Shown here: piece by piece, positions 1 through 64,000 of the stretch
How positions within the stretch are numbered: position 1 is the first letter of the stretch
How the letters are laid out: the number at the start of each line of letters is the position of its first letter
Source: Nocardioides piscis
Lineage (GTDB): Bacteria > Actinomycetota > Actinomycetes > Propionibacteriales > Nocardioidaceae
Direction of reading: 5' to 3'
DNA length: 64,000 nucleotides
Assembly (NCBI RefSeq): GCF_011300215.1
Contig: NZ_CP049866.1
Coordinates: 2,604,001 to 2,668,000, forward strand
The notes under the pieces: model-generated
Database searches by the model: none
Told to the model about the DNA's origin: nothing
Seen by the model: the letters and a program-made list of their open reading frames with translations, nothing else
Translations under genes and position numbers: made by a program

Positions 1-464
1 CCCGCCCGCACAACGTCATCGGCATCCACTTCTTCAACCCGGTCCCGGTGCTCCAGCTCGTCGAGCTGGTCCCCAGCCTGCTCACCTCCGACGAGACCAC
101 CGCCCGCAGCCGATCCTTCGTCGAAGGCGCGCTGGGCAAGCAGGCGATCGACTGCCAGGACCGCGCGGGATTCGTCGTGAACTCCCTCCTGATCCCGTTC
201 GTCCTCTCGGCCATCCGGATGCTGGAGTCCGGCTTCGCCACCGCCGAGGACATCGACCGCGGACTGGTCCTCGGAGCCGCGCACCCGCAGGGCCCGCTCG
301 CCCTGGCGGACCTCATCGGCCTCGACACCACGAAGGCGGTCGCTGAGTCCCTCTACGAGGAGTTCAAGGAACCGCTCTACGCCGCCCCGCCGCTGTTGGC
401 CCGGATGGTCGACGCGGGCCTCCTGGGCCGCAAGTCCGGTCGTGGCTTCTACACCTACTCCTGA
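1..464 (+). CDS. 3-hydroxyacyl-CoA (3-hydroxybutyryl-CoA) dehydrogenase, C-terminal part
   Basis: The gene enters from the left edge in the frame starting at base 3; about 153 residues are visible. The first residues include GIHFFNP, which carries the catalytic His and the conserved NP of the 3-hydroxyacyl-CoA dehydrogenase family. The all-helical C-terminal domain follows (GFVVNSLLIP, then HPQGPLALADLIGLD) and ends GRKSGRGFYTYS, the usual end of FadB2/Hbd proteins. The enzyme oxidises L-3-hydroxyacyl-CoA with NAD in the cytoplasm. An acyl-CoA dehydrogenase starts 13 nt downstream, so the two are probably co-transcribed. The Rossmann domain is outside the window. Confidence 0.93.
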   Translation, partial: RPHNVIGIHFFNPVPVLQLVELVPSLLTSDETTARSRSFVEGALGKQAIDCQDRAGFVVNSLLIPFVLSAIRMLESGFATAEDIDRGLVLGAAHPQGPLALADLIGLDTTKAVAESLYEEFKEPLYAAPPLLARMVDAGLLGRKSGRGFYTYS

Positions 465-477
465 ACGGACCCGGCCC

Positions 478-1647
478 ATGGGCACCAGCACCGACTTCGA
501 CCTCTTCCGTCTCTCCGAGGACCACGAGGCCCTGCGCGAGGCCGTCCGCCGGGTGGCGGAGCACAAGATCGCGCCGCACGCCGCGGAGGTCGACGACCAG
601 GCCCGCTACCCGCAGGAGGCCCACGAGGCGCTGGTCGCCTCGGACTTCTTCGCCGCGCACGTCCCCGAGGCCTACGACGGCGTCGGAGCCGATGCGCTTG
701 CCACCTGCCTGATCATCGAGGAGGTGGCGCGGGTCTGTGGCTCGTCCTCGCTGATCCCGGCCGTCAACAAGCTCGGCAGCCTGCCGTTGATCCTCGGCGC
801 GAGCGAGGAGCTCAAGGTCAAGTACCTCACGCCGTTGGCCCGGGGCGAGGCCGGCTTCTCGTACGGCCTGTCGGAGCGCGACGCCGGCAGCGACACCGCC
901 GCCATGCGGACCCGCGCGGTGCTCCACGGCGACGAGTGGGTGCTCAACGGCCAGAAGTCGTGGATCACCAACGCCGGGGTCTCGGAGTTCTACACGGTCC
1001 TCGCTGTCACCGACCCCGACGGCCCTCGCGGTGGCAACGTCAGTGCCTTCGTCGTGGAGAAGTCCGACGTTGGCTTCTCCTTCGGCGAGAAGGAGCGAAA
1101 GCTGGGGATCAAGGGGTCGCCGACCCGTGAGCTGCTCTTCGACAACGTGCGCCTTCCCCGAGACCGCATGATTGGCGAGCCCGGCACAGGCCTCAGGCTG
1201 GCGCTGCGCACGCTCGACCACACCCGGGTCACCATCGGCGCGCAGGCGGTCGGCATCGCCCAGGGAGCGCTCGACTTCGCCGTGGGGTATGTCAAGGAGC
1301 GCCGCCAGTTCGGCAAGGCGATCTCGGACTTCCAAGGCATCCAGTTCATGCTCGCCGGCATGGCGATGAAGCTCGAGGCCGCCCGGCAGATGGTCTACGT
1401 CGCGGCAGCGAAGTCCGAGCGCGACGACGCCGACCTCGCCTTCTTCGGAGCCGCCGCCAAGTGCTACGCCTCGGACGTCGCGATGGAGATCACCACCGAT
1501 GCGGTGCAGCTGCTCGGCGGCTACGGCTACACGCAGGACTTCCCGGTCGAGCGGATGATGCGCGATGCCAAGATCACCCAGATCTACGAAGGCACCAACC
1601 AGGTCCAGCGGATCGTGATGGCCCGCCAGCTGCTGAGCCGCTCCTGA
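478..1647 (+). CDS. acyl-CoA dehydrogenase
   Basis: This 389-residue FAD enzyme introduces the alpha,beta double bond in acyl-CoA. The helical N-terminal domain is followed by the flavin motif region (SYGLSERDAGSD, WITNAG), and the C-terminal helical domain has the arginine motif RRQFGKAI and the catalytic glutamate in IYEGTNQVQR. Its length is normal for short/medium-chain members. The ATG at 478, just after the preceding stop, is preferred to an in-frame codon at 442 because the extra residues match nothing in the family. Substrate chain length cannot be read from the sequence. It forms a beta-oxidation pair with the upstream dehydrogenase. Confidence 0.93.
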   Translation: MGTSTDFDLFRLSEDHEALREAVRRVAEHKIAPHAAEVDDQARYPQEAHEALVASDFFAAHVPEAYDGVGADALATCLIIEEVARVCGSSSLIPAVNKLGSLPLILGASEELKVKYLTPLARGEAGFSYGLSERDAGSDTAAMRTRAVLHGDEWVLNGQKSWITNAGVSEFYTVLAVTDPDGPRGGNVSAFVVEKSDVGFSFGEKERKLGIKGSPTRELLFDNVRLPRDRMIGEPGTGLRLALRTLDHTRVTIGAQAVGIAQGALDFAVGYVKERRQFGKAISDFQGIQFMLAGMAMKLEAARQMVYVAAAKSERDDADLAFFGAAAKCYASDVAMEITTDAVQLLGGYGYTQDFPVERMMRDAKITQIYEGTNQVQRIVMARQLLSRS

Positions 1648-1659
1648 TCGTCTGCCCCG

Positions 1660-2265
1660 TCAGTCCTCGAAACCGCGCGCGGCGAGCGCGTCCCCGATCT
1701 CCTCGGACCGGCGCAGGGCGCCGACGATGAGGGGTACGGCGAACGCGCGGGGACTGGCCGCGTGTCCGCGCGCGTGCTGGGCGTCGCGGACCTCGGCGGC
1801 CAGCTCGATCACCAGCGGCACGGCACGGATGCCGAGGTTGAGCATCAGCGCGACCCGCTCCGGGTTGACGCCGGGGAAGCGCAGAGGCCGGAGGAGTCTC
1901 ACGACCACGTCGACGAGGTCGGTGGTGCGGGTCGTGAGCGTGACGAGGTTGGCGAGCATCACCAGGGCGAGGATCACCCCGACGATGACGCTCGCGCGCG
2001 CCCACCCGACCACGAGCACCTGGAACGCGGCGAGCGGGACGGCGACCCACAGCACGGGGCGGAGGGAGTCCCACAGCACGCGGGGCGGGATCCTGGCCAC
2101 GACATGTCCGAGCAGCACGACAGCGAGCGACACAGCGGTGACGGCTGGAGTCCTCACGAAGACGGATCCGGCTCCACCGACGACCAGCACGGCGAGCTTG
2201 GTCTCCGCAGACATCCGGTGGAGCGCCGAGACGCCGGGCCGGTAGAGCCCGATGACGCCCGTCAT
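1660..2265 (-). CDS. bioN: biotin ECF transporter transmembrane protein BioN (EcfT)
   Basis: A 201-residue membrane protein with about five hydrophobic segments. It has two cytoplasmic Ala-Arg-Gly motifs, one in DAQHARGHA and one in DALAARGFED, which in EcfT proteins couple to the ATPase. Its ATG overlaps the bioM stop by 4 nt (ATGA), and it ends the minus-strand operon bioY - ligase - thiolase - bioM - bioN. Linkage to a clear BioY supports biotin as the substrate. The gene converges with the acyl-CoA dehydrogenase gene; only 12 nt separate the two stops. Confidence 0.9.
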   Translation of the reverse strand: MTGVIGLYRPGVSALHRMSAETKLAVLVVGGAGSVFVRTPAVTAVSLAVVLLGHVVARIPPRVLWDSLRPVLWVAVPLAAFQVLVVGWARASVIVGVILALVMLANLVTLTTRTTDLVDVVVRLLRPLRFPGVNPERVALMLNLGIRAVPLVIELAAEVRDAQHARGHAASPRAFAVPLIVGALRRSEEIGDALAARGFED

Positions 2266-2945
2266 CCCATCAGCTCGCGGTAGAGCTTGACCGCTTCGGC
2301 GGGTGGGCCGTCGTGGACCAGCCGGGCCTCGTCGAAGACCAGGACCCGGTCGAAGTCGCAGAGCAGCTCGAGGTCGTGGGTCACCATGACGACCTGTTGG
2401 GGGAGCCGGGTGATGAGCTCCGCGACCGTCCGGGTGTTGCGCCGGTCGAGCAGGGTGGTCGGCTCGTCCATGACCAACAGGCTGGGCTCGGTCACCAGGA
2501 TCGACGCCAGGGCGAGCAGCTGCTTCTGCCCTCCGGAGAGCAGGTGCGCGGGGTGGTCGGCGTGGTCTGCGAGACCGTGCTGAGCCAGCACGTCGGCGAC
2601 GCGCGCGGCGATCTCCGTCTTCGACAGTCCTCGCCGCCGCAGACCGAACGCCACGTCCTCGGCGACCGTCGGCATCACGATCTGGGAGTCGGGGTTGGTG
2701 AAGCAGAACCCCACCTTCCTGCGCACCTGGCGTCCGTCCCGCCCCGTGTCCAGGCCGTCGACCGTCACCGTCCCGGCGGAAGGCACGACGAGGCCGTTGA
2801 GCATCCGGGCGAAGGTCGACTTCCCGGACCCGTTTGCGCCGATGACGCCGATGCGGGGTTCGTCCAACCGAACGTCGAGGTCACGGACGACGTGTCCCAC
2901 GCGGCCGGGATAGGTGTGGGAGACGCCCCGGAAGTCGATCAGCAC
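2262..2945 (-). CDS. bioM: biotin ECF transporter ATPase BioM
   Basis: This 227-residue ABC ATPase energises biotin import. It has Walker A GANGSGKST, the Q-loop, signature LLSGGQKQLLALA, Walker B LLVMDEPTT and a switch His in VMVTHD. The GTG at 2945 is chosen because it gives the family start (LIDFRGVSHTYPG) and overlaps the thiolase stop; the longer upstream frame is a shadow of the thiolase gene. Its 3' end overlaps bioN by 4 nt, so translation of the two is probably coupled. Confidence 0.92.
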   Translation of the reverse strand: MLIDFRGVSHTYPGRVGHVVRDLDVRLDEPRIGVIGANGSGKSTFARMLNGLVVPSAGTVTVDGLDTGRDGRQVRRKVGFCFTNPDSQIVMPTVAEDVAFGLRRRGLSKTEIAARVADVLAQHGLADHADHPAHLLSGGQKQLLALASILVTEPSLLVMDEPTTLLDRRNTRTVAELITRLPQQVVMVTHDLELLCDFDRVLVFDEARLVHDGPPAEAVKLYRELMG

Positions 2946-4087
2946 GACTCCACCACCATGGCCACTCCCATGCCACCGCCGGCAGCGATCGCGGCCAGGC
3001 CGAGACGCCCCTGTCGCCGGGTGACGAGCCGGGAGAACAGGCGGACGACCAGCACGGCCCCGGACGCGCCCCACGGGTGCCCGAGCGCCAGGGCACCGCC
3101 TTCCTCGCAGACCCGATCAGGATCGAGTCGCAGCTCGTCGCAGCATGCCAGCACCTGTCCGGCGAAGGCCTCGTTGAGCTCGATGGCGTCGATGTCGACC
3201 AGGCTGACCCCGGCCCGGTCCAGCGCGATCCGGACGGCCGGGACGAGGCCTCTCCCGGGGCGCGCGGCCGCGACCCCGGCCGTCGCTGTGCTGAGGATGC
3301 GGAGGCCGCTTTGGCCCAGCTCCTGGTGGTGGTGCGAGCTGACCACGACCACGGCGGCTGCTCCGTCGCTGACTCCGCACGAGTTGCCGGCGGTCACCGT
3401 CCCACCCGCCCGGAACGCCGGCCGCAGACGGGCGAGCCGTTCGGCCGTCAGGCCGGGTCGGGGCCGGTCGTCACGCACGACTCCCTCGACGGCGACGATC
3501 TCGGAGTCGAAGACCCCGGCCTCCTGGGCGGCGCTGGCCAGAGCGTGAGACCGGGCCGCGTAGGCGTCCTGACGCTGCCGGCTGACGCCGGCCTCGGCTG
3601 CCAGCAGGTCGTTCGAGATGCCCATGTCGAGGTCGAGCCCTTCGGGAGCGAAGGGAGCGCGCGTGTAGCGCTGAGGCTCACCACCTCCGACCGGGGGCCA
3701 GAAGCGCCACGGCGCGGTGCTGGCCGACTCGACGCCGCCGGCGAGCACCATGCCGGCTCCGTCGCGCACCAGGTGGGCGGCGAGCCCGATCGCAGCAAGA
3801 CCGCTCGCGCACTGTCGGTCGACGGTCAGGCCGGGCACCTCCTCCGGCAGCCCGGCCGTGAGCGCGGTCAGCCGGGCCACGTTCCCTCCCGGACCCGTGC
3901 AGTTGCCCAGGATCACGTCGTCGACGAGCCCACCGTCGACACCGGCCCGAGCGAGCAGGGAGGTCAGCACAGGGGCGCCCAACCGGTCCACCGTCAGCTT
4001 GGACAGCGAGTGGCCGGCGGTGCCGATCGGCGTCCGGGCCGCGGCGATGATCACCGGTGCCTGTGAACGGCCGTGCCCGGAAGTCAT
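2939..4087 (-). CDS. thiolase-family protein in the biotin transporter operon, second catalytic Cys replaced
   Basis: A 382-residue thiolase fold protein. The nucleophilic Cys is present (VDRQCASGLAAIG), as are the NEAF motif (IELNEAFAG) and the catalytic His (ALGHPWGASGA). The C-terminal CxG motif, whose Cys is the usual acid/base, reads AIAAGGGMG, so that Cys is Ala; the codons are unambiguous. The complete thiolase at 26274 in this window keeps the motif (TMCIGGG). The gene overlaps its ligase neighbour by 4 nt and bioM by 7 nt, so it is part of the biotin operon. A role in making or breaking a pimelate-like acyl-CoA is possible but is inference. Confidence 0.85.
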   Translation of the reverse strand: MTSGHGRSQAPVIIAAARTPIGTAGHSLSKLTVDRLGAPVLTSLLARAGVDGGLVDDVILGNCTGPGGNVARLTALTAGLPEEVPGLTVDRQCASGLAAIGLAAHLVRDGAGMVLAGGVESASTAPWRFWPPVGGGEPQRYTRAPFAPEGLDLDMGISNDLLAAEAGVSRQRQDAYAARSHALASAAQEAGVFDSEIVAVEGVVRDDRPRPGLTAERLARLRPAFRAGGTVTAGNSCGVSDGAAAVVVVSSHHHQELGQSGLRILSTATAGVAAARPGRGLVPAVRIALDRAGVSLVDIDAIELNEAFAGQVLACCDELRLDPDRVCEEGGALALGHPWGASGAVLVVRLFSRLVTRRQGRLGLAAIAAGGGMGVAMVVESC

Positions 4088-5094
4088 TCGTCACCACCCC
4101 TCGCCGCCATTGCCGCGACCTCTGCGGCGAGCGCGACCCGGTCGATCTTCCCAGTGGGGTTGCGGGGCAGCGGGTCCAGGTGCAGCCAGCGGCGCGGCCG
4201 CTGAGCCGGGTCGAGCACGCGACGCGCGTGGGAGGCCAGGCGCGCGACGTCGTCATGGCGCGAGACGACGGCGACCACGACCTCCCCCAGGTCGGCATGG
4301 GGGAGTCCGACGACCGCCAGGTCGCCGGTGGTCTGTTCGCGCAGCGGGCGCTCGATGTCGGCGACAAGGACCGTGGCGCCGCCCGTGGTGATGCCGCCGT
4401 CGCGTCCGTGGACCCGGACGAACCCGTCGACGACCTCGCCGCGGTCGCCCACGCCCACCCAACCCTCCGCGTCGCGCTGGAGGAGATGTTCATCCTCTCG
4501 ATAGCCCTGGCAGGTGTAGGGCGACCGGACCCACAGTGCACCGTCGCGACTGGCCACCTCGACCCCGGGAAACGGCCGCAGGGCATCGGCGTGATCGCCC
4601 CAGGCGACGAACGAGAGCTCGGCGGCGCCGTAGTAGTGGCTGACCTCGGCGCCCACGCTCCGCGCGGCGTCGTACGTCGTGCGCTCGAGCCGGTCACCGG
4701 CGGTCAGGACGTGCAGTCCTGCCAGGTCGCCGGGTCGGGTTGCGAGCTCACGCCGCAACGCCCACGGGGTGAGGTGGGCATGGGTCGCGTCGTGGGGCCC
4801 GGTCGCGAGCGCCGCCCCCGCCCAGTCGGCGTGCGCCGCCGCGAACAGGTTCATCGTCGCTGTGATGGGGCCGGGGACCCACACGCGGCTGGAGGAGTCG
4901 ATCCCCAACAGCGCCGACACGTGGGGGAACGACTCCATCCAGGACTCAGTCGTCCGAACGACCGTGCGCGGCGACCCCGCGGTCCCCGACGTCCTCAGTG
5001 CGAGCAGTCGGTGCTCGCGGTGGGCGTCCGTGAAGGCGACGAGAGGATCCTCGGCCCCGAGGACGTCCACGGGATCAGGCGGAGGCATCCGCAT
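4084..5094 (-). CDS. short AMP-dependent acyl-CoA ligase (MenE-like size) in the biotin transporter operon
   Basis: About 336 residues of the ANL superfamily: P-loop TSGTAGSPRTVVRT near the N-terminus, YYGAAELSF (A5 region), GDRGEV followed by RDGGITTGG (hinge region), and NPTGKIDR carrying the C-terminal catalytic Lys. It lacks the roughly 150-residue N-terminal part of ordinary fatty-acyl-CoA ligases and is close in size to actinobacterial MenE. The ATG at 5094, or the one at 5088, overlaps the bioY end; longer frames are shadows. The stop overlaps the thiolase start by 4 nt. The acid substrate is unknown; the operon suggests a biotin-related acid such as pimelate (inference). Confidence 0.82.
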   Translation of the reverse strand: MRMPPPDPVDVLGAEDPLVAFTDAHREHRLLALRTSGTAGSPRTVVRTTESWMESFPHVSALLGIDSSSRVWVPGPITATMNLFAAAHADWAGAALATGPHDATHAHLTPWALRRELATRPGDLAGLHVLTAGDRLERTTYDAARSVGAEVSHYYGAAELSFVAWGDHADALRPFPGVEVASRDGALWVRSPYTCQGYREDEHLLQRDAEGWVGVGDRGEVVDGFVRVHGRDGGITTGGATVLVADIERPLREQTTGDLAVVGLPHADLGEVVVAVVSRHDDVARLASHARRVLDPAQRPRRWLHLDPLPRNPTGKIDRVALAAEVAAMAARGGDE

Positions 5095-5683
5095 GCTCGG
5101 ACGTGCGCCGCGAACGACGCTCCGGCAACAGCCCCGGGTAGGCCGCATGCACGCCGCGCGCCACCATCGCGCAGACGACTGCCTTGACCACGTCCCCGGG
5201 GATGTAGACCGCAGCCGCGGCTGTGGCAGCCGACAGGGTGAGGTCCGCCCGGGCCATCATGCCGATGATGCCCAGGACGTTGAGGATCACGACGCCGCCG
5301 ATCAGGTTGGCGGCCAGGCCCCACGGAAGCCGGTAGGGCGCAGCCATCGCATAGGTGAAGGCGCCCACGGCGTAGGCCGCGACCGGGAAGCCGATGAGAT
5401 AGCCGACCGACGGTCCGGCGAAGACGCCGAGCCCCCCGCGCCCGCCCGCGAGCAGCGGGAGCCCCAGTGCGACCAGGGCGAGGAAGACGACGAGCGCCAT
5501 CGCGCCGCGCCGCGGTCCGAGGATGGCGCCCGCCAGCATGACGCCCAACGACTGCGCTGTGATGGGCACGGCGCCACCGAACGCAGAGACGGCCGGGACG
5601 AGGCCGAGCACCGCGACGATGCCGGCGAAGACGGCGACGAGCGCGAGATCGCGGTTGGTGGACGTGGAGGGGCTGCGGGACAT
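5075..5683 (-). CDS. bioY: biotin ECF transporter substrate-binding protein BioY
   Basis: A 202-residue membrane protein with six hydrophobic segments and the BioY signature region GGRGGLGVFAGPSVGYL followed by IGFPVAAY. BioY is the membrane S-component that binds biotin and docks with BioMN. It is the first gene of a five-gene minus-strand operon. Its upstream region is shared with a divergent acyl-CoA ligase gene and contains two copies of the island's operator-like motif. The import function fits the nearby biotin-dependent acyl-CoA carboxylase. Confidence 0.94.
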   Translation of the reverse strand: MSRSPSTSTNRDLALVAVFAGIVAVLGLVPAVSAFGGAVPITAQSLGVMLAGAILGPRRGAMALVVFLALVALGLPLLAGGRGGLGVFAGPSVGYLIGFPVAAYAVGAFTYAMAAPYRLPWGLAANLIGGVVILNVLGIIGMMARADLTLSAATAAAAVYIPGDVVKAVVCAMVARGVHAAYPGLLPERRSRRTSEHADASA

Positions 5684-5742
5684 GGCTCTACCTTCGCATC
5701 TGGATTCGTGACGGCGTCATCCGTTCGACTGGCAATCACATG

Positions 5743-5764
5743 GTAGTGATCAGAAGTTCACTTT
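5743..5764. promoter_or_regulatory. candidate operator, copy 1 (bioY side)
   Basis: Reads GTAGTGAT-CAGAAG-TTCACTTT, 12 of 16 arm positions matching TTAGTGAA-N6-TTCACTAA. It lies in the divergent bioY/ligase intergenic region, nearer bioY than copy 2. Binding by a TetR-type repressor is inferred from the recurrence of the motif. Confidence 0.5.
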
Positions 5765-5810
5765 GCCGGGTCAATGACGGTGTTCCGACGGAAATCTACC
5801 CCAGCGACTC

Positions 5811-5839
5811 TTGGCAAGTGAATGCGTATTCGCTAAGGT
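5811..5839 (+). promoter_or_regulatory. promoter of the acyl-CoA ligase gene
   Basis: A -35 box TTGGCA (5811-5816), a 17-nt spacer, and a -10 box TAAGGT (5834-5839). The spacer is almost entirely filled by operator copy 2, so a bound repressor would block RNA polymerase. A GAGGAGG ribosome-binding site precedes the ATG at 5868. Confidence 0.6.
5815..5836. promoter_or_regulatory. candidate operator, copy 2 (acyl-CoA ligase)
   Basis: Reads CAAGTGAA-TGCGTA-TTCGCTAA, 13 of 16 arm positions matching the shared motif. It sits between the -35 and -10 boxes of the promoter. Confidence 0.6.
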
Positions 5840-5867
5840 GAGATGACCATCACAGAGGAGGCAAGGA

Positions 5868-7531
5868 ATGAGTTCATCGTCGTCAGAGTCTGTCGCGCTG
5901 GATGTCGAGACCCTGTTTGACCGCCGTGCGGACAAGCGGTGGGACCGGGTGTGCGTCGCCGACCTCGTCGAGCGCCTCACCTGGAGCACCCCCGACAGGG
6001 AGGCCCTGGTCGCGGCCCCGGGGGCCTGCGCCGACCCGGCGTACGAGCGGCTCACCTTCCTCCAGCTCGATCAGCTCATGAACCAGGTTGCGCACGGCCT
6101 GAGCGACTCGGGGCTCGGTCGTGGTGACCGCGTGGTGATGGTCTGCGAGAACACGGTGGAGGGCTACGCGTTCAAGCTGGCCGCTGCCAAGGTCGGGGTC
6201 GTCGTCTCGCCGCTCAACCCCAATCTCGCCCCGGACGTGGTCGAGCACCTGTTGGAGAGGATCGACCCGAAGCTCGTGGTGGTGGATGCCGAGCTCTGGC
6301 CCCGCGTGGAGGCGGCGTTCGGGGCCTACGGCCGCACCCCCGACGTCACCATCGAGGTGGGCGGTGCCGTCATCGACGGCAGCCGCTCGTTCACCGACTT
6401 CGTCGCCGACCGTCCCACGACCGAACCCGAGGCGACCGTGCACGGCGACGACATCTGGGAGATCCTCTTCACCTCCGGGACCACCGCGATGCCCAAGGGC
6501 GTCATGGGCTCCCACTCGTCTGCCGTGCTGGCCGCGCACGGCTTCGCCCTGACGCTCACCCGTGGCCTGCGCTTCGAGGGTGACCTCAAGGTCGCGACGT
6601 TCCTGCCGATGATGTATCACGTCGGGCACCTGGTCTTTGCTCTCTCCGCGTTTGCCGCCGGAGGCTCCATCGTGCTGGGCCGAGCCCCGGACCCCGTCGC
6701 CATCGCGGACGCCATCGACCGGGAGAAGGTCACGGCACTGTGGGGGGATCGCCCGCGATGATGAAGGCACTCGCCGACGTCCTGGAGGGTGGCGAGCGCG
6801 ACGCGTCCTCGCTCACGGTCGCGGTCTACGGGTGGGCGGCTCTGCCGCCGGCTGTCCTGAAGACCTTGAAGAAGCACGCTCCCGCCCTCGAGGTCGTCGA
6901 GATCTTCGGTCAGACCGAGTCGATCTCCTGCCACCGGTTCTGGCCGGGCATGTGGCCCGAGGTCTATGAGGCCACGGCGCCCCAGCAGAACTACGTCGGA
7001 CTGCCCAGCCCGTTGCTGGCCTCGCGCATCTTCGACCAGGAGGGCAGGCCGGTCGACCTGCCGGGCGAGGCGGGCGAGGCCGTCTACCGCTCCCCGGTGA
7101 TGACGGCCGGCTACTACAAGGACGAGGCAGCCACCCGGGAGGCGTTGCGGGGCGGCTGGTTCCACTCCGGCGACAGCTGCCTGTTCGACGACGACGGCCT
7201 GCGGGTGATGGTGGACCGCTACAAGGACCTGGTGAAGTCCGGTGGGGAGAACGTCTCCACCATCCGGGTCGAGTCCGTGCTCTCCATGCACCCGGGCGTT
7301 CAGAAGGTCGCCGTCGTCGGTGTCCCCGACGAGCGGTGGGGCGAAGCCGTGACGGCGGTGGTGGTCCCCGTCGTGGACGGAGGCGTCACGGCCGAGGAGC
7401 TCATCGCCTTCGGACGCGAGCGTCTGGCCGGCTTCGAGACCCCCAAGGAGGTCATCTTCGTCGACGCGCTGCCCGAGACCGTCGGCGGCAAGGTGATGAA
7501 GTACCGCATCCGCCAGTCCCTGCAGTCCTGA
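5868..7531 (+). CDS. fatty-acyl-CoA ligase, AMP-forming (one frame break)
   Basis: When the frame is repaired the product is about 554 residues and activates a carboxylic acid to acyl-CoA. The N-terminal part has the P-loop LFTSGTTAMPKGVMGSH. The C-terminal part has IFGQTES, the GWFHSGD region, the VMVDRYKDLVKSGGENV hinge and the C-terminal Lys region PETVGGKVMKYRIRQSL. The frame shifts at the G run 6742-6747: six G are present and seven restore ALWGGSPAMM. The gene is divergent from bioY and runs toward the second acyl-CoA dehydrogenase. A promoter with an operator-like palindrome lies upstream. The substrate is unknown. Confidence 0.9.
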
Positions 7532-7579
7532 CCCATCACGAAGGGCGCCGGCCTGAACGCGGCGCACCAAGGAGACCAG

Positions 7580-8730
7580 TTGAACTTCGAAGAGAGCTAC
7601 GAGCACGCCTCGCTGCGCAAGACCGTGGCCCAGGTGTGCGCCGGGTTCGGTGACGACTACCTGCGCAAGGTCCTCGCCGAGGACGGCCGCACGCATGACC
7701 TGTGGCGTGCCCTGGGGGAGTCCGGCCTCCTCGGGGTCAACCTGCCGGAGGAGTACGGCGGGGAGGCGCGGGCATCCAGGAGCTGGCGATCGTCGTGGAG
7801 GAGACCGCTGCGGCCGGCAGCCCGCTCCTGCTGCTCCTTGTCTCGGCCGCGATCTCGGGCGAGGTCATCAAGGAGTTCGGGTCCGTCGAGCAGAAGCAGC
7901 GCTGGCTGCCCGCCATGGCGGACGGGACCGACAAGATCGTCTTCGCCATCACCGAGCCCGACGCCGGCTCGAACACCCATCAGCTCTCGACCAGGGCTGT
8001 GCGAGACGGGGACGAATGGGTCCTGTCGGGCACCAAGTACTACATATCCGGCGTGGACGAGGCCTCCAACCTCCTGGTCGTCGCGCGCACCGGCACGGCA
8101 GACAACGGTCGCGGCGAGATGACGCTGTTCGTGGTCCCCACGGACGCCGAGGGACTCGACCGGGCCTTGATCCCGGTCGAGGTCCGGGCTCCCGAGAAGC
8201 AGTACACGCTGACCTTCGACGGTGTCCGCGTGGCCGACGACAGGCGAGTCGGGGACGTGGGTGCGGGCATGGAGATCGTCTTCCGTGGGCTCAACCCTGA
8301 ACGCATCACCGGTGCTGCGATCGAGACGGGCATCGCTCGCTACGCGCTGGCGAAGGCCTCGAAGTATGCCCGTGAGCGTGAGGTGTGGGGTGTGCCGATC
8401 GGCTCCCACCAGGGGGTCTCGCACCCGCTCGCGGCGGCTGCCGTGGATGTCGAGCTCGCGAGACTCATGACGGCGAAGGCAGCCTGGTTGCACGACCACG
8501 GGCTGCCAGCGGGAGAGGCGTCCAACATGGCCAAGTACGCCGCGGCGGAGGCCGCCCTGAAAGCCCTCGACACCGCCATCCAGACCCATGGGGGCAACGG
8601 GCTGGCCACCGAGTACGGCCTGGCGCACCTGTGGGGGACAGCACGCCTGCTGAAGGTTGCCCCGGTCAGCAGGGAGATGGTCCTCAACTTCGTGGCCACG
8701 CACACCCTTGGACTTCCGAGGTCCTACTGA
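7580..8730 (+). CDS. acyl-CoA dehydrogenase, divergent subfamily (one frame break)
   Basis: The repaired product is about 383 residues. The TTG start at 7580 follows an AAGGAG ribosome-binding site. The N-terminal frame ends in NLPEEYGG; adding one G to the run 7760-7763 continues it as GGAGIQELAIVVEE. The flavin-binding region FAITEPDAGSNTH is present. The C-terminal end reads APVSREMVLNFVA where most family members have the catalytic-Glu motif EGTNQIQR, so the usual glutamate is absent. Actinobacteria have paired acyl-CoA dehydrogenases in which only one chain carries it, so this may act with a partner (inference). It overlaps the next gene by 1 nt. Confidence 0.87.
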
Positions 8731-9532
8731 TGGCGCCGGGCCCCGCGCCGGCGGCAGACGCGCCTCCGGTGCCGATGATCGCGGGCGTGCCCGAGCAGCT
8801 GTTCGGCCTCCAGGGGCTGAGGGTCGATGATGACGGCTCGATCGCGGGAACCGTGCCCACCGGCCCGTGGCTGGCGGGGCCTGACGGGCAGGGAGAGGTC
8901 GCCGGACTCGGCGTGCTCATCGATGTCGTCCTGGGCTATGCCGCCGTCCAGCTCAGCGACGGCTGGGCGCTCAGCACGGAGATCTCCGTGGATGTCGTGG
9001 GGCTCGTGCCGACCGACGGCACCCCGGTGGCCTGCAGCGCTCGCGTCGTGCACGAGGACCCGGAGGGCGCCCTGGTGGAGGGTGAGGTCACTGACAGCCG
9101 TGGTGGCGTCGTGGCGCGCTGTTCCATGCGCGCTCGGTTCGTCGACGCCCGTCCGGGGGGCCACCGGCCCCCGCTTCCCGGTCGCCTCGACCTGCCGACG
9201 CCGCGAGCCTCACGGCGCTCCTGGGCGAGGACGTGGTCGTGTCCGGCAGCGGCGCTCGGGTCACCGTCTCCGAGCGGTTCTCCAATCCGTTGGGGCACTT
9301 CCACGGTGGGATGGTCTTCTGTCTGCTCGAGTGGATGGCCGCAACCGCGATGCCGGCTCCGGCGCGCACCGCATCGATCCGGATACAGATCGTCCGAGGC
9401 GCACCGCAAGGAACCGTGCTGCACCTCACCGCGGAGCCGGTGCACCGTGGCCGCACGTTGGGCGTCGTCCAGGTCACCTCCCGCGACGAGGCCGGCCGTA
9501 CCTGCGCGGTCGCCACCGTGACGCGGCACTAG
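8730..9532 (+). CDS. tandem hotdog-fold thioesterase-like protein (one frame break)
   Basis: The repaired product is about 267 residues with two hotdog domains. The N-terminal domain runs to about residue 145 (VAGLGVLIDVVLGYAAVQ helix). The C-terminal domain carries NPLGHFHGGMVFCLLEWM, the PaaI/4HBT-type helix motif. The break lies in the linker at the G run 9155-9160: adding one G gives a smooth linker, PGGPPAPASRSPRP, before ADAASLTALLGE. Likely hydrolysis or binding of acyl-CoA; the substrate is unknown. The ATG at 8730 shares one base with the upstream stop. A TetR gene follows 27 nt later. Confidence 0.75.
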
Positions 9533-9559
9533 GATCGCGACACCGAAAGGAGCCTGACC

Positions 9560-10144
9560 TTGGCACAACGCACGCGTGACCCCGCCCGCAGGGAGAAGAT
9601 CCTCGACGCTGCCGCGGGGCTCCTGGCCGACAGCGGCTATCACACCGTGTCGATGGCGGAGATCGGAGAACGCGCCGGCATCACGGGGTCAGGCATCTAC
9701 CGCCACTTCGAGAGCAAGTCCGCGATCCTGGTGGTGCTCTTCGAGCAGGTCATCGACGACCTGCTGGCGCAGGGACGGGCAGCGGTGGAGGGCAACGCCG
9801 ATCTCCGGGCGGCCCTCGACGAGCTCATCACAGGACAGGTCGACTTCGTCGTCAGCAAGCGCCACCTCGCGCAGGTCTACCACAACGACATCTCCAACCT
9901 GCCCCGCGAGGACCAGGTGCGCCTGCGCCGCAAGCAGCGGCTCTACCTCGAGGAGTGGGTCCACGTCTTCGGGGAGCTCGAGGGCCTGGACGAGCCGATG
10001 ACACGGACCAAGGTCCACATCGCGATCGGCGCCATCCAGGCAGTGTTGTTCCACCAGGTGACCCTGCCCGACGACGTGCTGAGGGAGACCTTGACCCAGG
10101 CGGCGTGCGCGGTGCTGGGTCTCGACCTGACAGGGCCCGGCTAG
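9560..10144 (+). CDS. TetR-family transcriptional regulator
   Basis: A 194-residue repressor-type protein. Its N-terminal helix-turn-helix is at about residues 30-55 (MAEIGERAGITGSGIYRHF followed by ESKSAIL); an all-helical ligand-binding domain of unknown ligand follows. The TTG start at 9560 follows an AAAGGAG ribosome-binding site. It is the last gene of the ligase - dehydrogenase - hotdog run and the only TetR gene in the window, so it is the best candidate to bind the TTAGTGAA-N6-TTCACTAA motif, probably released by an acyl-CoA (inference from family behaviour). It overlaps the convergent ligase gene by 4 nt. Confidence 0.92.
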   Translation: MAQRTRDPARREKILDAAAGLLADSGYHTVSMAEIGERAGITGSGIYRHFESKSAILVVLFEQVIDDLLAQGRAAVEGNADLRAALDELITGQVDFVVSKRHLAQVYHNDISNLPREDQVRLRRKQRLYLEEWVHVFGELEGLDEPMTRTKVHIAIGAIQAVLFHQVTLPDDVLRETLTQAACAVLGLDLTGPG

Positions 10145-11733
10145 CGGGCCGAGGAGCTGCGCCGCTGCCCGCCGTCCCAGGTCGTGGTCGAGATGCCACG
10201 GCTGCGGAGCTCCTGCTTGCGGATCTTCTGGGTCGAGGTCTTGGGCAGCTGGTCGACCAGGTCCACATAGCGGGGTACGGCGAAGTAGGGGAGCCGCCCC
10301 GCGGCGAAGTCGACGAGGTCGGACGGCTCCAGCTGGTGTCCGCTCTCGGTGACGACACAGGCCATGACACTGTCCTCGCCGAGGTCGCTCGGCACGCCGA
10401 ACACGGCCACCTCGGCGACTGCAGGGTGTGACGACAGGACCTGCTCGACCTCGAAGCTGCTCACGTTCTCGCCCGAGACCCGAAGGGCGTCCTTGAGCCG
10501 GTCCTGGAAGTAGAACCACCCGTCGTCGTCCTGGATCAGCATGTCGCCGGTGTGGAACCACGCGTTGCGGTGGGCCTCCCAGGTCTTGTCCGGTTGGCTC
10601 CAATAGCCGAGCTGCCCGACGAAGGGCCTCGAGGGTCGGGTGACCAGCTCACCGGGGACACCGGCCGGCACGGGCTCGTCCATGGCATCGACCAGGGCCA
10701 CCTCCCAGCCGGGCGCCGGCCGCCCACAGGACCCGGGACGACGCTCCCCGTGCGGTGTGCCGATGGGAATGCTGGTGTCGGTCGAGCCGTAGAGCTCATT
10801 GATCAGCATTCCGAAGCGCTGCTCGAAGGCGATGTGGTCGCGCTTGGGGAACGGCACCACCATGGCCAGTCGCAGTCGGTGGGTCGACTCCTCGGGCTGA
10901 GGCTCCTGCTTCCACAAGATGGCTCCCATCGCGCCCAGCATGTTGGTCACGGTGGCGCCGGAGTCGGTGATCTCACGCCAGAAGCGGCTCGCGCTGAACC
11001 GCGGTGAGACCACGACCGGCGCACCCTGCTGCAGACCCGCCAGGAAGGCGGTGAAGAGAGCATTGATGTGGAAGAGCGGGAGGCACGTGTAGATGGTGTC
11101 CTGCGCCGTGTATCCCATCACCCAGGTTGCGTTCTCACTGAAGGCCAACGCGGTCCGGTGCGACCACATGACGCCCTTCGAGGGGCCCGTGGTGCCGGAC
11201 GTGAAGAGGATGGAGAGCAGCTCAGCGTGCCCGCTCTCGTGCGAGTCGCGGAGTGGCTCGGCCTCTCTGAGGTCGGAGAAGGCGAGCGCCCCGACGGGCA
11301 GCTGGTCCCCCTCACGGCTCGGGATCCACCACGTGGAGAGCACGGTGCCGGCCCCTGCCAGCTCCTGGGGGACCGCGTCGTAGTACTCCGCCTCCACCAC
11401 CAGGCGGCAGGGCCCGACCATCTCGAGCATGTAGGTCAGGACGTCCCCGCGCATCGCCGTGTTGATCGGCACCGAGACGGCGCCGAGCGACGAGACGGCC
11501 AGGTAGGTCACCAGGAACTCAGGACGGTTGCCGACGAGGATCGCGATCCGGTCACCCGGCGCGACCCCTGCGGCGGCCAGCCCAGCGGCCACTCGCCGTA
11601 CCTCGGTCAGGAGCTGTTGCCGCGTGAAGCCAGGTCCGTCCACGAAGGACACCGCGGGTGCATCCGGATCGGCCTCGACCGCGGCCTCGAGGATCCCGTG
11701 GACTGACGTGGCCCGGAGGGTGGAGGAACTCAT
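10141..11733 (-). CDS. AMP-forming acyl-CoA ligase
   Basis: A 530-residue ANL enzyme: P-loop LFTSGTTGPSKGVMWSH, NELYGSTDTS (A5 region), WFHTGDML, FYFQDRLKDALRVSGENVS (hinge), and PKTSTQKIRKQEL with the C-terminal catalytic Lys. It resembles the CaiC/fatty-acid-CoA ligase group, and a role in activating an imported acid is inferred. It is transcribed alone, divergent from the Liv importer. The promoter places the -10 box 6 nt before the ATG, so the transcript is probably leaderless, with an operator-like repeat in the spacer. Confidence 0.93.
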   Translation of the reverse strand: MSSSTLRATSVHGILEAAVEADPDAPAVSFVDGPGFTRQQLLTEVRRVAAGLAAAGVAPGDRIAILVGNRPEFLVTYLAVSSLGAVSVPINTAMRGDVLTYMLEMVGPCRLVVEAEYYDAVPQELAGAGTVLSTWWIPSREGDQLPVGALAFSDLREAEPLRDSHESGHAELLSILFTSGTTGPSKGVMWSHRTALAFSENATWVMGYTAQDTIYTCLPLFHINALFTAFLAGLQQGAPVVVSPRFSASRFWREITDSGATVTNMLGAMGAILWKQEPQPEESTHRLRLAMVVPFPKRDHIAFEQRFGMLINELYGSTDTSIPIGTPHGERRPGSCGRPAPGWEVALVDAMDEPVPAGVPGELVTRPSRPFVGQLGYWSQPDKTWEAHRNAWFHTGDMLIQDDDGWFYFQDRLKDALRVSGENVSSFEVEQVLSSHPAVAEVAVFGVPSDLGEDSVMACVVTESGHQLEPSDLVDFAAGRLPYFAVPRYVDLVDQLPKTSTQKIRKQELRSRGISTTTWDGGQRRSSSAR

Positions 11734-11739
11734 GGAGGC

Positions 11740-11768
11740 ACTGTAGTTAGGGGATGTTCACTAAGCAA
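11740..11768 (-). promoter_or_regulatory. leaderless promoter of the AMP ligase gene
   Basis: On the minus strand a -35 box TTGCTT (11768-11763), a 17-nt spacer and a -10 box TACAGT (11745-11740), then 6 nt to the ATG at 11733. Operator copy 3 occupies the spacer. Confidence 0.55.
11743..11764. promoter_or_regulatory. candidate operator, copy 3 (AMP ligase)
   Basis: Reads GTAGTTAG-GGGATG-TTCACTAA; the right arm is a perfect match and the left matches 5 of 8. It lies between the -35 and -10 boxes of the ligase promoter. Confidence 0.5.
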
Positions 11769-11829
11769 GAGTCGTCGGGTGCTGGCCCACAGGCCCGGCG
11801 GGTGATGGTCTGAGGCGCAACTCAACGAG

Positions 11830-11851
11830 ATAGTGAATTGATTGTTACTAA
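11830..11851. promoter_or_regulatory. candidate operator, copy 4 (Liv operon)
   Basis: Reads ATAGTGAA-TTGATT-GTTACTAA, 13 of 16 arm positions matching the shared motif. It lies about 70 nt upstream of the substrate-binding protein start. Confidence 0.5.
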
Positions 11852-11854
11852 CCT

Positions 11855-11876
11855 CTTGTGAATTGCCACTCACTTG
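11855..11876. promoter_or_regulatory. weak candidate operator, copy 5 (Liv operon)
   Basis: Reads CTTGTGAA-TTGCCA-CTCACTTG, 11 of 16 arm positions, starting 3 nt after copy 4. It is weaker than the other copies; the side-by-side arrangement is the main reason to list it. Confidence 0.3.
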
Positions 11877-11918
11877 TGTCACCGTATGACCGTCGTCACA
11901 CCCACCCGGAGGAATCTC

Positions 11919-13121
11919 ATGTCGCAAGCGAATCAGTCAGGTCCCATCCGACGGGGCCGCCTGGCGCTCGTCGGAACTGCCACTCTCTGCCTGTCCGTCC
12001 TGGCCGCCTGCGGAGGCAGCGGCAACGGCTCGGCAGGTCCGGGCGGTGAGGACGGGATCCCCGACACCGTGCAGCTCATGGCCAGCGTGCCGCTCACGGG
12101 ACCGGCGGCCTTCGCCGGCGCGGAGGCCGAGAAGGGCTACGAGCTGGCCATGGAGGAGATCAACGAGACCGGGTTCCTCGGCGACGGGGTGACCCTGGAC
12201 ATCGACATCCGAGACACCCAGGCATCGGTCCAGAAGGCAGCCAGCGACTTCACGTCCGCCGTGACCGATCCCGAGATGACTGCTGTGCTCGGTTCCCTCA
12301 GCAGCGGCGAGGCGGTGGCCCAGTCGCCGATCGCCGAGCAGAAGAAGATGCCGGTGGTCTACATCCAGGCCGGCTCGCCGGGGATCGTGCTGGGTGACTA
12401 CACCTATCGCTTCCCCGTGCCGATGTCGGAGTACTACGACATCCTCTCCCAGCAGGTCGAGGAGGAGGGCTGGAAGTCCATCGGCATCGTCTACGCCCCC
12501 TGGATCCCCACGCTCAAGGAGCTCGGCGAGAACGCCATTCCGGCCATGGCCGAGGAGCTGGGCATGGAGATCACCTCGACGGTGGCGACCCAGCAGACCA
12601 CCCAGGACTTCAGCGCCCCCATCCAGCAGGTGCTCAAGACCAACCCCGACGTCGTGTCGATCCTGCAGATCGGCCCGGCCAACGCCACCGCGATGAAGCA
12701 GCTTCGCCAGGCCGGCTACGACGGCAAGGTCCTGGGCAACTCCTCCGCAGGGGCCGACACGCTCCTCCCGGCCGGTCCGGCCGGCGCGGGGATGTTGTGG
12801 CCGGTCGACTTCGACCACGCCTCCGAGGACCCCGCGACGCAGGAGTTCGTCGAGCTGTATCGCGACGCCCACGACGGGGAGGACCCCTTCCCCTACGCCG
12901 CTGAGGCCTACGACGCCACCTGGTTCATCGCCCGCGCCGTGAAGGAAGCCGACAGCGCCGGCCGCGAGGACGTGGTGGCTGCGATGAAGGCCCTGACCGA
13001 GGAGCCGTTCACCGGCGCCCTGGGAACAGAGCTCTCCTTCGAGGAGAACAGCCTGAAGGTCAAGGGCGTCGTCATCGAGTGGGACGGCAAGGAAGAGCAG
13101 TTCCTCTACGCCGCGCAGTGA
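11919..13121 (+). CDS. Liv-type ABC transporter substrate-binding lipoprotein
   Basis: About 400 residues. The ATG at 11919 is chosen for its CGGAGGA ribosome-binding site and because it opens a lipoprotein signal: positively charged start, hydrophobic core, lipobox VLAAC with Cys at residue 31. The mature part is a type I periplasmic-binding fold (Peripla_BP_6), beginning VQLMASVPLTGPAAFAGAEAE. It is the first gene of the binding protein - permease - permease - ATPase - ATPase set. The family imports branched amino acids, amides or aromatic and other carboxylates. Given the flanking acyl-CoA ligases, a carboxylate is plausible (inference). Confidence 0.93.
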   Translation: MSQANQSGPIRRGRLALVGTATLCLSVLAACGGSGNGSAGPGGEDGIPDTVQLMASVPLTGPAAFAGAEAEKGYELAMEEINETGFLGDGVTLDIDIRDTQASVQKAASDFTSAVTDPEMTAVLGSLSSGEAVAQSPIAEQKKMPVVYIQAGSPGIVLGDYTYRFPVPMSEYYDILSQQVEEEGWKSIGIVYAPWIPTLKELGENAIPAMAEELGMEITSTVATQQTTQDFSAPIQQVLKTNPDVVSILQIGPANATAMKQLRQAGYDGKVLGNSSAGADTLLPAGPAGAGMLWPVDFDHASEDPATQEFVELYRDAHDGEDPFPYAAEAYDATWFIARAVKEADSAGREDVVAAMKALTEEPFTGALGTELSFEENSLKVKGVVIEWDGKEEQFLYAAQ

Positions 13122-13127
13122 CGGTCC

Positions 13128-13157
13128 GGGCGGCCGGTGCGACTGCGCCGGCCGCCC
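13128..13157 (+). terminator. intercistronic hairpin after the binding-protein gene
   Basis: An inverted repeat with arms of 13 nt (12 pairing), GGGCGGCCGGTGC and GCGCCGGCCGCCC, around a GACT loop. There is no T tract, so it is more likely an attenuator or mRNA-stabilising hairpin that raises binding-protein level over permease than a full terminator. Confidence 0.5.
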
Positions 13158-13191
13158 GTCCCCCTCACTCCCAGCAGATCGGAAGAGAACC

Positions 13192-14079
13192 GTGCAAGAA
13201 GTCGTAGGAGCCGTCAGTCTCGGCTCGATCTATCTGATGTTCGCCCTCGGGCTGAGCGCAGCATGGGGAACCATCGGGATCCTCAACTTCGCCCACGGCT
13301 CGATCTTCATGTTCTCGGTGTTCGTCTCCCACCAGGCGCTCCAGGTCACCGACATCCCGATCGTGGGCCTGGCGCTCATCGCGGTCGTCGTCGGCGCACT
13401 GTTGTCGTTCCTCACCCAGGCGTTGGCGTTCGACCAGATCATCAAGCGGTCCGCCAACGAGCATGCAGCCGAGACAAGGATCCTCATCGGCGGGATCGGC
13501 GTCGCGATGATTCCGCTCGCGATCGCCGCCCACGTCACGAAGAACTCTCCCTTCGGCCTCCAGTCGGCAGCCACCGGCATCGAGGTCTGGCAGCTCGGTG
13601 GTGTCCGGATCAGCAGCGTCCAGGTGGCCACGATCGTCTGCGCCCTTACCATCGCCGCGGCGTTGGGCGTGTGGCTGCGTCGCTCGCGCCAGGGCCTGGC
13701 CCTGAGGTCCCTGGGCGTCGACACGGAGGTCGCCTCCCTGATGGGCATCGACCGGCGACGGCTGGCCTGGGGCACGATGGCCTTCGCCGGCGGCCTCGCG
13801 GGCCTGGCAGGCATCCTGTTGACGCTCAACCTCGGCGCCATCACCGCCGAGAGTGGCGACAGCCTGCTCATCAAGGCGTTCGCGTGCGTCGTCCTGGGCG
13901 GCGTGGGCAGCACTCTCGGCGTGGTCACCGGTTGTTTCATGCTGGCCTTCGCCGAGACGTGGGTCCTGACCCAGACAGGTGGTCTGTGGGTCGAGGCGGT
14001 CTCGTTCGGCCTCATCTTCGCGGTGCTCCTGCTGCGGCCCCAAGGCATCTTCGGGCGCGAAGAGGTGCGTCGCGTATGA
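13192..14079 (+). CDS. branched-chain-type ABC transporter permease LivH
   Basis: A 295-residue membrane protein with about eight hydrophobic segments and the LivH motifs GLSAAWGTIGILNFAHGS near the N-terminus and FAGGLAGLAGILL in the C-terminal half. The GTG start at 13192 follows a GGAAGAG ribosome-binding site. It pairs with LivM to form the import channel. Its stop overlaps the livM-like start by 4 nt (ATGA), so translation is probably coupled. The substrate is set by the upstream lipoprotein and is unknown. Confidence 0.93.
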   Translation: MQEVVGAVSLGSIYLMFALGLSAAWGTIGILNFAHGSIFMFSVFVSHQALQVTDIPIVGLALIAVVVGALLSFLTQALAFDQIIKRSANEHAAETRILIGGIGVAMIPLAIAAHVTKNSPFGLQSAATGIEVWQLGGVRISSVQVATIVCALTIAAALGVWLRRSRQGLALRSLGVDTEVASLMGIDRRRLAWGTMAFAGGLAGLAGILLTLNLGAITAESGDSLLIKAFACVVLGGVGSTLGVVTGCFMLAFAETWVLTQTGGLWVEAVSFGLIFAVLLLRPQGIFGREEVRRV

Positions 14080-15029
14080 CCGGCTTCTACGACACCAACC
14101 TGGTGCTGATCCAGGGGACGCTCGTGGCAGTCCTGCTCGCCCTGAGCGTCCAGGTCCCCTTGCGGTTCGGGATCTTCTCCCTGGCCGGTGTCGGGTCCTA
14201 CGGGATCGGTGCCTACCTGTCGGCCAACCTCGTCCTTCGCTACGAGATGGCGTCCGTGCCCACGATCGTGCTCACGGGCCTCGTCACGGCGATCGTCGGT
14301 CTGGTGCTGGGGCTGGTCATCTATCGCCTCGGCGGGCTCTACCTGGCGATGGCGACGATCGCGTTCGACCTGATGGTCGCCGTGGTGGCGCTCAACGGGG
14401 GCGAGTGGACCGGCGGCCCGGTCGGGCTCTTCGGGATCTTCAGCGACCTGACCATGGGGATCATGGTCGCCGTGGTGGCGATGTGCGTGGTCGCCATCCA
14501 CCTGACCGAGCGAGGCAAGCTGGCTCGGCGGATCACCGCCGTACGCGAGGACATCGAGCTCGCGTCCTCGGTCGGCACCAACGTGCGCGCCTATCGGTTG
14601 GCAGCGTTCGTGGTGAGTGGATTCATCGGTGGTGTAGCCGGTTCCTTGAACACGCTGACCCGCTACGCGGTCGGTCTCCAGGACGTGAGCTTCCACCTCG
14701 TGATCGTCGCCCTGACCATGATCATCGTCGGTGGTGCCCTCTCGTGGCGCGGAGCCGTCATCGGCGCGGTCCTCTTCACCTGGCTGCCCGAGGTCCTTGC
14801 GTTCGTGGGGGACTGGCAGGAGCTCGTCTACGGCGTGATCGTCGCGTTGGCCGGGATCTTCCTGCCGACCGGGCTCTACGGCCTGTGGGGTCGTGCTCGT
14901 CGGCGGATCACCTCTCGCCGGGACAAGTCCTCGACAGTCGGGACCACGAAGTCGAGCAGCGACCAGGCCGGTCACCACTCGAAGACAGCCGCACACCCGA
15001 GTCCGGACCGGAAGGTGGCACCCCGATGA
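14076..15029 (+). CDS. branched-chain-type ABC transporter permease LivM
   Basis: About 317 residues with eight or more hydrophobic segments. LivM features include FGIFSLAGVGSYGIGAYL, GLYLAMATIAFDLMV and VREDIELASSVGTNVRAYR. The C-terminal tail of about 45 residues is polar and rich in Ser, Arg and His, which is longer than usual. The ATG at 14076 overlaps the livH-like stop; the long frame opening upstream is a shadow. Its stop overlaps the ATPase start by 4 nt. Confidence 0.92.
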   Translation: MTGFYDTNLVLIQGTLVAVLLALSVQVPLRFGIFSLAGVGSYGIGAYLSANLVLRYEMASVPTIVLTGLVTAIVGLVLGLVIYRLGGLYLAMATIAFDLMVAVVALNGGEWTGGPVGLFGIFSDLTMGIMVAVVAMCVVAIHLTERGKLARRITAVREDIELASSVGTNVRAYRLAAFVVSGFIGGVAGSLNTLTRYAVGLQDVSFHLVIVALTMIIVGGALSWRGAVIGAVLFTWLPEVLAFVGDWQELVYGVIVALAGIFLPTGLYGLWGRARRRITSRRDKSSTVGTTKSSSDQAGHHSKTAAHPSPDRKVAPR

Positions 15030-15856
15030 GCGCCAGCCCAGACAGCCCAGACAGCCCAGACGGCACCGCCGAGGTGCCGGTGCTCGAGACCAGGGACCTC
15101 GCGGTCCACTACGGCGGGATCAAGGCGGTCGACGGCATCTCGATGTCACTGCGGCCCGGTCTGATCTCCGGAATCATCGGGCCCAACGGCTCGGGCAAGA
15201 GCACGCTCGTGGCGGCGCTGACCAGGTTGACGCACCTGACCCGCGGTGAGATCTATTCGGCCGGCGAGCGCTACGACCACCTGCCTCCGGGCAAGATCGC
15301 GGGACTCGGCATCGCCCGGACGTTCCAGACCGTTCGTCTGCTCCCCGAGCTCACCGTCGCCGAGAACGTCATGCTCGGCAACGACTCGGTCGCCGAGGGT
15401 GGTCTGCGTGGACTCGCCGGGCTCCGTGGCCGGCTCGGACGTCGCAGTCGATCCGCGAACCCCGTCGTCGAGGAGGCCCTGGAGCGCACTGGCCTCGACG
15501 CATTCCGCGACGCACTGCCCGGTGACCTGTCCTACGGCACCCAGCGGCGGGTGGAGATCGCCCGCGCCATTGCGATGCGGCCCCGCCTGCTGCTTCTCGA
15601 CGAGCCGACGGCCGGGATGAACCAGGCCGAGCGAGGAGAGATCTCGAGGCTGATGATGCAGCTGCGCGACGAGGGGCTGGCGCAGCTGCTGATCGAGCAC
15701 GACGTCCAGATGATGCTCGACACGTGCGACCACATCTTCGCGATGGCGCAGGGGCGACTGCTGACCGAGGGTCGACCCAAGGACGTGGTCGGCGACGAAC
15801 GGGTCCAAGAGGCCTACCTCGGCAAGAACTGGAGGGGCCATGTTGGAACTCGCTGA
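15026..15856 (+). CDS. branched-chain-type ABC transporter ATPase LivG
   Basis: A 276-residue ATPase with Walker A GPNGSGKST, a Q-loop in FQTVRLLPELTVAEN, signature LSYGTQRRVEIARA, Walker B LLLLDEPTAGMN and switch His in LIEHDVQMM. The signature LSYG is the LivG/BraF form. The first 12 residues carry a three-fold Ser-Pro-Asp repeat encoded by a 9-nt tandem repeat. The start at 15026 overlaps the upstream stop (ATGA); the 3' end overlaps the next ATPase gene by 17 nt. Confidence 0.93.
   Translation: MSASPDSPDSPDGTAEVPVLETRDLAVHYGGIKAVDGISMSLRPGLISGIIGPNGSGKSTLVAALTRLTHLTRGEIYSAGERYDHLPPGKIAGLGIARTFQTVRLLPELTVAENVMLGNDSVAEGGLRGLAGLRGRLGRRSRSANPVVEEALERTGLDAFRDALPGDLSYGTQRRVEIARAIAMRPRLLLLDEPTAGMNQAERGEISRLMMQLRDEGLAQLLIEHDVQMMLDTCDHIFAMAQGRLLTEGRPKDVVGDERVQEAYLGKNWRGHVGTR
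15035..15061 (+). repeat. 9-nt tandem repeat, three copies, inside the LivG gene
   Basis: AGCCCAGAC is repeated three times exactly, in frame, encoding Ser-Pro-Asp three times near the N-terminus. Being in frame, copy-number change would not break the gene. Confidence 0.85.
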
Positions 15857-16559
15857 CGTGCATGTCCGCTACGGCCACGTGGAGGCGGTGAGTGGCGTGG
15901 ACCTGAAGGTGGAACCCGGCACCGTGAGCCTCGTCCTCGGCCCCAACGGAGCCGGCAAGAGCACGACGCTCAAGGCGGTGGCAGGCCTGGTCCCGCTGTC
16001 CTCGGGGTCGATCGGGCTCGACGACGAGCCCTTGTCGGGGCTTCCACCCCACCGCGTCGTACGCCGAGGCGTGGCTCTGGTGCCAGAGGGGAGGCGCGTC
16101 TTCGCGCCGCTCACGATCGAGGAGAATCTTCGGCTGGGTGGTTACACCGCCCCACGGGCCAAGGTCCGCGAGACGCTCGCGCGGGTCTATGAGATGTTCC
16201 CGATCCTCAACGACAGGCGGGCGTCCGCCGCAGGGCTGTTGAGCGGCGGCGAGCAGCAGATGCTCGCCTTCGGCAGGGCGCTCATGTCGGAGCCCAAGAT
16301 CGTCCTGCTCGACGAACCCTCGATGGGACTCGCTCCCACGGTCGTGGACACGATCATCGAGAAGATCGTGCTGATGGCGGAGTCGGGCATCGGGATCTTG
16401 ATGGTCGAGCAGAACACCGAGGCGGGTCTCGACATCGCCTCCGAGGTCCGGGTCATGAACCGTGGCCAGGTGGTCTTCGCAGGCCCTGCGGAGCAGGTGC
16501 GCACCGATGCCTCGGTCCTGCACGCCTTCCTGGGCGACGCGGCGTTGGCCGAGGGCTGA
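15840..16559 (+). CDS. branched-chain-type ABC transporter ATPase LivF
   Basis: A 239-residue ATPase: Walker [28 protein letters not shown] (typical LivF), signature [16 protein letters not shown], Walker [14 protein letters not shown] and switch region LMVEQN. It works with LivG to power the two permeases. The ATG at 15840 lies inside the end of the LivG gene. It is the last gene of the importer operon, and a hairpin follows 22 nt after the stop. Confidence 0.94.
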
Positions 16560-16581
16560 GCAGACCGTTTCCAGCCGACGA

Positions 16582-16602
16582 CCGAGGGCCGACGGCCCTC
16601 GG
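16582..16602 (+). terminator. hairpin after the Liv operon
   Basis: A perfect 9-bp stem, CCGAGGGCC and GGCCCTCGG, with loop GAC. No T tract follows. It lies between the importer operon and the next promoter, so it probably separates the two transcripts. Confidence 0.5.
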
Positions 16603-16610
16603 GAGATGGG

Positions 16611-16639
16611 TTGACAGCGGACCGAAAATTAGTCATAGT
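16611..16639 (+). promoter_or_regulatory. promoter of the AtuA-carboxylase operon
   Basis: A perfect -35 box TTGACA (16611-16616), a 17-nt spacer, and a -10 box CATAGT (16634-16639). The -10 box overlaps operator copy 6, so repression by occlusion is expected. Confidence 0.65.
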
Positions 16640-16656
16640 GAATTCACTTTCACTAA
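16629..16656. promoter_or_regulatory. candidate operator, copy 6 (AtuA operon), strongest palindrome
   Basis: The core AGTGAATTCACT (16637-16648) is a perfect palindrome. Bases 16635-16656 read ATAGTGAA-TTCACT-TTCACTAA, matching the shared motif at 15 of 16 arm positions. The 28-nt whole is itself an imperfect palindrome with only two mismatched pairs, as if two operators were interleaved. It covers the -10 box. Confidence 0.65.
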
Positions 16657-16669
16657 GAACGGTAGGACC

Positions 16670-18041
16670 ATGACAGACAAGAAGATCGTGATCGGTAACG
16701 GCCAAGGGTTCTGGGGCGACTCGGCACGCGGCCCCGTCCAGCTCGTGCGCGGAGGAGGGATCGACTACCTCACGATGGACTTCCTCGCCGAGGTGACGAT
16801 GAGCATCATGCAGAAGCTGCGGGCCAGGAACCCCGAGGCCGGCTACGCGAGCGACTTCGTCGCCCAGCTCGAGCGGATCCTCCCGAGTGCGTCGAGCACG
16901 GCATCAAGATCATCGCCAACGCAGGCGGGGTCAACCCGGATGCCTGCGCGCGGGCCATCGACGACGTGGTCCGCAAGCTCGGGCTCGAGGTCACGGTCGC
17001 GACAGTGGGCGGCGACGACATCATGGACCGCCTGCCGGAGCTCCTGGGCTCGGGACACCCCCTGTCCAACATGAACACGGGTTCGACCCTCGAGTCCGAG
17101 CTCGACAAGGTCCAGAGCGCCAACGTCTATCTCGGTGCCTTCCCGATCGCCGAGGCGCTCGCGGCCGGCGCAGACATCGTCGTCACCGGCCGGGTCACCG
17201 ACCCCTCCCTGGTGCTGGCGCCCCTGATCCACGAGTTCGGCTGGGGCGAGACCGACTACGACCTTCTGGCCTGCGGCACCGTCGCCGGCCATGTCCTGGA
17301 GTGCGGGACCCAGAGCACCGGTGGCAACTACGACCGCTGGGAGACAGTGCCCAACCTCGCCGACATCGGCTACCCGATCGTCGAGGTGAGTCGGGACGGC
17401 ACCTTCGTGGTGACCAAGAAGGACGGAACCGGGGGACTGGTCGACGTCGGCACCGTGACCGCCCAGCTGCTCTACGAGCTCGGAGAGCCGACGCGCTACC
17501 TGACGCCCGACGTGACGGCCGACTTCACCTCGATCCAGCTCGAGCAGGACGGGGACGACCGGGTCCGGGTGAGTGGCGTCGTGGGCACCCCGCCCACCGA
17601 CAGCTACAAGGTCTCGATCAGCACCCTGGACGGGTGGCGCACCACGGCACAGCTCACCGTCGGCGGGCCGGACGCGCCGGCCAAGGCACGCGTGACCGCC
17701 GAGATCCTGCTGGCCCGGCTCGCGCAGGACGGTGTCACCTTCCCGGACGCGGACTGCCGGGTCGAGGTCATCGGCACCAACGTGCTCTACGACCAGATGC
17801 TGCCCGAGCGGACGGAGGATCCGACCGAGGTCGTCCTGCGCATCTCGGTCCGGTCCACGGACAAGGTCGCGGTCAACCGCCTCGGGGCCGAGATGGCCTC
17901 GTTGCTGACCTCCGGGCCTCCCGGCCTCACCGGTTTCGCAGGGGCCGTCCCAAGGCCAGCGAGATCGTCGGCTTCTGGCCGGCTCTCATCGACAAGTCGG
18001 CAGTCACTGCCGCCGTACACGTGAACGAGGTCGTCGCATGA
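16670..18041 (+). CDS. AtuA-family (DUF1446) protein (two frame breaks)
   Basis: The repaired product is about 457 residues, starting [17 protein letters not shown]. Adding one C at 16882-16884 restores [19 protein letters not shown]; adding one G at 17941-17944 restores [19 protein letters not shown]. Between the breaks the frame has [16 protein letters not shown], a typical DUF1446 block. AtuA is needed for acyclic terpene use in Pseudomonas, but its biochemical role is unknown. Here it is the first gene of an operon with its own C-terminal domain gene, a phosphotransacetylase-like gene and a carboxylase. It is regulated by the promoter/operator at 16611-16656. Confidence 0.88.
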
Positions 18042-18370
18042 AGAACGTCCAGCTGAGGGAGATCGCCTGCGCACGCTCGGGCGACAAGGGCGCCGATGCC
18101 AACATCGGGGTGTGGGTGGAGGACGAGCGAACGTTCGAGTTCCTGAGGGAGAACCTCACCGCCGACAAGGTGGAGAGCCACTTCCAGGCCCTGTGTCGCG
18201 GCGGCGTCGAGCGATACGAGCTCCCCAACCTGAAGGCCCTCAACTTCATCCTTCATGACGCGCTCGACGGCGGAGGTGCCGCCTCCCTGCGGACCGACGC
18301 CCAGGGCAAGACCCTGTCGCTCGGCCTGCTCCAGATGGTGCTCGAGGTCCCCGACGAGCTGCTGCGGTGA
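18038..18370 (+). CDS. AtuA C-terminal-like domain protein (ferredoxin-like fold)
   Basis: A 110-residue protein whose start, LREIACARSGDKGADANIGV, matches the domain fused to the C-terminus of AtuA in other bacteria. Here it is a separate gene overlapping the AtuA stop by 4 nt (ATGA), so the two products probably form one complex. No catalytic motif is recognised. Its stop overlaps the next gene by 4 nt (GTGA). Confidence 0.85.
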   Translation: MKNVQLREIACARSGDKGADANIGVWVEDERTFEFLRENLTADKVESHFQALCRGGVERYELPNLKALNFILHDALDGGGAASLRTDAQGKTLSLGLLQMVLEVPDELLR

Positions 18371-19218
18371 AGGTCCGCGTCGGGCTTGCGGACGGCCGTG
18401 ATCCACGCGTCCTCCAAGCCGCCGAGCGACTGGTCGAGCTCGGGGAGGTGACGCCCGTCCTCGTCGACCACGAGCTGGGCGACCTGCCTCACGGTGTGGA
18501 CCACCTGGTGGTGCCCGCCGGCGAGTCCGGAGTCGACTACCTGGCTCGGACGCTCGAGCACTCGGACCTGGTCGGAGGGGTGAGCGGCAGCCTGACCACG
18601 AGCGCCGAGGTCGTGCGGGCCGGCATCCGCAACCTCCGGTCCGAGGACCTCGTCTGCGGGGCGTTCGCCATCGAGCACGACGACGGGTGGAAGACCTACG
18701 CAGACTGCGTCGTGGTCCCGGAGCCCGACGCGGCTCAGCTCGCTGTGATCGCTGCGGCGGCGGCCGACCACCACCGAAGCCTGTTCGACGAGGTGCCCCG
18801 GGTCGCGATGCTGTCGTTCTCGACGGGCGGCAGCGCGGCTCATCCCAGGGTGGCGCTGGTCCGCGAGGCGACCCGACTCCTGACCGCCGCACGCCCCGAC
18901 CTGGAGGTGGTCGGTGAGGTGCAGTACGACGTGGCGATCGATGCTGCCGTCGCGGCGCGCAAGGCCCCGGGGTCGACGGTCGCCGGGCGTGCCAACGTCC
19001 TCGCCTTCCCGTCCCTGGAGGCGGCGAACATCGCCTACAAGGTCGCTGAACGAGTCGGAGGCAGCCGAGCGCTGGGGTCGTTCCTCCTGGGCCTGTCCCG
19101 ACCGTGGGTCGACTTGTCCCGCGGCTGCTCGATCGACGACATCGTCGAGACCGTCCTCTTGATCGGGCGCCAGTCATCTGCGCCTCACCCCATGGCCGCG
19201 CACCCCGTGGCCTCCTGA
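18367..19218 (+). CDS. phosphotransacetylase/phosphotransbutyrylase-family protein
   Basis: 283 residues of the PTA_PTB family. Matches include VGGVSGSLTTSAEVVRAG, RVAMLSFSTGGSA, AARKAPGSTVAGRANVLAFP and DLSRGCSIDDIVETV; the Ser, Arg and Asp of the last block correspond to active-site residues in characterised Pta. It is about 50 residues shorter than single-domain Pta at the N-terminus. Known members interconvert acyl-CoA and acyl phosphate. No acyl kinase gene is nearby. The GTG at 18367 overlaps the upstream stop. Its presence between AtuA and a carboxylase is unexpected, and its substrate is unknown. Confidence 0.82.
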   Translation: MKVRVGLADGRDPRVLQAAERLVELGEVTPVLVDHELGDLPHGVDHLVVPAGESGVDYLARTLEHSDLVGGVSGSLTTSAEVVRAGIRNLRSEDLVCGAFAIEHDDGWKTYADCVVVPEPDAAQLAVIAAAAADHHRSLFDEVPRVAMLSFSTGGSAAHPRVALVREATRLLTAARPDLEVVGEVQYDVAIDAAVAARKAPGSTVAGRANVLAFPSLEAANIAYKVAERVGGSRALGSFLLGLSRPWVDLSRGCSIDDIVETVLLIGRQSSAPHPMAAHPVAS

Positions 19219-19239
19219 CTGAGCTGGAAAGGGAAGACG

Positions 19240-20838
19240 ATGAAGGTTCTGACATCCACCTTCGACCTGGGCTCGCCCGTCGCGGTGACCAACCGTGAGG
19301 GAAACCTGGAGCGGCTGGCGGAGCTCGAGCGCCAGGTCGAGCTCGCGGCCGCAGGCGGCGGCGGCAAGTACGTCGAGAGGCACCGGTCGCGCGGACGCAT
19401 GCTGGCGCGGGAGCGGATCGAGCTGCTGATCGACCCGGACGCTCCGTTCCTCGAGCTGGGCACCATGGCCGCGTGGGGCACGGAATACACAGTGGGCGCG
19501 AGTGTCGTGACCGGCATCGGCGTCGTGAGCGACGTCGAGTGCCTCATCGTCGCCCACGACCCGACGGTGCGTGGCGGGGCCTCCAACCCCTACACCTGGA
19601 AGAAGGTGCTGCGGGCCATGGACGTCGCCCGGGAGAACCGCCTCCCGGTGATCAACCTGGTCGAGTCGGGCGGTGGCGACCTCAACCGACAGGTCGAGCT
19701 CTTCATCCCCGCCGGACGGCTCTTCCACGACCTGACCGCCCTGTCTGCGGCTGGGATCCCGACCATTGCGCTGGTCTTCGGCAACTCGACCGCCGGCGGG
19801 GCCTACGTGCCCGGCATGTGCGACTACACCGTGATGGTGCAGAACCAGGCCAAGGTGTTCCTCGGTGGGCCGCCGCTGGTCAAGATGGCGACCGGCGAGG
19901 ACGCCGACGACGAGAGCCTGGGTGGTGCTGACATGCACGCCCGCACCTCGGGTCTCGCCGACTACCTGGCCCGGGACGAGCACGAGTGTCTCGCCATCGG
20001 CCGCGAGATCATGGAGCACCTGAACTGGCGCAAGCGAGGTCCTGGCCCCAGCGAGTCGGCCGACGACCCGATCTATCCGGCCGAGGACCTGCTCTCCATC
20101 GCCTCGGTCGACCTCAAGGTGCCGTTCGACCCGCGAGAGGTCATCGCCCGGGTCGTGGACGGATCCCGGTTCGAGGAGTACAAGCCGGTGTACGGGACGG
20201 CCCTGGTCACCGGGTGGGCGTCCGTCCACGGCTTCCCGGTCGGGATCCTGGCCAACGCTCGCGGCGTCCTGTTCAACGAGGAGGCCAAGAAGGGGGCCGA
20301 GTTCATCATGCTGTGCAACCAGACGGACACCCCGCTGATCTTCCTGCAGAACACGACCGGATTCATGGTCGGGACGCAGTACGAGCAGAACGGCATGATC
20401 AAGGACGGCGCGAAGATGATCAACGCCGTCACCAACAGCTCGGTGCCGCACATCACGATCAACATGGCCGCGTCCTACGGAGCGGGCAACTACGGCATGT
20501 CCGGTCGGTCCTACGACCCACGCCTGCTCTTCACCTGGCCCAACTCCAAGTCTGCGGTCATGGGTCCGGAGCAGCTGGCCGGGGTGATGTCGATCGTCGC
20601 CCGACAGGCTGCGGAGACAGCCGGTCGTCCCTTCGACGAGGAAGCCGACGCCGTCCAGCGCGCTGCCCTCGAGGAGCGGATCGAGGCCGAGTCGCTCGCC
20701 CTCTACATGAGCGGTCAGGGATACGACGACGGCGTGATCGATCCCCGGGACACCCGCGACGTCCTCGGCATGACCCTGTCGATGTGCCACAACAACGAGA
20801 TCTCCGGAACCCGCGGTTTCGGCGTCTTCCGAATGTGA
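19240..20838 (+). CDS. acyl-CoA carboxylase beta (carboxyltransferase) subunit
   Basis: A 532-residue carboxyltransferase of the MccB/AtuC size class. It has the two crotonase-like halves: an N-terminal acyl-CoA part with GGASNPYTWKKVLRAMD and NSTAGGAYVPGMCDY, and a C-terminal biotin part with LQNTTGFMVGTQYEQNGMI and SYGAGNYGMSGRSYDP. It transfers CO2 from carboxybiotin to an acyl-CoA. The alpha subunit follows 12 nt later. Length and linkage to AtuA favour a methylcrotonyl- or geranyl-CoA-like substrate over propionyl-CoA; sequence alone does not settle it. Confidence 0.92.
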   Translation: MKVLTSTFDLGSPVAVTNREGNLERLAELERQVELAAAGGGGKYVERHRSRGRMLARERIELLIDPDAPFLELGTMAAWGTEYTVGASVVTGIGVVSDVECLIVAHDPTVRGGASNPYTWKKVLRAMDVARENRLPVINLVESGGGDLNRQVELFIPAGRLFHDLTALSAAGIPTIALVFGNSTAGGAYVPGMCDYTVMVQNQAKVFLGGPPLVKMATGEDADDESLGGADMHARTSGLADYLARDEHECLAIGREIMEHLNWRKRGPGPSESADDPIYPAEDLLSIASVDLKVPFDPREVIARVVDGSRFEEYKPVYGTALVTGWASVHGFPVGILANARGVLFNEEAKKGAEFIMLCNQTDTPLIFLQNTTGFMVGTQYEQNGMIKDGAKMINAVTNSSVPHITINMAASYGAGNYGMSGRSYDPRLLFTWPNSKSAVMGPEQLAGVMSIVARQAAETAGRPFDEEADAVQRAALEERIEAESLALYMSGQGYDDGVIDPRDTRDVLGMTLSMCHNNEISGTRGFGVFRM

Positions 20839-20850
20839 CTGGAGTTTTCG

Positions 20851-22835
20851 ATGATCACCAAGATTCTTGTGGCCAACCGTGGCGAGATCGCGCTGCGCGT
20901 CTTCCGGACGTGCCGGGAGATGGGCATCTCGACCGTCGCCGTCTACTCCGATCCCGACGCACACGCGCCGTTCGTCCTCGAGGCGGACGAGGCCGTTCCG
21001 CTCGGCGGATCGACGCCGGGCGAGACTTATCTGCGCATGGAGGCGGTGCTGGAGGCGGCTCAGCTGGTCGGCGCGGACGCAATCCATCCGGGATACGGGT
21101 TCCTCTCCGAGAACGCCGAGTTCGCGCGTGCCTGCGAGAAGCAGGGCATCACCTTCATCGGTCCCACGCCCGAGGCGATCGAGGCCATGGGCTCGAAGCT
21201 CACTGCACGCGAGATGATGCAGGCCGCCGGGGTCCCGGTGCTCCCCGGAGTCGACCTCACCGGCGTGGAGGATGCGAAAGTCCGTGGGATCGCCGACGAG
21301 ATCGGCTGGCCGGTCCTCGTGAAGGCGTCCTTCGGCGGTGGGGGTCGAGGCATGCGCGTGGTGCGTGAGCCCGACGAGCTGCTCGAGGCCATCGCCTCGG
21401 CCCGCCGCGAGGCAGGGGCCGCCTTCGGCAACGACACCGTCTTCCTCGAGCACTACGTCGACGACCCGCGACACGTCGAGATCCAGATCTTCGGTGACGA
21501 GTCGGGTGCGATCGTGCACCTCAACGAGCGTGAGTGCTCGATCCAACGCCGACACCAGAAGATCATCGAGGAGTCGCCCTCCCCGGTCGTCGACCAGGCC
21601 TTGAGGGACCGGATGGGTCAGGCTGCCGTCGAGGCGGGCCGCACGCTGGGCTACGTCGGCGCCGGCACGGTGGAGTTCCTGCTGGCCCCGACCGGTGACT
21701 TCTACTTCCTTGAGGTCAACACCCGCCTCCAGGTCGAGCACCCCGTCACCGAGCTGGTCACCGGTCTCGACCTGGTGCGCCTCCAGATCGAGGTGGCAGC
21801 CGGGGGACTGCTGCCCCCGAGGCGCATGCACCACAACTGCGCGGCCACGCCGTCGAGGCGCGGTTGTATGCCGAGGACCCGGCCAACGACTTCCTGCCGG
21901 CCGCCGGCCTGCTCGAGCGCTTCGAGGTCCCTGGCCTGCCCGGCATCAGGGTCGATGCCGGGGTGGTCTCGGGCGACCGGGTCTCCACCAACTACGACCC
22001 GATGCTGGCCAAGGTGATCGCCCACGGCGCCACCCGTGCAGAGGCGATCGCCAGGTTGGTCCGCGCCCTCCGTCGCGCCCGGATCGACGGGATCACCACC
22101 AACAGGTCGCTCCTGGTGGGGATTCTCGAGCACGAGGACTTCGCAGCCGGCCGCATCGACACCCACTTCCTGGACAGGGTGGAGCCCCGCGACCTCATCG
22201 AGGTCGAGGGCGCTGGAGTGGAGAGTGCTGCCTTGCTGGCTGCGACCCTCGCCGACCAGGCGGACAGTCGTTCCCGGGCCAAGGTGCTGCCCCACGTCAG
22301 CTCCGGCTACAGGTCGGCCCGTTCCAAGTTGCACACGCGCGGCTACCGGCACGGTGACCGGGAGGTCACGGTGGGCTACGTCCTGGGCCGCGGCTCGCGC
22401 TTCGAGGTCGATGGCGTCGCGGTCGAGACGGTGGTGCACTCGTGCAACCCCGACGAGGTGGACCTCGTCGTCGAAGGGGTGCGACGGCGGTTCCGGGTCG
22501 TGCGCTCGGGCGACGCTCGCTACGTGTCGTGGGCCGACGGCACGATCGCCCTGCAGGTCGTGCCCCGCTTCCCCGAGACCGGGGACCACCTCGAGGCCGG
22601 TTCGCTGGTCGCGCCGATGCCCGGGACCGTCGTGCGGGTCAACGTGGAGGCCGGCGATCGGGTGACGGCGGGCCAGACGGTAATCGTCCTCGAGGCGATG
22701 AAGATGGAGCACGCGATCACCGCCACGGTGGACGCTGTCGTGGCCAGTGTGCCCGCGGCCGCGGGGACCTCCGTGGACACAGGCACGGTGCTGATCGTGC
22801 TGACCGAGGACGAGGAGGAGGTCGGCGATGAGTGA
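20851..22835 (+). CDS. acyl-CoA carboxylase alpha (biotin carboxylase + BCCP) subunit (one frame break)
   Basis: The repaired product is about 661 residues. The biotin carboxylase domain (1-450) starts [20 protein letters not shown] and has the ATP-grasp loop [14 protein letters not shown] and [16 protein letters not shown]. The C-terminal BCCP domain carries the biotinylation motif EAMKMEH, with the Lys codon at 22701-22703. The frame breaks at the C run 21814-21818: a sixth C gives [19 protein letters not shown] followed by [12 protein letters not shown] carboxylates the biotin, which swings to the beta subunit. Biotin could be supplied by the bioYMN importer. The 3' end overlaps the crotonase gene by 8 nt. 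Confidence 0.92.
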
Positions 22836-23592
22836 TTCCGTGCTGTACGAGGTCCGCGACGGTGCCGCCTGGATCACGATCAACCGGCCCGAGGCTCGCA
22901 ACGCCCTCAACGAGGCTGTCCGGACCGGGCTCAAGGAGTGCTTCGAGCGGGCCGAGGCCGACGACGACGTCTCGGTCGTGGTGCTCACCGGCGCTGGCGA
23001 CCGGGCTTTCTGCGCCGGCGGGGACCTGAAGGAGATGGCCAGCACCAAGCTGACCATCCCGCCGCCCGACTTCGTCCCCCAGCCGGGACGCACGATCGAG
23101 CTGACCAAGCCGGTGATCGCCGCTGTCAACGGAGGCGCCTTCGGCGGGGGCTTCCTGCTCGCTCAGTCCGCGGACCTGGTGATCGCCTCCGAGCACGCCA
23201 AGTTCGCAGTCTCCGAGGCCAAGGTCGGGCGCGGGTCGCCCTGGGCCGCACCCCTTCCCTGGCTGGTGCCCCCGCGGGTGGCGATGGAGATCCTCGTCAC
23301 CGGTGACGCGATCACCGCCCAACGTGCCTACGAGATCGGCCTGATCAACCGGGTCGTGCCCGCGGACATGCTGGGGCAGGCCACCAGTGAGCTCGTCGCG
23401 ACCATCGTCGCCAACGCACCGCTGTCGGTGCGCGCCGCGAAACGGATGGTCTACGCCGTCGCCGAGCACGGACGCTCAGCCGCGTTCGAGGAGGCCGAGA
23501 GGATCTGGGCCCCCGTCTATCTCAGCGCCGATGCACAGGAGGGCCCCCGTGCCTTCGCCGAGAAGCGACGACCCCAGTGGGAGGGACGATGA
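22828..23592 (+). CDS. enoyl-CoA hydratase/isomerase (crotonase) family protein
   Basis: A 254-residue crotonase with the oxyanion-hole regions AFCAGGDLKEM and GGAFGGGFLLAQSADL. Of the two catalytic glutamates of classic enoyl-CoA hydratase, the second is kept (FAVSEAKVG) but the first, in the GGGCELA position, is Leu (GGGFLLA). It may therefore be an isomerase, a hydrolase-like member or a hydratase acting on an unusual product; in an Atu-type pathway it could hydrate the carboxylated acyl-CoA (inference). It overlaps both neighbours. Confidence 0.88.
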   Translation: MSDSVLYEVRDGAAWITINRPEARNALNEAVRTGLKECFERAEADDDVSVVVLTGAGDRAFCAGGDLKEMASTKLTIPPPDFVPQPGRTIELTKPVIAAVNGGAFGGGFLLAQSADLVIASEHAKFAVSEAKVGRGSPWAAPLPWLVPPRVAMEILVTGDAITAQRAYEIGLINRVVPADMLGQATSELVATIVANAPLSVRAAKRMVYAVAEHGRSAAFEEAERIWAPVYLSADAQEGPRAFAEKRRPQWEGR

Positions 23593-24403
23593 GTGCGGTG
23601 ATCACCTCGCTCATCGAGGACCTGCGGGCGGAGCAGGCCGAGCTGGCCGAGTTCCTGCAGGGTCTGGGGGAGGGCTCCTGGCACGCCCCGACCCCCGCCG
23701 AGGGATGGAACGTCCAGGACCAGGTCGCGCACCTCGCCCACTTCGACGCGATGACGCGGTTGAGCATCGTCGACCCCGAGGCGTTCATCAGGTTCCGCGA
23801 CGAGCTGCCCGACCTGCAGACCTACGTCGACCGGATCGGGCCCGACAACCGGAAGCGGACACCCGCGGAGATGCTCGAGTGGTGGCGCGACGAGAGCGAC
23901 GCCCTGATCCGGGCTGCGGCCGCGGCCGATCCCAAGGCGCGGGTGCAGTGGTTCGGGCCGCCGATGAGCCTGGCCTCGAAGCTGACGGCGCGCCTGATGG
24001 AGACGTGGGCGCACGGCCAGGACGTCTACGACGCCCTCGGAGCCACGAGGGTCCCGACGGCACGGCTGCGACATGTGGCGCGCATCGGTGTCCTGGCCTT
24101 CCCCAACAGCTTCCGAACGCGCGGTCTGCCGGTCCCCGACGTCCCGGTGCGAGTGGAGCTGACCGCCCCCGACGGCACCGAGAGCTGGACGTGGGGGACC
24201 AAGGTGCCGAGGAGGTCGTACAAGGTCCGGTCCTCGACTTCTGTCTCGTCGTGACCCAGCGTCGCCATCGAGATGACGTCGACCTGGTGGTCCGCGGTGA
24301 CGTGGCCGAGAAGTGGATGTCGATCGCCCAGGCCTTTGCCGGCCCTGCAGGTGGTGGACGACTCCCGGGTCAGTTCCGCACCGCGGAGGGGGTGGCCCCA
24401 TGA
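23589..24403 (+). CDS. TIGR03084-type DinB/MDMPI-fold protein (one frame break)
   Basis: The repaired product is about 271 residues. The N-terminal four-helix part is of the mycothiol maleylpyruvate isomerase type, with the metal-site His pattern seen in VQDQVAHLAHFD and METWAHGQDVYDALG. The C-terminal part reads VLDFCLVVTQRRH and MSIAQAFAGPAGGGR. The frame breaks at the G run 24193-24197; one more G gives WGDQGAEEVVQGPVLDF. Members occur in actinobacterial acyl-CoA operons and their reaction is not established. It overlaps the crotonase and the next hotdog gene by 4 nt each. Confidence 0.82.
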
Positions 24404-24837
24404 GTGGCACGCAGGAAGCAATCCACCCCTTGGTGGGGCGGCGCCTGCCGGACGGTGCCCTGCGCATCGAGCGCTACGAGGACTGGCTCACGCGTGACGC
24501 CATCGGCGCACCGACCAGCGGTCAGCACCCCCACCCCGCCTGGGCGCTGCTCGGGACCTTCCGGGGGATGGGCGCCGATCTCGTGGAGCTGTTCGACGTG
24601 ATGGACGCAGCCCAGGACGACGGAGTGCTCTTCGGGGAGGCAAGCATCGTGCAGACCGCGCACCTGGAGTTCGACCGCGACTACGTGGTCACCTCCGAGA
24701 TCCGTGACGTGCGTCGGAGAAGAGGCTCCAAGGTGCCGGTCTTCGACCTCGTCGACTGCCTGGTGACCATCGAGGACGCGGACGGGCAGGTGGTTCGTTG
24801 CACGAACACCTTCGTCGTGCCGCGAAGGAGCGAGTGA
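24400..24837 (+). CDS. MaoC-like N-terminal (FAS1-like dehydratase) hotdog protein
   Basis: 145 residues with a hotdog-like pattern (RRLPDGALRIERYEDWLTRDAIG, then GEASIVQTAHLEFDRDYVVTSEIRDVRRRRGSK as separate blocks). It lacks the Asp/His hydratase motif, which is carried by the next gene. In actinobacteria such inactive hotdog subunits pair with a MaoC subunit to form an enoyl-CoA hydratase heterodimer, and adjacency with a 1-nt overlap supports that here (inference). The ATG at 24400 overlaps the preceding stop (ATGA). Confidence 0.78.
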   Translation: MSGTQEAIHPLVGRRLPDGALRIERYEDWLTRDAIGAPTSGQHPHPAWALLGTFRGMGADLVELFDVMDAAQDDGVLFGEASIVQTAHLEFDRDYVVTSEIRDVRRRRGSKVPVFDLVDCLVTIEDADGQVVRCTNTFVVPRRSE

Positions 24838-25241
24838 TGACAGCTCACGTCGGCACCACCATCCCCGAGTGGCGGGTGGAGGTGGACCCGCAGGCCATGA
24901 AGCCCTTCGCCCTGCTGCTCCGCGATCCGAACCCCATCCACCTCGACCCCGAGGTCGTCAGGGAGCTCGGTCTCGGAGACCGGGTGATCAACCAGGGGCC
25001 CCTCAACGCCGGCTACGTCTGGGAGGCCGTCCGGCGGTGGCTGGGCGACGAGGCCCTCGTGACCACGCTCGACCTCCGCTTCACCAGCAACGCGTTCGCG
25101 GGCGAGTCCCTCACGGTGGGCGGCCAGGTGGACGAGGTGGACGAGTCCTCCGGCGAGCTCCGCTGCTCGGTCTGGCTCCGGCGAGACGACGGGTCGGACG
25201 TGCTCTCGGGACGCGCCTCCGTCGCTGGAGGAGGGCTGTGA
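24837..25241 (+). CDS. MaoC-family enoyl-CoA hydratase (hotdog, catalytic)
   Basis: 134 residues. The hydratase motif is RDPNPIHLDPEVV: the Asp and His of the D-x-N-P-I-H pattern are the catalytic pair of R-specific hydratase 2. The ATG at 24837 shares one base with the previous stop; a GTG 3 nt earlier is also possible. Together with the preceding gene it probably makes a two-subunit hydratase for a bulky enoyl-CoA. The substrate is unknown. Confidence 0.83.
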   Translation: MTAHVGTTIPEWRVEVDPQAMKPFALLLRDPNPIHLDPEVVRELGLGDRVINQGPLNAGYVWEAVRRWLGDEALVTTLDLRFTSNAFAGESLTVGGQVDEVDESSGELRCSVWLRRDDGSDVLSGRASVAGGGL

Positions 25242-25243
25242 CC

Positions 25244-26248
25244 ATGGAGATCGACCTCTACCCCGGCACCGGCATCAGGATCTCGGATGCGGCTGACTAC
25301 GCGCGAATGACCGAGTCCGCCGGTCTGGGCGGGCTGTGGGCCCTCGAAGCCGCCTACGAACCCTTCACGCCCCTCGCGATCGCCGCCCAGGAGAGCGACC
25401 GGATCGAGCTCCGCACGGCCATCGCGGTGGCGTTCGCTCGCAGCCCCATGCTGGTCGCGCAGCTCGCGCACGAGCTGGTCCGGACGAGCAACGGCCGCTT
25501 CACCCTGGGACTGGGGTCGCAGGTCCGTGCACACATCGTGCGTCGCTTCAGCCAGGAGTGGTCCGACCCCGTCGAGCGCATGGCCGAATACGTGGACGCC
25601 TTGCGTGCGATCTGGTCGTGCTGGAACGACGACGTGCCGCTGGACTTCAAGGGCAGCTACTACCAGCACACCTTGATGACTCCGATGTTCGACCCCGGGC
25701 CCAGCGGGCACCCGATGCCACCCGTCCACCTGGCCGCGGTCGGGTCGGCGATGATCTCGATGGCGGCGGAGCGGGCCGACGGGTTGGTGCTGCACCCGCT
25801 CTCGTCGCTGCGGACCCTGGACGAGCACGTGCTGCCCTTGGTCGACGAACGGCGTCGCCGCGGCGACTTCGAGCTGAGCTGTCCCGTGCTCGTCATCACC
25901 GGCAGGACCGATGAGGAGCTCGACGTCGCCCGGGCGGCGGTGCGCAAGCAGCTGGCCTTCTACGCCTCGACCCCCGCCTACCGTTGGGTCTTCGACCTGT
26001 ACGGCGAGGGCGATCGCGCCGACCGGCTGCGCGAGCTCTCCCGACAGGGGCTGTGGGACGAGATGACGACCCTGATCACCGACGAGCTGGTGGGCGAGTT
26101 CGCCGTTGAGGCGAGCTCCCACGACCTGCTCGACGCAGTGCGCGCTCGGTTCGATGCGCACATCGACCGGGTGGGCCTCTATGCGCCCTACGTGATGGAC
26201 CGGGAGCAGTGGCTCGCGGTGGGTGCCGGAAGTGGGGTCCGACCTTGA
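25244..26248 (+). CDS. LLM-class F420-dependent oxidoreductase
   Basis: About 334 residues of the luciferase-like TIM-barrel family: EIDLYPGTGIRISDAADYAR at the start, IELRTAIAVAFARSPMLVAQ, GRFTLGLGSQVRAHIVRRF and HLAAVGSAMISMAAERADG. This pattern is that of F420 (rather than FMN) members such as the TIGR03617 group. The ATG at 25244 is preferred because it sits about 8 nt after a GGAGGAGGG ribosome-binding site; the GTG at 25238 overlaps the upstream stop and is an alternative. Likely role: a redox step on the pathway intermediate. Confidence 0.86.
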   Translation: MEIDLYPGTGIRISDAADYARMTESAGLGGLWALEAAYEPFTPLAIAAQESDRIELRTAIAVAFARSPMLVAQLAHELVRTSNGRFTLGLGSQVRAHIVRRFSQEWSDPVERMAEYVDALRAIWSCWNDDVPLDFKGSYYQHTLMTPMFDPGPSGHPMPPVHLAAVGSAMISMAAERADGLVLHPLSSLRTLDEHVLPLVDERRRRGDFELSCPVLVITGRTDEELDVARAAVRKQLAFYASTPAYRWVFDLYGEGDRADRLRELSRQGLWDEMTTLITDELVGEFAVEASSHDLLDAVRARFDAHIDRVGLYAPYVMDREQWLAVGAGSGVRP

Positions 26249-26273
26249 TCCGCAGACGTCCCAGGAGTGGCTC

Positions 26274-27452
26274 ATGAGTGAAGAGAAGATCGTCGTCCTC
26301 GAGGGCGCCCGCACCCCGATCGGCAGCTTTGGCGGGATGTTCAAGGACGTGCCGGGGTTCGAGCTCGGCGCGGTCGCCGTCCGGGAGGCGCTCACGCGTG
26401 CCCGGGTGGAGGACAGCGACATCTCCGAGGTGGTGATGGGCTGCATCGGCCAGGTCGGACCGGACGCCTACAACGCGCGCCGCGTCGCGGTCACGGCCGG
26501 ACTTCCCAAGAGCGTGCCTGCCTACACGGTGAACCGCCTGTGCGGCTCGGGGCTGCAGGCGGTGTGGTCGGCGGCGATGGAGATGCGCTGGAACGACCTC
26601 GACTTCACCCTCGCGGGCGGTGATGAGTCGATGACCCGGATGCCGTTCTACGACTTCGGTGCCCGCAACGGCTACAAGCTCGGCAACCGCGACCTGGTCG
26701 ACGGCACCGTGATGATGCTGACCGACCCGTTCGGCGGGATGCACATGGGGGTGACTGCGGAGAACGTCGCTGACAAGTACGCCGTCTCTCGCGAGGAGCA
26801 GGACGAGTTCGCGGCCGAGTCGCAGCGCCGGGCGGCGACCGCAGAGGCCAGGGCTGCTTTCGCCGAGGAGATCGTCGCGGTCGAGGTGGGTGGGCGCAGG
26901 CCGTTCACCGCCGAGGTCGACGAGCACCCCAAGCCGGACACGACCGTCGAGACGCTGGCGGGTCTGCGTCCGGCGTTCATGAAGGGCGGGACGGTCACGG
27001 CTGGCAACGCCTCCGGCATCAACGACGGCGCGGCCGCTCTCGTGCTGGCGCGGCAGTCCGCGGCCGAGCAACGGGGCCTCACGGGGCTGGTGACCCTCGA
27101 GGCGGTCACCACGGCGGCGATGGAACCGGAGCTGATGGGGTACGCCCCGACGTACGCACTCAAGGCGTTGTTCGAGAAGACCGGGACCGCACCCGGTGAC
27201 ATCGGGATCATCGAGCTCAACGAGGCCTTTGCCTCCCAGGCGGTCGCGGTGATGCGGGATGCGGGCCTGAGTCACGAGCGGGTCAACCCGTACGGCGGTG
27301 CGATCGCGCTCGGTCATCCGGTCGGCGCGACCGGGGCGAACCTGACCCTGCGGGTGGCCAAGGACATGGTGCGTCGCGACCTCGAGCTGGGCATCGTGAC
27401 GATGTGCATCGGCGGCGGGCAGGCACTGGCGGCGCTGTTCAAGCGGGTCTGA
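26274..27452 (+). CDS. acetyl-CoA C-acyltransferase (thiolase)
   Basis: A 392-residue thiolase with all catalytic parts: nucleophile in VNRLCGSGLQAV, IELNEAFASQ, His in IALGHPVGATGAN and acid/base Cys in TMCIGGGQAL. The ATG at 26274 follows a CCAGGAG ribosome-binding site; the longer frame has a non-family leader. It cleaves 3-ketoacyl-CoA to acetyl-CoA and a shortened acyl-CoA, the last beta-oxidation step. It is the last recognisable gene of the AtuA-carboxylase operon. Confidence 0.94.
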   Translation: MSEEKIVVLEGARTPIGSFGGMFKDVPGFELGAVAVREALTRARVEDSDISEVVMGCIGQVGPDAYNARRVAVTAGLPKSVPAYTVNRLCGSGLQAVWSAAMEMRWNDLDFTLAGGDESMTRMPFYDFGARNGYKLGNRDLVDGTVMMLTDPFGGMHMGVTAENVADKYAVSREEQDEFAAESQRRAATAEARAAFAEEIVAVEVGGRRPFTAEVDEHPKPDTTVETLAGLRPAFMKGGTVTAGNASGINDGAAALVLARQSAAEQRGLTGLVTLEAVTTAAMEPELMGYAPTYALKALFEKTGTAPGDIGIIELNEAFASQAVAVMRDAGLSHERVNPYGGAIALGHPVGATGANLTLRVAKDMVRRDLELGIVTMCIGGGQALAALFKRV

Positions 27453-27509
27453 CGTGAAGCACCGCTAGCGTGCCACGCTGTCGCGTGACGAGGGATGGCC
27501 GGCCAACGG

Positions 27510-28412
27510 TCAGCCGTCCAGCACGAACCACACAGTCAAACCGGTCGCACTGAGCTCCGAGCCCCACCGACTGGCGAGCGCGTCCACCAACCGCAACCCA
27601 CGGCCATGCACCGCGAGGGGATCTGCCTGCAGGTCCACCGTGCGGCCCACCGGCCGAGAGCCGGCGTCCCGTACGGCGATGGTGATGACGCCCGAGTCCT
27701 CACACACGCGTACCGAGGAACCGCCTGCACCATGCACCACTGCGTTGGTCACCAGCTCGGAGAGACACAGGACGGCGGTCTCGGTGTCGTCCTCGTTCAC
27801 GCCCCAGCTCTGGAGCACCCGGCGCACGAAGGCCCGCGCCTCGCCCACAGCGGCGAGATCCGTCGAGTTGCTGTGGTGGGCCGTCCTGACCCCGGGTGCC
27901 GTGTCGTCAGCCCAGTCGTCGAGGCGGCGAACGCGTTGCAGCTGCGCCCAGCGCAGCTCTCGTCCCAGCTCGGTGCCGTGAACGAGGAGCTCCTCGGTGA
28001 GGACGGTGGAGGATTCCGGCGGCTCGTCGTAGAACAGAACGAATCCGCCCAGCACCTGGGCGGCGGACATGATCGGCACGGCAGCCACGAAACGGGTCGG
28101 GGTGCCGTTTTGGGCCTTCACGAAGTCGGCGTAGGTCGGTCTGAGCTGCCCCAGGGTGCCCGCGACGGCCGCGCCGCTTCGGACGGCCCGGTTGAGCGGG
28201 ACGTCGTCGTAGGCGTCCACGAGACACCACCGGGCACTGGTCCCGCTGTGCCGATCGCTCGCGGTGAATCGGAGGCGGCGGCCCCCGCCCTCGACGACGG
28301 CCAGCCCGACGCGGTGCACCCCGGCCAGACGGGCGAGCCGTCCTAGTGCGCCCAGCGCCCAGACGTCGACGACCGGATCGACCTCCAGGTGCGGCTCGAC
28401 TGCCCCGTCCAC
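27510..28412 (-). CDS. GAF domain plus RsbW-like ATPase (anti-sigma kinase type) regulator
   Basis: A 300-residue protein. Residues 1-160 look like a GAF sensor (VHRVGLAVVEGG to LGGFVLFYDEPPES). Residues 180-300 are an HATPase_c_2 domain with N-box LSELVTNAVVHG, VRDAGSR and the lid region HGRGLRLVDALASRWG. Such proteins phosphorylate anti-anti-sigma factors or bind sigma factors in actinobacteria; no partner gene is adjacent. The GTG at 28412 lies 6 nt after a TAGTGT box, so the mRNA is probably leaderless. Confidence 0.85.
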   Translation of the reverse strand: MDGAVEPHLEVDPVVDVWALGALGRLARLAGVHRVGLAVVEGGGRRLRFTASDRHSGTSARWCLVDAYDDVPLNRAVRSGAAVAGTLGQLRPTYADFVKAQNGTPTRFVAAVPIMSAAQVLGGFVLFYDEPPESSTVLTEELLVHGTELGRELRWAQLQRVRRLDDWADDTAPGVRTAHHSNSTDLAAVGEARAFVRRVLQSWGVNEDDTETAVLCLSELVTNAVVHGAGGSSVRVCEDSGVITIAVRDAGSRPVGRTVDLQADPLAVHGRGLRLVDALASRWGSELSATGLTVWFVLDG

Positions 28413-28418
28413 ATACCG

Positions 28419-28424
28419 ACACTA
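28419..28424 (-). promoter_or_regulatory. -10 box of the GAF-ATPase gene (leaderless)
   Basis: TAGTGT on the minus strand, 6 nt before the GTG at 28412. No clear -35 box is seen. Confidence 0.45.
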
Positions 28425-28563
28425 GGCTCAGCCGGTTGTTCGTGCCAGCGGGTCTGGGCGATGTGCCAGGCCGCACGCGCCGGGCGCACCCCCATATTTT
28501 CGGTATTCCGCATGCGCGCCAGAAGGAGCACAGTCGAGCCAGGAGACTGCGAACGGAGACCCC

Positions 28564-29601
28564 ATGAGCCGACCCGGGACGATCGTCACACGGAGCCGCA
28601 TCGTCACGCTCATGGCGGGGGTCGTGAGTCTCAGCTGCGCGCTTCTCTGGACTCCGGTCGCAGAGGCCGAGAAGCCGTCCACCACGCCGACAGCGACCGT
28701 CGAGGTGTACGACGACTTCGGCCGGACGGGCTACTCGCTGGCGGACTACGAGCAGAAGTGGTCCAACCCCTACGGTCTCGGCGAGATGGGGTTGACCGAC
28801 ACCCGCTCGTTCTCACGGGGGGCGTTCAAGCTCTCCGCGGTGCCGTTTCGCACGGGCGCAGACTTCAGTGTGTTCGACCACTTGAAGTACATCGCGATCA
28901 GCAACAAGTCCTTCGCAGTGCCGGCCAGCGGCTCGTTGGAGATCAGCTCGACGATCAGGGCGTCGACCCCTGGCACCGAACCCGGTCGAGTCGTCCACGG
29001 CACCTACATCGAGAGCGGGGCTCCGTACGCCGAGGAGACCCTCGAGGGGCAACAGGCCGGCGTGGTCATGAACGTCATCGACTTCAGCACCGGGCAGCTC
29101 TTTGACTGGTTCGTCTCGGGCGGCACGGCGTTTGCGCTCATCGAGCGTCTGCCCTCGAACGTCACCGGCAACGCCCCGGAGGGGTCACCCGACTACGTCG
29201 GCCGCGAGAAGATGTACACCCAGATCATCAGGGAGATCCCTGCGTCCCCGGGGACCCACACCGTCAGCATTCGCATCAACCGCGACGCCACCGGGGGCTC
29301 GGTGGACTACTTCTTCGACGGAAAGCCGATCGCCCACGTCGACGACGTCGGCGTCCCCCTGGATGCCCAAGGTGCTCCCTACAGCGGCATCTACCCGTCG
29401 CTCGGCGCCGGAGAAGACCTGAGTGCCAAGGTGAACAGTGTCGTGATCGGCCACGGGCTGTTCAGCCTGCTGGACGCCTTCCCGTTCCAACACCCCGAAG
29501 CACCCGAGCTTGCGGTGAGCATCCCGCTGAGTGAGCGGCTCTTCGGCCAAGGTGCCACCGGGACCTTCGACGACTTCCGGGTCAAGACCGTCGCACGCTG
29601 A
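28564..29601 (+). CDS. secreted protein of unknown function (possible DUF6081-like)
   Basis: A 345-residue protein with a signal peptide (basic start, core LMAGVVSLSCALLW, likely cleavage after VAEAE). The mature part starts VEVYDDFGRTGYSLADYE and later has VDYFFDGKPIAHVDDVG, a pattern of lectin-like/concanavalin jelly-roll proteins; the start resembles DUF6081 (tentative). No catalytic residues were recognised. The gene stands alone between two regulatory ATPase genes on the opposite strand and is followed by a strong hairpin. Secretion is well supported; the role is unknown. Confidence 0.78.
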   Translation: MSRPGTIVTRSRIVTLMAGVVSLSCALLWTPVAEAEKPSTTPTATVEVYDDFGRTGYSLADYEQKWSNPYGLGEMGLTDTRSFSRGAFKLSAVPFRTGADFSVFDHLKYIAISNKSFAVPASGSLEISSTIRASTPGTEPGRVVHGTYIESGAPYAEETLEGQQAGVVMNVIDFSTGQLFDWFVSGGTAFALIERLPSNVTGNAPEGSPDYVGREKMYTQIIREIPASPGTHTVSIRINRDATGGSVDYFFDGKPIAHVDDVGVPLDAQGAPYSGIYPSLGAGEDLSAKVNSVVIGHGLFSLLDAFPFQHPEAPELAVSIPLSERLFGQGATGTFDDFRVKTVAR

Positions 29602-29627
29602 GGCTCGGTGGCGGCTCCACGTTGGGT

Positions 29628-29657
29628 GCGCCCAGCCCGATGGGACGGGCTGGGCGC
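29628..29657 (+). terminator. hairpin after the secreted protein gene
   Basis: A perfect 12-bp stem, GCGCCCAGCCCG and CGGGCTGGGCGC, with a 6-nt loop, 26 nt after the stop. There is no T tract, as is common in high-GC actinobacteria. The rest of 29658-29822 shows nothing recognisable. Confidence 0.6.
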
Positions 29658-29822
29658 CGGGCTGCATGCCTGGGAGGGACACATGCACGACCCGGATGCG
29701 GGGGAGCGCGTCACCCGGCATCGGACAAGACGCTAGGGGGTTCTCGGCGCTACCCCGCAGTAAGCGACCTGGGTCACGCCTCTGCTCTGGTTACTGCCCA
29801 GTCTCCGAGATGTGCGGACAGC

Positions 29823-30656
29823 TCAGCGTCGCCCGGCGCGCAGCATGCCGGCCCGGTGATGGAGCAGCGCGAGGCTGGTGATGGCGCTCTCGACCACCGA
29901 CTCCCTGCGGTGTCGACCGACGTACTCGTTCGGCGAAGGCGGCGCCGTGACCGAGCTCGCGACGAGGGTCGCGGGGATGCGGATCGCGGCTGCAGTTCCG
30001 CCGTCCTCCGCGCGGGCCAGCTGGACGGTCAGACCGTGGCGTAGTGCGAGCCGACCGGCGACATACAGACCCATGGATTCTTGACCGTCATCCCCGGGTG
30101 GATCCACTGCGCGCAACATGCTGTTGATCGCCCACAGCGAACCGTCAGGCATCGCCAGCGCTGGGTTCCACACTCGGATGACGGTCTGTCCGTCGACGTG
30201 CGGGGGGTCGATGTCCACCACCGTGTCGGTGCTGCTGGATGCCAGCGAGTAGTCGATGATCTCCGTCAGCAGGTGCACCAGGTCGAGGGCCACGCCGCCG
30301 GCGACATCGAGCTCCGGCGCGGTGGGGAGCACGACGCGACGGAAGTCGTGGACTCCCGCGACGGATGCCTGGAGCACGTCGGCGAGCCGCAGTGGGTCGC
30401 TCATGGTGTGGGTGCTCGTGTCGAGCAGGACACCAAGGCTGGCAGTGCTGCGTCCCAGGAGCGTGGCGAGGTGGTCGACGCGGAAGAGTCGTTCCAGCCG
30501 CGTCGGGTCGCTCTCGTCCTTCTCGAGCTCGTCGAGCAGGACGTGGACGTCGTTGACCAGCACCTGCTGGCGTCGCGCCAGGGCTCCGATCATGCGGCCG
30601 ACCGGGGCATCGATGTCGGTGCCGATCGCTCGGTGGTCGTCGTCACTGGTCGGCAT
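29823..30656 (-). CDS. degenerate histidine-kinase-like ATPase (CvnA/nitrate-sensor-kinase-like)
   Basis: About 277 residues from the ATG at 30656, chosen for its AGGGGGG ribosome-binding site. A coiled dimerisation part with RVDHLATLLGRS, like the LDHLATRMRR block of Streptomyces conservon kinases, is followed by an HATPase-like part (LVHLLTEIIDYSLASS, VIRVWNPALAMPDG, GLYVAGRLALRHGL). The N-box Asn expected in LLEN is replaced (IIDY), and the G1 Asp is replaced (VWNPALAM). ATP binding is therefore doubtful and it may be a scaffold. No receiver or conservon genes are adjacent. Confidence 0.75.
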   Translation of the reverse strand: MPTSDDDHRAIGTDIDAPVGRMIGALARRQQVLVNDVHVLLDELEKDESDPTRLERLFRVDHLATLLGRSTASLGVLLDTSTHTMSDPLRLADVLQASVAGVHDFRRVVLPTAPELDVAGGVALDLVHLLTEIIDYSLASSSTDTVVDIDPPHVDGQTVIRVWNPALAMPDGSLWAINSMLRAVDPPGDDGQESMGLYVAGRLALRHGLTVQLARAEDGGTAAAIRIPATLVASSVTAPPSPNEYVGRHRRESVVESAITSLALLHHRAGMLRAGRR

Positions 30657-30790
30657 GCATCCCCCCTGCGTCGGTAGCCCACTTCGCCCTGGCGCCCGAG
30701 AGGCTGGCTGCTCTCGAATGTAGGGATTACCTATGGGTAGCAAGTGGACACGGACAGATTTGAGACACCCATGCCCGCCATGACTCCAGA

Positions 30791-32818
30791 TCAGGTCGTG
30801 GGCGGGGCATCCGTCGGTTCGAGCAGCTCCGGCAGGACGAGGTTGAACCGACGTCGTTGAGCGCTGATCACCACGTCCTCGGACTGCGCGAACCCGGTGC
30901 TGGGATCGAGCGCCGTCAGCACATAGCGACCCAGAGGCGGCAGTCCGAGCTCGTAGTGGCCCTCCTCATCAGTCCTGGTCGCACCGGCGGACTCGCCCGA
31001 GGCGTCGGTGAGCACGACGAGCGCGTCGTCGATGGGCCACCCGCCGCGGGAGACCACGCCGGCGACCGTGAGCCGCTCGTCGAGCCTGAGCACGGTGGTG
31101 GTCTCGGCCGAGAGGTGGCGCAGCTCGGACCGGGCAGCCCAGCCCTCGGCGGAGCAGATCACCAGGTACTCCTCAGCCCCGGGCAGCACGACCGACCAGC
31201 GACCGTCGTTGTCGGCGCGCGCCCAGTCCGCTTGTCGCCCGCGCCGGTCGAGCACCGAGACCACCGCGAGTCGGGCGGGCTTGCCGTCGGGACGCTGCAC
31301 CCGGCCGCGGACGACGACCTCGGTGCCGACGTCAGCGCGGCGTACGGCGTCGCCGCGAGCAACGGGCGCCCGTTCACCGGCGACCGGGGGACCAGCCGCG
31401 AGGACCGGGGCGACACGAGCGGGGATGAGGAACCCGACTGCCGCACCGGCGAACGCGGCAACGGCGGCGATCCAGCTCATCGAGTGCAGCGCCGCTTCGG
31501 AGGGGTAGGCGCCGCCGGCGACGATGCCGGCGGTCAGCACCGCTGCGACGGTGGCCGAGCACGTCGAGGTGCCGATGGAGCGGACCACGGTGTTGAGCCC
31601 GTTGGCCGCGGCCGTCTCGCTGATCGGCACCGACTGCATGATCAGCACCGGCATCGCCGCGAAGCTGACTGCGATCCCGATCGAGACGACGGAGACGCCC
31701 ACCATGAGCTGGATGAGGGAACCGTCGAGGAGCACCCGGACGACGTAGCCGAAGCCCGTGATGCAGAGGCCGGCGATCAAGGTGATCCGTGCGCCGAACC
31801 GGCGCGTGATCGACGCGGAGACCGGCGCCATCAGGACCATCAGCACGCCGCCGGGCAGCATGGCCAGCCCGGCCTCGGTGACCCCCAGGCCGAACCCGAC
31901 GCCGGTCGAGACAGGGATCTGGAGCTGCTGGGTGGCGACCAGCAGGTTGGTGAACATCGCGAACCCGGCCAGCAGCGAGGCGATGTTGGTGAGCAGCACG
32001 GGTCGGCGGGTCGAGGTGCGCAGGTCGACGAGGGGCGCGCCGGTGCGCAGCTCCCACGGAGCCCAGAGGGCGAAGAAGAGCACGGCGAGGGTGAAGGAGA
32101 GCAGCGTCCACTGCGACGTCCACCCCCAGACGCCCCCCTTGGAGATGCCCAGCAAGAGGGCCGTCAGGGCGATCGACATCAAGATGGCGCCCAGCCAGTC
32201 GAAGCGGCTGGGCGTCCTCACCCCCGACTCCGGCACCACGGTGAGGACCAGCGCCAGCATCACCAGCGACATGACCACGCTGCCCCAGAAGACCGCCTGC
32301 CAGCCGAACGCCTCATAGATCACGCCCGACAGTGGGAGGCCCACGGCGCCACCGATGCCGAGCGTGGCGCTCATCAGGGCGACCGCGCCGCCGATCTTCT
32401 CCGGCGGCAGCTCGTCGCGCATCGTCGAGATGCCGATCGGGATCAGCGCCGGCGCGAACCCCTGCAACATGCGGGCGACGATCAGCACGGCGAGCGAGTC
32501 GCTCAGCGCGCCGAGCAGGGAGCCGGCGAGCAGGGCGACCAGCGACACGACGATCATCCGGCGCTTGCCGTGCATGTCGGCCAGCCGGGACAGGATGGGC
32601 GTGGCCACGGCGCTGGTGAGCAGCGTGACCGTCACCAGCCAGGCCGCGTTGTCAGGCGTCGTGTCGAGCAGCCGGGGGAAGTCCGTCAGCAACGGGACGA
32701 CCAGCGTCTGCATCAGCGACACCGCCGTGCCGCACAGCGCCAGCACCAGCACGATGGCGCCCGAGCGACTCGAACGCTCGGGCTCCACTGCGAGCGCGGT
32801 CGCGGTCACCGGCCGCAC
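30791..32818 (-). CDS. MFS drug exporter (DHA2, 14-TM type) with C-terminal carboxypeptidase-regulatory-like domains
   Basis: From the GTG at 32818 (or GTG 32809) the product is about 675 residues; the longer frame adds residues with no membrane start. The first 465 residues have about 14 hydrophobic segments and the MFS loop LSRLADMHGKRRM. Residues from about 500 on are soluble: two beta-sandwich repeats, VVVRGRVQRPDGKPARLAVVS and VAGVVSRGGWPIDDALVVL, each like a carboxypeptidase regulatory (transthyretin-like) domain. DHA2 proteins export drugs or metabolites. The gene is divergent from the amino acid permease gene. Confidence 0.85.
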   Translation of the reverse strand: MRPVTATALAVEPERSSRSGAIVLVLALCGTAVSLMQTLVVPLLTDFPRLLDTTPDNAAWLVTVTLLTSAVATPILSRLADMHGKRRMIVVSLVALLAGSLLGALSDSLAVLIVARMLQGFAPALIPIGISTMRDELPPEKIGGAVALMSATLGIGGAVGLPLSGVIYEAFGWQAVFWGSVVMSLVMLALVLTVVPESGVRTPSRFDWLGAILMSIALTALLLGISKGGVWGWTSQWTLLSFTLAVLFFALWAPWELRTGAPLVDLRTSTRRPVLLTNIASLLAGFAMFTNLLVATQQLQIPVSTGVGFGLGVTEAGLAMLPGGVLMVLMAPVSASITRRFGARITLIAGLCITGFGYVVRVLLDGSLIQLMVGVSVVSIGIAVSFAAMPVLIMQSVPISETAAANGLNTVVRSIGTSTCSATVAAVLTAGIVAGGAYPSEAALHSMSWIAAVAAFAGAAVGFLIPARVAPVLAAGPPVAGERAPVARGDAVRRADVGTEVVVRGRVQRPDGKPARLAVVSVLDRRGRQADWARADNDGRWSVVLPGAEEYLVICSAEGWAARSELRHLSAETTTVLRLDERLTVAGVVSRGGWPIDDALVVLTDASGESAGATRTDEEGHYELGLPPLGRYVLTALDPSTGFAQSEDVVISAQRRRFNLVLPELLEPTDAPPTT

Positions 32819-32923
32819 CGCACGTGGACTCGCATGCGGCGACGATAGTCCCCTGACCAGGCCGTCAGGAGCAGCAGGGAGCAGCAGGGCCGGACTGGGC
32901 AAGAAAGGTCTGAGGTCGTGCCA

Positions 32924-32953
32924 TTGACAGCGCAACGTGAGCGGCGTCACACT
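32924..32953 (+). promoter_or_regulatory. possible promoter of the permease gene
   Basis: A perfect -35 TTGACA (32924-32929) with a poor -10 (CACACT, 18-nt spacing). A GTGA-N6-TCAC inverted repeat lies in and beside the spacer and could be a FadR-type site for the regulator encoded in this operon (inference). Confidence 0.35.
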
Positions 32954-32985
32954 CGCGATCGTCGGCCCACGGACGAAGGAGTGCC

Positions 32986-34559
32986 ATGAGCACCACGGAA
33001 CCACGCGACGTGTCATTGAGCGCTGACGAGGAGAGGCTGGCGGAGCTGGGCTACACCCAGGAGCTGCATCGAGGCATGAGCGGGTTCTCCAACTTCGCCG
33101 TGTCCTTCTCGATCATCTCGATCCTCGCGGGCTGCATCACGACGTACTACCTCGCCATGGATGCCGGCGGGCCGATCGTGATCTCGCTCGGCTGGCCGCT
33201 GGTCGGGATCTTCGTCCTCCTCGTCGCGATGGCGATGGCCGAGATCTGCTCCAGCTACCCGACGGCCGGTGGGCTCTACTACTGGGCCGGCCAGCTGGCG
33301 CGGAAGAACAAGCGAGTCTGGGCGTGGTACGTCGGCTGGTTCAACTTCCTCGGCGAGGTCGCCGTGACGGCCGCGATCGACTACGGCGCCGCCGTCACCT
33401 GGATGGCGCTGCTGAACCTCACCTTCGGGGTCGACGTCACGCTCACCTCGACGTTCATCGCGTTCCTCGTCATCATCACGCTGCACGGGCTGCTGAACAC
33501 CTTCGGCGTCAACCTCGTCAAGCTTCTCTCGGACGTCTCCGCGTGGTGGCACATCGTCGGCGTCGCCGTGATCGTCTCGATCCTGTGGCTGGTCCCCGAC
33601 CAGCACCAGTCGCTCACGTGGACGTTCACCGAGTACCGCAACGCCACCGGGTGGGAGAGCGCCATCTACGTGTTCCTCATCGGACTGCTGATGGCGCAGT
33701 ACACGTTCACCGGGTACGACGCGTCCGCGCACGTCGCCGAGGAGACGAAGGGGGCCAGCGTCCAGGCACCCAAGGGGATCGTCCGCAGTGTCTGGGTGTC
33801 ACTGATCGCCGGCTGGATCCTGCTGGTGAGCGTGACGGCAGCCATCCAGGACTACGACGCCCAGCGGGCCACCGAGACCGGCCTCCCGCCGGCGCAGATC
33901 TTCATCGACGCGGCCGGGGACGACCTCGGCAAGCTGATGCTGCTCATCGCCGCCGTCGCGCAGTTCTTCTGCGGGATGGCGTCGGTCACCGCGAACTCCC
34001 GGATGACCTACGCCTTCTCGCGCGACAACGCGCTGCCCGGATCGCAGATCTGGAAGAAGGTGAACCCGCGCACCGGGACGCCGACCAACTCCATCTGGTT
34101 CTGCGTGTTCTGGTCGGTGGTGCTGACCCTCCCGGCGATCTGGAACCTCACCGCCTACTTCGCGGTGACGTCGGTCGCGGTGATCGGGCTCTACATCGCC
34201 TACGTGATACCGGTCCTGCTGCGGCGGCTGAACCCCGACTTCCAGACCGGGCCGTGGAACCTGGGCCGGTGGAGCCCCGTCGTCGGCTGGATCGCGGTCG
34301 CGTGGGTGTGCTTCATCGTCGTGCTGTTCATGCTGCCGGCGTACGCGCCCGGGACCTTCGGGGACGCGACCTTCAACTACGCGCCGATCGCGGTCTCCAC
34401 GGTGTTCATCTTCGCCACCGTCACCTGGTTCGCCGGGGGCGCAAGCACTTCATGCACGGAGCCAAGGATGAATACACCACCAAGGACCTCGACGACATCT
34501 TCAACGAGGAGGAGGGCCACGACCGGGCCCGACAGCAGATCCTTGCGGAGGAGGAGTGA
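32986..34559 (+). CDS. APC-superfamily amino acid/polyamine permease (one frame break)
   Basis: The repaired product is about 524 residues with 12 hydrophobic segments, starting with the cytosolic ELGYTQELHRGMSGFSNFAV block typical of GABA/amino acid permeases of this family. The frame breaks at the G run 34435-34439; a sixth G gives WFAGGRKHFMHGAKDEYTT and a normal acidic tail. It is the first gene of a gamma-glutamylation operon, so putrescine, another polyamine, ethanolamine or GABA are likely substrates (inference). It overlaps the FadR gene by 4 nt. Confidence 0.9.
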
Positions 34560-35278
34560 CCGCTGCCCCGCTGGGCGACGTGGTGTTCCGGCCGGTCCGG
34601 GGGTACCACGCGTTCGAGGGCTGCGTCGAACAGCTCGCCACGGCCATCCGGCTCGGTGTGTTCCCCTACGGGTCGGCCCTGCCACCCGAGCGGGAGCTCG
34701 CCGAGCAGATGGGGGTGTCACGCTCGACGCTGCGCGAGGCGATCGCTGCGCTGCGCACGGCCGGCATGGTGCGTACGACGCGAGGTCGCGGCGGTGGGAG
34801 CGTGGTCGCCTTCCGGCCGCCCGCCGAAGAGACCGACCGGACGCCGGCCACCGGCGAGCGACGCGAGCAGCTCCTGGACTCGCTCACCTTTCGTCGCATC
34901 GTCGAGCCCGGCGCCTCGTGGCTGGCTGCGAGCCGGCAGCTCAACGCCACGGAACGGATGCTGCTCACCACGACGCTCGCCGAGGTCGACCAGGCTCCCG
35001 ACAGCGGTGCCCACCGGCAGGCGGACTCCCGGCTGCACCTGGCCATCGCGAGCGTGACAGGTTCGCCGATGACGGTGGCGGCCGTGACGGAGGTGCAGGC
35101 GGGCCTGCACGACATGCTCCGCTCGATCCCGGTGCTGGAGCCCAACATCGAGCACTCGACGCGCCAGCACCGCGCGATCGTGGCCGCGATCCTCGCGGGG
35201 GAGCCGGCGAAGGCGCGACGCGCCATGGAACAGCACTGTGACGACACTGCCGCCCTGCTCCGAGGTCTCCTCGGGTGA
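34556..35278 (+). CDS. FadR-type GntR-family transcriptional regulator
   Basis: A 240-residue regulator: winged helix at residues 15-85 (LPPERELAEQMGVSRSTLRE followed by AIAALRTAGMVRTTRGRGGGS) and an all-helical FCD ligand-binding domain (FRRIVEPGASWLAA, DSRLHLAIASVTGSP, EHSTRQHRAIVAAI) with metal-site His positions. The GTG at 34556 overlaps the permease stop (GTGA). It probably controls its own operon in response to the imported amine or its glutamyl derivative. Confidence 0.93.
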   Translation: MTAAPLGDVVFRPVRGYHAFEGCVEQLATAIRLGVFPYGSALPPERELAEQMGVSRSTLREAIAALRTAGMVRTTRGRGGGSVVAFRPPAEETDRTPATGERREQLLDSLTFRRIVEPGASWLAASRQLNATERMLLTTTLAEVDQAPDSGAHRQADSRLHLAIASVTGSPMTVAAVTEVQAGLHDMLRSIPVLEPNIEHSTRQHRAIVAAILAGEPAKARRAMEQHCDDTAALLRGLLG

Positions 35279-35306
35279 CGACGCACACCGCTCGGGAGAG
35301 GACCCC

Positions 35307-36686
35307 ATGACGCGCAACGACAGGCACCTGACGATCGACGACCTCACGGAGCGGATCGACAGGGGTGAGATCGACACGGTGGTGGTCGCCTTCACCGACA
35401 TGCAAGGGCGACTGCAGGGCAAGCGCCTGCATGGGCGCTACTTCGTCGACCACGCCCTCGAGCACGGCGTCGAAGGGTGCAACTACCTCCTCGGCGTCGA
35501 CATCGACATGAACACCGTCGACGGCTATGCCATGACGTCGTGGGAGCGGGGCTACGGCGACATGGAGATGGTCCTGGACCTCGACACGATCCGGCTCCTG
35601 CCGCACCTGCCCGCGTCCGCCATGGTGCAGTGCGACCTCGTCTGGCCCTCCCGGGACAGCGCTCAGCACGCCCCGGTGGTGCAGGACCCCCGCGCCGTCC
35701 TCAAGCAGCAGGCCGCACGGGCCCGCGACCTCGGCTACGTCGCTCTCGCCGGGACCGAGCTGGAGTTCATCGTCTTCGACGACACCTACGAAGCCGCGTC
35801 CGCCGCGGCGTACCGCGCGCTCACCCCCGCCAACCAGTACAACGTCGACTACTCCATCCTCGGCACCACCCGGATCGAGCCCCTGCTGCGCGACATCCGC
35901 AACACGACGTACGCCGCAGGGCTCGACGTGGAGGGGGCGAAGGGTGAGTGCAACCTCGGCCAGCACGAGGTCGGCTTCCTCTACGCCGACGTGTTGGTCA
36001 CGGCCGACAACCACGCGGTCTACAAGACGCTCGCCAAGGAGATCGCCGCGCAGCACGGGAAGTCGCTGACGTTCATGGCGAAGTACGACGAGCGCGAGGG
36101 CAACTCGTGCCACATCCACCTGTCCCTGCGTGGGGCGGACGGCGAGCTGGTCTTCTGGGAGGACGAGCCGAACGCGCGGACGCCGCTGTACGACAGCTTC
36201 GTGGCCGGCGTGCTCGCGACGATGGCGGACTTCACGCTGCTCTACGCCCCCAACGTCAACTCGTACAAGCGCTTCGCCGCCGGCTCCTTCGCGCCGACCG
36301 CCATCGCGTGGGGGGAGGACAACCGCACGTGCGCCGTACGCCTGGTCGGACGTGGTGCCGCCGCCCGGATGGAGAACCGGGTTCCGGGCGGTGACGTGAA
36401 CCCCTACCTCGCCATCGCCGCGATGCTGGCGGGCGGGCTGCACGGCATCGAGCAGGGCCTCGAGCTCGAGCCCCCGCTGGAGGGCAACGCCTACGTCTCG
36501 GACCGGCCGCGGGTGCCCGGCACCCTGAGGGAGGCCCGCGACGCGTTCCACGGCTCCCAAGTGGCGCGCGCGGCTCTCGGTGACGAGGTGGTCGACCACT
36601 ACACGAACATGGCCGACGTCGAGCTGGCCGCTTTCGGCGCGGCGGTCACCGACTGGGAGCTGCGCCGCGGCTTCGAGAGGATGTGA
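35307..36686 (+). CDS. glutamine-synthetase-family gamma-glutamyl-amine ligase (PuuA/GlnA3/GlnA4-like)
   Basis: About 459 residues of the GS fold. The ATG at 35307 follows a GGGAGAGGA ribosome-binding site; a longer frame overlaps the FadR gene. Active-site blocks include AGTELEFIVFDDTYE, GNSCHIHLSLRG and NRTCAVRLVGRG. It lacks the glnA adenylylation tyrosine region and is closest in context to PuuA-type ligases, which join glutamate to putrescine, polyamines or ethanolamine using ATP. Neighbours (permease, aldehyde dehydrogenase, PuuD-type hydrolase) match that pathway. The amine cannot be named from sequence. Confidence 0.88.
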   Translation: MTRNDRHLTIDDLTERIDRGEIDTVVVAFTDMQGRLQGKRLHGRYFVDHALEHGVEGCNYLLGVDIDMNTVDGYAMTSWERGYGDMEMVLDLDTIRLLPHLPASAMVQCDLVWPSRDSAQHAPVVQDPRAVLKQQAARARDLGYVALAGTELEFIVFDDTYEAASAAAYRALTPANQYNVDYSILGTTRIEPLLRDIRNTTYAAGLDVEGAKGECNLGQHEVGFLYADVLVTADNHAVYKTLAKEIAAQHGKSLTFMAKYDEREGNSCHIHLSLRGADGELVFWEDEPNARTPLYDSFVAGVLATMADFTLLYAPNVNSYKRFAAGSFAPTAIAWGEDNRTCAVRLVGRGAAARMENRVPGGDVNPYLAIAAMLAGGLHGIEQGLELEPPLEGNAYVSDRPRVPGTLREARDAFHGSQVARAALGDEVVDHYTNMADVELAAFGAAVTDWELRRGFERM

Positions 36687-36693
36687 GGCGGAC

Positions 36694-38052
36694 GTGAACA
36701 CCTACACCGTCATCAACCCGGCCACCGCCGAGCCGGTCACCGAGGTCGCCCTGGCGTCCGTGGAGCAGACCGACTCGCTCATCGAGCGGGCGCACGACGC
36801 GTTCCCGGCGTGGCGCGACGTCGCACCGGGCGAGCGTGCCCGGCTGCTGCGCCGCTTCGCCGCCGTCGTCGACGAGCACGTCGAGGAGCTCGCCGAGCTC
36901 GAGGTCCGCAACGCTGGGCACACCCTGGGCAACGCGCGCTGGGAGGCCGGGAACGTCCGCGACGTCCTCAACTACTACTCCGCGGCGCCGGAACGGCTCT
37001 TCGGCCGGCAGATCCCGGTCGCCGGGGGCATCGACCTCACGTTTCACGAGCCGCTGGGCGTCGTCGGGGTCATCGTGCCCTGGAACTTCCCGATGCCCAT
37101 CGCCGCCTGGGGGTTCGGGCCGGCGCTCGCCGCCGGCAACTGTGTCGTGCTCAAGCCCGCGGAGCTGACGCCGCTGACGGCGATCCGGCTGGCCGAGCTG
37201 GCGCTCGAGGCCGGCATCCCGGAGGGTGTGCTCACGGTGATCCCCGGCCGGGGCTCGGTCGTGGGGGAGCGCTTCGTCACCCATCCGCTGGTGCGCAAGG
37301 TCTGCTTCACCGGATCGACGGCCGTCGGCAAGCGCATCATGGCCGGGTGCGCTGAGCAGGTGAAGCGCGTGACGCTGGAGCTCGGCGGCAAGTCGGCGAA
37401 CATCGTGTTCGCGGACGCGGACGTTGCCGAGGCCGCCGCGCGGGCGCCGTACGCCGTCTTCGACAACGCCGGCCAGGACTGCTGCGCCCGCTCCCGCATC
37501 CTCGTCGAACGGTCGGCGTACGACGAGTTCCTGAGCGGCCTGGAGCGCGCGGTGACGGCCTTCAAGGTGACGGACCCGGCTGATCCCGACAGCGAGATGG
37601 GCCCGCTGGTGTCGGCGAAGCAGAAGGAGACGGTGACGTCGTACCTCGTCGACGTGGAGACGGCCTTCACCGGCTCGGTGCCGGACTCCGACGGGTTCTG
37701 GGTGCCGCCGACCGTCGTCCTCGCCGACGACCCGGCCATGCCGATCTGGCGTGAGGAGGTCTTCGGGCCGGTCGTGGCGGTGATGCCGTTCGACGACGAG
37801 GAGGAGGCCGTGCGGCTGGCCAACGACACCGAGTACGGCCTGTCCGGCTCGATCTTCACCCGCGACCTGGGCCGCGCCCTGCGGGTCGCCCGGCGGGTCG
37901 AAGCCGGCAACCTCAGCGTCAACTCGCACGCCTCGGTGCGGTACTGGACGCCGTTCGGCGGCTACAAGCAGTCGGGCCTCGGCCGGGAGCTGGGCCCCGA
38001 CGCGCCGAACGCGTTCACCGAGGAGAAGAACGTCTTCATCGCGCAGGACTGA
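36694..38052 (+). CDS. NAD(P)-dependent aldehyde dehydrogenase (PuuC-like)
   Basis: A 452-residue ALDH. The NAD-binding region has PWNFPMPIAAWGFGPALAAG and FTGSTAVGKRIM; catalytic Glu is in LELGGKSANIVF and catalytic Cys in NAGQDCCARSRI. The C-terminal PFGGYKQSGLGRELG is typical. The GTG at 36694 lies 8 nt after the ligase stop. It would oxidise the aldehyde formed from the gamma-glutamylated amine (inference from the Puu pathway). Confidence 0.93.
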   Translation: MNTYTVINPATAEPVTEVALASVEQTDSLIERAHDAFPAWRDVAPGERARLLRRFAAVVDEHVEELAELEVRNAGHTLGNARWEAGNVRDVLNYYSAAPERLFGRQIPVAGGIDLTFHEPLGVVGVIVPWNFPMPIAAWGFGPALAAGNCVVLKPAELTPLTAIRLAELALEAGIPEGVLTVIPGRGSVVGERFVTHPLVRKVCFTGSTAVGKRIMAGCAEQVKRVTLELGGKSANIVFADADVAEAAARAPYAVFDNAGQDCCARSRILVERSAYDEFLSGLERAVTAFKVTDPADPDSEMGPLVSAKQKETVTSYLVDVETAFTGSVPDSDGFWVPPTVVLADDPAMPIWREEVFGPVVAVMPFDDEEEAVRLANDTEYGLSGSIFTRDLGRALRVARRVEAGNLSVNSHASVRYWTPFGGYKQSGLGRELGPDAPNAFTEEKNVFIAQD

Positions 38053-38110
38053 GCGCGCCCCACCACCGCGCCCCGCAACGGCGCCACACCGACGAAAGGA
38101 AGTCGACACC

Positions 38111-38878
38111 ATGACTGGACGCCTCGAGGGCAGGGTCGCCGTGATCACCGGAGGATGCTCGGGGATCGGTCTCGCGACCGTGCGCCGCTTCCGCGAGGAG
38201 GGGGCACGGGTCGTCATCGGGGACCTCGACGACGCCCGCGGAGAGGATCTCGCCGAGGACGACGAGATCACCTACGTCCACACCGACGTCACCAGCAAGG
38301 AGCAGGTGGACGCGCTCTTCGCCACCGCCAAGGACACCTACGGGTCGGTGGACATCGCCTTCAACAACGCCGGCATCTCCCCGCCGGAGGACGACTCGAT
38401 CCTCGACACCGACCTGGACGCGTGGCGCAAGGTGCAGGAGGTCAACCTGACCAGCGTCTACCTGTGCTGCAAGGCGGCGCTCCCGCACATGCTCGAGCAG
38501 GGCCGGGGCTCGATCATCAACACCGCGTCCTTCGTCGCAGTGATGGGTGCGGCCACCTCGCAGATCTCCTACTCCGCGTCGAAGGGGGGCGTGCTGTCCA
38601 TGTCGCGTGAGCTCGGGGTGCAGTTCGCCCGGCAGGGCGTCCGGGTCAACGCCCTGTGCCCGGGCCCGGTCAACACCCCGCTGCTGCAGGAGCTCTTCGC
38701 CAAGGACGAGGAACGCGCCGCGCGGCGACTCGTCCACGTCCCGATGGGTCGCTTCGGGGAGCCGGAGGAGATGGCCAACGCCGTGCTGTTCCTGGCCTCG
38801 GACGAGTCCTCCTTCATCACCGCCTCGACGTTCCTCGTCGACGGCGGGATCTCCGGCGCCTACGTCACCCCGCTGTGA
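38111..38878 (+). CDS. short-chain dehydrogenase/reductase
   Basis: A 255-residue classical SDR with the nucleotide motif TGGCSGIGLA, an acidic residue after beta-2 (GDLDD) suggesting NAD, NNAGIS, catalytic YSASKGG and the PGPVNTP region. The ATG at 38111 has a GAAAGGA ribosome-binding site. It lies between the aldehyde dehydrogenase and the PuuD-type hydrolase, where the E. coli pathway would use the oxidase PuuB; no oxidase gene is present, and whether this SDR fills a redox step is unknown. Confidence 0.92.
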   Translation: MTGRLEGRVAVITGGCSGIGLATVRRFREEGARVVIGDLDDARGEDLAEDDEITYVHTDVTSKEQVDALFATAKDTYGSVDIAFNNAGISPPEDDSILDTDLDAWRKVQEVNLTSVYLCCKAALPHMLEQGRGSIINTASFVAVMGAATSQISYSASKGGVLSMSRELGVQFARQGVRVNALCPGPVNTPLLQELFAKDEERAARRLVHVPMGRFGEPEEMANAVLFLASDESSFITASTFLVDGGISGAYVTPL

Positions 38879-39612
38879 CACCGGTCATCGGGCTCACCAC
38901 CTACCGGGAGCCGGCCCGGTGGGGGGTCTGGGACACGTCCGCCGACCTGCTGCCCACGACGTACGCTGCGGCGATCCAGGCTGTCGGCGGCCTGCCGGTC
39001 CTGCTGCCGCCCGTGGCGCCGTACGCCACAGCGGCCGCTGCCGTCGTCGACCGCCTCGATGGGCTGCTCATCAGCGGCGGAGCGGACGTCAACCCCCAGC
39101 GGTACGGCGAGGACCCGCACTCGTCGACCACGAGCTGGCGCGACGACCGGGACGGCTGGGAGCTCGCGCTGCTGGACGCGGCCGACGCGCGTGGCCTGCC
39201 GGTCCTGGGCGTCTGTCGCGGCATGCAGGTGATGGCGGCCCACGCCGGCGGGGTGCTCGACCAGCACGTCCCCGACCTGGTGAACCACACCGGGCACAGT
39301 CCCGGGGGGGACGCCTTCGGCACGATCGCGGTCTCCATGGTTCCCGAGAGCCGCTTGGCGTCCCTCGTGGAGCCTCGACTGAGCGTCCACTGCCACCACC
39401 ACCAGTCGGTGCGTACCCACCCGGGCTTCACGCCCGCGGCGTGGTCGGAGGACGGGCTGCTGGAGGCGATGGAGGCACCGGGCGAGCGGTTCTGCTTCGG
39501 CGTGCAGTGGCACCCGGAGATGGCGGCGGACGCGGGGTTGTTCGCCGCGCTCGTGGCGGCGGCCCGCTTGGTCGGCGGCGGCGGCGATCGCGGGCGTGGC
39601 GGTCCTACCTGA
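38875..39612 (+). CDS. gamma-glutamyl-gamma-aminobutyrate hydrolase (PuuD-like, class I glutamine amidotransferase)
   Basis: A 245-residue peptidase C26 protein. The nucleophile is in LGVCRGMQVMA, the His and Glu in GVQWHPEM, and the oxyanion strand in LISGGADVNP. PuuD frees GABA from gamma-glutamyl-GABA. The GTG at 38875 overlaps the SDR stop by 4 nt. It ends the amine operon; a terminator hairpin follows at 39685. Confidence 0.92.
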   Translation: MTPVIGLTTYREPARWGVWDTSADLLPTTYAAAIQAVGGLPVLLPPVAPYATAAAAVVDRLDGLLISGGADVNPQRYGEDPHSSTTSWRDDRDGWELALLDAADARGLPVLGVCRGMQVMAAHAGGVLDQHVPDLVNHTGHSPGGDAFGTIAVSMVPESRLASLVEPRLSVHCHHHQSVRTHPGFTPAAWSEDGLLEAMEAPGERFCFGVQWHPEMAADAGLFAALVAAARLVGGGGDRGRGGPT

Positions 39613-39684
39613 TCGGGAGCGCATCATCGTCGCCACTATCGCTGTGTCCGTGTAGACCTGCGAGATCGCGACGCTGACGTGCAA

Positions 39685-39712
39685 CGAGGGCCCCGGCCAA
39701 GCCGGAGCCCTC
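39685..39712. terminator. bidirectional rho-independent terminator
   Basis: Arms GAGGGCCCCGGC and GCCGGAGCCCTC (one mismatch), extended by a C-G pair, around CAA, followed on the plus strand by TTCT. It lies between the PuuD-like gene and the convergent glnA gene and can serve both. Confidence 0.7.
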
Positions 39713-39752
39713 GTTCTCGAACGGTGAGTTCGAGCTCTACGTGCACAAGTGA

Positions 39753-41183
39753 CTAGATGTCGTAGTAGAGCTCGAACTCGTGCGGGTGCGGGCGCAGCTG
39801 CACGGGCAGGATCTCGTTCTGGCGCTTGTAGTCGATCCAGGTCTCGATCAGGTCAGGCGTGAAGACGTTGCCCACGGTCAGGAAGTCGTGGTCACGCTCC
39901 AGGTTGTCCAGCACCGCGTCGAGCGAGGTCGGGACCTGGTTGATGTCGGCCATCTCGTCCGGCGGCAGCTCGTAGATGTCCTTGTCGATCGGCGCCGGCG
40001 GCTCGATCTTGTTCTGGATGCCGTCGATGCCGGCGAGCAGCAGCGCCGAGAAGGCGAGGTAGGGGTTCGCCGACGGGTCGGGGCAGCGGAACTCGATGCG
40101 CTTGGCCTTGGGGTTGGCGCCGGTGATCGGGATGCGCACGCAGGCCGAGCGGTTGCGCTGGGAGTAGACCAGCGAGATCGGCGCCTCGAAGCCCGGCACC
40201 AGGCGGTGGTAGGAGTTCACCGTCGGGTTGGTGAAGGCGAGCAGCGACGGCGCGTGCTTGAGGATGCCGCCGATGTAGTGGCGGGCCATGTCCGACAGGC
40301 CGCCATACCCCGTCTCGTCGAAGAACAGCGGCTGTCCCTCGTTCCAGATCGACTGGTGCACGTGCATGCCCGAGCCGTTGTCGCCGAAGATCGGCTTCGG
40401 CATGAAGGTGGCGGTCTTGTTGTTGCGCCAGGCGACGTTCTTGATGATGTACTTGAACTTCATCACATCGTCGGCGGCCTTGAGCAGCTCGTCGAACTTG
40501 TAGTTGATCTCGGCCTGGCCGGCGGTGCCGACCTCGTGGTGGGCGCGCTCGACGAGCAGGCCCGACTTCTCCAGCTCGATGACCATCTCGTCGCGCAGCT
40601 CACCGAAGTGGTCGTAGGGGGCGACGGGGAAGTAGCCGCCCTTGTACTTCACCTTGTAGCCGCGGTTGGGGCTGTCGGCGGTGCCTGCGGTGCCCGAGTT
40701 CCAGGCCCCAGCCTCGGAGTCGATGTGGTAGTAGCCCTCGTTGGCAGAGGTCTCGAACCGCACGCTGTCGAAGACGTAGAACTCGGCCTCGGGAGCGAAG
40801 AACGCCTTGTCGCCGATGCCGGTGCTGGCGAGGTAGGCCATCGCCTTCTTGGCGATGTTGCGCGGGTCGCGGGAGTAGGCCTCGCCGGTGATCGGGTCGT
40901 GGATGAAGAAGTTGACGACCAGGGTCTTGGCGACCCGGAAGGGGTCGATGTAGGCCGTCGTCGGGTCCGGGAACAGCTGCATGTCGGACTCGTGGATCGC
41001 CTGGAAGCCACGGATGGAGGAGCCGTCGAAGCCCAGCCCGTCGTCGAAGACCGACTGGTCGAACGAGGAGACCGGCACCGTGAAGTGCTGCATGACGCCG
41101 GGCAGGTCGCAGAAACGGACGTCGACCATCTCGACGCGCTCGTCCTTGATGTACTTGAGCAGCTCTTCGCTGTTGCTGAACAT
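39753..41183 (-). CDS. glnA: glutamine synthetase type I
   Basis: About 476 residues from the ATG at 41183, with an AAGGAGG ribosome-binding site. It makes glutamine from glutamate, ammonia and ATP as a dodecamer. Blocks: [49 protein letters not shown] and the adenylylation loop with Tyr in [10 protein letters not shown], so control by GlnE-type adenylylation is expected. The gene order DUF4191 - RDD - glnA resembles M. tuberculosis Rv2219-Rv2220, but here a lipoprotein and a type III glutamine synthetase are inserted. Confidence 0.97.
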
Positions 41184-41335
41184 TCGTCCTCCTTGGCACG
41201 CCACCGGGCGGCACGGGATCGAGTGGGGTGCACGCTGGCGCGACGCTGCGCTCGTGCCTCACGAAACTTACAACAGGGCCTCGGTGCCCCGCCGAGCGCC
41301 AGCAGGCTTCCCGACCACCGAGATGGGACCTCCCG

Positions 41336-43513
41336 TCACAGGATGTAGAGCATCTCCTGGTAGGTCGGCAGCGCCCACAGGTCGTCGGCGACGACGGCCT
41401 CGAGCGCGTCGGCCGCAGCGCGCACCGCGGCCATCGCCGGGATGACGACGTCGCGCTGGTAGGTCGCCTCGGCGATCCCCTCGTGCTCCAGGGCCCCGGC
41501 GACAGCGTCCTTGAGGCCGGCCAGGCCGGTTCGCAGGTCGGTCACCAGCTCGGAGATGACCAGCAGGTCACTGGTGTCGGCGTCGACACCGGCAGCCTTG
41601 AGGGCCCCGACGTTCTGGGCGAGCTCGGTCTGGAAGCGCACCGCGGCCGGCAGGATCGTGGTCTGCGCGATCTCAGCCGTCAGGTTGGCCTCGACGACCA
41701 GGGTCATGACGTACTGCTCGACACCCACCTCGAAGCGGGACTCCAGCTCGGCCTCGTTGAAGACGCCGTACGTCGAGAAGAGCTCGCGCGACTCGGGCGT
41801 GAGGTATTCCGGCAGCGAGTCGACCGTGGTGCGGAGGTTCTTCAGGCCGCGGGCCTCGGCCTCGAGGTGCCACTCGTCGGAGTAGCCGTTGCCGTTGAAG
41901 ATCACCGCACCGTGGTTCTCCACGATCTTGGCGAGCAGGGTCTGGACGGCCTCGTTGAAGTCGGTGCCGGCCGCGACGGCAGCCTCGAGCTCGCTCGCGC
42001 AGAAGTCGAGGGCCTCGGCCATGATCGTGTTGATGATGACCATCGGGGCGGCCACGGTCTGGTTGGACCCCGCGGCGCGGAACTCGAAGCGGTTGCCGGT
42101 GAAGGCGAACGGCGAGGTGCGGTTGCGGTCGCCGGCGTCCTTGGTCAGGTCGGGCAGCGTGTCCACGCCGACGTTGAGGATGCCCTTCTGCTTCGACGAC
42201 GTCGCGCCGCCCTTGGCGATCTGGTCGAACACGTCGGCGAGCTGGTCGCCGAGGAAGATCGAGATGATCGCCGGCGGGGCCTCGTTGGCGCCGAGGCGGT
42301 GGTCGTTGCCGGCGGACGCGACCGAGAGGCGCAGCAGGCCACCGTGCTGGTGGACCGCGCGGATGATGGCCGCGCAGAAGACCAGGAACTGGGCGTTGTC
42401 GTGCGGGTTGTCCCCGGGCAGCAGCAGGTTGCCCTGCGAGTTGTTGCCGAACGAGAAGTTGACGTGCTTGCCCGAGCCGTTGACGCCGGCGAAGGGCTTC
42501 TCGTGGAAGAGGCACTCCATGCCGTGCTGCTTGGCGACCGAGCGGAAGATCGACATCAGCATCTGCTGGTGGTCCGATGCCAGGTTGGACCGCTCGAAGA
42601 CCGGAGCGATCTCGAACTGACCGGGGGCGACCTCGTTGTGGCGGGTCTTGGCCGGGATGCCGAGCTTGAACAGTGCGCGCTCGGTGTCGTGCATGAACGC
42701 CAGGACCCGGTCCGGGATGGCACCGAAGTAGTGGTCGTCGAACTCCTGGCCCTTGGGCGGCTTGGCGCCGAACAGCGTGCGCCCGGCGTTGAGGAGGTCG
42801 GGGCGGAGGTTGACGAAGGACGAGTCGACGAGGAAGTACTCCTGCTCCGGGCCGCAGTAGGAAACGACGTTGTCGATGTCCTTGTGGCCGAACAGCTCCA
42901 GGATGCGGGTGGCCTGGTCGGCCATCGCCTTCTGCGAGCGCAGCAGCGGGGTCTTGTGGTCCAGTGCCTCGCCGGTCATCGACACGAAGATCGTGGGGAT
43001 GCACAGCGTGTTGCCGTTGGGGTTCTCGAGGATGTACGCCGGGGACTGGACGTCCCAGCCGGTGTAGCCGCGGGCCTCGAAGGTGGCGCGGATCCCACCG
43101 TTGGGGAAGGACGACGCGTCCGGCTCGCCCTGGATGAGGGTCTTGCCCTGGAACTCCCAGATGGCCGTGCCGTCGCCGACCGGCTCCATGAAGGAGTCGT
43201 GCTTCTCCGCGGTCAGGCCGGTGAGGGGATAGAAGACGTGCGCGTAGTGCGTCACACCCTTCTCCATCGCCCAGTCCTTCAGGGCGGAGGCGACCACGTC
43301 GGCGATGGCCGGGTCGAGGGCCTCGCCCTTCTCGATGGTCGCGGAGACCGACCTGAAGACCGACTTCGGCAGTCGCTTCTTCATCACCGAGAGGCTGAAG
43401 ACGTTCTCGCCGAAGACCGAGCCGGTCTCCTCGGCGATGTCGAAGAAGGTCGCCGGAGGCTCGCAGGCCTGGACGTCCTTGATAGCGGCCAAGCGGACGA
43501 GGTTCGCAGTCAT
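41336..43513 (-). CDS. glnN: glutamine synthetase type III (GlnN)
   Basis: A 725-residue protein of the GSIII family, much longer than type I. Diagnostic blocks are [42 protein letters not shown] and [15 protein letters not shown] is not known to be adenylylated. It is transcribed toward glnA, with 152 nt between them. A possible GlnR box lies upstream (43580-43616). Together with glnA it gives two ammonium-assimilating synthetases side by side. Confidence 0.96.
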
Positions 43514-43579
43514 TCTTGCTCCCTAGCATCGGCGACCCGGTGTCACCACTGTTCGTTCGTCGCACGTTATGGTGCTGGC

Positions 43580-43616
43580 GTTTCGAACTCGTGCCCTCGT
43601 ATTACGAGCGTGTTAA
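43580..43616 (-). promoter_or_regulatory. possible GlnR box upstream of glnN
   Basis: Read on the minus strand: TTAAC-N6-GTAAT-N5-GGCAC-N6-GAAAC. This resembles the Streptomyces GlnR pattern gTnAC-N6-GaAAC repeated, with one base less between the two halves. Only the second pair is good. Confidence 0.3.
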
Positions 43617-43659
43617 CGATCCTCCGACCCGGCCGGTCAGCCCGTTCCGGACCGCGGGA

Positions 43660-43665
43660 TACGGT
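43660..43665 (+). promoter_or_regulatory. -10 box of the lipoprotein gene (leaderless)
   Basis: TACGGT ends 7 nt before the ATG at 43673, the spacing of actinobacterial leaderless transcripts. Confidence 0.45.
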
Positions 43666-43672
43666 TCCCGAC

Positions 43673-44419
43673 ATGCCCAGAACAGCTCCCTCGGGACGGC
43701 GGATGCTTGTCACCGCGCTGACCGCGACCCTCCTGGCCGCCCTGAGCGCCTGCAGCGACGACGCGGGCGACGACAGCGGCGGAGCCGGCGTGGTCACGCA
43801 GATGAACGAGGCGATCGCCGACCAGACCGCCGTACGCCTGACCCTGGGCACCAAGCAGACGCCCGACGACATCACCATCAACACGACCCTGGGAGCCGAT
43901 CGCTCCTTCCGCGCCGTCACGGGCGGGGACCCCACGCAGCGGATCGACGTGCGCCTGGTCGATGACCGGGTGTACGTCGGTGGCGAGCTCGTCGGCAACC
44001 AGTGGACCTACGTCGCCGTGGACGACCCCAGGCTGAGCGGTGAGGGCGGCTTCGACGCCGGCATCGTGCCGCCGCTGCTCGACATCGACGTCGTCGAGGA
44101 CAACCAAGCGCTCGCGGACGCCGTCACCGGCACCGAGTCCGCAGGCACGGAGACGATCGACGGGGTGGAGACCGACCACCACGTGCTGACCGTCGACACC
44201 CGCGACTGGTTCAAGTCCTTGCCGGAGGGGTCCATCTATCGGCAGATGGACCTGCCCGACACCATCGAGATGGACCTGTACGTCGACGCCGACTCGCTCC
44301 CCGTGCGGTTGGCCTACGAGGTCCCGGACAACCCGGAGCAGTCGGCCCAGGTGGGCTACAGCCGGTGGGGGACCCCGGTCGAGGTGGCCGTGCCGCCGCG
44401 GGCCACACCGGTCGAATAG
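43673..44419 (+). CDS. LppX/LprG-like lipoprotein
   Basis: 248 residues. A signal peptide (LVTALTATLLAAL) ends in lipobox LSAC, so the protein is lipid-anchored outside the membrane. The mature part is a beta-rich LolA/LppX_LprAFG-like fold (DVRLVDDRVYVGGELVG, DTRDWFKSLPEGS). Mycobacterial relatives carry lipids; a ligand here is not known. The ATG at 43673 is the only start giving a signal sequence; the frame open far upstream is a shadow of glnN. The RDD gene follows with 9 nt between them. Confidence 0.85.
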   Translation: MPRTAPSGRRMLVTALTATLLAALSACSDDAGDDSGGAGVVTQMNEAIADQTAVRLTLGTKQTPDDITINTTLGADRSFRAVTGGDPTQRIDVRLVDDRVYVGGELVGNQWTYVAVDDPRLSGEGGFDAGIVPPLLDIDVVEDNQALADAVTGTESAGTETIDGVETDHHVLTVDTRDWFKSLPEGSIYRQMDLPDTIEMDLYVDADSLPVRLAYEVPDNPEQSAQVGYSRWGTPVEVAVPPRATPVE

Positions 44420-44422
44420 GCT
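44417..44422 (+). promoter_or_regulatory. -10 box of the RDD gene, overlapping the upstream stop codon
   Basis: TAGGCT, 6 nt before the GTG at 44429. Its first three bases are the TAG stop of the lipoprotein gene. Confidence 0.4.
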
Positions 44423-44428
44423 GCGCCG

Positions 44429-44812
44429 GTGATCGAGACCGCCTCCTGGGCCCGTCGGTTCGGGGCGCTGGTCGTGGACTGGGCGGCGTGCACCTTGGTG
44501 GTGGTCTTCGTCCTCGGTCCCGAGCAGTGGAGCGACGACCCGCTGTCAGGCTTCTATGCGACCGGCCTCTTCATCCTCGAATCGGCCTTCTTCACCGCCC
44601 TGCTGGGTGGCTCGTTCGGCAAGCTCGTCACCCGGCTGCGGGTCGTGCGCGTCGACGGCGTGGGCCGCCCGATCGAGCTGTTCCCGGCGCTGCTGCGCAG
44701 CATCCTGATCGCGCTCGTGATCCCGCCGCTGGTGTTCCGCCCCGACGGGCGCGGCCTCCACGACATGGCCGTGAAGACGCAGACGGTCCGGCTGGCCGAT
44801 CTGCGGGCCTAG
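44429..44812 (+). CDS. RDD-family membrane protein
   Basis: A 127-residue protein with three hydrophobic segments. The RDD pattern shows as ASWARRFGALVVDW at the start, GSFGKLVTRLRVV in the middle and GRGLHDMAVKTQTV at the end (the Arg-Asp-Asp family features). Function is unknown; some RDD proteins take part in ion exchange. The position matches Rv2219A of M. tuberculosis. It ends with a 4-nt overlap with the convergent DUF4191 gene. Confidence 0.9.
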   Translation: MIETASWARRFGALVVDWAACTLVVVFVLGPEQWSDDPLSGFYATGLFILESAFFTALLGGSFGKLVTRLRVVRVDGVGRPIELFPALLRSILIALVIPPLVFRPDGRGLHDMAVKTQTVRLADLRA

Positions 44813-45516
44813 CGGCCGCGCTGCTGGCTGCGCATGCCCTTCATCGACGTCGGCACGGGGCCCTTGGGCATCGGGATGGTGCCGCGCTGGGCGTCGATGG
44901 CCTTGATCCGGTTGCGGATGTCGGTCAGCTCTGCCGGCTTGACGTTGCGGCCGAGCTTGGTCACGTGGCGCACCAGCTTGGGGAGGGGGACCTCGCCCTC
45001 GCCGTTGCCGCAGATGACCTCGTGGATCGGCGTCTCGGGCAGCACCCGCTCGTGCTTGCGACGCTCGGTGGCGAGCAGCGTCTTGACCCGGTTGTGGTTG
45101 CCTTCACCGACGAGCACGATGCCGGGCGGGCCGACCACGCGGTGCACGATGTCCTGCTGACGGTTGAAGCCGACGACCGGGTCGGTCTTCCAGCCGCGCC
45201 TGAGCATCTGCAGCGCGGAGGCGGCGGCGCCGGTCTTGCCCTCCATCTGGCCGAACGCGGCCCGCTGGGCGCGCCGGCCGAAGATGATGAGGGCGGCCAG
45301 GACGCCGAACAGCAGGGCGGAGACGATCGAGAGCACCAGCGACAGGGTCCCGTCGCCGGGGATCACGAAGAACAGGATCGCGAAGCCGAGTGCGGCGCCC
45401 AGCAGGAAGGCGCCCAGGGTGTAGAGGCCGATGCGTCGGTCGGACTCCTTGGCCATCCGGTAGGTCTGGATGAGCTGCTGGCGCCGCTTGGTGGGCGGGG
45501 TGGCGGGGGATGACAT
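44809..45516 (-). CDS. DUF4191 membrane protein
   Basis: A 235-residue protein with two adjacent membrane segments at about residues 30-80 (LYTLGAFLLGAALGFAILFF and LVLSIVSALLFGVLAALII) and a basic cytoplasmic C-terminal part containing GWKTDPVVGFNRQQDIVHRV. It is the conserved actinobacterial neighbour of lipA (Rv2219 in M. tuberculosis). Function is unknown. Confidence 0.9.
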   Translation of the reverse strand: MSSPATPPTKRRQQLIQTYRMAKESDRRIGLYTLGAFLLGAALGFAILFFVIPGDGTLSLVLSIVSALLFGVLAALIIFGRRAQRAAFGQMEGKTGAAASALQMLRRGWKTDPVVGFNRQQDIVHRVVGPPGIVLVGEGNHNRVKTLLATERRKHERVLPETPIHEVICGNGEGEVPLPKLVRHVTKLGRNVKPAELTDIRNRIKAIDAQRGTIPMPKGPVPTSMKGMRSQQRGR

Positions 45517-45558
45517 GTGGGGCCCTTTGCTGCGTCGTGCTTCGTCGTGGAGGGGAGG

Positions 45559-46536
45559 TCAGGCAGGGACGCCGGAGCTGGCGGCCCTGCTCTCGATGGC
45601 CTGACGGTACAACCGGCCGGCACGGTAGGACGAACGAACCAGCGGTCCGGACATCACTCCCGAGAAGCCGATCTCGTCGGCCTCGTCCTTGAGCTCGATG
45701 AACTCCTCGGGCTTGACCCAGCGCTCGACGGGGTGGTGGCGCACCGAGGGCCGGAGGTATTGGGTGATCGTGATCAGCTCACAACCCGCCGCGTGGAGGT
45801 CGCGGAGCGCCTGGCTGACCTCCTCGCGGGTCTCGCCCATGCCGAGGATGAGGTTGGACTTGGTGACGAGACCGAAGTCGCGGGCCTGGGTGATGACGTC
45901 GAGGGAGCGGTCGTAGCGGAACGCCGGACGGATCCGCTTGAAGATCCGCGGCACGGTCTCGACGTTGTGGGCCAGCACCTCGGGACGTGACTCGAAGACC
46001 TCGCGCAGCAGGTCGGGCTGGCCGTTGAAGTCGGGGATGAGGTTCTCCACGCCGGTCTCGGGGTTGAGCTCGTGGATCGCTCGGACCGTCTCGGCATACA
46101 GCCAGGCGCCCCCGTCGGGAAGGTCGTCGCGCGCGACGCCGGTGATGGTGGCGTAGCGCAGCTCCATCTTCTGCACCGACTCTGCGACCCGGCGCGGCTC
46201 GTCGCGATCGAGGGGCTGCGGCTTGCCGGTGTCGATCTGGCAGAAGTCGCAGCGCCGCGTGCACTGGTCACCACCGATGAGGAACGTCGCCTCACGGTCC
46301 TCCCAGCACTCGAAGATGTTGGGACAGGCCGCCTCCTGGCACACGGTGTGCAGACCCTCGGACTTCACCAGGTTCTGCAGCGCCGTGTATTCCGGGCCCA
46401 TCCGGGCGCGGGTCTTGATCCAGGCGGGCTTGCGCTCGATCGGCGTCTCGGCGTTGCGGATCTCCAGACGCAGGAGCTTGCGACCTTGTGCGGTCGGGTC
46501 CGGGGTCGTCGGTTCGTGTGGGGCGGAGGCTGTCAC
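45559..46536 (-). CDS. lipA: lipoyl synthase
   Basis: A 325-residue radical-SAM enzyme that inserts two sulfurs into octanoyl-lysine of lipoyl domains. It has both clusters: auxiliary [12 protein letters not shown] and radical-[11 protein letters not shown], and the C-terminal RSSY motif (VRSSYRAG). The GTG at 46536 lies 6 nt after a TAGAGT box, so the message is probably leaderless. It would modify the E2 protein encoded at 50844 and GcvH. In many actinobacteria lipA directly follows lipB; here an ABC exporter is inserted. Confidence 0.97.
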
Positions 46537-46542
46537 GCAGTC

Positions 46543-46548
46543 ACTCTA
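46543..46548 (-). promoter_or_regulatory. -10 box of lipA (leaderless)
   Basis: TAGAGT on the minus strand, 6 nt before the GTG start at 46536. Confidence 0.5.
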
Positions 46549-46569
46549 CGCGCGGGACAAGCCGCCCGT

Positions 46570-47553
46570 TCACGGGACGTCGCGCCGCACGAAGGACGCG
46601 ATCGAGAGCGTCACCGAACCCGCGAGGATCGTGCCCAGGAAGCGTGCGGACTCCCACCAGGTGAGCGTCTGGACACCTCCGCCCTCGCACGTCTCGTTGC
46701 CGGATTCATCGCGGGTGCACATCACCTCGCCGTCGCTGAAGTATTCGGCGCCGTCCTGGATCCAGGCCTCGAGGTTGGTGATCGGCGACCATCGTGCGTC
46801 GAGTCCCAACGCGCCGAGGACGATCATCCCGCCGACCGACACCGCGAAGAGGATGCCGAGCGTGGCGACCGTGCTGCGGAAGAGCGTCGTGAGGGCGAAG
46901 CCCAGGACCCCAGCCCCCACCACGAGCGCGACCGAGCGCAGGACCACCCCGTCGACGCGGTCCCACGTCTGGGCGGAGGCCTCGATGTCCCAGCTGCGGG
47001 CGGCCAGCCAGATGCCCAGCCAGAACACGCCCTGCGCGATCGCAGCGGTGACAGCGCCCGCCACGGCGAGCGCCCCGGCCTTGGCGAGCCACACCCGGAG
47101 GCGCCGAGGCTCGAACAGCAGCTGGTTGCTCATCGAGCCCGAGGCCCAGTCGGCGCCGACGAAGGTCGCCCCGGCCAGCAGCACGAGCATCATCCCCACG
47201 ACCCCGATGGCGGTCCCCTGGTCGCGCAGCACCGGCCCGATCTCCAGCGGCTGGCGGGTCAGGAACCACTCTGCCTGCGGCTCCATGAGTGCCTCGCAGT
47301 CATCGGCTGTCGCCGCACCCCACGAGCCCGGGTCCTTGCGGCACTGCTCCAGGTCGCGCTCGAACAGCGGGTCGTTGCGTTGCTCGGCGGCCAGTCTCTC
47401 GGCCTGCGCCAGCTCGTCGGCACTGACAGGTCGGCTGTCCCACAGGGTGATGGCCAGGACGATGAGCGGCATCGCGAACGCAGCGACCAGCAGTGAGACG
47501 ACCGCTCGGCGCCACCGCAGTCGGGTGAGCTCGACGCCCAACAGCCGGATCAT
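46570..47553 (-). CDS. ABC-2-type transporter permease
   Basis: A 327-residue membrane protein with about six hydrophobic segments. A large polar loop after the first segment (residues 40-100) and another near 250-290 contain paired Cys residues (QCRKD/DDCEAL; MCTRD/TCEGGG), which suggests extracytoplasmic loops with disulfides. It overlaps its ATPase gene by 4 nt. The substrate is unknown; the pair could export a lipid, peptide or antibiotic. Confidence 0.85.
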   Translation of the reverse strand: MIRLLGVELTRLRWRRAVVSLLVAAFAMPLIVLAITLWDSRPVSADELAQAERLAAEQRNDPLFERDLEQCRKDPGSWGAATADDCEALMEPQAEWFLTRQPLEIGPVLRDQGTAIGVVGMMLVLLAGATFVGADWASGSMSNQLLFEPRRLRVWLAKAGALAVAGAVTAAIAQGVFWLGIWLAARSWDIEASAQTWDRVDGVVLRSVALVVGAGVLGFALTTLFRSTVATLGILFAVSVGGMIVLGALGLDARWSPITNLEAWIQDGAEYFSDGEVMCTRDESGNETCEGGGVQTLTWWESARFLGTILAGSVTLSIASFVRRDVP

Positions 47554-48491
47554 CGTTCCCCTCCGAGGGTCTGGTCGGTCGTGAGCTCGAGGAAGAACGA
47601 CTCGAGGTCCTGCCGGGACGGGGTCAGCTCACTGAGCCAGATCTGCTCCTCGGCCAGCAGCCGGGAGATCTCCGTGGGTGGGCTGCTGCCCTCGACCCGG
47701 AGGATCTCGCCGTCCAGCGTGGCGCTGAAGCCGCCACGCTCGAGGACGGGCACCGCAGCCGCAGCGTCGGCCACCCGCACCAAGTAGGTCGTCCCGGAGG
47801 TCGCGAGGAGGTCCTCCACCCGACCGGAGGCGAGCATCCGGCCGTTGCCGATGATGGTCGCGCTGTCGCAGACCTGCTGCACCTCGGCGAGGATGTGGGA
47901 GCTCAGCAGCACCGTCACGCCCGACTCGCCGAGGGCGCGGATCGTCTCGCGGATCTCCCGGATCCCGGCCGGGTCGAGCCCGTTGGTGGGCTCGTCGAGG
48001 ATCAGCAGCGCCGGGTCCTTGAGCAGGGTGGCGGCGATGGCCAGCCGCTGCTTCATGCCGAGCGAGTAGGACTTGAAGCGATCGCCGTCGCGTCCGGTGA
48101 GACCGACGGTCTCGACCGCTGCGGCGACGCGGTCGGCGGGAGCGCCGATCGTGCGCGCAAGGATCGTGAGGTTCTGCCGGCCGCTGAAGTTGGGCAGGAA
48201 CTTCGGCATCTCCACGACCGCGCCGACGCGGCCCATCACCTCCGACAAGCATTGCGGGACCCGCTGGTCGAAGAGCGACATCTCGCCGCTGGTGGCGCGG
48301 GCAAGTCCCAGCAGCATCCGGATCGTCGTGGTCTTGCCCGACCCGTTCGGCCCCAGGAAGCCGTGCACGCCACCGCGCGGGACCGCCAGGTCGAGGTCGT
48401 CGACAGCGACCCGAGTCCCTTGTCGGCTCTTGAACTCCTTGCGCAGCCCCTTGGTCTCGATGACCAGGTCGGCTGTGGTCGTGGCTGTCAC
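47550..48491 (-). CDS. ABC transporter ATPase
   Basis: A 313-residue ATPase of the CcmA/drug-exporter type: Walker A GPNGSGKTTT, signature YSLGMKQRLAIAATLL, Walker B LLILDEPTNGLDP and switch LLSSHILAEVQ, plus an 85-residue C-terminal extension usual in this group. The GTG at 48491 has a GGAAGGA ribosome-binding site. It pairs with the downstream permease. The two genes interrupt the lipB-lipA order seen in M. tuberculosis. Confidence 0.94.
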   Translation of the reverse strand: MTATTTADLVIETKGLRKEFKSRQGTRVAVDDLDLAVPRGGVHGFLGPNGSGKTTTIRMLLGLARATSGEMSLFDQRVPQCLSEVMGRVGAVVEMPKFLPNFSGRQNLTILARTIGAPADRVAAAVETVGLTGRDGDRFKSYSLGMKQRLAIAATLLKDPALLILDEPTNGLDPAGIREIRETIRALGESGVTVLLSSHILAEVQQVCDSATIIGNGRMLASGRVEDLLATSGTTYLVRVADAAAAVPVLERGGFSATLDGEILRVEGSSPPTEISRLLAEEQIWLSELTPSRQDLESFFLELTTDQTLGGER

Positions 48492-48580
48492 GATCGTTCC
48501 TTCCCCCGGCGTCGCGGTGACGCCCCCGAGGGAGGACTCTGGCAGAGCCGCGAAGCGACTGCGCCCGCGGCTCGCCGGGT

Positions 48581-49303
48581 TCAGCGACCGGGCGTCAGGA
48601 GCTCGATCCGGGGCACGCGCCCCGGCTCCGGGCGCGGCTCGTAGTCGGGGGTCGGAATGTAGGGCTCCCAGGCGAGATAGGTCGTCAGGTGCTCCTGGAC
48701 CACCGGGAGGACCTCCGCGACGGGCACGTCGCGGCCGAGCTCACGGCTGAGCGAGGTGACGCCCGCGTCAGCGATGCCGCACGGGACAAAGCGGTCGTAC
48801 CACCCCAGGTCGACGTCGCAGTTGAGCGCGAAGCCGTGCATGGTCACGCCCCGGCTGACCCGGATCCCCAGGGCGGCGATCTTGCGCTCGGGGCCCCGTT
48901 CGTCGGCCTGCAGCCACACGCCGCTGCGCCCCGGCACCCGGGCGGTCGTGACGCCGAACCCGGCGCACACGGCGATCAGCGCCTCCTCGACGCGACGCAC
49001 GTAGTCGACCACCTTGACGTGGTCGGGCAGGGCCACGATGGGGTAGCCCACCAGCTGGCCCGGACCGTGGAAGGTGATCTTGCCGCCGCGGTCGACGTCG
49101 ATCACCGGCGCACCTCCCGGGTCGAGCGGACGCTCGTGCGGGTCGGTGCGCTTGCCGGCGGTGAAGACCGGGGGGTGCTCGAGCAGCAGCACCGTGCCGC
49201 TGCGAGTGCCCGCCACGACCTCTCCGTGGACCGACCGCTGGAGGTCCCATGCGGCGAGGTAGTCGACGGCGTCCCGGCCCAGACCGGCGATCTCGAACTG
49301 CAT
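48581..49303 (-). CDS. lipB: octanoyltransferase
   Basis: A 240-residue enzyme that moves octanoyl from acyl carrier protein to lipoyl-domain lysines. Blocks: [19 protein letters not shown], catalytic Lys in [11 protein letters not shown] and catalytic Cys in [14 protein letters not shown]. The ATG at 49303 lies 6 nt after a TAGGCT box, giving a probably leaderless message. It supplies the substrate for LipA. Confidence 0.97.
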
Positions 49304-49309
49304 GTCCTG

Positions 49310-49315
49310 AGCCTA
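49310..49315 (-). promoter_or_regulatory. -10 box of lipB (leaderless)
   Basis: TAGGCT on the minus strand, 6 nt before the ATG at 49303. Confidence 0.5.
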
Positions 49316-49367
49316 CGCCTGTGGATGAGCCCCGACGGGTCGTGCGGAACTGGGGCACGGTGGGGGA

Positions 49368-49922
49368 GTGGATCCGCGACGGTTGGTGCCCTACCTCCTG
49401 GCCGTGACGGTGTGCGCCGTCGTGGCCACCACCGCCCTCTTCCTGGTCTCGCAGCGCGACTCGGCCCAGACGTCGACGACCGGTCCGCCGGCAGCCGCCG
49501 GGACCGACCCGCGGGCCGTGCTGGCCGACTGGGATGCGCGGCGCTCGGCTGCCTGGGCGGCCGGCGACGCCGAGGCGCTCGGCGACCTGTATGCCGACGG
49601 CTCACGCACCGGCCGGGTCGACGTCCGCATGCTCGGGGCATATGCCGATCGCGGACTGCGCGTCGAGGGTCTGACCACCCAGGTGCTGGCGCTCGAGGTG
49701 CTGGAGCAGTCAAACGACGAGCTGAGGCTAAGGGTGACCGACCGGGTCGCCGGGGGCGTCGTCCGGGGCGCCGCGTCGCGCCCGTCGCTGCCACGCGACC
49801 GCGCCAGCGTCCGCACCCTGACCCTCAGACGGATCGACGGCGCCTGGCTGATGGTGAGGGTGCGCGATCAGGACAGCGCCGCCGCCAGCACCTCGCGGAC
49901 GTCGACGTCCTGGAAGTCATAG
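49368..49922 (+). CDS. membrane-anchored protein of unknown function
   Basis: A 184-residue protein with an N-terminal membrane segment (LVPYLLAVTVCAVVATTALF) and an outside domain beginning DPRAVLADWDARRSAAWAAG and DAEALGDLYADGS, which resembles the start of NTF2/SnoaL-like domains. The role is unknown. The GTG at 49368 sits 6 nt after CACGGT. The last 18 codons overlap the convergent TIGR01777 gene by 55 nt and look non-family (AAASTSRTSTSWKS), so the true end could be earlier if a base is missing. Confidence 0.7.
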   Translation: MDPRRLVPYLLAVTVCAVVATTALFLVSQRDSAQTSTTGPPAAAGTDPRAVLADWDARRSAAWAAGDAEALGDLYADGSRTGRVDVRMLGAYADRGLRVEGLTTQVLALEVLEQSNDELRLRVTDRVAGGVVRGAASRPSLPRDRASVRTLTLRRIDGAWLMVRVRDQDSAAASTSRTSTSWKS

Positions 49923-50758
49923 CCGGCGCGCTCCAACGCCGCCGGGCGGGCGTTGAGCGAGCCGAGCAGCTCGGGCGCCATCCGGCCCGCGGCGACCTTG
50001 AGCACCGACGACGGTGCGACGAGCAAGGCAGGGCGGTGGACGGCCTCGGCGAGCGCGCGGGTGAACTCGGCGTTCGTCGGCGTCTGCGGGCAGCAGAGGT
50101 TGAACTCGCCCGAGACGTCACGCGACTCGGCGAGGTAGGACACCGCACCCACCCAGTCGCGCAGCGAGATGATCGGGAAGTACTGCTGCCCGTCTCCCAG
50201 CCGCGCCCCGAGCCCCAGCCGGAAGAGCTGCCTGAGCTCCTTGAGCGGGGAGGACGCACGGTCGAGCACGGGTGCCGTGCGCAGCACGCACACACGGGTG
50301 CCGGCCTCGATCGCCGGAGCGGCCGCTGCCTGCCACTCCCGGGCGACCTGCGTCAGGAAGGCGTCACCCTGGCTGGTGCTGGTCTCGGTCAGCTCCTGGG
50401 CGCCGTGGTCGCCATACCAGCTGATGCCGTTGCCTGCGAGGAACGCGGGCGCTCGCTCGGCCCGCGCCACGGCCCGGGCCAGGACGTCGGTGGTGGCGAG
50501 CCGGCTCTCGAGAACGGCGTCCGCCTGCTTGCGCGAGTGTGGGTTGCCGGCGATGTTGGCGCCGGCCAGGTTGACCACGACGTCGGCGCGGTCGATGAGG
50601 TCCTGGTCGACCTGGTCGGCATAGGGGTCCCACTGGGACTGGTGCCTGGTCTGGGCGGGTCGACGGACCAGGTGGGTGACCTCGTGCCCCCCGACGCGCA
50701 GGTGCTCGGTCAGGTGGGTGCCGAGGAACCCGGATGCTCCGGCGATGACGACGCGCAT
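49868..50758 (-). CDS. TIGR01777-family NAD-dependent epimerase/dehydratase-like protein
   Basis: A 296-residue extended SDR with VIAGASGFLGTHL at the start, NLAGANIAGN, and a C-terminal DUF1731-like block (APSSVLKVAAGRMAPELLGS). The family is close to the plant/cyanobacterial cell-division protein SulA homologue; a substrate is not known. It lies between lipB and the E2 gene, as Rv2216 does in M. tuberculosis. Confidence 0.92.
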   Translation of the reverse strand: MRVVIAGASGFLGTHLTEHLRVGGHEVTHLVRRPAQTRHQSQWDPYADQVDQDLIDRADVVVNLAGANIAGNPHSRKQADAVLESRLATTDVLARAVARAERAPAFLAGNGISWYGDHGAQELTETSTSQGDAFLTQVAREWQAAAAPAIEAGTRVCVLRTAPVLDRASSPLKELRQLFRLGLGARLGDGQQYFPIISLRDWVGAVSYLAESRDVSGEFNLCCPQTPTNAEFTRALAEAVHRPALLVAPSSVLKVAAGRMAPELLGSLNARPAALERAGYDFQDVDVREVLAAALS

Positions 50759-50783
50759 GGCTCCACCTCACCACATCGACAAA

Positions 50784-50822
50784 ACGCGGACCCCGGTCGC
50801 CGTGGGCGACCGGGGTCCGCGT
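50784..50822 (-). terminator. rho-independent terminator after the E2 gene
   Basis: A perfect 18-bp stem starting ACGCGGACCCCGGTCGCC, with a 3-nt loop. Read on the minus strand the second arm is followed by TTTT, and the hairpin starts 21 nt after the E2 stop. This is the clearest intrinsic terminator in the window. Confidence 0.9.
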
Positions 50823-50843
50823 CTGGTCGTGCGTGGTCGTGGC

Positions 50844-52696
50844 TCAGACCTCGAACTGGCCGCTCTCGAGGCGCGTCTTGACCGCCGACAGGAACCGGCC
50901 GGCGTCGGCGCCGTCGACCAGGCGGTGGTCGTAGGTCAGCGAGAAGTGGACCATGTGGCGCACGGCGATCGTCTCGCCGAGGTTGGGGTCGTCGATCACG
51001 ACCGGCCGCTTCACGACGGCCCCGGGCCCGAGGATCGCCACCTGCGGGGTGTTGATGATCGGAGTGTCGAACAAGGCCCCGAAGCTGCCGAGGTTGGTGA
51101 TGGTGAACGTCCCCCGGAGAGCTCGTCGGGACCGATCTTGTTGCTCCGGGTGCGCTCGGCGATGTCGGCGATCTTCTTCGCCAGGCCGGCGATCGAGAGG
51201 TCACCGGCGTCCTTGACGACCGGGGTCAGCAGGCCCTTCGGGGTGTCGACGGCGAACGCGATGTTCTCGCGGTCGTAGTAGGTCACCTTGCCGGCGTCGG
51301 TGTCGATCGCCGCGTTGAGCTTCGGGTGCTCCTTGAGGGTGTCGATGGCGGCCTTGGCGAAGAACGGGAGGTAGGTCAGCTTGACCCCCTCGCGCGCCAG
51401 GAAGTCCGCCTTCACCGACTCGCGCAGGCGCGCGATGGTGGTGACGTCGATCTCCATCACCTGCGTGAGCTGTGCGGTGGTCTGCAGGGAGCCGACCATG
51501 CGCTCGGCGATGATCTTGCGCAGTCGCGACAGGTCCTCGGTGGTCCCGCGGAGCGAGGCCGACGTGGAGCTGGCGGCCGGCTTGGGACTGCTGCTCGCGG
51601 CGGCGGCTGCCGGTGCGGCAGGCTGGGCTGCCGGCGCCGGCTGGCTGGCGGACTTGGCCTGGGCTGCCGCGTCGAGGACGTCCTGCTTGCGGATCCGGCC
51701 GCCCACACCGCTGCCCGTGACGGCGGCGAGGTCGACACCGTGCTGGTTGGCCAGCTTGCGGACTAGCGGGGTGACGTAGGAGCTCTGGTCGTCGGCGGCA
51801 GTCGTCTCCTGCTCGGGGGCTTCCTCGGCCTTCTCCTGCTGCTGCGGCTCAGCGGCGGGTGCTTCCTCGGCGGCGGGCTCGGCGGGCTTCTCCTCCGCGG
51901 CGGGCTCGGCCGGCTTCTCCTCGGCGGCGGGCTCGGCCGGCTTCTCCTCCGCGGGCTTCTCCTCGGCGGCGGGCTCGGCGGGCTTCTCCTCGGCGGCGGG
52001 AGCAGCCTCGCCGGAGCCGATGACAGCCAGCTCGGCGCCGACCTCGACGGTTTCGTCCTCCTCGGCCTTGATCTCCAGCAGCGTCCCGGCCACAGGCGAA
52101 GGGATTTCGGTGTCGACCTTGTCGGTGGAGACCTCGAGCAGCGGCTCGTCGACGGCGACGTCGTCGCCGACCTTCTTCAGCCAACGGGTGACCGTGCCCT
52201 CGGTCACCGACTCGCCGAGCGCAGGCAGGGTGACCGACGTGCCGCCGCCACCCCCGGCGGGCTTCTCCTCAGCGGCCGGCTTGGATTCCTCGGCCGGCGC
52301 ATCCTGCTTCTCCGCCTCGGGCGTCTCGTCGCCGGCGGGGAGCTCGCCGGTCTCCTCGGCGATCTCCTCCTCCTGCTCGGTCTTCTTCTCCGACTCCTGC
52401 TCGTCCTTGGGCTCGGCCTCGGGCTCCGCGGTCTCGGTCGCCTCGCCACCACCCTCGCCCTCGTCACCCACGATGGCCAGCACGGCGCCGACCTCGACGG
52501 TGTCGTCCTCGTTGGCCTTGATCTCGAGCAGCTTGCCGGCCACGGGGGAGGGGATCTCGGTGTCCACCTTGTCGGTGGAGACCTCGAGCAGCGGCTCGTC
52601 GACAGCGACGTCGTCGCCGACCTGCTTGAGCCAGCGGGTGACGGTCCCCTCGGTGACGGATTCGCCGAGGGCGGGGAGGGTGACTTCGGAGGCCAT
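50844..52696 (-). CDS. sucB: dihydrolipoamide acyltransferase E2, two lipoyl domains (one frame break)
   Basis: The repaired product is about 617 residues (actinobacterial SucB/DlaT type). Lipoyl domain 1 (1-78) has the lipoylated Lys at 43 in [10 protein letters not shown]; an acidic linker, lipoyl domain 2, and a repetitive Ala-Glu-Lys-Pro linker follow. Then come the subunit-binding domain ([20 protein letters not shown]) and the catalytic domain ending with the active-site His in [17 protein letters not shown]. The frame breaks at C run 51111-51115 (G on the coding strand); a sixth base gives [19 protein letters not shown]. It serves pyruvate and/or 2-oxoglutarate dehydrogenase. lpd lies just upstream. 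Confidence 0.94.
51846..52005 (-). repeat. repetitive Ala-Glu-Lys-Pro linker of the E2 gene
   Basis: Several near-identical units encoding AAEEKPAEP form the flexible linker between lipoyl domain 2 and the subunit-binding domain. Copy number may vary and may be mis-assembled. Confidence 0.75.
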
Positions 52697-52740
52697 GAGG
52701 ATTCCTTCGCTCGCTGTGGTCGGGTGCGGTCGTGTCTGGT

Positions 52741-54117
52741 TCAGGAGTGTGCGTGGAGCGGCTTGCCGGCGAGAGCGAGGTGCGCCTCACCGAGGGCTTC
52801 GTTCTGGGTCGGGTGGGCGTGGACCAGCGGCGCGACGTCGTCGGCGTGGGCCTCCCAGCCATAGATCAGCTGGGCCTCGCCGATCAGCTCACCGACGCGG
52901 TCGCCGACCATGTGGACGCCCAGCACCGGCCCGTCCTTGAGGGCGACGAGCTTGACGAAGCCCTGGGTCTGGAGGATCTGGCTCTTGCCGTTGCCACCGA
53001 GGTCATAGGTGAGCGTGGTGACGTCATCGCCGTACTGCTCACGCGCGGCCGCCTCGTCGAGTCCCACCGAGGCGATCTCGGGGTGGGAGTAGGTGACACG
53101 CGGGATGCCCGCCTCGTCGATCGGCCGGGGGTCGAGCCCGGCGATCTCCTCGGCCACCAGGATGCCCTGCTGGAACCCACGGTGGGCGAGCTGCAGTCCG
53201 GGGACGATGTCACCGACGGCGAAGACTCCCTCGACGTTGGTGCGGCAGTGCTCGTCTGCGAGCACGAACCCGCGCTCCATCGCGACGCCCTGCTCCTCAT
53301 AGCCCAGCCCGTCGGTCGAGGGGCCGCGGCCGACCGCGACCAGCATCAGCTCGGCCTCGATCACGTCGCCTCCCTCCACGGTCACCGCCACCCCGGACTC
53401 GGTGTGCTCGACGCTCTGGAAGGACGTGTTGGTGCGGAAGTCGATCTTGCGCTTGCGGAAGGCTCGCTCGAGCGCCTTGGAGGACGCCTCGTCCTCGACC
53501 GCCACGAGGCGCGGGAGCGCCTCGAGGATCGTGACCTTGGCGCCGAAGCTGGCCCAGACGCTGGCGAACTCGCACCCGATCACACCGCCGCCCAGCACGA
53601 TCACCGACTCGGGCACCCGGTCGAGGGTGAGGGCGTGCTCGGAGGTGATCACCCGCTCACCGTCGATGTCGAGGCCGGGCAGGGTCTTGGCATAGGAGCC
53701 GGACGCGAGGACCACGTGCTTGCCGCTGTATGTCGCGTCGCCCACCGACACCGTCCGCGGGCCGGTCAGGCGCCCCTCACCCTCGATGACGGTGATGCCG
53801 CGCGACTTGACCAGCCCGGTGAGGCCTTTGAAGAGACGCGAGACGACGCCGTCCTTGTAGGAGTTGACGCCGGCCATGTCGATGCCGTCCAAGGTGGCGG
53901 TGACGCCGAACTTCGAGGCGTCGCGCGCGGAGTCAGCAACCTCGGCCGCGTGCAGCAGCGCCTTGGTGGGGATGCAGCCGACGTGCAGGCAGGTGCCGCC
54001 GAGCTTCCCCTTCTCGACCAGGCCGACCGTCAGGCCCAGCTGGGCCGCTCTCAGGGCACAGGCATAACCGCCCGATCCAGCCCCCAGGATGAGTACGTCG
54101 AATTCGCCCTCGCTCAC
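52741..54117 (-). CDS. lpdA: dihydrolipoyl dehydrogenase
   Basis: A 458-residue FAD disulfide reductase. FAD site [19 protein letters not shown], redox-active disulfide [19 protein letters not shown] site [18 protein letters not shown] site [10 protein letters not shown] and the C-terminal catalytic His-Glu in [10 protein letters not shown] are all present. It reoxidises dihydrolipoamide on E2 and on GcvH. The E2 gene follows 44 nt downstream, probably in one operon. Confidence 0.97.
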
Positions 54118-54217
54118 GTGCTGCCTTCCGCATAGTCAGATGTGACGCTTGCTCATCCTTGCACTCTATGTGCGCCTGTCCACACCGGGTTGCCGACGGT
54201 CCTTCCCAGCGTGCGGG

Positions 54218-54223
54218 CACAAT
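54218..54223 (+). promoter_or_regulatory. possible -10 box of the small gene at 54230
   Basis: CACAAT, 6 nt before the ATG. The first base differs from the TANNNT rule. Confidence 0.3.
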
Positions 54224-54229
54224 GTCGGC

Positions 54230-54589
54230 ATGGGACTGCTTGACCGATTCCGCCGCTCCGGCCGCACGAGTCGCCCGCTGCGCGACGGCCTGCGCACCGG
54301 CTCCACGAGCGTGCGCGCCGCAGACGGTCACGACGTGGCCCACCTGACCGACTTCGTCACCGGCCGGCGCGGCGTCGAGGGGTTCGTCGAGCCGCGCACC
54401 GCAGTGAGCGACGTGACGCTGCTGCTCGTGGCCCACGACGGCGAGTGGACCCGCCGTCGGGTTCCGAGCGTGCAGTGGGCCCACAACTTCGCCAACAAGC
54501 ACCAGGTGCCGTCCTACGACGCTGCCGTGGTCGGCATCCCGCAGCGGATGCGTGACTACAACCGGCGCAAGAAGGCCGGCGGGGCCTGA
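54230..54589 (+). CDS. conserved small protein of unknown function
   Basis: A 119-residue protein starting GLLDRFRRSGRTSRP with a basic N-terminus and blocks TSVRAADGHDVAHLTDFV, AVSDVTLLLVAHDGEWTRR and WAHNFANKHQVPSYDAAVVG. No membrane segment or catalytic motif is seen. The ATG at 54230 is preferred to a start 81 nt upstream because of the conserved-looking start and the -10-like box. It lies between lpdA and pepA (divergent from lpdA, convergent with pepA). Function not recognised. Confidence 0.7.
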   Translation: MGLLDRFRRSGRTSRPLRDGLRTGSTSVRAADGHDVAHLTDFVTGRRGVEGFVEPRTAVSDVTLLLVAHDGEWTRRRVPSVQWAHNFANKHQVPSYDAAVVGIPQRMRDYNRRKKAGGA

Positions 54590-54594
54590 CGGGT

Positions 54595-56106
54595 TCAGCC
54601 CTCCGCGAGCGTGCGGGCCAGCTCGACGAGCGTGGTGACCCCGAAGCCGGTGGCGCCGGTCGGGACATGACCGTAGGGGCCGCCCGAGTTGAGCTCCTTG
54701 CCGGCGATGTCGAGGTGGGCCCACGGCAGGCCGTCGGTGAACTCCCGCAGGAACGCGGCCGCCATCAGGCCGCCGCCCCACCTGACCCCGTCGTGCTGGA
54801 GGAGGTCGGCGATCTTCGAGGCGCCGACGCGCTCCTTCATCTCCTCGGGGATCGGCATCGGCCAGTGCTGCTCCCCGGCCCTGGTGCCGGCTGCCAGCAC
54901 CGCGTCGACGATGTCAGCTGAGCCCATGACGGCACCGACTCGGTCGCCCAGCGCGAGCATCATGTGCCCGGTCAGGGTCGCGATGTCGACGACCAGGTCG
55001 GGCTTCTCCTCGACCGCGAGCACCAGGGCGTCCCCGAGCAGCATCCTGCCCTCGGCATCGGTGTTGGTGACCTCGACGGTCTTGCCGCCATACATCGTCA
55101 CGACGTCGCTCGGGCGGAACGCGGACCCCGAGACCATGTTCTCGGCCATCGGCGCCCAGGCGGTCACCTTGATCGGCAGGCCGAGACGGGCGATGGCCAG
55201 GGTCGCGGTGACCACGCACGCGGCGCCGGCCATGTCAGCCTTCATCCCGGTCATCGAGCCGGCGGGCTTGATCGAGAGACCACCGGAGTCGAAGGTGATG
55301 CCCTTGCCGACCAGGGCGAGGTGGGTCCGGGCGCCCTTGGGGGAATAGGCGAGGCGGGCCAGGCGAGGCTTGGCGTCCGAGCCGTTGCCGACCGCCAGGG
55401 TGCCCCCGAGGCCACGGGACGTCAGCTCATCGTGGTCCCAGATCTCCAGCGCCACCTTGGGTGCGCCGCGACCCTTGGTCACGTCCTTGTGGGCCGCGGT
55501 CACGGCCTCGGCGAACGCGGCGGGAGTCAGGTGGCCGGGCGGTTCGTTGACCCACTCGCGGGTCTGGCGCACCGCGGCCGCGACGACCTGGGCGCGCTCG
55601 AAGGCCTCGGTGGCGTCGGTCTTGCGGGCGATGGGGGAGAGCACCACCACGTCCAGTGCCGAGGTGTCGCTGGGCGCGGCCGACTTGTGCCGGGTGAACG
55701 TGTAGCCGCCCAGCAGGTGGCCCTGGGTCACCGCGTCGACGAGTTGCGGGGTGTCGGCGGGCAGGGCGATCGCGACCGACACGGCGTTGGGCACGCTTCG
55801 GGCCGCGACACCAGCGGCTCGGCGTACGGCGGTCTCGTCGGTCTCGTCGACAGGCCCGAGCCCCACCAGCACCAGCAGCGGCGCGTTGATCGTCGAGGCC
55901 GTGGGGATGCGCACCGACTCGCCGGGCTTGCCGGTGAAGCCGAGCGAGGACAGCATCGGCAGCCACTTGCGGCCCCAGGCCGCGGCGACGTCGCTGCCTG
56001 CCTCGCAGACGACCGGCCCGGTGGGGGTCGAGCTGACTCCCACGACGACCGCCTCCGCCCTGGTCTTGGCGGGGCTGGCGTTGCGGAGGGTGTACGTCGT
56101 CGTCAC
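54595..56106 (-). CDS. pepA: leucyl aminopeptidase (M17)
   Basis: About 503 residues. The C-terminal catalytic domain has [26 protein letters not shown] and [17 protein letters not shown], the last being the M17 signature that holds the two metal ions and the active site. It removes N-terminal residues from peptides in the cytoplasm. The GTG at 56106 is chosen because a TATGGT box lies 6 nt before it; a GTG at 56130 is possible but would overlap that box. Divergent from gcvT, 65 nt apart. Confidence 0.95.
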
Positions 56107-56112
56107 CCCGGC

Positions 56113-56118
56113 ACCATA
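56113..56118 (-). promoter_or_regulatory. -10 box of pepA (leaderless)
   Basis: TATGGT on the minus strand, 6 nt before the GTG at 56106. It decides the pepA start. Confidence 0.5.
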
Positions 56119-56158
56119 GGCGCTGTCCACCGGCGATTCTCCTCCACGGTCGCTGGGG

Positions 56159-56164
56159 TAGGTT
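56159..56164 (+). promoter_or_regulatory. -10 box of gcvT (leaderless)
   Basis: TAGGTT, 7 nt before the ATG at 56172. The pepA and gcvT promoters are thus back to back within 65 nt. Confidence 0.5.
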
Positions 56165-56171
56165 TCGGGAC

Positions 56172-57295
56172 ATGGCCGACGCGACCCTCAAGCAGTCCCC
56201 GTTGCACCAGCGACACGTCGCGCTCGGTGCGAAGTTCGCCGAGTTCGGCGGGTGGTCGATGCCGCTCGAATATCCCGCCGGCGTGGTCAAGGAGCACACC
56301 TGCGTGCGGGAGTCGGTGGGCGTCTTCGACGTCAGCCACCTCGGCAAGGCCATGGTCAGCGGCCCCGGCGCTGCCGCCTTCGTCAACGCGACGCTGTCCA
56401 ACGACCTGGCCAAGATCCAGCCCGGCAAGGCGCAGTACACCCTGTGCTGCGACGCGGAGACCGGCGGCATCGTCGACGACCTCATCGCCTACTACCAGGA
56501 CGACGAGCACGTCCTGCTCGTGCCCAACGCGGCCAACACCGCCGAGGTCGTACGCCGACTGCAGGCCGAGGCCCCGACGGTGTCTCGATCGTCGACCACC
56601 ACGACGACTACGCCGTGCTCGCCGTCCAGGGGTCGAAGTCCGACGAGGTCCTCGAGCGAGTCGGGCTGCCGACCGGCCACGACTACATGTCCTTCGTCGA
56701 GGCCCAGCTGCCCGAGCTGGTGGGACCCGACACCGGGATCGTCGTGTGCCGCACCGGCTACACCGGTGAGCGGGGCTATGAGCTGATCGCCCGCAACGAC
56801 ATCGCCGGCCCGCTGTGGGACGCACTGATGGCGGCCGGCGAGGAGTTCGGGATGCTGGCCTGCGGTCTGGGGTCGCGCGACACCCTGCGGACCGAGATGG
56901 GCTATCCCCTCCACGGGCAGGACATCACCCTCGACGTCAACCCGGTGGAGGCCGGCCTGAGCTGGGCGGTGGGTTGGAAGAAGGAGGCCTTCTGGGGACG
57001 TGAGGCGCTCCTGGCCGTCAAGGAGGCCGGACCGAAGCGCAGGCTGCGCGGCCTGCTCGCCACCGGTCGTGGGATCCCGCGCCCGGGGATGGGGGTCACC
57101 CTCACCCAGGACGTCCCCCTGTGCGACATCACCTCCGGCACCTTCTCCCCGACGCTGAAGAAGGGCATCGGGTTGGCGCTCGTGCCGTCGATGGTCAACC
57201 CGGAGGCAGAGGTCGGCGTCGACGTGCGCGGCAGGCGCGAGATCTTCCAGCTGGTCAAGCCGCCGTTCGTCGACACGTCCGTCCGGGAGGCGTGA
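56172..57295 (+). CDS. gcvT: glycine cleavage system aminomethyltransferase (one frame break)
   Basis: The repaired product is about 374 residues. The start, [19 protein letters not shown] followed by GGWSMPLEY, and VFDVSHLGK are typical; the C-terminal part has [30 protein letters not shown] and [18 protein letters not shown]. GcvT passes the aminomethyl carbon from GcvH to tetrahydrofolate. The frame breaks at C run 56572-56575; a fifth C gives [17 protein letters not shown]. GcvT depends on lipoyl-GcvH, linking it to lipA and lipB here. Position matches Rv2211c near pepB in M. tuberculosis. It overlaps the next gene by 1 nt. Confidence 0.94.
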
Positions 57296-57546
57296 TGCTG
57301 CCCGACCAGCCGCCGACGTTCCGTCAGCCCACTGCCGCCGACCGACCGTGGTGGTGGCGGCTGGAGGACGCCTCCGGCAACGAGGTCGCGCCCGAGGGGT
57401 TCGCCTCCGAGCGCTTCGCCTCCCAGGCCGATGCGGAGTCGTGGGTCGGGGAGATCTGGGCCGACATGGTCGAGGTGGGCGTCGCCGCGGTGACCCTGTT
57501 CGAGCACGAGCGCGAGGTCTACGGGCCGATGTCGCTGCACGCCTGA
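57295..57546 (+). CDS. small conserved protein of unknown function
   Basis: An 83-residue acidic protein with WWWRLEDASGNEV, FASQADAESWVGEIWADM and VTLFEHEREVYGPMSL. It has no membrane segment or known motif. The ATG shares one base with the gcvT stop and its own stop shares one base with the PhzF gene start, so it is translated within the operon. Function not recognised. Confidence 0.75.
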   Translation: MLPDQPPTFRQPTAADRPWWWRLEDASGNEVAPEGFASERFASQADAESWVGEIWADMVEVGVAAVTLFEHEREVYGPMSLHA

Positions 57547-58373
57547 TGCACGACTTCAGCCAGGTCGACGTCTTCGCCAGCTCACCGCTGGGCGGCAACC
57601 CGGTCGCCGTCGTCCACGACGCCGACGACCTGAGCTCCGAGCAGATGGCGTCCTTCGCCCGCTGGACCAACCTGAGCGAGACGACCTTCCTGCTCGCCCC
57701 GACGCGACCCGACGCCGACTACCGGCTGCGCATCTTCACCCCGGGCGGTGAGCTGCCGTTCGCCGGGCACCCCACGCTGGGGTCGGCGCACGCCTGGCTG
57801 GAGGCGGGGGGAGCCCCCCGCGGGGACCACGTGGTCCAGGAGTGCGGGGCTGGTCTCGTCGCCGTACGGCGTGGTGACGTGCTGGCCTTCGCGGCGCCTC
57901 CGCTGCTCCGCAGCGGTCCGGCGGACGACTCGACGCGGGAGGCGATCGCGCGGGCGCTGCGGATCGACGTGGGCGACATCGTCGCCGCGGAGTGGGTGGA
58001 CAACGGCCCGGGGTGGGTCGCCGCCCAGCTGCGCGACGCCGACGCCGTCCTGGCGCTGCAGCCCGACTTCAGCGCGATGCACGACCTCGACCTGGGGGTC
58101 GTGGGGCTCCGCCCGCCCGGCTCCGAGACGGCCGTCGAGGTCAGGGGCTTCGCTCCCGAGCTGGCCGTCCCCGAGGACCCGGTCACGGGCTCCCTCAACG
58201 CGGGGATCGCGCAGTGGTTGATCGGCAACGGCACCCTGCCGTCGTCCTACGTGGCAGCCCAGGGCACGGTCCTCGGCCGCTCGGGCCGGGTCCACGTCGA
58301 GCAGGACGGCGACGTGATCTGGGTCGGCGGGGCCACCCGGACCACGGTCAGCGGTCGTGTCGATCTCGGCTGA
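57546..58373 (+). CDS. PhzF-family isomerase-like protein
   Basis: A 275-residue protein of two similar halves. The start [18 protein letters not shown], catalytic Glu in [28 protein letters not shown] and [14 protein letters not shown] are the PhzF family blocks. PhzF in phenazine synthesis isomerises a dihydro acid; most family members have no known substrate, and no phenazine genes are near. Confidence 0.92.
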
Positions 58374-58386
58374 GACGCTGCCCGAC

Positions 58387-58392
58387 TAGAGT
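58387..58392 (+). promoter_or_regulatory. -10 box of thyA (leaderless)
   Basis: TAGAGT, 7 nt before the GTG at 58400, in a 26-nt gap after the PhzF gene. Confidence 0.5.
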
Positions 58393-58399
58393 CCGTCAC

Positions 58400-59209
58400 G
58401 TGCGCGCCTACCTCGACCTCCTGCAGCGTCTCCTCGACGAGGGCGTCGAGAAGTCCGACCGCACCGGCACCGGCACCTACAGCGTCTTCGGCCACCAGAT
58501 GCGCTTCGACCTCTCGCAGGGGTTCCCGCTGGTGACGACGAAGAAGATCCACACCCGGTCGGTCTTCGGCGAGCTGCTGTGGTTCCTGCGCGGTGACACC
58601 AACATCAAGTGGCTCAAGGACCGGGGCATCTCGATCTGGGACGAGTGGGCCGACGAGAACGGCGACCTCGGCCCGGTCTACGGCCACCAGTGGCGCTCGT
58701 GGCCCACGCCCGACGGGCGTCACGTCGACCAGGTCGCGCAGGTGATCTCGCAGATCAAGGACGATCCCGACAGCCGTCGTCACATCGTCTCCGCGTGGAA
58801 CGTCGCCGACATCGCCGACATGGCGCTGCCGCCGTGCCACACGCTCATCCAGTTCTATGTCGCGCCCTCGCAGGACGGCCCGGGTCGACTGTCGTGCCAG
58901 CTCTACCAGCGCTCCGGTGACGTCTTCCTCGGCGTGCCGTTCAACATTGCCTCCTACGCCCTGCTGACCCACATGGTCGCCCAGGTCACCGGGCTCGAGG
59001 TCGGCGACTTCGTCCACACGATCGGGGACGCCCACCTCTACTCCAACCACGTCGAGCAGGCGCGGCTCCAGCTGACCCGCGACCCTCGACCGCTGCCGCG
59101 GCTGGTGCTCAACCCCGCCGTCACCGAGATCGACGGATTCGACCTCGACGACATCGACCTCGAGGGCTACGACCCCCACCCCGGCATCAAGGCCCCCGTT
59201 GCCGTCTGA
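58400..59209 (+). CDS. thyA: thymidylate synthase
   Basis: A 269-residue Thy[21 protein letters not shown], catalytic Cys in [33 protein letters not shown] and [12 protein letters not shown]. It makes dTMP from dUMP with methylene-tetrahydrofolate, yielding dihydrofolate for the DHFR encoded next. The GTG at 58400 is fixed by the family start ([14 protein letters not shown]) and the TAGAGT box. Confidence 0.97.
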
Positions 59210-59210
59210 G

Positions 59211-59702
59211 GTGCCCCGCCCCGTCACCCTCGTCGCCGCGTATGCCGACAACCGGGTCATCGGCGACGCGGGCTCGATCCCGTGGCACATCAGTGAGGAC
59301 TTCGCCCACTTCAAGGCGGTGACCATGGGCGGGGTGCTCGTCATGGGGCGAGCGACCTGGGACTCCATCGGTCGCCCGCTGCCGGGGCGCACCACGATCG
59401 TCCTGACCCGCGACCACGACTGGTCGGCCCCGGGCGCCCTGGTCGCGCACTCGCTCGAGGACGCCCTGTCGGTCGCCGAGTCCTGCACCGGCGAGGTGTT
59501 CGTCGTCGGTGGGGGGCAGGTCTACGAGCTGGCGCTGCCGATCGCCACCCACCAGGTCCTCACCGAGGTCCACGCCTCCCCGAACGGTGACGCCGTCTAT
59601 CCGTGGTTCTCCCCGGACGAGTGGGTGGAGACCCGGCGCGAGTCGCGCCCCGACCTCGGACTCGACTGGGTGTGGTGGGAGCGGCTGCCGCCGGCAGCGT
59701 GA
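59211..59702 (+). CDS. folA: dihydrofolate reductase
   Basis: About 163 residues: VTLVAAYADNRVIGDAG, PWHISEDFAHFKAVTMG (catalytic acidic residue), VLVMGRATWDSIGRPLPG and FVVGGGQVYELAL. It reduces the dihydrofolate made by ThyA. The GTG at 59211, one base after the thyA stop, gives the usual family length; a TTG at 59199 inside thyA is an alternative. Classic thyA-folA operon. Confidence 0.96.
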   Translation: MPRPVTLVAAYADNRVIGDAGSIPWHISEDFAHFKAVTMGGVLVMGRATWDSIGRPLPGRTTIVLTRDHDWSAPGALVAHSLEDALSVAESCTGEVFVVGGGQVYELALPIATHQVLTEVHASPNGDAVYPWFSPDEWVETRRESRPDLGLDWVWWERLPPAA

Positions 59703-59707
59703 ACACC

Positions 59708-60169
59708 ATGGCGCTGACCCTCGACATCGACGACAACTCGCCGACGCACCCCTTCGAGCAGGTGCGGTCCCAGGTCGCCGACCTCGTCGACAGCGGTGCC
59801 CTCGAGCCGGGGTTCCGGCTGCCGCCCGTGCGCGCTCTGGCCACGAGTCTCGGGCTCGCCACCAACACGGTTGCCCGTGCCTACCGTGAGCTCGAGATCG
59901 CTGGTGTCGTGGAGACCCGAGGCCGCGCCGGGACGTTCGTCGCCGGACGCGGCGTGGAGCGGGCGGCCCGGGAGGCGGCGTCGGCATACGTGCGCTCGGT
60001 CCGCGACCTCGGGCTGGCTGACGACGAGGCGCTGGAGCACGTCCGGCGCGCGCTGGGGCTTGAGGTCCTCGGGACCAGGTCCAGGCGCGCCGAAGGCCCG
60101 AGCACCATGGGTGTCGGGCTCAGCGGGGCGGCTGGGGTCGTCGGTGGGGTGGGTCAGTCTGGACAATGA
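59708..60169 (+). CDS. GntR-family (YtrA-type) regulator
   Basis: 153 residues as read. The winged helix (HPFEQVRSQVADLVDSGALE, LPPVRALATSLGLATNTVAR, AYRELEIAGVVETRGRAGTF) is followed by a short helical tail (LGLADDEALEHVRRALG), as in short YtrA-type regulators. The last 35 residues look non-family and overlap the convergent HNH gene by 50 nt. Adding one G to the run 60055-60058 would end the protein at RRALGA at once, so the annotated end may be wrong. Confidence 0.85.
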   Translation: MALTLDIDDNSPTHPFEQVRSQVADLVDSGALEPGFRLPPVRALATSLGLATNTVARAYRELEIAGVVETRGRAGTFVAGRGVERAAREAASAYVRSVRDLGLADDEALEHVRRALGLEVLGTRSRRAEGPSTMGVGLSGAAGVVGGVGQSGQ

Positions 60170-61517
60170 AGCCACCGGGCAACGTCCAGCGGTAGGAACC
60201 GTCTCGGAGCCGGCGATAGCTGAAGTCGGCATGCGTCTTGGCGCGGTGATGGCGGCGACACAGCGGTGCCAGGGCTTCGAGCGAGGTCTGTCCGGGAGGT
60301 CCGCCCTCGTCGGGCGGGACGTAGGGCTCGATGTGGTCGAGGTCGCAGGCGATCGACGGTCGGTTGCAGTGGGGGAAGACGCATGTCTCGTCGCGGAGAC
60401 GCGCCGCCTCGGCCATGGCCGACGGCGGGTCGTGCCGGTCGACGGGGGCTATGAGCGAGGCGTCCAGGACCGGCCTGACGGTCACGTGCGCACCGACGAG
60501 CCATCGGGCCAGCCGCTCCAGGAGCACCGGCCCGAGGCGACTGGTCGCCACCCCGCCTTGTCCAGGTCGCAGGGGGTCGAGCAGGTCGGACGCGGTGACG
60601 TGGAGCACCAGACTCGGCGATCCGCTGGCGTGCGCGGGCGCTCGGCGATACGGGGAGGACGGGGTGAACCCGGCGTCCTCCGCGGCTGGGCTCGTCTCAC
60701 CGTCGTCCAGGGCTCCAGTCTCGCGATCAACAACCGCAAGCAGGTCTAGCGCCCGCTGCGGATCGGCCAGGATCCCGACCGAGCGGGCGCGACGCACGTC
60801 GAGGTCCTGCGGGTCGCCGAGCGCCCCCAACGTGGCCGCCATGGCGGACACGGTGTCGTCGAAAGCCTCCGCGTCGGCGGTGTCGAGCGTCATGTGCACC
60901 TGGCTGGTGCTGGGCGCGCCGGCATCGTGCTGCACATCGACCCGACGGCTCGCAAGAGCGGAGTCGTGGTCGGCATGGGCGCGGTCGGGATCGGCGTAGA
61001 GCCGGGCTTCTTGGACCAGGACACCGATCCGGTGTGGATTGAGGCGGGTCGGCTGCCATGCCAGCAGCCGATCCGCATGAGCGGCCGCATCGACGTCGAG
61101 GTCGCGGGACTCCTGGGCAGCCAACCTGGCGAGGGAGGCAGGCACCCGGAGCTCGTGCACCAGCGCCCAGAGGCGGGGGAGGCGGTGCGCCAGGTCGAGG
61201 GCGTCGCCGATGAGCGCGTTGGCGGCCTCATGGGAGATGCCGACGGCGCCGGCGTATTCGACCGGGGCGAACTCCGCCACCAGCGGAGCGCCCACTCCGG
61301 CGAGCGAGATCGTGCGCTCGCCCCACAGTGCCGTCGGCGACCCGGTCCAGGAGGCAGCGTGGCCCGTCGACACGGCTGGGTGGGCGTGGGCCCAGTCGAG
61401 GGCCGCGGTCAGCTCGGCCGCCTCGGCGCGGCGCCTGGCAGATCGCGCCGCGACTGCCCGGTCCAGCACGGACCGGGAGTTCCGGGTGCTGGAGGGGTGA
61501 GTCGCGGTGCTGGTCAT
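60120..61517 (-). CDS. DUF222/HNH endonuclease-domain protein (13E12-like)
   Basis: A 465-residue protein with an N-terminal DUF222 region (VLDRAVAARSARRRAEAAEL to LDLAHRLPRLWALVHELRVP) and a C-terminal HNH domain: CVFPHCNRP, CDLDHIEPY and LEALAPLCRRHHRAKTH. This is the family found as many dispersed copies (13E12 in mycobacteria) across actinobacteria. The nuclease role is presumed and the biological role unknown. A perfect TGATCC-ATT-GGATCA palindrome lies next to its start. Confidence 0.9.
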   Translation of the reverse strand: MTSTATHPSSTRNSRSVLDRAVAARSARRRAEAAELTAALDWAHAHPAVSTGHAASWTGSPTALWGERTISLAGVGAPLVAEFAPVEYAGAVGISHEAANALIGDALDLAHRLPRLWALVHELRVPASLARLAAQESRDLDVDAAAHADRLLAWQPTRLNPHRIGVLVQEARLYADPDRAHADHDSALASRRVDVQHDAGAPSTSQVHMTLDTADAEAFDDTVSAMAATLGALGDPQDLDVRRARSVGILADPQRALDLLAVVDRETGALDDGETSPAAEDAGFTPSSPYRRAPAHASGSPSLVLHVTASDLLDPLRPGQGGVATSRLGPVLLERLARWLVGAHVTVRPVLDASLIAPVDRHDPPSAMAEAARLRDETCVFPHCNRPSIACDLDHIEPYVPPDEGGPPGQTSLEALAPLCRRHHRAKTHADFSYRRLRDGSYRWTLPGGFIVQTDPPHRRPQPPR

Positions 61518-61532
61518 TGATCCATTGGATCA
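61518..61532. promoter_or_regulatory. palindrome at the DUF222/HNH gene start
   Basis: TGATCC-ATT-GGATCA, a perfect 6-bp inverted repeat, ends at the base next to the ATG (61517). It could be an autoregulatory site. Nothing else is recognisable in 61533-61734. Confidence 0.3.
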
Positions 61533-61734
61533 GGGACCACTGACAGTGACGGGCAAGCGGCCAGGACCGGTGGAACAGAGGGACAACCGAGCGAAGCCGG
61601 CACAGCGGAGATTCGAACCGGGTGCCGCCATCTCGACCGGTGACTACGAGGGCAAGGTTCCGGAACACATCTCCCTCCACCCCGGGGCTCCGGCACAGTG
61701 AGCGCCGGTGGGCACGACCAAGGCTGGAGACACC

Positions 61735-61740
61735 TATGCT
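61735..61740 (+). promoter_or_regulatory. -10 box of the dipeptidase gene (leaderless)
   Basis: TATGCT, 6 nt before the GTG at 61747. It decides between this start and the GTG at 61708. Confidence 0.45.
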
Positions 61741-61746
61741 CCAGCC

Positions 61747-62973
61747 GTGAGCACCCCCGCATCCTCGACCGAGTCCGCCACGATCACCAGGCGCGGCAAG
61801 CGCCGCTGGCTGCGCCGTACGGCGATCGCGCTGGTCCTCCTCCTGGTCGTCGGCCTGGTCGCGTTCTTCTCCCTGGCGCCCGGCATCGTCGAGAAGGGGA
61901 TGAACCAGGTCGTCGCGGGCGACCTGCCTGCCGTCTCCGACGAGACCCAGGCCCTCCACGACGAGCTGACCATCATCGACATGCACTCCGACACCCTGAT
62001 GTGGGACCGCGACCTGCTCGAGCGCGCCGACCGCGGCCACATGGACCTGCCGCGGCTGGAGGAGGGCAACGTGGCGCTGCAGGTGTTCTCGTCGGTGTCC
62101 AAGTCGCCGAAGCAGCAGAACTACGACGCCAACAGCGACGAGACCGACAACATCACGCTGCTCACCTTCGCCCAGCTGCAGCCGCCCCGGACGTGGACCT
62201 CGCTGCTGGAGCGGTCGCTCTATCACGCGGAGAAGCTCGAGAAGGCCGCCGAGAGGTCCGACGGCGCCCTCCTGCTGGTGCGGACGAAGAGCGACCTGGA
62301 TGAGCTGGTCGAGGCCCGCGAGGCGGGGGAGCAGGTCACCGGCGCGCTCTTCTCCGTCGAGGGCCTGCACAACCTGGAGGGCGACCCCGACAACCTCCAG
62401 GCGCTCTTCGACGCGGGGACGCGGATGGCGGGATTCACCCACTTCTTCGACAACGAGGTCTCCGGGTCGATGCACGGGATCGAGAAGGACGGCCTGACCC
62501 AGACAGGCCGCGAGGTGCTGGCCGAGATGGAGCGACTGGGCATCGTCGTCGACATCGCGCACGCCAGCGAGCCGGCGGTGGCGGAGATCCTGGACGCGGC
62601 GACCCGCCCGGTGGTCGCCAGCCACGGCGGGGTCCAGGCCACCTGCGAGGTCAATCGCAACCTCAGCGACGAGCAGATCGAGGGCGTCGCCGCGACCGGT
62701 GGCGTGGTCGGGATCGGCTACTGGGACGCGGCCATCTGCGAGACCACGCCTGCTGCGGTCGTGGACGCGCTCGAGCACGTCATCGAGGTCGGCGGCATCG
62801 AGACCGCGGCCCTGGGCAGCGACTTCGACGGCGCGACCACGGTCGCCTGGGACACCAGCCAGATCGCGGTGATCACCGAGGAGCTGAGGGCTCGCGGACA
62901 CAGCGACCGTGACATCGCAGCCATCATGGGCGGCAACACGCTGCGGGTGCTGCGCGAGGTGCTGCCCCAGTGA
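61747..62973 (+). CDS. membrane-anchored dipeptidase (peptidase M19)
   Basis: About 408 residues. A membrane anchor at residues 25-45 (TAIALVLLLVVGLVAFFSLA) places the enzyme outside. The zinc motif is IDMHSDTLMWD; further M19 blocks are FSVEGLHNLEGD, VVDIAHASEPAV, VVASHGGVQATCEVNRNLS and LGSDFDGATTV. Members cleave dipeptides or act on peptidoglycan-derived or beta-lactam substrates. The NUDIX gene overlaps by 4 nt. Confidence 0.93.
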   Translation: MSTPASSTESATITRRGKRRWLRRTAIALVLLLVVGLVAFFSLAPGIVEKGMNQVVAGDLPAVSDETQALHDELTIIDMHSDTLMWDRDLLERADRGHMDLPRLEEGNVALQVFSSVSKSPKQQNYDANSDETDNITLLTFAQLQPPRTWTSLLERSLYHAEKLEKAAERSDGALLLVRTKSDLDELVEAREAGEQVTGALFSVEGLHNLEGDPDNLQALFDAGTRMAGFTHFFDNEVSGSMHGIEKDGLTQTGREVLAEMERLGIVVDIAHASEPAVAEILDAATRPVVASHGGVQATCEVNRNLSDEQIEGVAATGGVVGIGYWDAAICETTPAAVVDALEHVIEVGGIETAALGSDFDGATTVAWDTSQIAVITEELRARGHSDRDIAAIMGGNTLRVLREVLPQ

Positions 62974-63368
62974 CAGCCCCCATCGTCGTCGCGGCCGTGG
63001 CCATCGTCCGCGACGGCTGCGTCCTGACGGTCCGCAAGGAGGGCACGAGCAGGTTCATGCTCGTCGGCGGCAAGCTCGAGCCCGGCGAGACGCCACTGGA
63101 CGCCGCGTTGCGCGAGACCAGGGAAGAAGTCGGGATCGACGTCGTCGACCTCGAGCTGCTCGGTGAGTTCGTCTCCGAGGCCGCCAACGAACCGGGCCAC
63201 GAGCTCCACTCCACGGTCTTCGTCGGTATGGCGGACGCCGACCCCGTCGCGGCCGGCGAGATCGCCGAGGTGCGCTGGACCGACATGGAGCGTGCGGCAG
63301 CAGGGGACTACGACGACCTGGCCCCGATGCTCGAGCACGACGCCCTCAGGCTGCTGCGGGCTCCCTAG
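62970..63368 (+). CDS. NUDIX hydrolase
   Basis: A 132-residue protein. The complete NUDIX box (GX5EX7REUXEEXGU) is seen as GGKLEPGETPLDAALRETRE followed by EVGIDV. Substrates are nucleoside diphosphate derivatives, not predictable here. The GTG at 62970 overlaps the dipeptidase stop by 4 nt. Confidence 0.93.
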   Translation: MTAPIVVAAVAIVRDGCVLTVRKEGTSRFMLVGGKLEPGETPLDAALRETREEVGIDVVDLELLGEFVSEAANEPGHELHSTVFVGMADADPVAAGEIAEVRWTDMERAAAGDYDDLAPMLEHDALRLLRAP

Positions 63369-63463
63369 CCCCGGGGCGGCAGGGACCGCACGAAGGTGAC
63401 GCTGCGGTCGACCCAGACCTGCAGGTCGTGGAGACGCTCGGCCAGTCGCTCGTCGTACGCCAT
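63365..63463 (-). CDS. possible very small ORF, TfoX-like N-terminus
   Basis: A 32-codon frame starting MAYDERLAERL, which is like the first residues of TfoX/Sxy N-terminal domain proteins, then WVDRSVTFVRSLPPRG and a stop. It overlaps the NUDIX gene end by 4 nt. It may be a small protein or a remnant of a longer gene; expression is not supported by a clear ribosome-binding site. Confidence 0.3.
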   Translation of the reverse strand: MAYDERLAERLHDLQVWVDRSVTFVRSLPPRG

Positions 63464-63472
63464 GGGGTCCAG

Positions 63473-63478
63473 TATGTT
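63473..63478 (+). promoter_or_regulatory. -10 box of the gene at 63485 (leaderless)
   Basis: TATGTT, 6 nt before the ATG at 63485. Confidence 0.4.
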
Positions 63479-63484
63479 CGGCCC

Positions 63485-64000
63485 ATGAATCGGGGGACTC
63501 ACAGGCTCGGCGCTGCACTGATCACCCAGGCGCTGGCCTGCCTGTTGCTCGTGGTGGTCTCGCCGTCATCGACCGCGGACCACACCGACCACACAGGTCA
63601 GCGGGTCAGCGACGTCGAGCAGCCCGCCCATGCGCACAAGAGCCTGCCCGGTGGCGGCAAGAGGATCTTCGGCAAGCGGCGCTTCCTCACCGCCTACTAC
63701 GGCACTGCAGGGACCAGCAGCCTCGGTGTCCTGGGGGAGACGTCGGCCGACCGGGCCTTCAAGCGGATCGTGAGGTCCGGCAGGCCGATGCTGCGTCGCG
63801 GCGAGAGGCTGATGCCCGTCTATGAGCTCATCGTCACCGTCGCCGACGGCAGCGAGAATCCCGACGCGGCAGGCGACCACAGCCACGACATCCTGCACAG
63901 CCACGTGCAGTCCTACATCGACGCGGCCCACCGCAACGGTGCGCTGCTCCTCCTCGACCTCCAGCCCGGACGGACCGACTTCCTCGAGACGGCCAAGCGG
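63485..64000 (+). CDS. secreted protein of unknown function, N-terminal part
   Basis: The frame is open from the ATG at 63485 to the window edge (172 codons, no stop). It starts with a signal peptide (RLGAALITQALACLLLVVV, then SPSSTA) and a His-rich stretch (DHTDHTG). The mature part has KRRFLTAYYGTAGTSSLGVLG, MPVYELIVTVADGS and NGALLLLDLQPGRTDFLETA, a strand-helix pattern that may be a TIM-barrel-like fold. No enzyme family is recognised. Confidence 0.75.
   Translation, partial: MNRGTHRLGAALITQALACLLLVVVSPSSTADHTDHTGQRVSDVEQPAHAHKSLPGGGKRIFGKRRFLTAYYGTAGTSSLGVLGETSADRAFKRIVRSGRPMLRRGERLMPVYELIVTVADGSENPDAAGDHSHDILHSHVQSYIDAAHRNGALLLLDLQPGRTDFLETAKR

Follow-up and report, generated by a model that had tools for sequence, protein, structure and literature searches.

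Introduction

The closest known system to the locus described here is BkaR, also named Fad35R (Rv2506, MSMEG_4718), a branched-chain keto-acid repressor of the same family as NCBIfam SACE_7040 (NF050111). BkaR has been proven to act as a repressor, and its palindromes are arranged in tandem (PMC3920632). The Pseudomonas regulator AtuR (with RdmA) is, according to PMC9973270, a TetR repressor of a cluster of the AtuA/geranyl-CoA-carboxylase type; the atuA promoter carries two of its operators, and the operator sequence is AGCAAGCGCTTGG / CCAAGCGCTTGCT. Mce3R is presented in PMC11667970 as a double-domain protein with a non-palindromic 25-bp site. Among the carboxylases concerned, the methylcrotonyl-CoA enzyme is marked by a 3-residue insertion plus Phe and geranyl-CoA carboxylase by Gly (PMC4673880). 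Searches of the open-access literature showed no published regulator for an actinobacterial AtuA/carboxylase island such as the one in Table 1.

Results and Discussion

The window (the whole stretch of DNA analysed, 64,000 nt) holds an acyl-CoA gene island for which an earlier note had listed six copies of the motif TTAGTGAA-N6-TTCACTAA. All six places carry the described sequences, and a further, overlapping seventh copy lies at 16629. The refined consensus is TTAGTGAAT-N4-ATTCACTAA, with a half-site consensus of GTGA-N8-TCAC and with GTTA in some half-sites (e.g. B1, L016).

Table 1. Features of the island; positions are numbered along the window.
Feature	Position	Strand	Remarks
bioY	5075..5683	-	adjoins A1; regulon membership unproven
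operator A1	5743..5764	.	matrix score 21.7; between bioY and ligB
operator A2	5815..5836	.	matrix score 24.6; 31 bp before ligB ATG
acyl-CoA ligase ligB	5868..7531	+	frame broken near 6745
acyl-CoA dehydrogenase	7702..8730	+	start uncertain
4HBT thioesterase-like protein	8691..9520	+	frame broken near 9155-9191
TetR regulator	9560..10144	+	BkaR sister clade; helix 43-48 has Ser44
acyl-CoA ligase ligC	10141..11733	-	
operator B1	11743..11764	.	matrix score 17.1, weakest; 10 bp before ligC start
operator B2	11830..11851	.	matrix score 25.8; Liv promoter region
operator B3	11855..11876	.	matrix score 21.1; 25 bp from B2
Liv-type importer	11874..16559	+	binding protein, permease, two ATPases
AtuA promoter-like site	16611..16639	+	TTGACA 16611-16616, 17 bp, CATAGT 16634-16639
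operator C1	16629..16650	.	matrix score 21.7; overlaps C2, 6-bp shift
operator C2	16635..16656	.	matrix score 31.9, strongest; over -10 of AtuA promoter
AtuA and AtuA ferredoxin-like protein	16670..18370	+	breaks in the AtuA frame near 16882 and 17945
phosphotransacylase-like protein	18367..19218	+	
carboxyltransferase	19240..20838	+	geranyl-CoA-carboxylase-like pocket
biotin carboxylase/biotinyl subunit	20851..22835	+	two overlapping frames
enoyl-CoA hydratase	22828..23592	+	

The repeated palindrome is real. With up to three mismatches the first-reading pattern matches four times in the window, against a mean of 0.01 in 100 shuffles. At the same tolerance, TWAGTGAA-N6-TTCACTWA occurs at eight places in the 3.78-Mb genome, six of them within the island (5743, 5815, 11743, 11830, 16629 and 16635), and the reversed pattern used as a control at one. 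The other two places, the only ones that this genome scan returned outside the island, score 10.8 and 8.9 on the matrix described next, lie within long high-GC3 open reading frames and look like chance matches. A scoring matrix was built from 26 sites of other genomes, to the exclusion of both the window and the three genomes nearest to it. Its seven best matches in the window are the six noted sites and 16629 (scores 31.9 to 17.1); the eighth-ranked match scores 4.7 and the best across 20 shuffles 14.6. The copy at 11855 had been called weak, and it is indeed missed by the genome scan at three mismatches, but it is among the seven best matrix matches (Table 1) and is kept 25 bp from B2 in three relatives. 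A chance origin of the copies, or a non-regulatory repeat, could appeal to their imperfection (several single copies in the window differ from the consensus at 3-6 of 18 bases), but the shuffles, the count across the genome, the out-of-sample matrix and the footprints all oppose it, and we regard it as extremely improbable.

The palindrome is kept at the corresponding promoters in three relatives of the same genus, a footprint that is confounded in part by synteny. In these relatives C2 is identical at 22 of 22 bases, A1 is kept 71 bp from the ligase site A2, and B1 has a counterpart in weaker form. In two relatives, L114 and L117, ligC is found at the distant end of the cluster, yet a weaker B1-type site (5-6 mismatches) directly follows the TetR gene; site 11743 thus predates the present place of ligC. 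In other actinobacterial genera the palindrome stands beside TetR orthologues, at ligB, LivK, AtuA, the carboxyltransferase or the TetR gene itself. A genome-wide match in G734 leads to a second TetR (45%), which is flanked on both sides by sites and accompanied by ligB and ACAD.

With 56 bits against PF00440 (cut-off 24) the regulator encoded at 9560 belongs to the TetR family; it has the N-terminal helix-turn-helix, and its predicted structure is all-helical, with nine helices (mean pLDDT 90.5). It is a member of a sister clade to BkaR/SACE_7040, separated with a support of 100/100. Against NF050111 it scores 144.9 bits, below the cut-off of 250 (M. septicum BkaR 272), and four island-type TetRs (window, L015, L016, L020) range from 145 to 161 bits. 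Bacillus FadR, KstR and Mce3R were rejected as its home on score, clade or operator: the NCBIfam models give 55 bits for FadR (cut-off 200) and 32.7 bits for KstR (cut-off 280), and the KstR2 chain 40 bits. The nearest known system is BkaR rather than Bacillus FadR, whose half-site the motif had been said loosely to resemble.

Within the genus the palindrome is present in 6 of 8 TetR carriers vs 3 of 201 non-carriers, a contrast whose binomial value counts overlapping sites as independent. Two carriers (G680 and G687) are without it at up to three mismatches, G680 having a GTTA-type site in its place, as are 10 of the 25 carrier genomes overall. The idea that the palindrome accompanies AtuA genes generally was rejected: an AtuA homologue (E<=1e-50) is found in 193 of 203 genus genomes and the palindrome in 9 of 209, and no palindrome was found in four genomes that have a similar AtuA/carboxylase operon and lack the TetR. 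The phylum-wide test is uninformative (TetR in 3 and palindrome, at up to two mismatches, in 8 of 396 genomes, both in the source genome only). At 58 non-orthologous loci, up to four mismatches gave 17 matches vs 5 in one shuffle; related palindromes therefore adjoin other TetRs too. As the palindromes track the TetR gene across the genus and adjoin TetR genes elsewhere, the island TetR is the probable regulator, as had been suggested.

The palindrome might instead be read by another protein, either an unlinked regulator or the separate BkaR that the source genome possesses at 968438, with the island TetR as a mere passenger. The operator families are related, and the three genus non-carriers still hold one palindrome each (matrix scores 20.9-28.7). 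We nevertheless judge such a reader improbable: the palindrome upstream of the genome's own BkaR, GGTTAG-N6-CTAACC, is of the type GTTA-N8-TAAC, has a different half-site and scores -15.9 on the island operator matrix, and the island palindromes follow the TetR rather than AtuA operons and adjoin TetR genes in several genera. The BkaR palindrome came from an inverted-repeat search; a free-base scan at this gene found nothing.

Three promoters had been proposed to carry sites in the spacer or over the -10 box. For AtuA the promoter scanner bears this out: one promoter was found vs 0.0 in shuffles, it overlaps the operator, and the arrangement is the same in relatives. In the other two operator regions (A and B) the scanner found no promoter; the promoter-like TTGGCA-17-TAAGGT around site 5815 is a reading by eye. 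The position over the AtuA -10 suits a repressor and the nearest relative, BkaR, is one, so that an activator, or a repressor that needs acyl-CoA to bind, seems unlikely to us; TetR-family activators do exist, and the FasR model (a named activator) is among the matches with 57 bits, but this is far under its cut-off of 330.

Residue 44 of the recognition helix is Ser in the island TetR and Pro, Ala or Gln in relatives, and its identity correlates with the changed half-site base (GTGA vs GTTA). Among loci with a site, each of the 17 with Ser44 has GTGA in one half or both, whereas 27 of the 29 without Ser44 possess at least one site whose two halves both read GTTA; the remaining two are one mixed and one weak GTGA-type. 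Two Ala44 proteins within the Ser44 clade (L020, L121) have GTTA sites. One helix position may tentatively be credited, at somewhat less than even odds, with having insulated a BkaR-like repressor from its paralogue, Ser44 reading G (GTGA) and Pro, Ala or Gln reading T (GTTA). If so, the branched-chain and isoprenoid acyl-CoA regulons of one cell could stay separate although their operators match in all other respects. The TetR paralogues form a natural series in which a single operator base seems to change with a single helix residue. This series is a clean case for studying how repressors that arose by duplication escape cross-talk, and possibly a source of biosensors for isoprenoid acids.

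Sites at the promoters of the acyl-CoA ligases, the Liv importer and the AtuA/carboxylase operon agree with the single regulon proposed before. Its bioY anchor is not upheld. No BioY match was found in the fetched stretches of three relatives that keep A1, so A1 belongs first to the ligase promoter, and control of bioY by A1 in the source genome is possible but unproven. The bioY-ligase-thiolase grouping is similar to Bacillus yhfUTS. Within the island, the 4HBT assignment combines homology of the window pieces to L116 with a Pfam run on that relative, and LivG was assigned from homology of its reading frame.

The carboxyltransferase aligns without gap to 5ikl and with a 3-residue gap to 3u9r in the pocket region. 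Like geranyl-CoA carboxylase, it lacks a 3-residue insertion ahead of the pocket residue, which is Ala: small, and neither the Phe of the methylcrotonyl enzyme nor the Gly of geranyl-CoA carboxylase. It is not accD1-like at the pocket. Because this pocket is geranyl-CoA-carboxylase-like, isoprenoid-type acyl-CoA catabolism appears to be the likelier pathway. The same operator and TetR could also serve the breakdown of leucine/isovalerate (methylcrotonyl-CoA) or of another small branched acid. The carboxyltransferase scores higher against methylcrotonyl-CoA than against geranyl-CoA carboxylase, both over its whole length (525 vs 460 bits) and in the pocket segment alone (176 vs 164), and the island hydratase fits no special class. 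Against this stand the lack of the methylcrotonyl enzyme's insertion and Phe, the company of AtuA and the separate BkaR already in the genome; we take the leucine-type pathway to be a serious, if less favoured, possibility.

The palindrome is thus very probably the binding site of the neighbouring TetR, with import and breakdown of a branched, terpene-like acid under its control. In our best overall explanation (probability roughly 0.8) the TetR represses three units via the palindrome and is released by an island acyl-CoA; binding, repression, operon structure, ligand and substrate we infer here from computed patterns. A dimer bound to the operator would block the promoters that serve these units: ligB-acyl-CoA dehydrogenase-thioesterase-TetR, the Liv importer together with ligC, and AtuA-carboxylase-hydratase. 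With its own gene inside the blocked ligB unit, the TetR would limit its own expression. The inducer would be an acyl-CoA made by the island ligases, most likely branched and isoprenoid-type, that fits the TetR pocket and releases the protein. The regulator looks like a cousin of BkaR, a known switch of leucine breakdown, with one letter changed in both half-sites of its operator (GTGA for GTTA), a change that would keep two regulons in one cell apart. An actinobacterial AtuA/carboxylase island is thereby given a regulator, an operator and a regulon that can be put to the test.

Comparison with known systems

By sequence, the best PDB match of the island TetR is Mce3R (94 bits), while the closest solved fold to its predicted structure is BkaR (6yj2, TM 0.85/0.89). 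Bacillus FadR and mycobacterial KstR/KstR2, acyl-CoA-type TetR repressors, have similar folds. The AtuR operator is unlike the island operator; these two systems were compared by operator. BkaR of M. septicum shares 34% identity with the island TetR. Both have a 16-bp palindrome in the same frame, GTxA-N8-TxAC, and tandem sites about 25 bp apart are common to both types (24-26 bp in 10 hand-picked pairs; the Fisher value of this comparison takes no account of common descent and should not be read as a probability). BkaR also controls carboxylase and acyl-CoA genes, as proposed for the island TetR. The island TetR is unlike BkaR in that its consensus GTGA-N8-TCAC departs from the BkaR operator GTTA-N8-TAAC, it carries Ser44 for Pro, its gene does not adjoin an accD1-type methylcrotonyl-CoA carboxylase operon, and it stands with a different gene set that includes AtuA.

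Results

All six palindrome copies that the earlier note had listed are present in the sequence, and within the window its consensus gave four matches at ≤3 mismatches versus a mean of 0.01 in shuffles. The note had named equal frequency elsewhere in the genome as an outcome that would refute its reading. Our scan does not refute it: a slightly relaxed pattern found eight places in the 3,784,668-base, single-contig genome. Six fall in the interval 5743-16656 of the window, and the remaining two are low-scoring and lie within long high-GC3 ORFs. A scoring matrix was built from 26 sites of other genomes, to which neither the window nor its three closest relatives (G719, G720 and G549, same genus) contributed. 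Its top seven window positions were the six reported sites plus 16629 (scores 31.9 to 17.1), versus 4.7 for the eighth-best position and 14.6 for the best among 20 block shuffles; this test is out of sample at the level of sequence but not conceptually, because the consensus used to find the 26 sites had itself been prompted by the window and its relatives.

Features of the island and its surroundings (window positions)
Feature	Position	Strand	Remark
bioY to bioN-like genes	1660-5683	-	apparent operon
Island	5000-24000
Sites A1, A2	5743, 5815		ligB
ligB frame break	near 6745
Thioesterase frame break	near 9155-9191
TetR gene	9560..10144	+
ligC	10141-11733		between TetR and Liv operon
Site B1	11743		ligC
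Sites B2, B3	11830, 11855		Liv importer
Sites C1, C2	16629, 16635		AtuA
AtuA frame breaks	near 16882 and 17945
Biotin carboxylase frame break	near 21864-22017

C1 and C2 overlap with a shift of 6 bp and might seat two dimers. The putative operator overlaps the -10 box of a promoter-like TTGACA-17-CATAGT before AtuA, an arrangement kept in relatives. The A pair, the B group and the C site recur at matching promoters in G719, G720 and G549 (TetR 78-79% identical) while the flanks have diverged; since their aligned stretches are very alike, G719 and G720 count as little more than one genome. C2 is identical at 22/22 bases in all three, the A-pair spacing is 71 bp versus 72 in the window, and the B1 counterpart is weak (5-6 mismatches). 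ligC sits at the far cluster end in relatives L114 and L117, a gene move within the island. Five frame breaks affect four island genes. ligB (broken at a six-G run), thioesterase and AtuA are whole in relative L116; assembly indels are a likelier cause than decay, and may also have affected site 11743, which contains GGGG.

Beyond the nearest relatives, at ≤4 mismatches, 13 loci of intermediate TetR identity (54-67%, 203 kb) yielded 11 sites versus 0.2 in shuffles, ten low-identity loci (187 kb) three versus 0, and eight distant loci (152 kb) none, as in shuffles. These sites precede ligB, LivK, AtuA, carboxyltransferase or TetR, in Aeromicrobium (one perfect copy), Gordonia, Saccharopolyspora, Rhodococcus, Pseudonocardia and further relatives. 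Relaxing the limit to ≤5 mismatches still gave no site for five of the 13 (L010, L012, L020, L119, L125) and five of the ten (L018, L019, L120, L122, L128). Longer fetches revealed sites in the L125 genome, upstream of ligB, and for L119/L120, 12 kb away; L020 has GTTA-type sites. Separately, distant TetRs of Auribacterota and Bacteroidales (L050, L076, L079, L080) are preceded by related palindromes, namely TTTGTTAGTGAATATTAACTAA and its variants, at 9954, which is 47 bp ahead of where the TetR match begins (10001); the operator family may be much wider. Near 9885-9909 in L024, L025 and L027-L030, AGTTTATG-N-TGACTAACT-like palindromes lie about 90-120 bp before the match to Yaniella/Enteractinococcus-type TetRs with Gln44.

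The TetR occurs in 8/215 genus genomes (E≤1e-35) and in 4/149 family genomes; given this patchiness the island is an accessory unit, possibly a transferred one. At ≤3 mismatches the palindrome occurs in 9/209 genus genomes (reversed control 1/209), namely in six of the eight TetR carriers versus 3/201 others (Fisher 2e-8), and in 15 of 25 genomes picked as TetR carriers (control 2/25). The four genomes that have the closest AtuA operons but lack the TetR (G551, G579, G633, G642; order phosphotransacylase-AtuA-ferredoxin-carboxyltransferase) have no palindrome at this threshold. In G734 a genome-wide match pointed to another TetR (45%), the second there, which is accompanied by two sites, ligB and ACAD. 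Three genomes without the TetR (G592, G638, G672; L186-L188) hold a single good palindrome each, with only generic ABC-type matches and no island genes in the 14-15 kb fetched; because their matrix scores reach 20.9-28.7, some may serve another regulator.

Discussion

The island comprises ligases, an acyl-CoA dehydrogenase, a thioesterase, AtuA with a ferredoxin-like partner, a phosphotransacylase-like protein, carboxyltransferase, biotin carboxylase, a hydratase and a Liv-type importer. Beside it lies the apparent operon of bioY, an acyl-CoA ligase (partial match), a thiolase, a bioM-like ATPase and a bioN-like CbiQ protein, reminiscent of Bacillus yhfUTS; in the three nearest relatives no such operon was seen next to the island. 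The carboxyltransferase scores highest to methylcrotonyl-CoA carboxylase, yet it has neither the 3-residue insertion nor the Phe of that enzyme and aligns ungapped with geranyl-CoA carboxylase, with Ala in place of Gly (rule on insertion and pocket residue from excerpts of PMC4673880). We favour a bulky isoprenoid-type substrate by about two to one.

The probable island regulator is a TetR-family protein by Pfam and the only one among 30 window ORFs scanned. Its best NCBIfam model is SACE_7040 (145 bits, cut-off 250). M. septicum BkaR reaches 272 bits on it, so BkaR and SACE_7040 form one family with the island TetR outside; a tree likewise separates 27 island-type from 18 BkaR-type proteins (support 100/100). 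The predicted fold has BkaR/Fad35R chains as its three best matches; excerpts of PMC3920632 equate Fad35R with BkaR, and the identity of chain 4G12 follows excerpts of PMC4418694. The genome has a separate BkaR orthologue (C1:968438-968980, L227; 249.9 bits), with GGTTAGCGAGCGCTAACC immediately upstream.

Residue 44, within predicted helix 43-48, appears to track the operator. With the third half-site base left free, 17/17 Ser44 loci having a site show GTGA in at least one half (L180 counted by the TetRs of its genome) and 27/29 non-Ser44 loci having a site include one with GTTA in both halves, counts inflated by relatedness of the loci. The exceptions are L211 (mixed) and L127 (a GTGA-type site, weak and 6 kb away from its TetR); eight Ser44 and many BkaR loci gave no site under this pattern. 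The most telling rows for this apparent correlation are L020 and L121, which lie within the island clade and have Ala44; their GTTA sites precede a carboxyltransferase gene and a ligase gene. The BkaR gene of M. septicum and an accD1-type gene are divergently oriented, and the two GTTA palindromes there are spaced by 25 bp. BkaR tandem sites in ten chosen pairs are spaced 24-26 bp, and B2 and B3 of the island likewise 25 bp.
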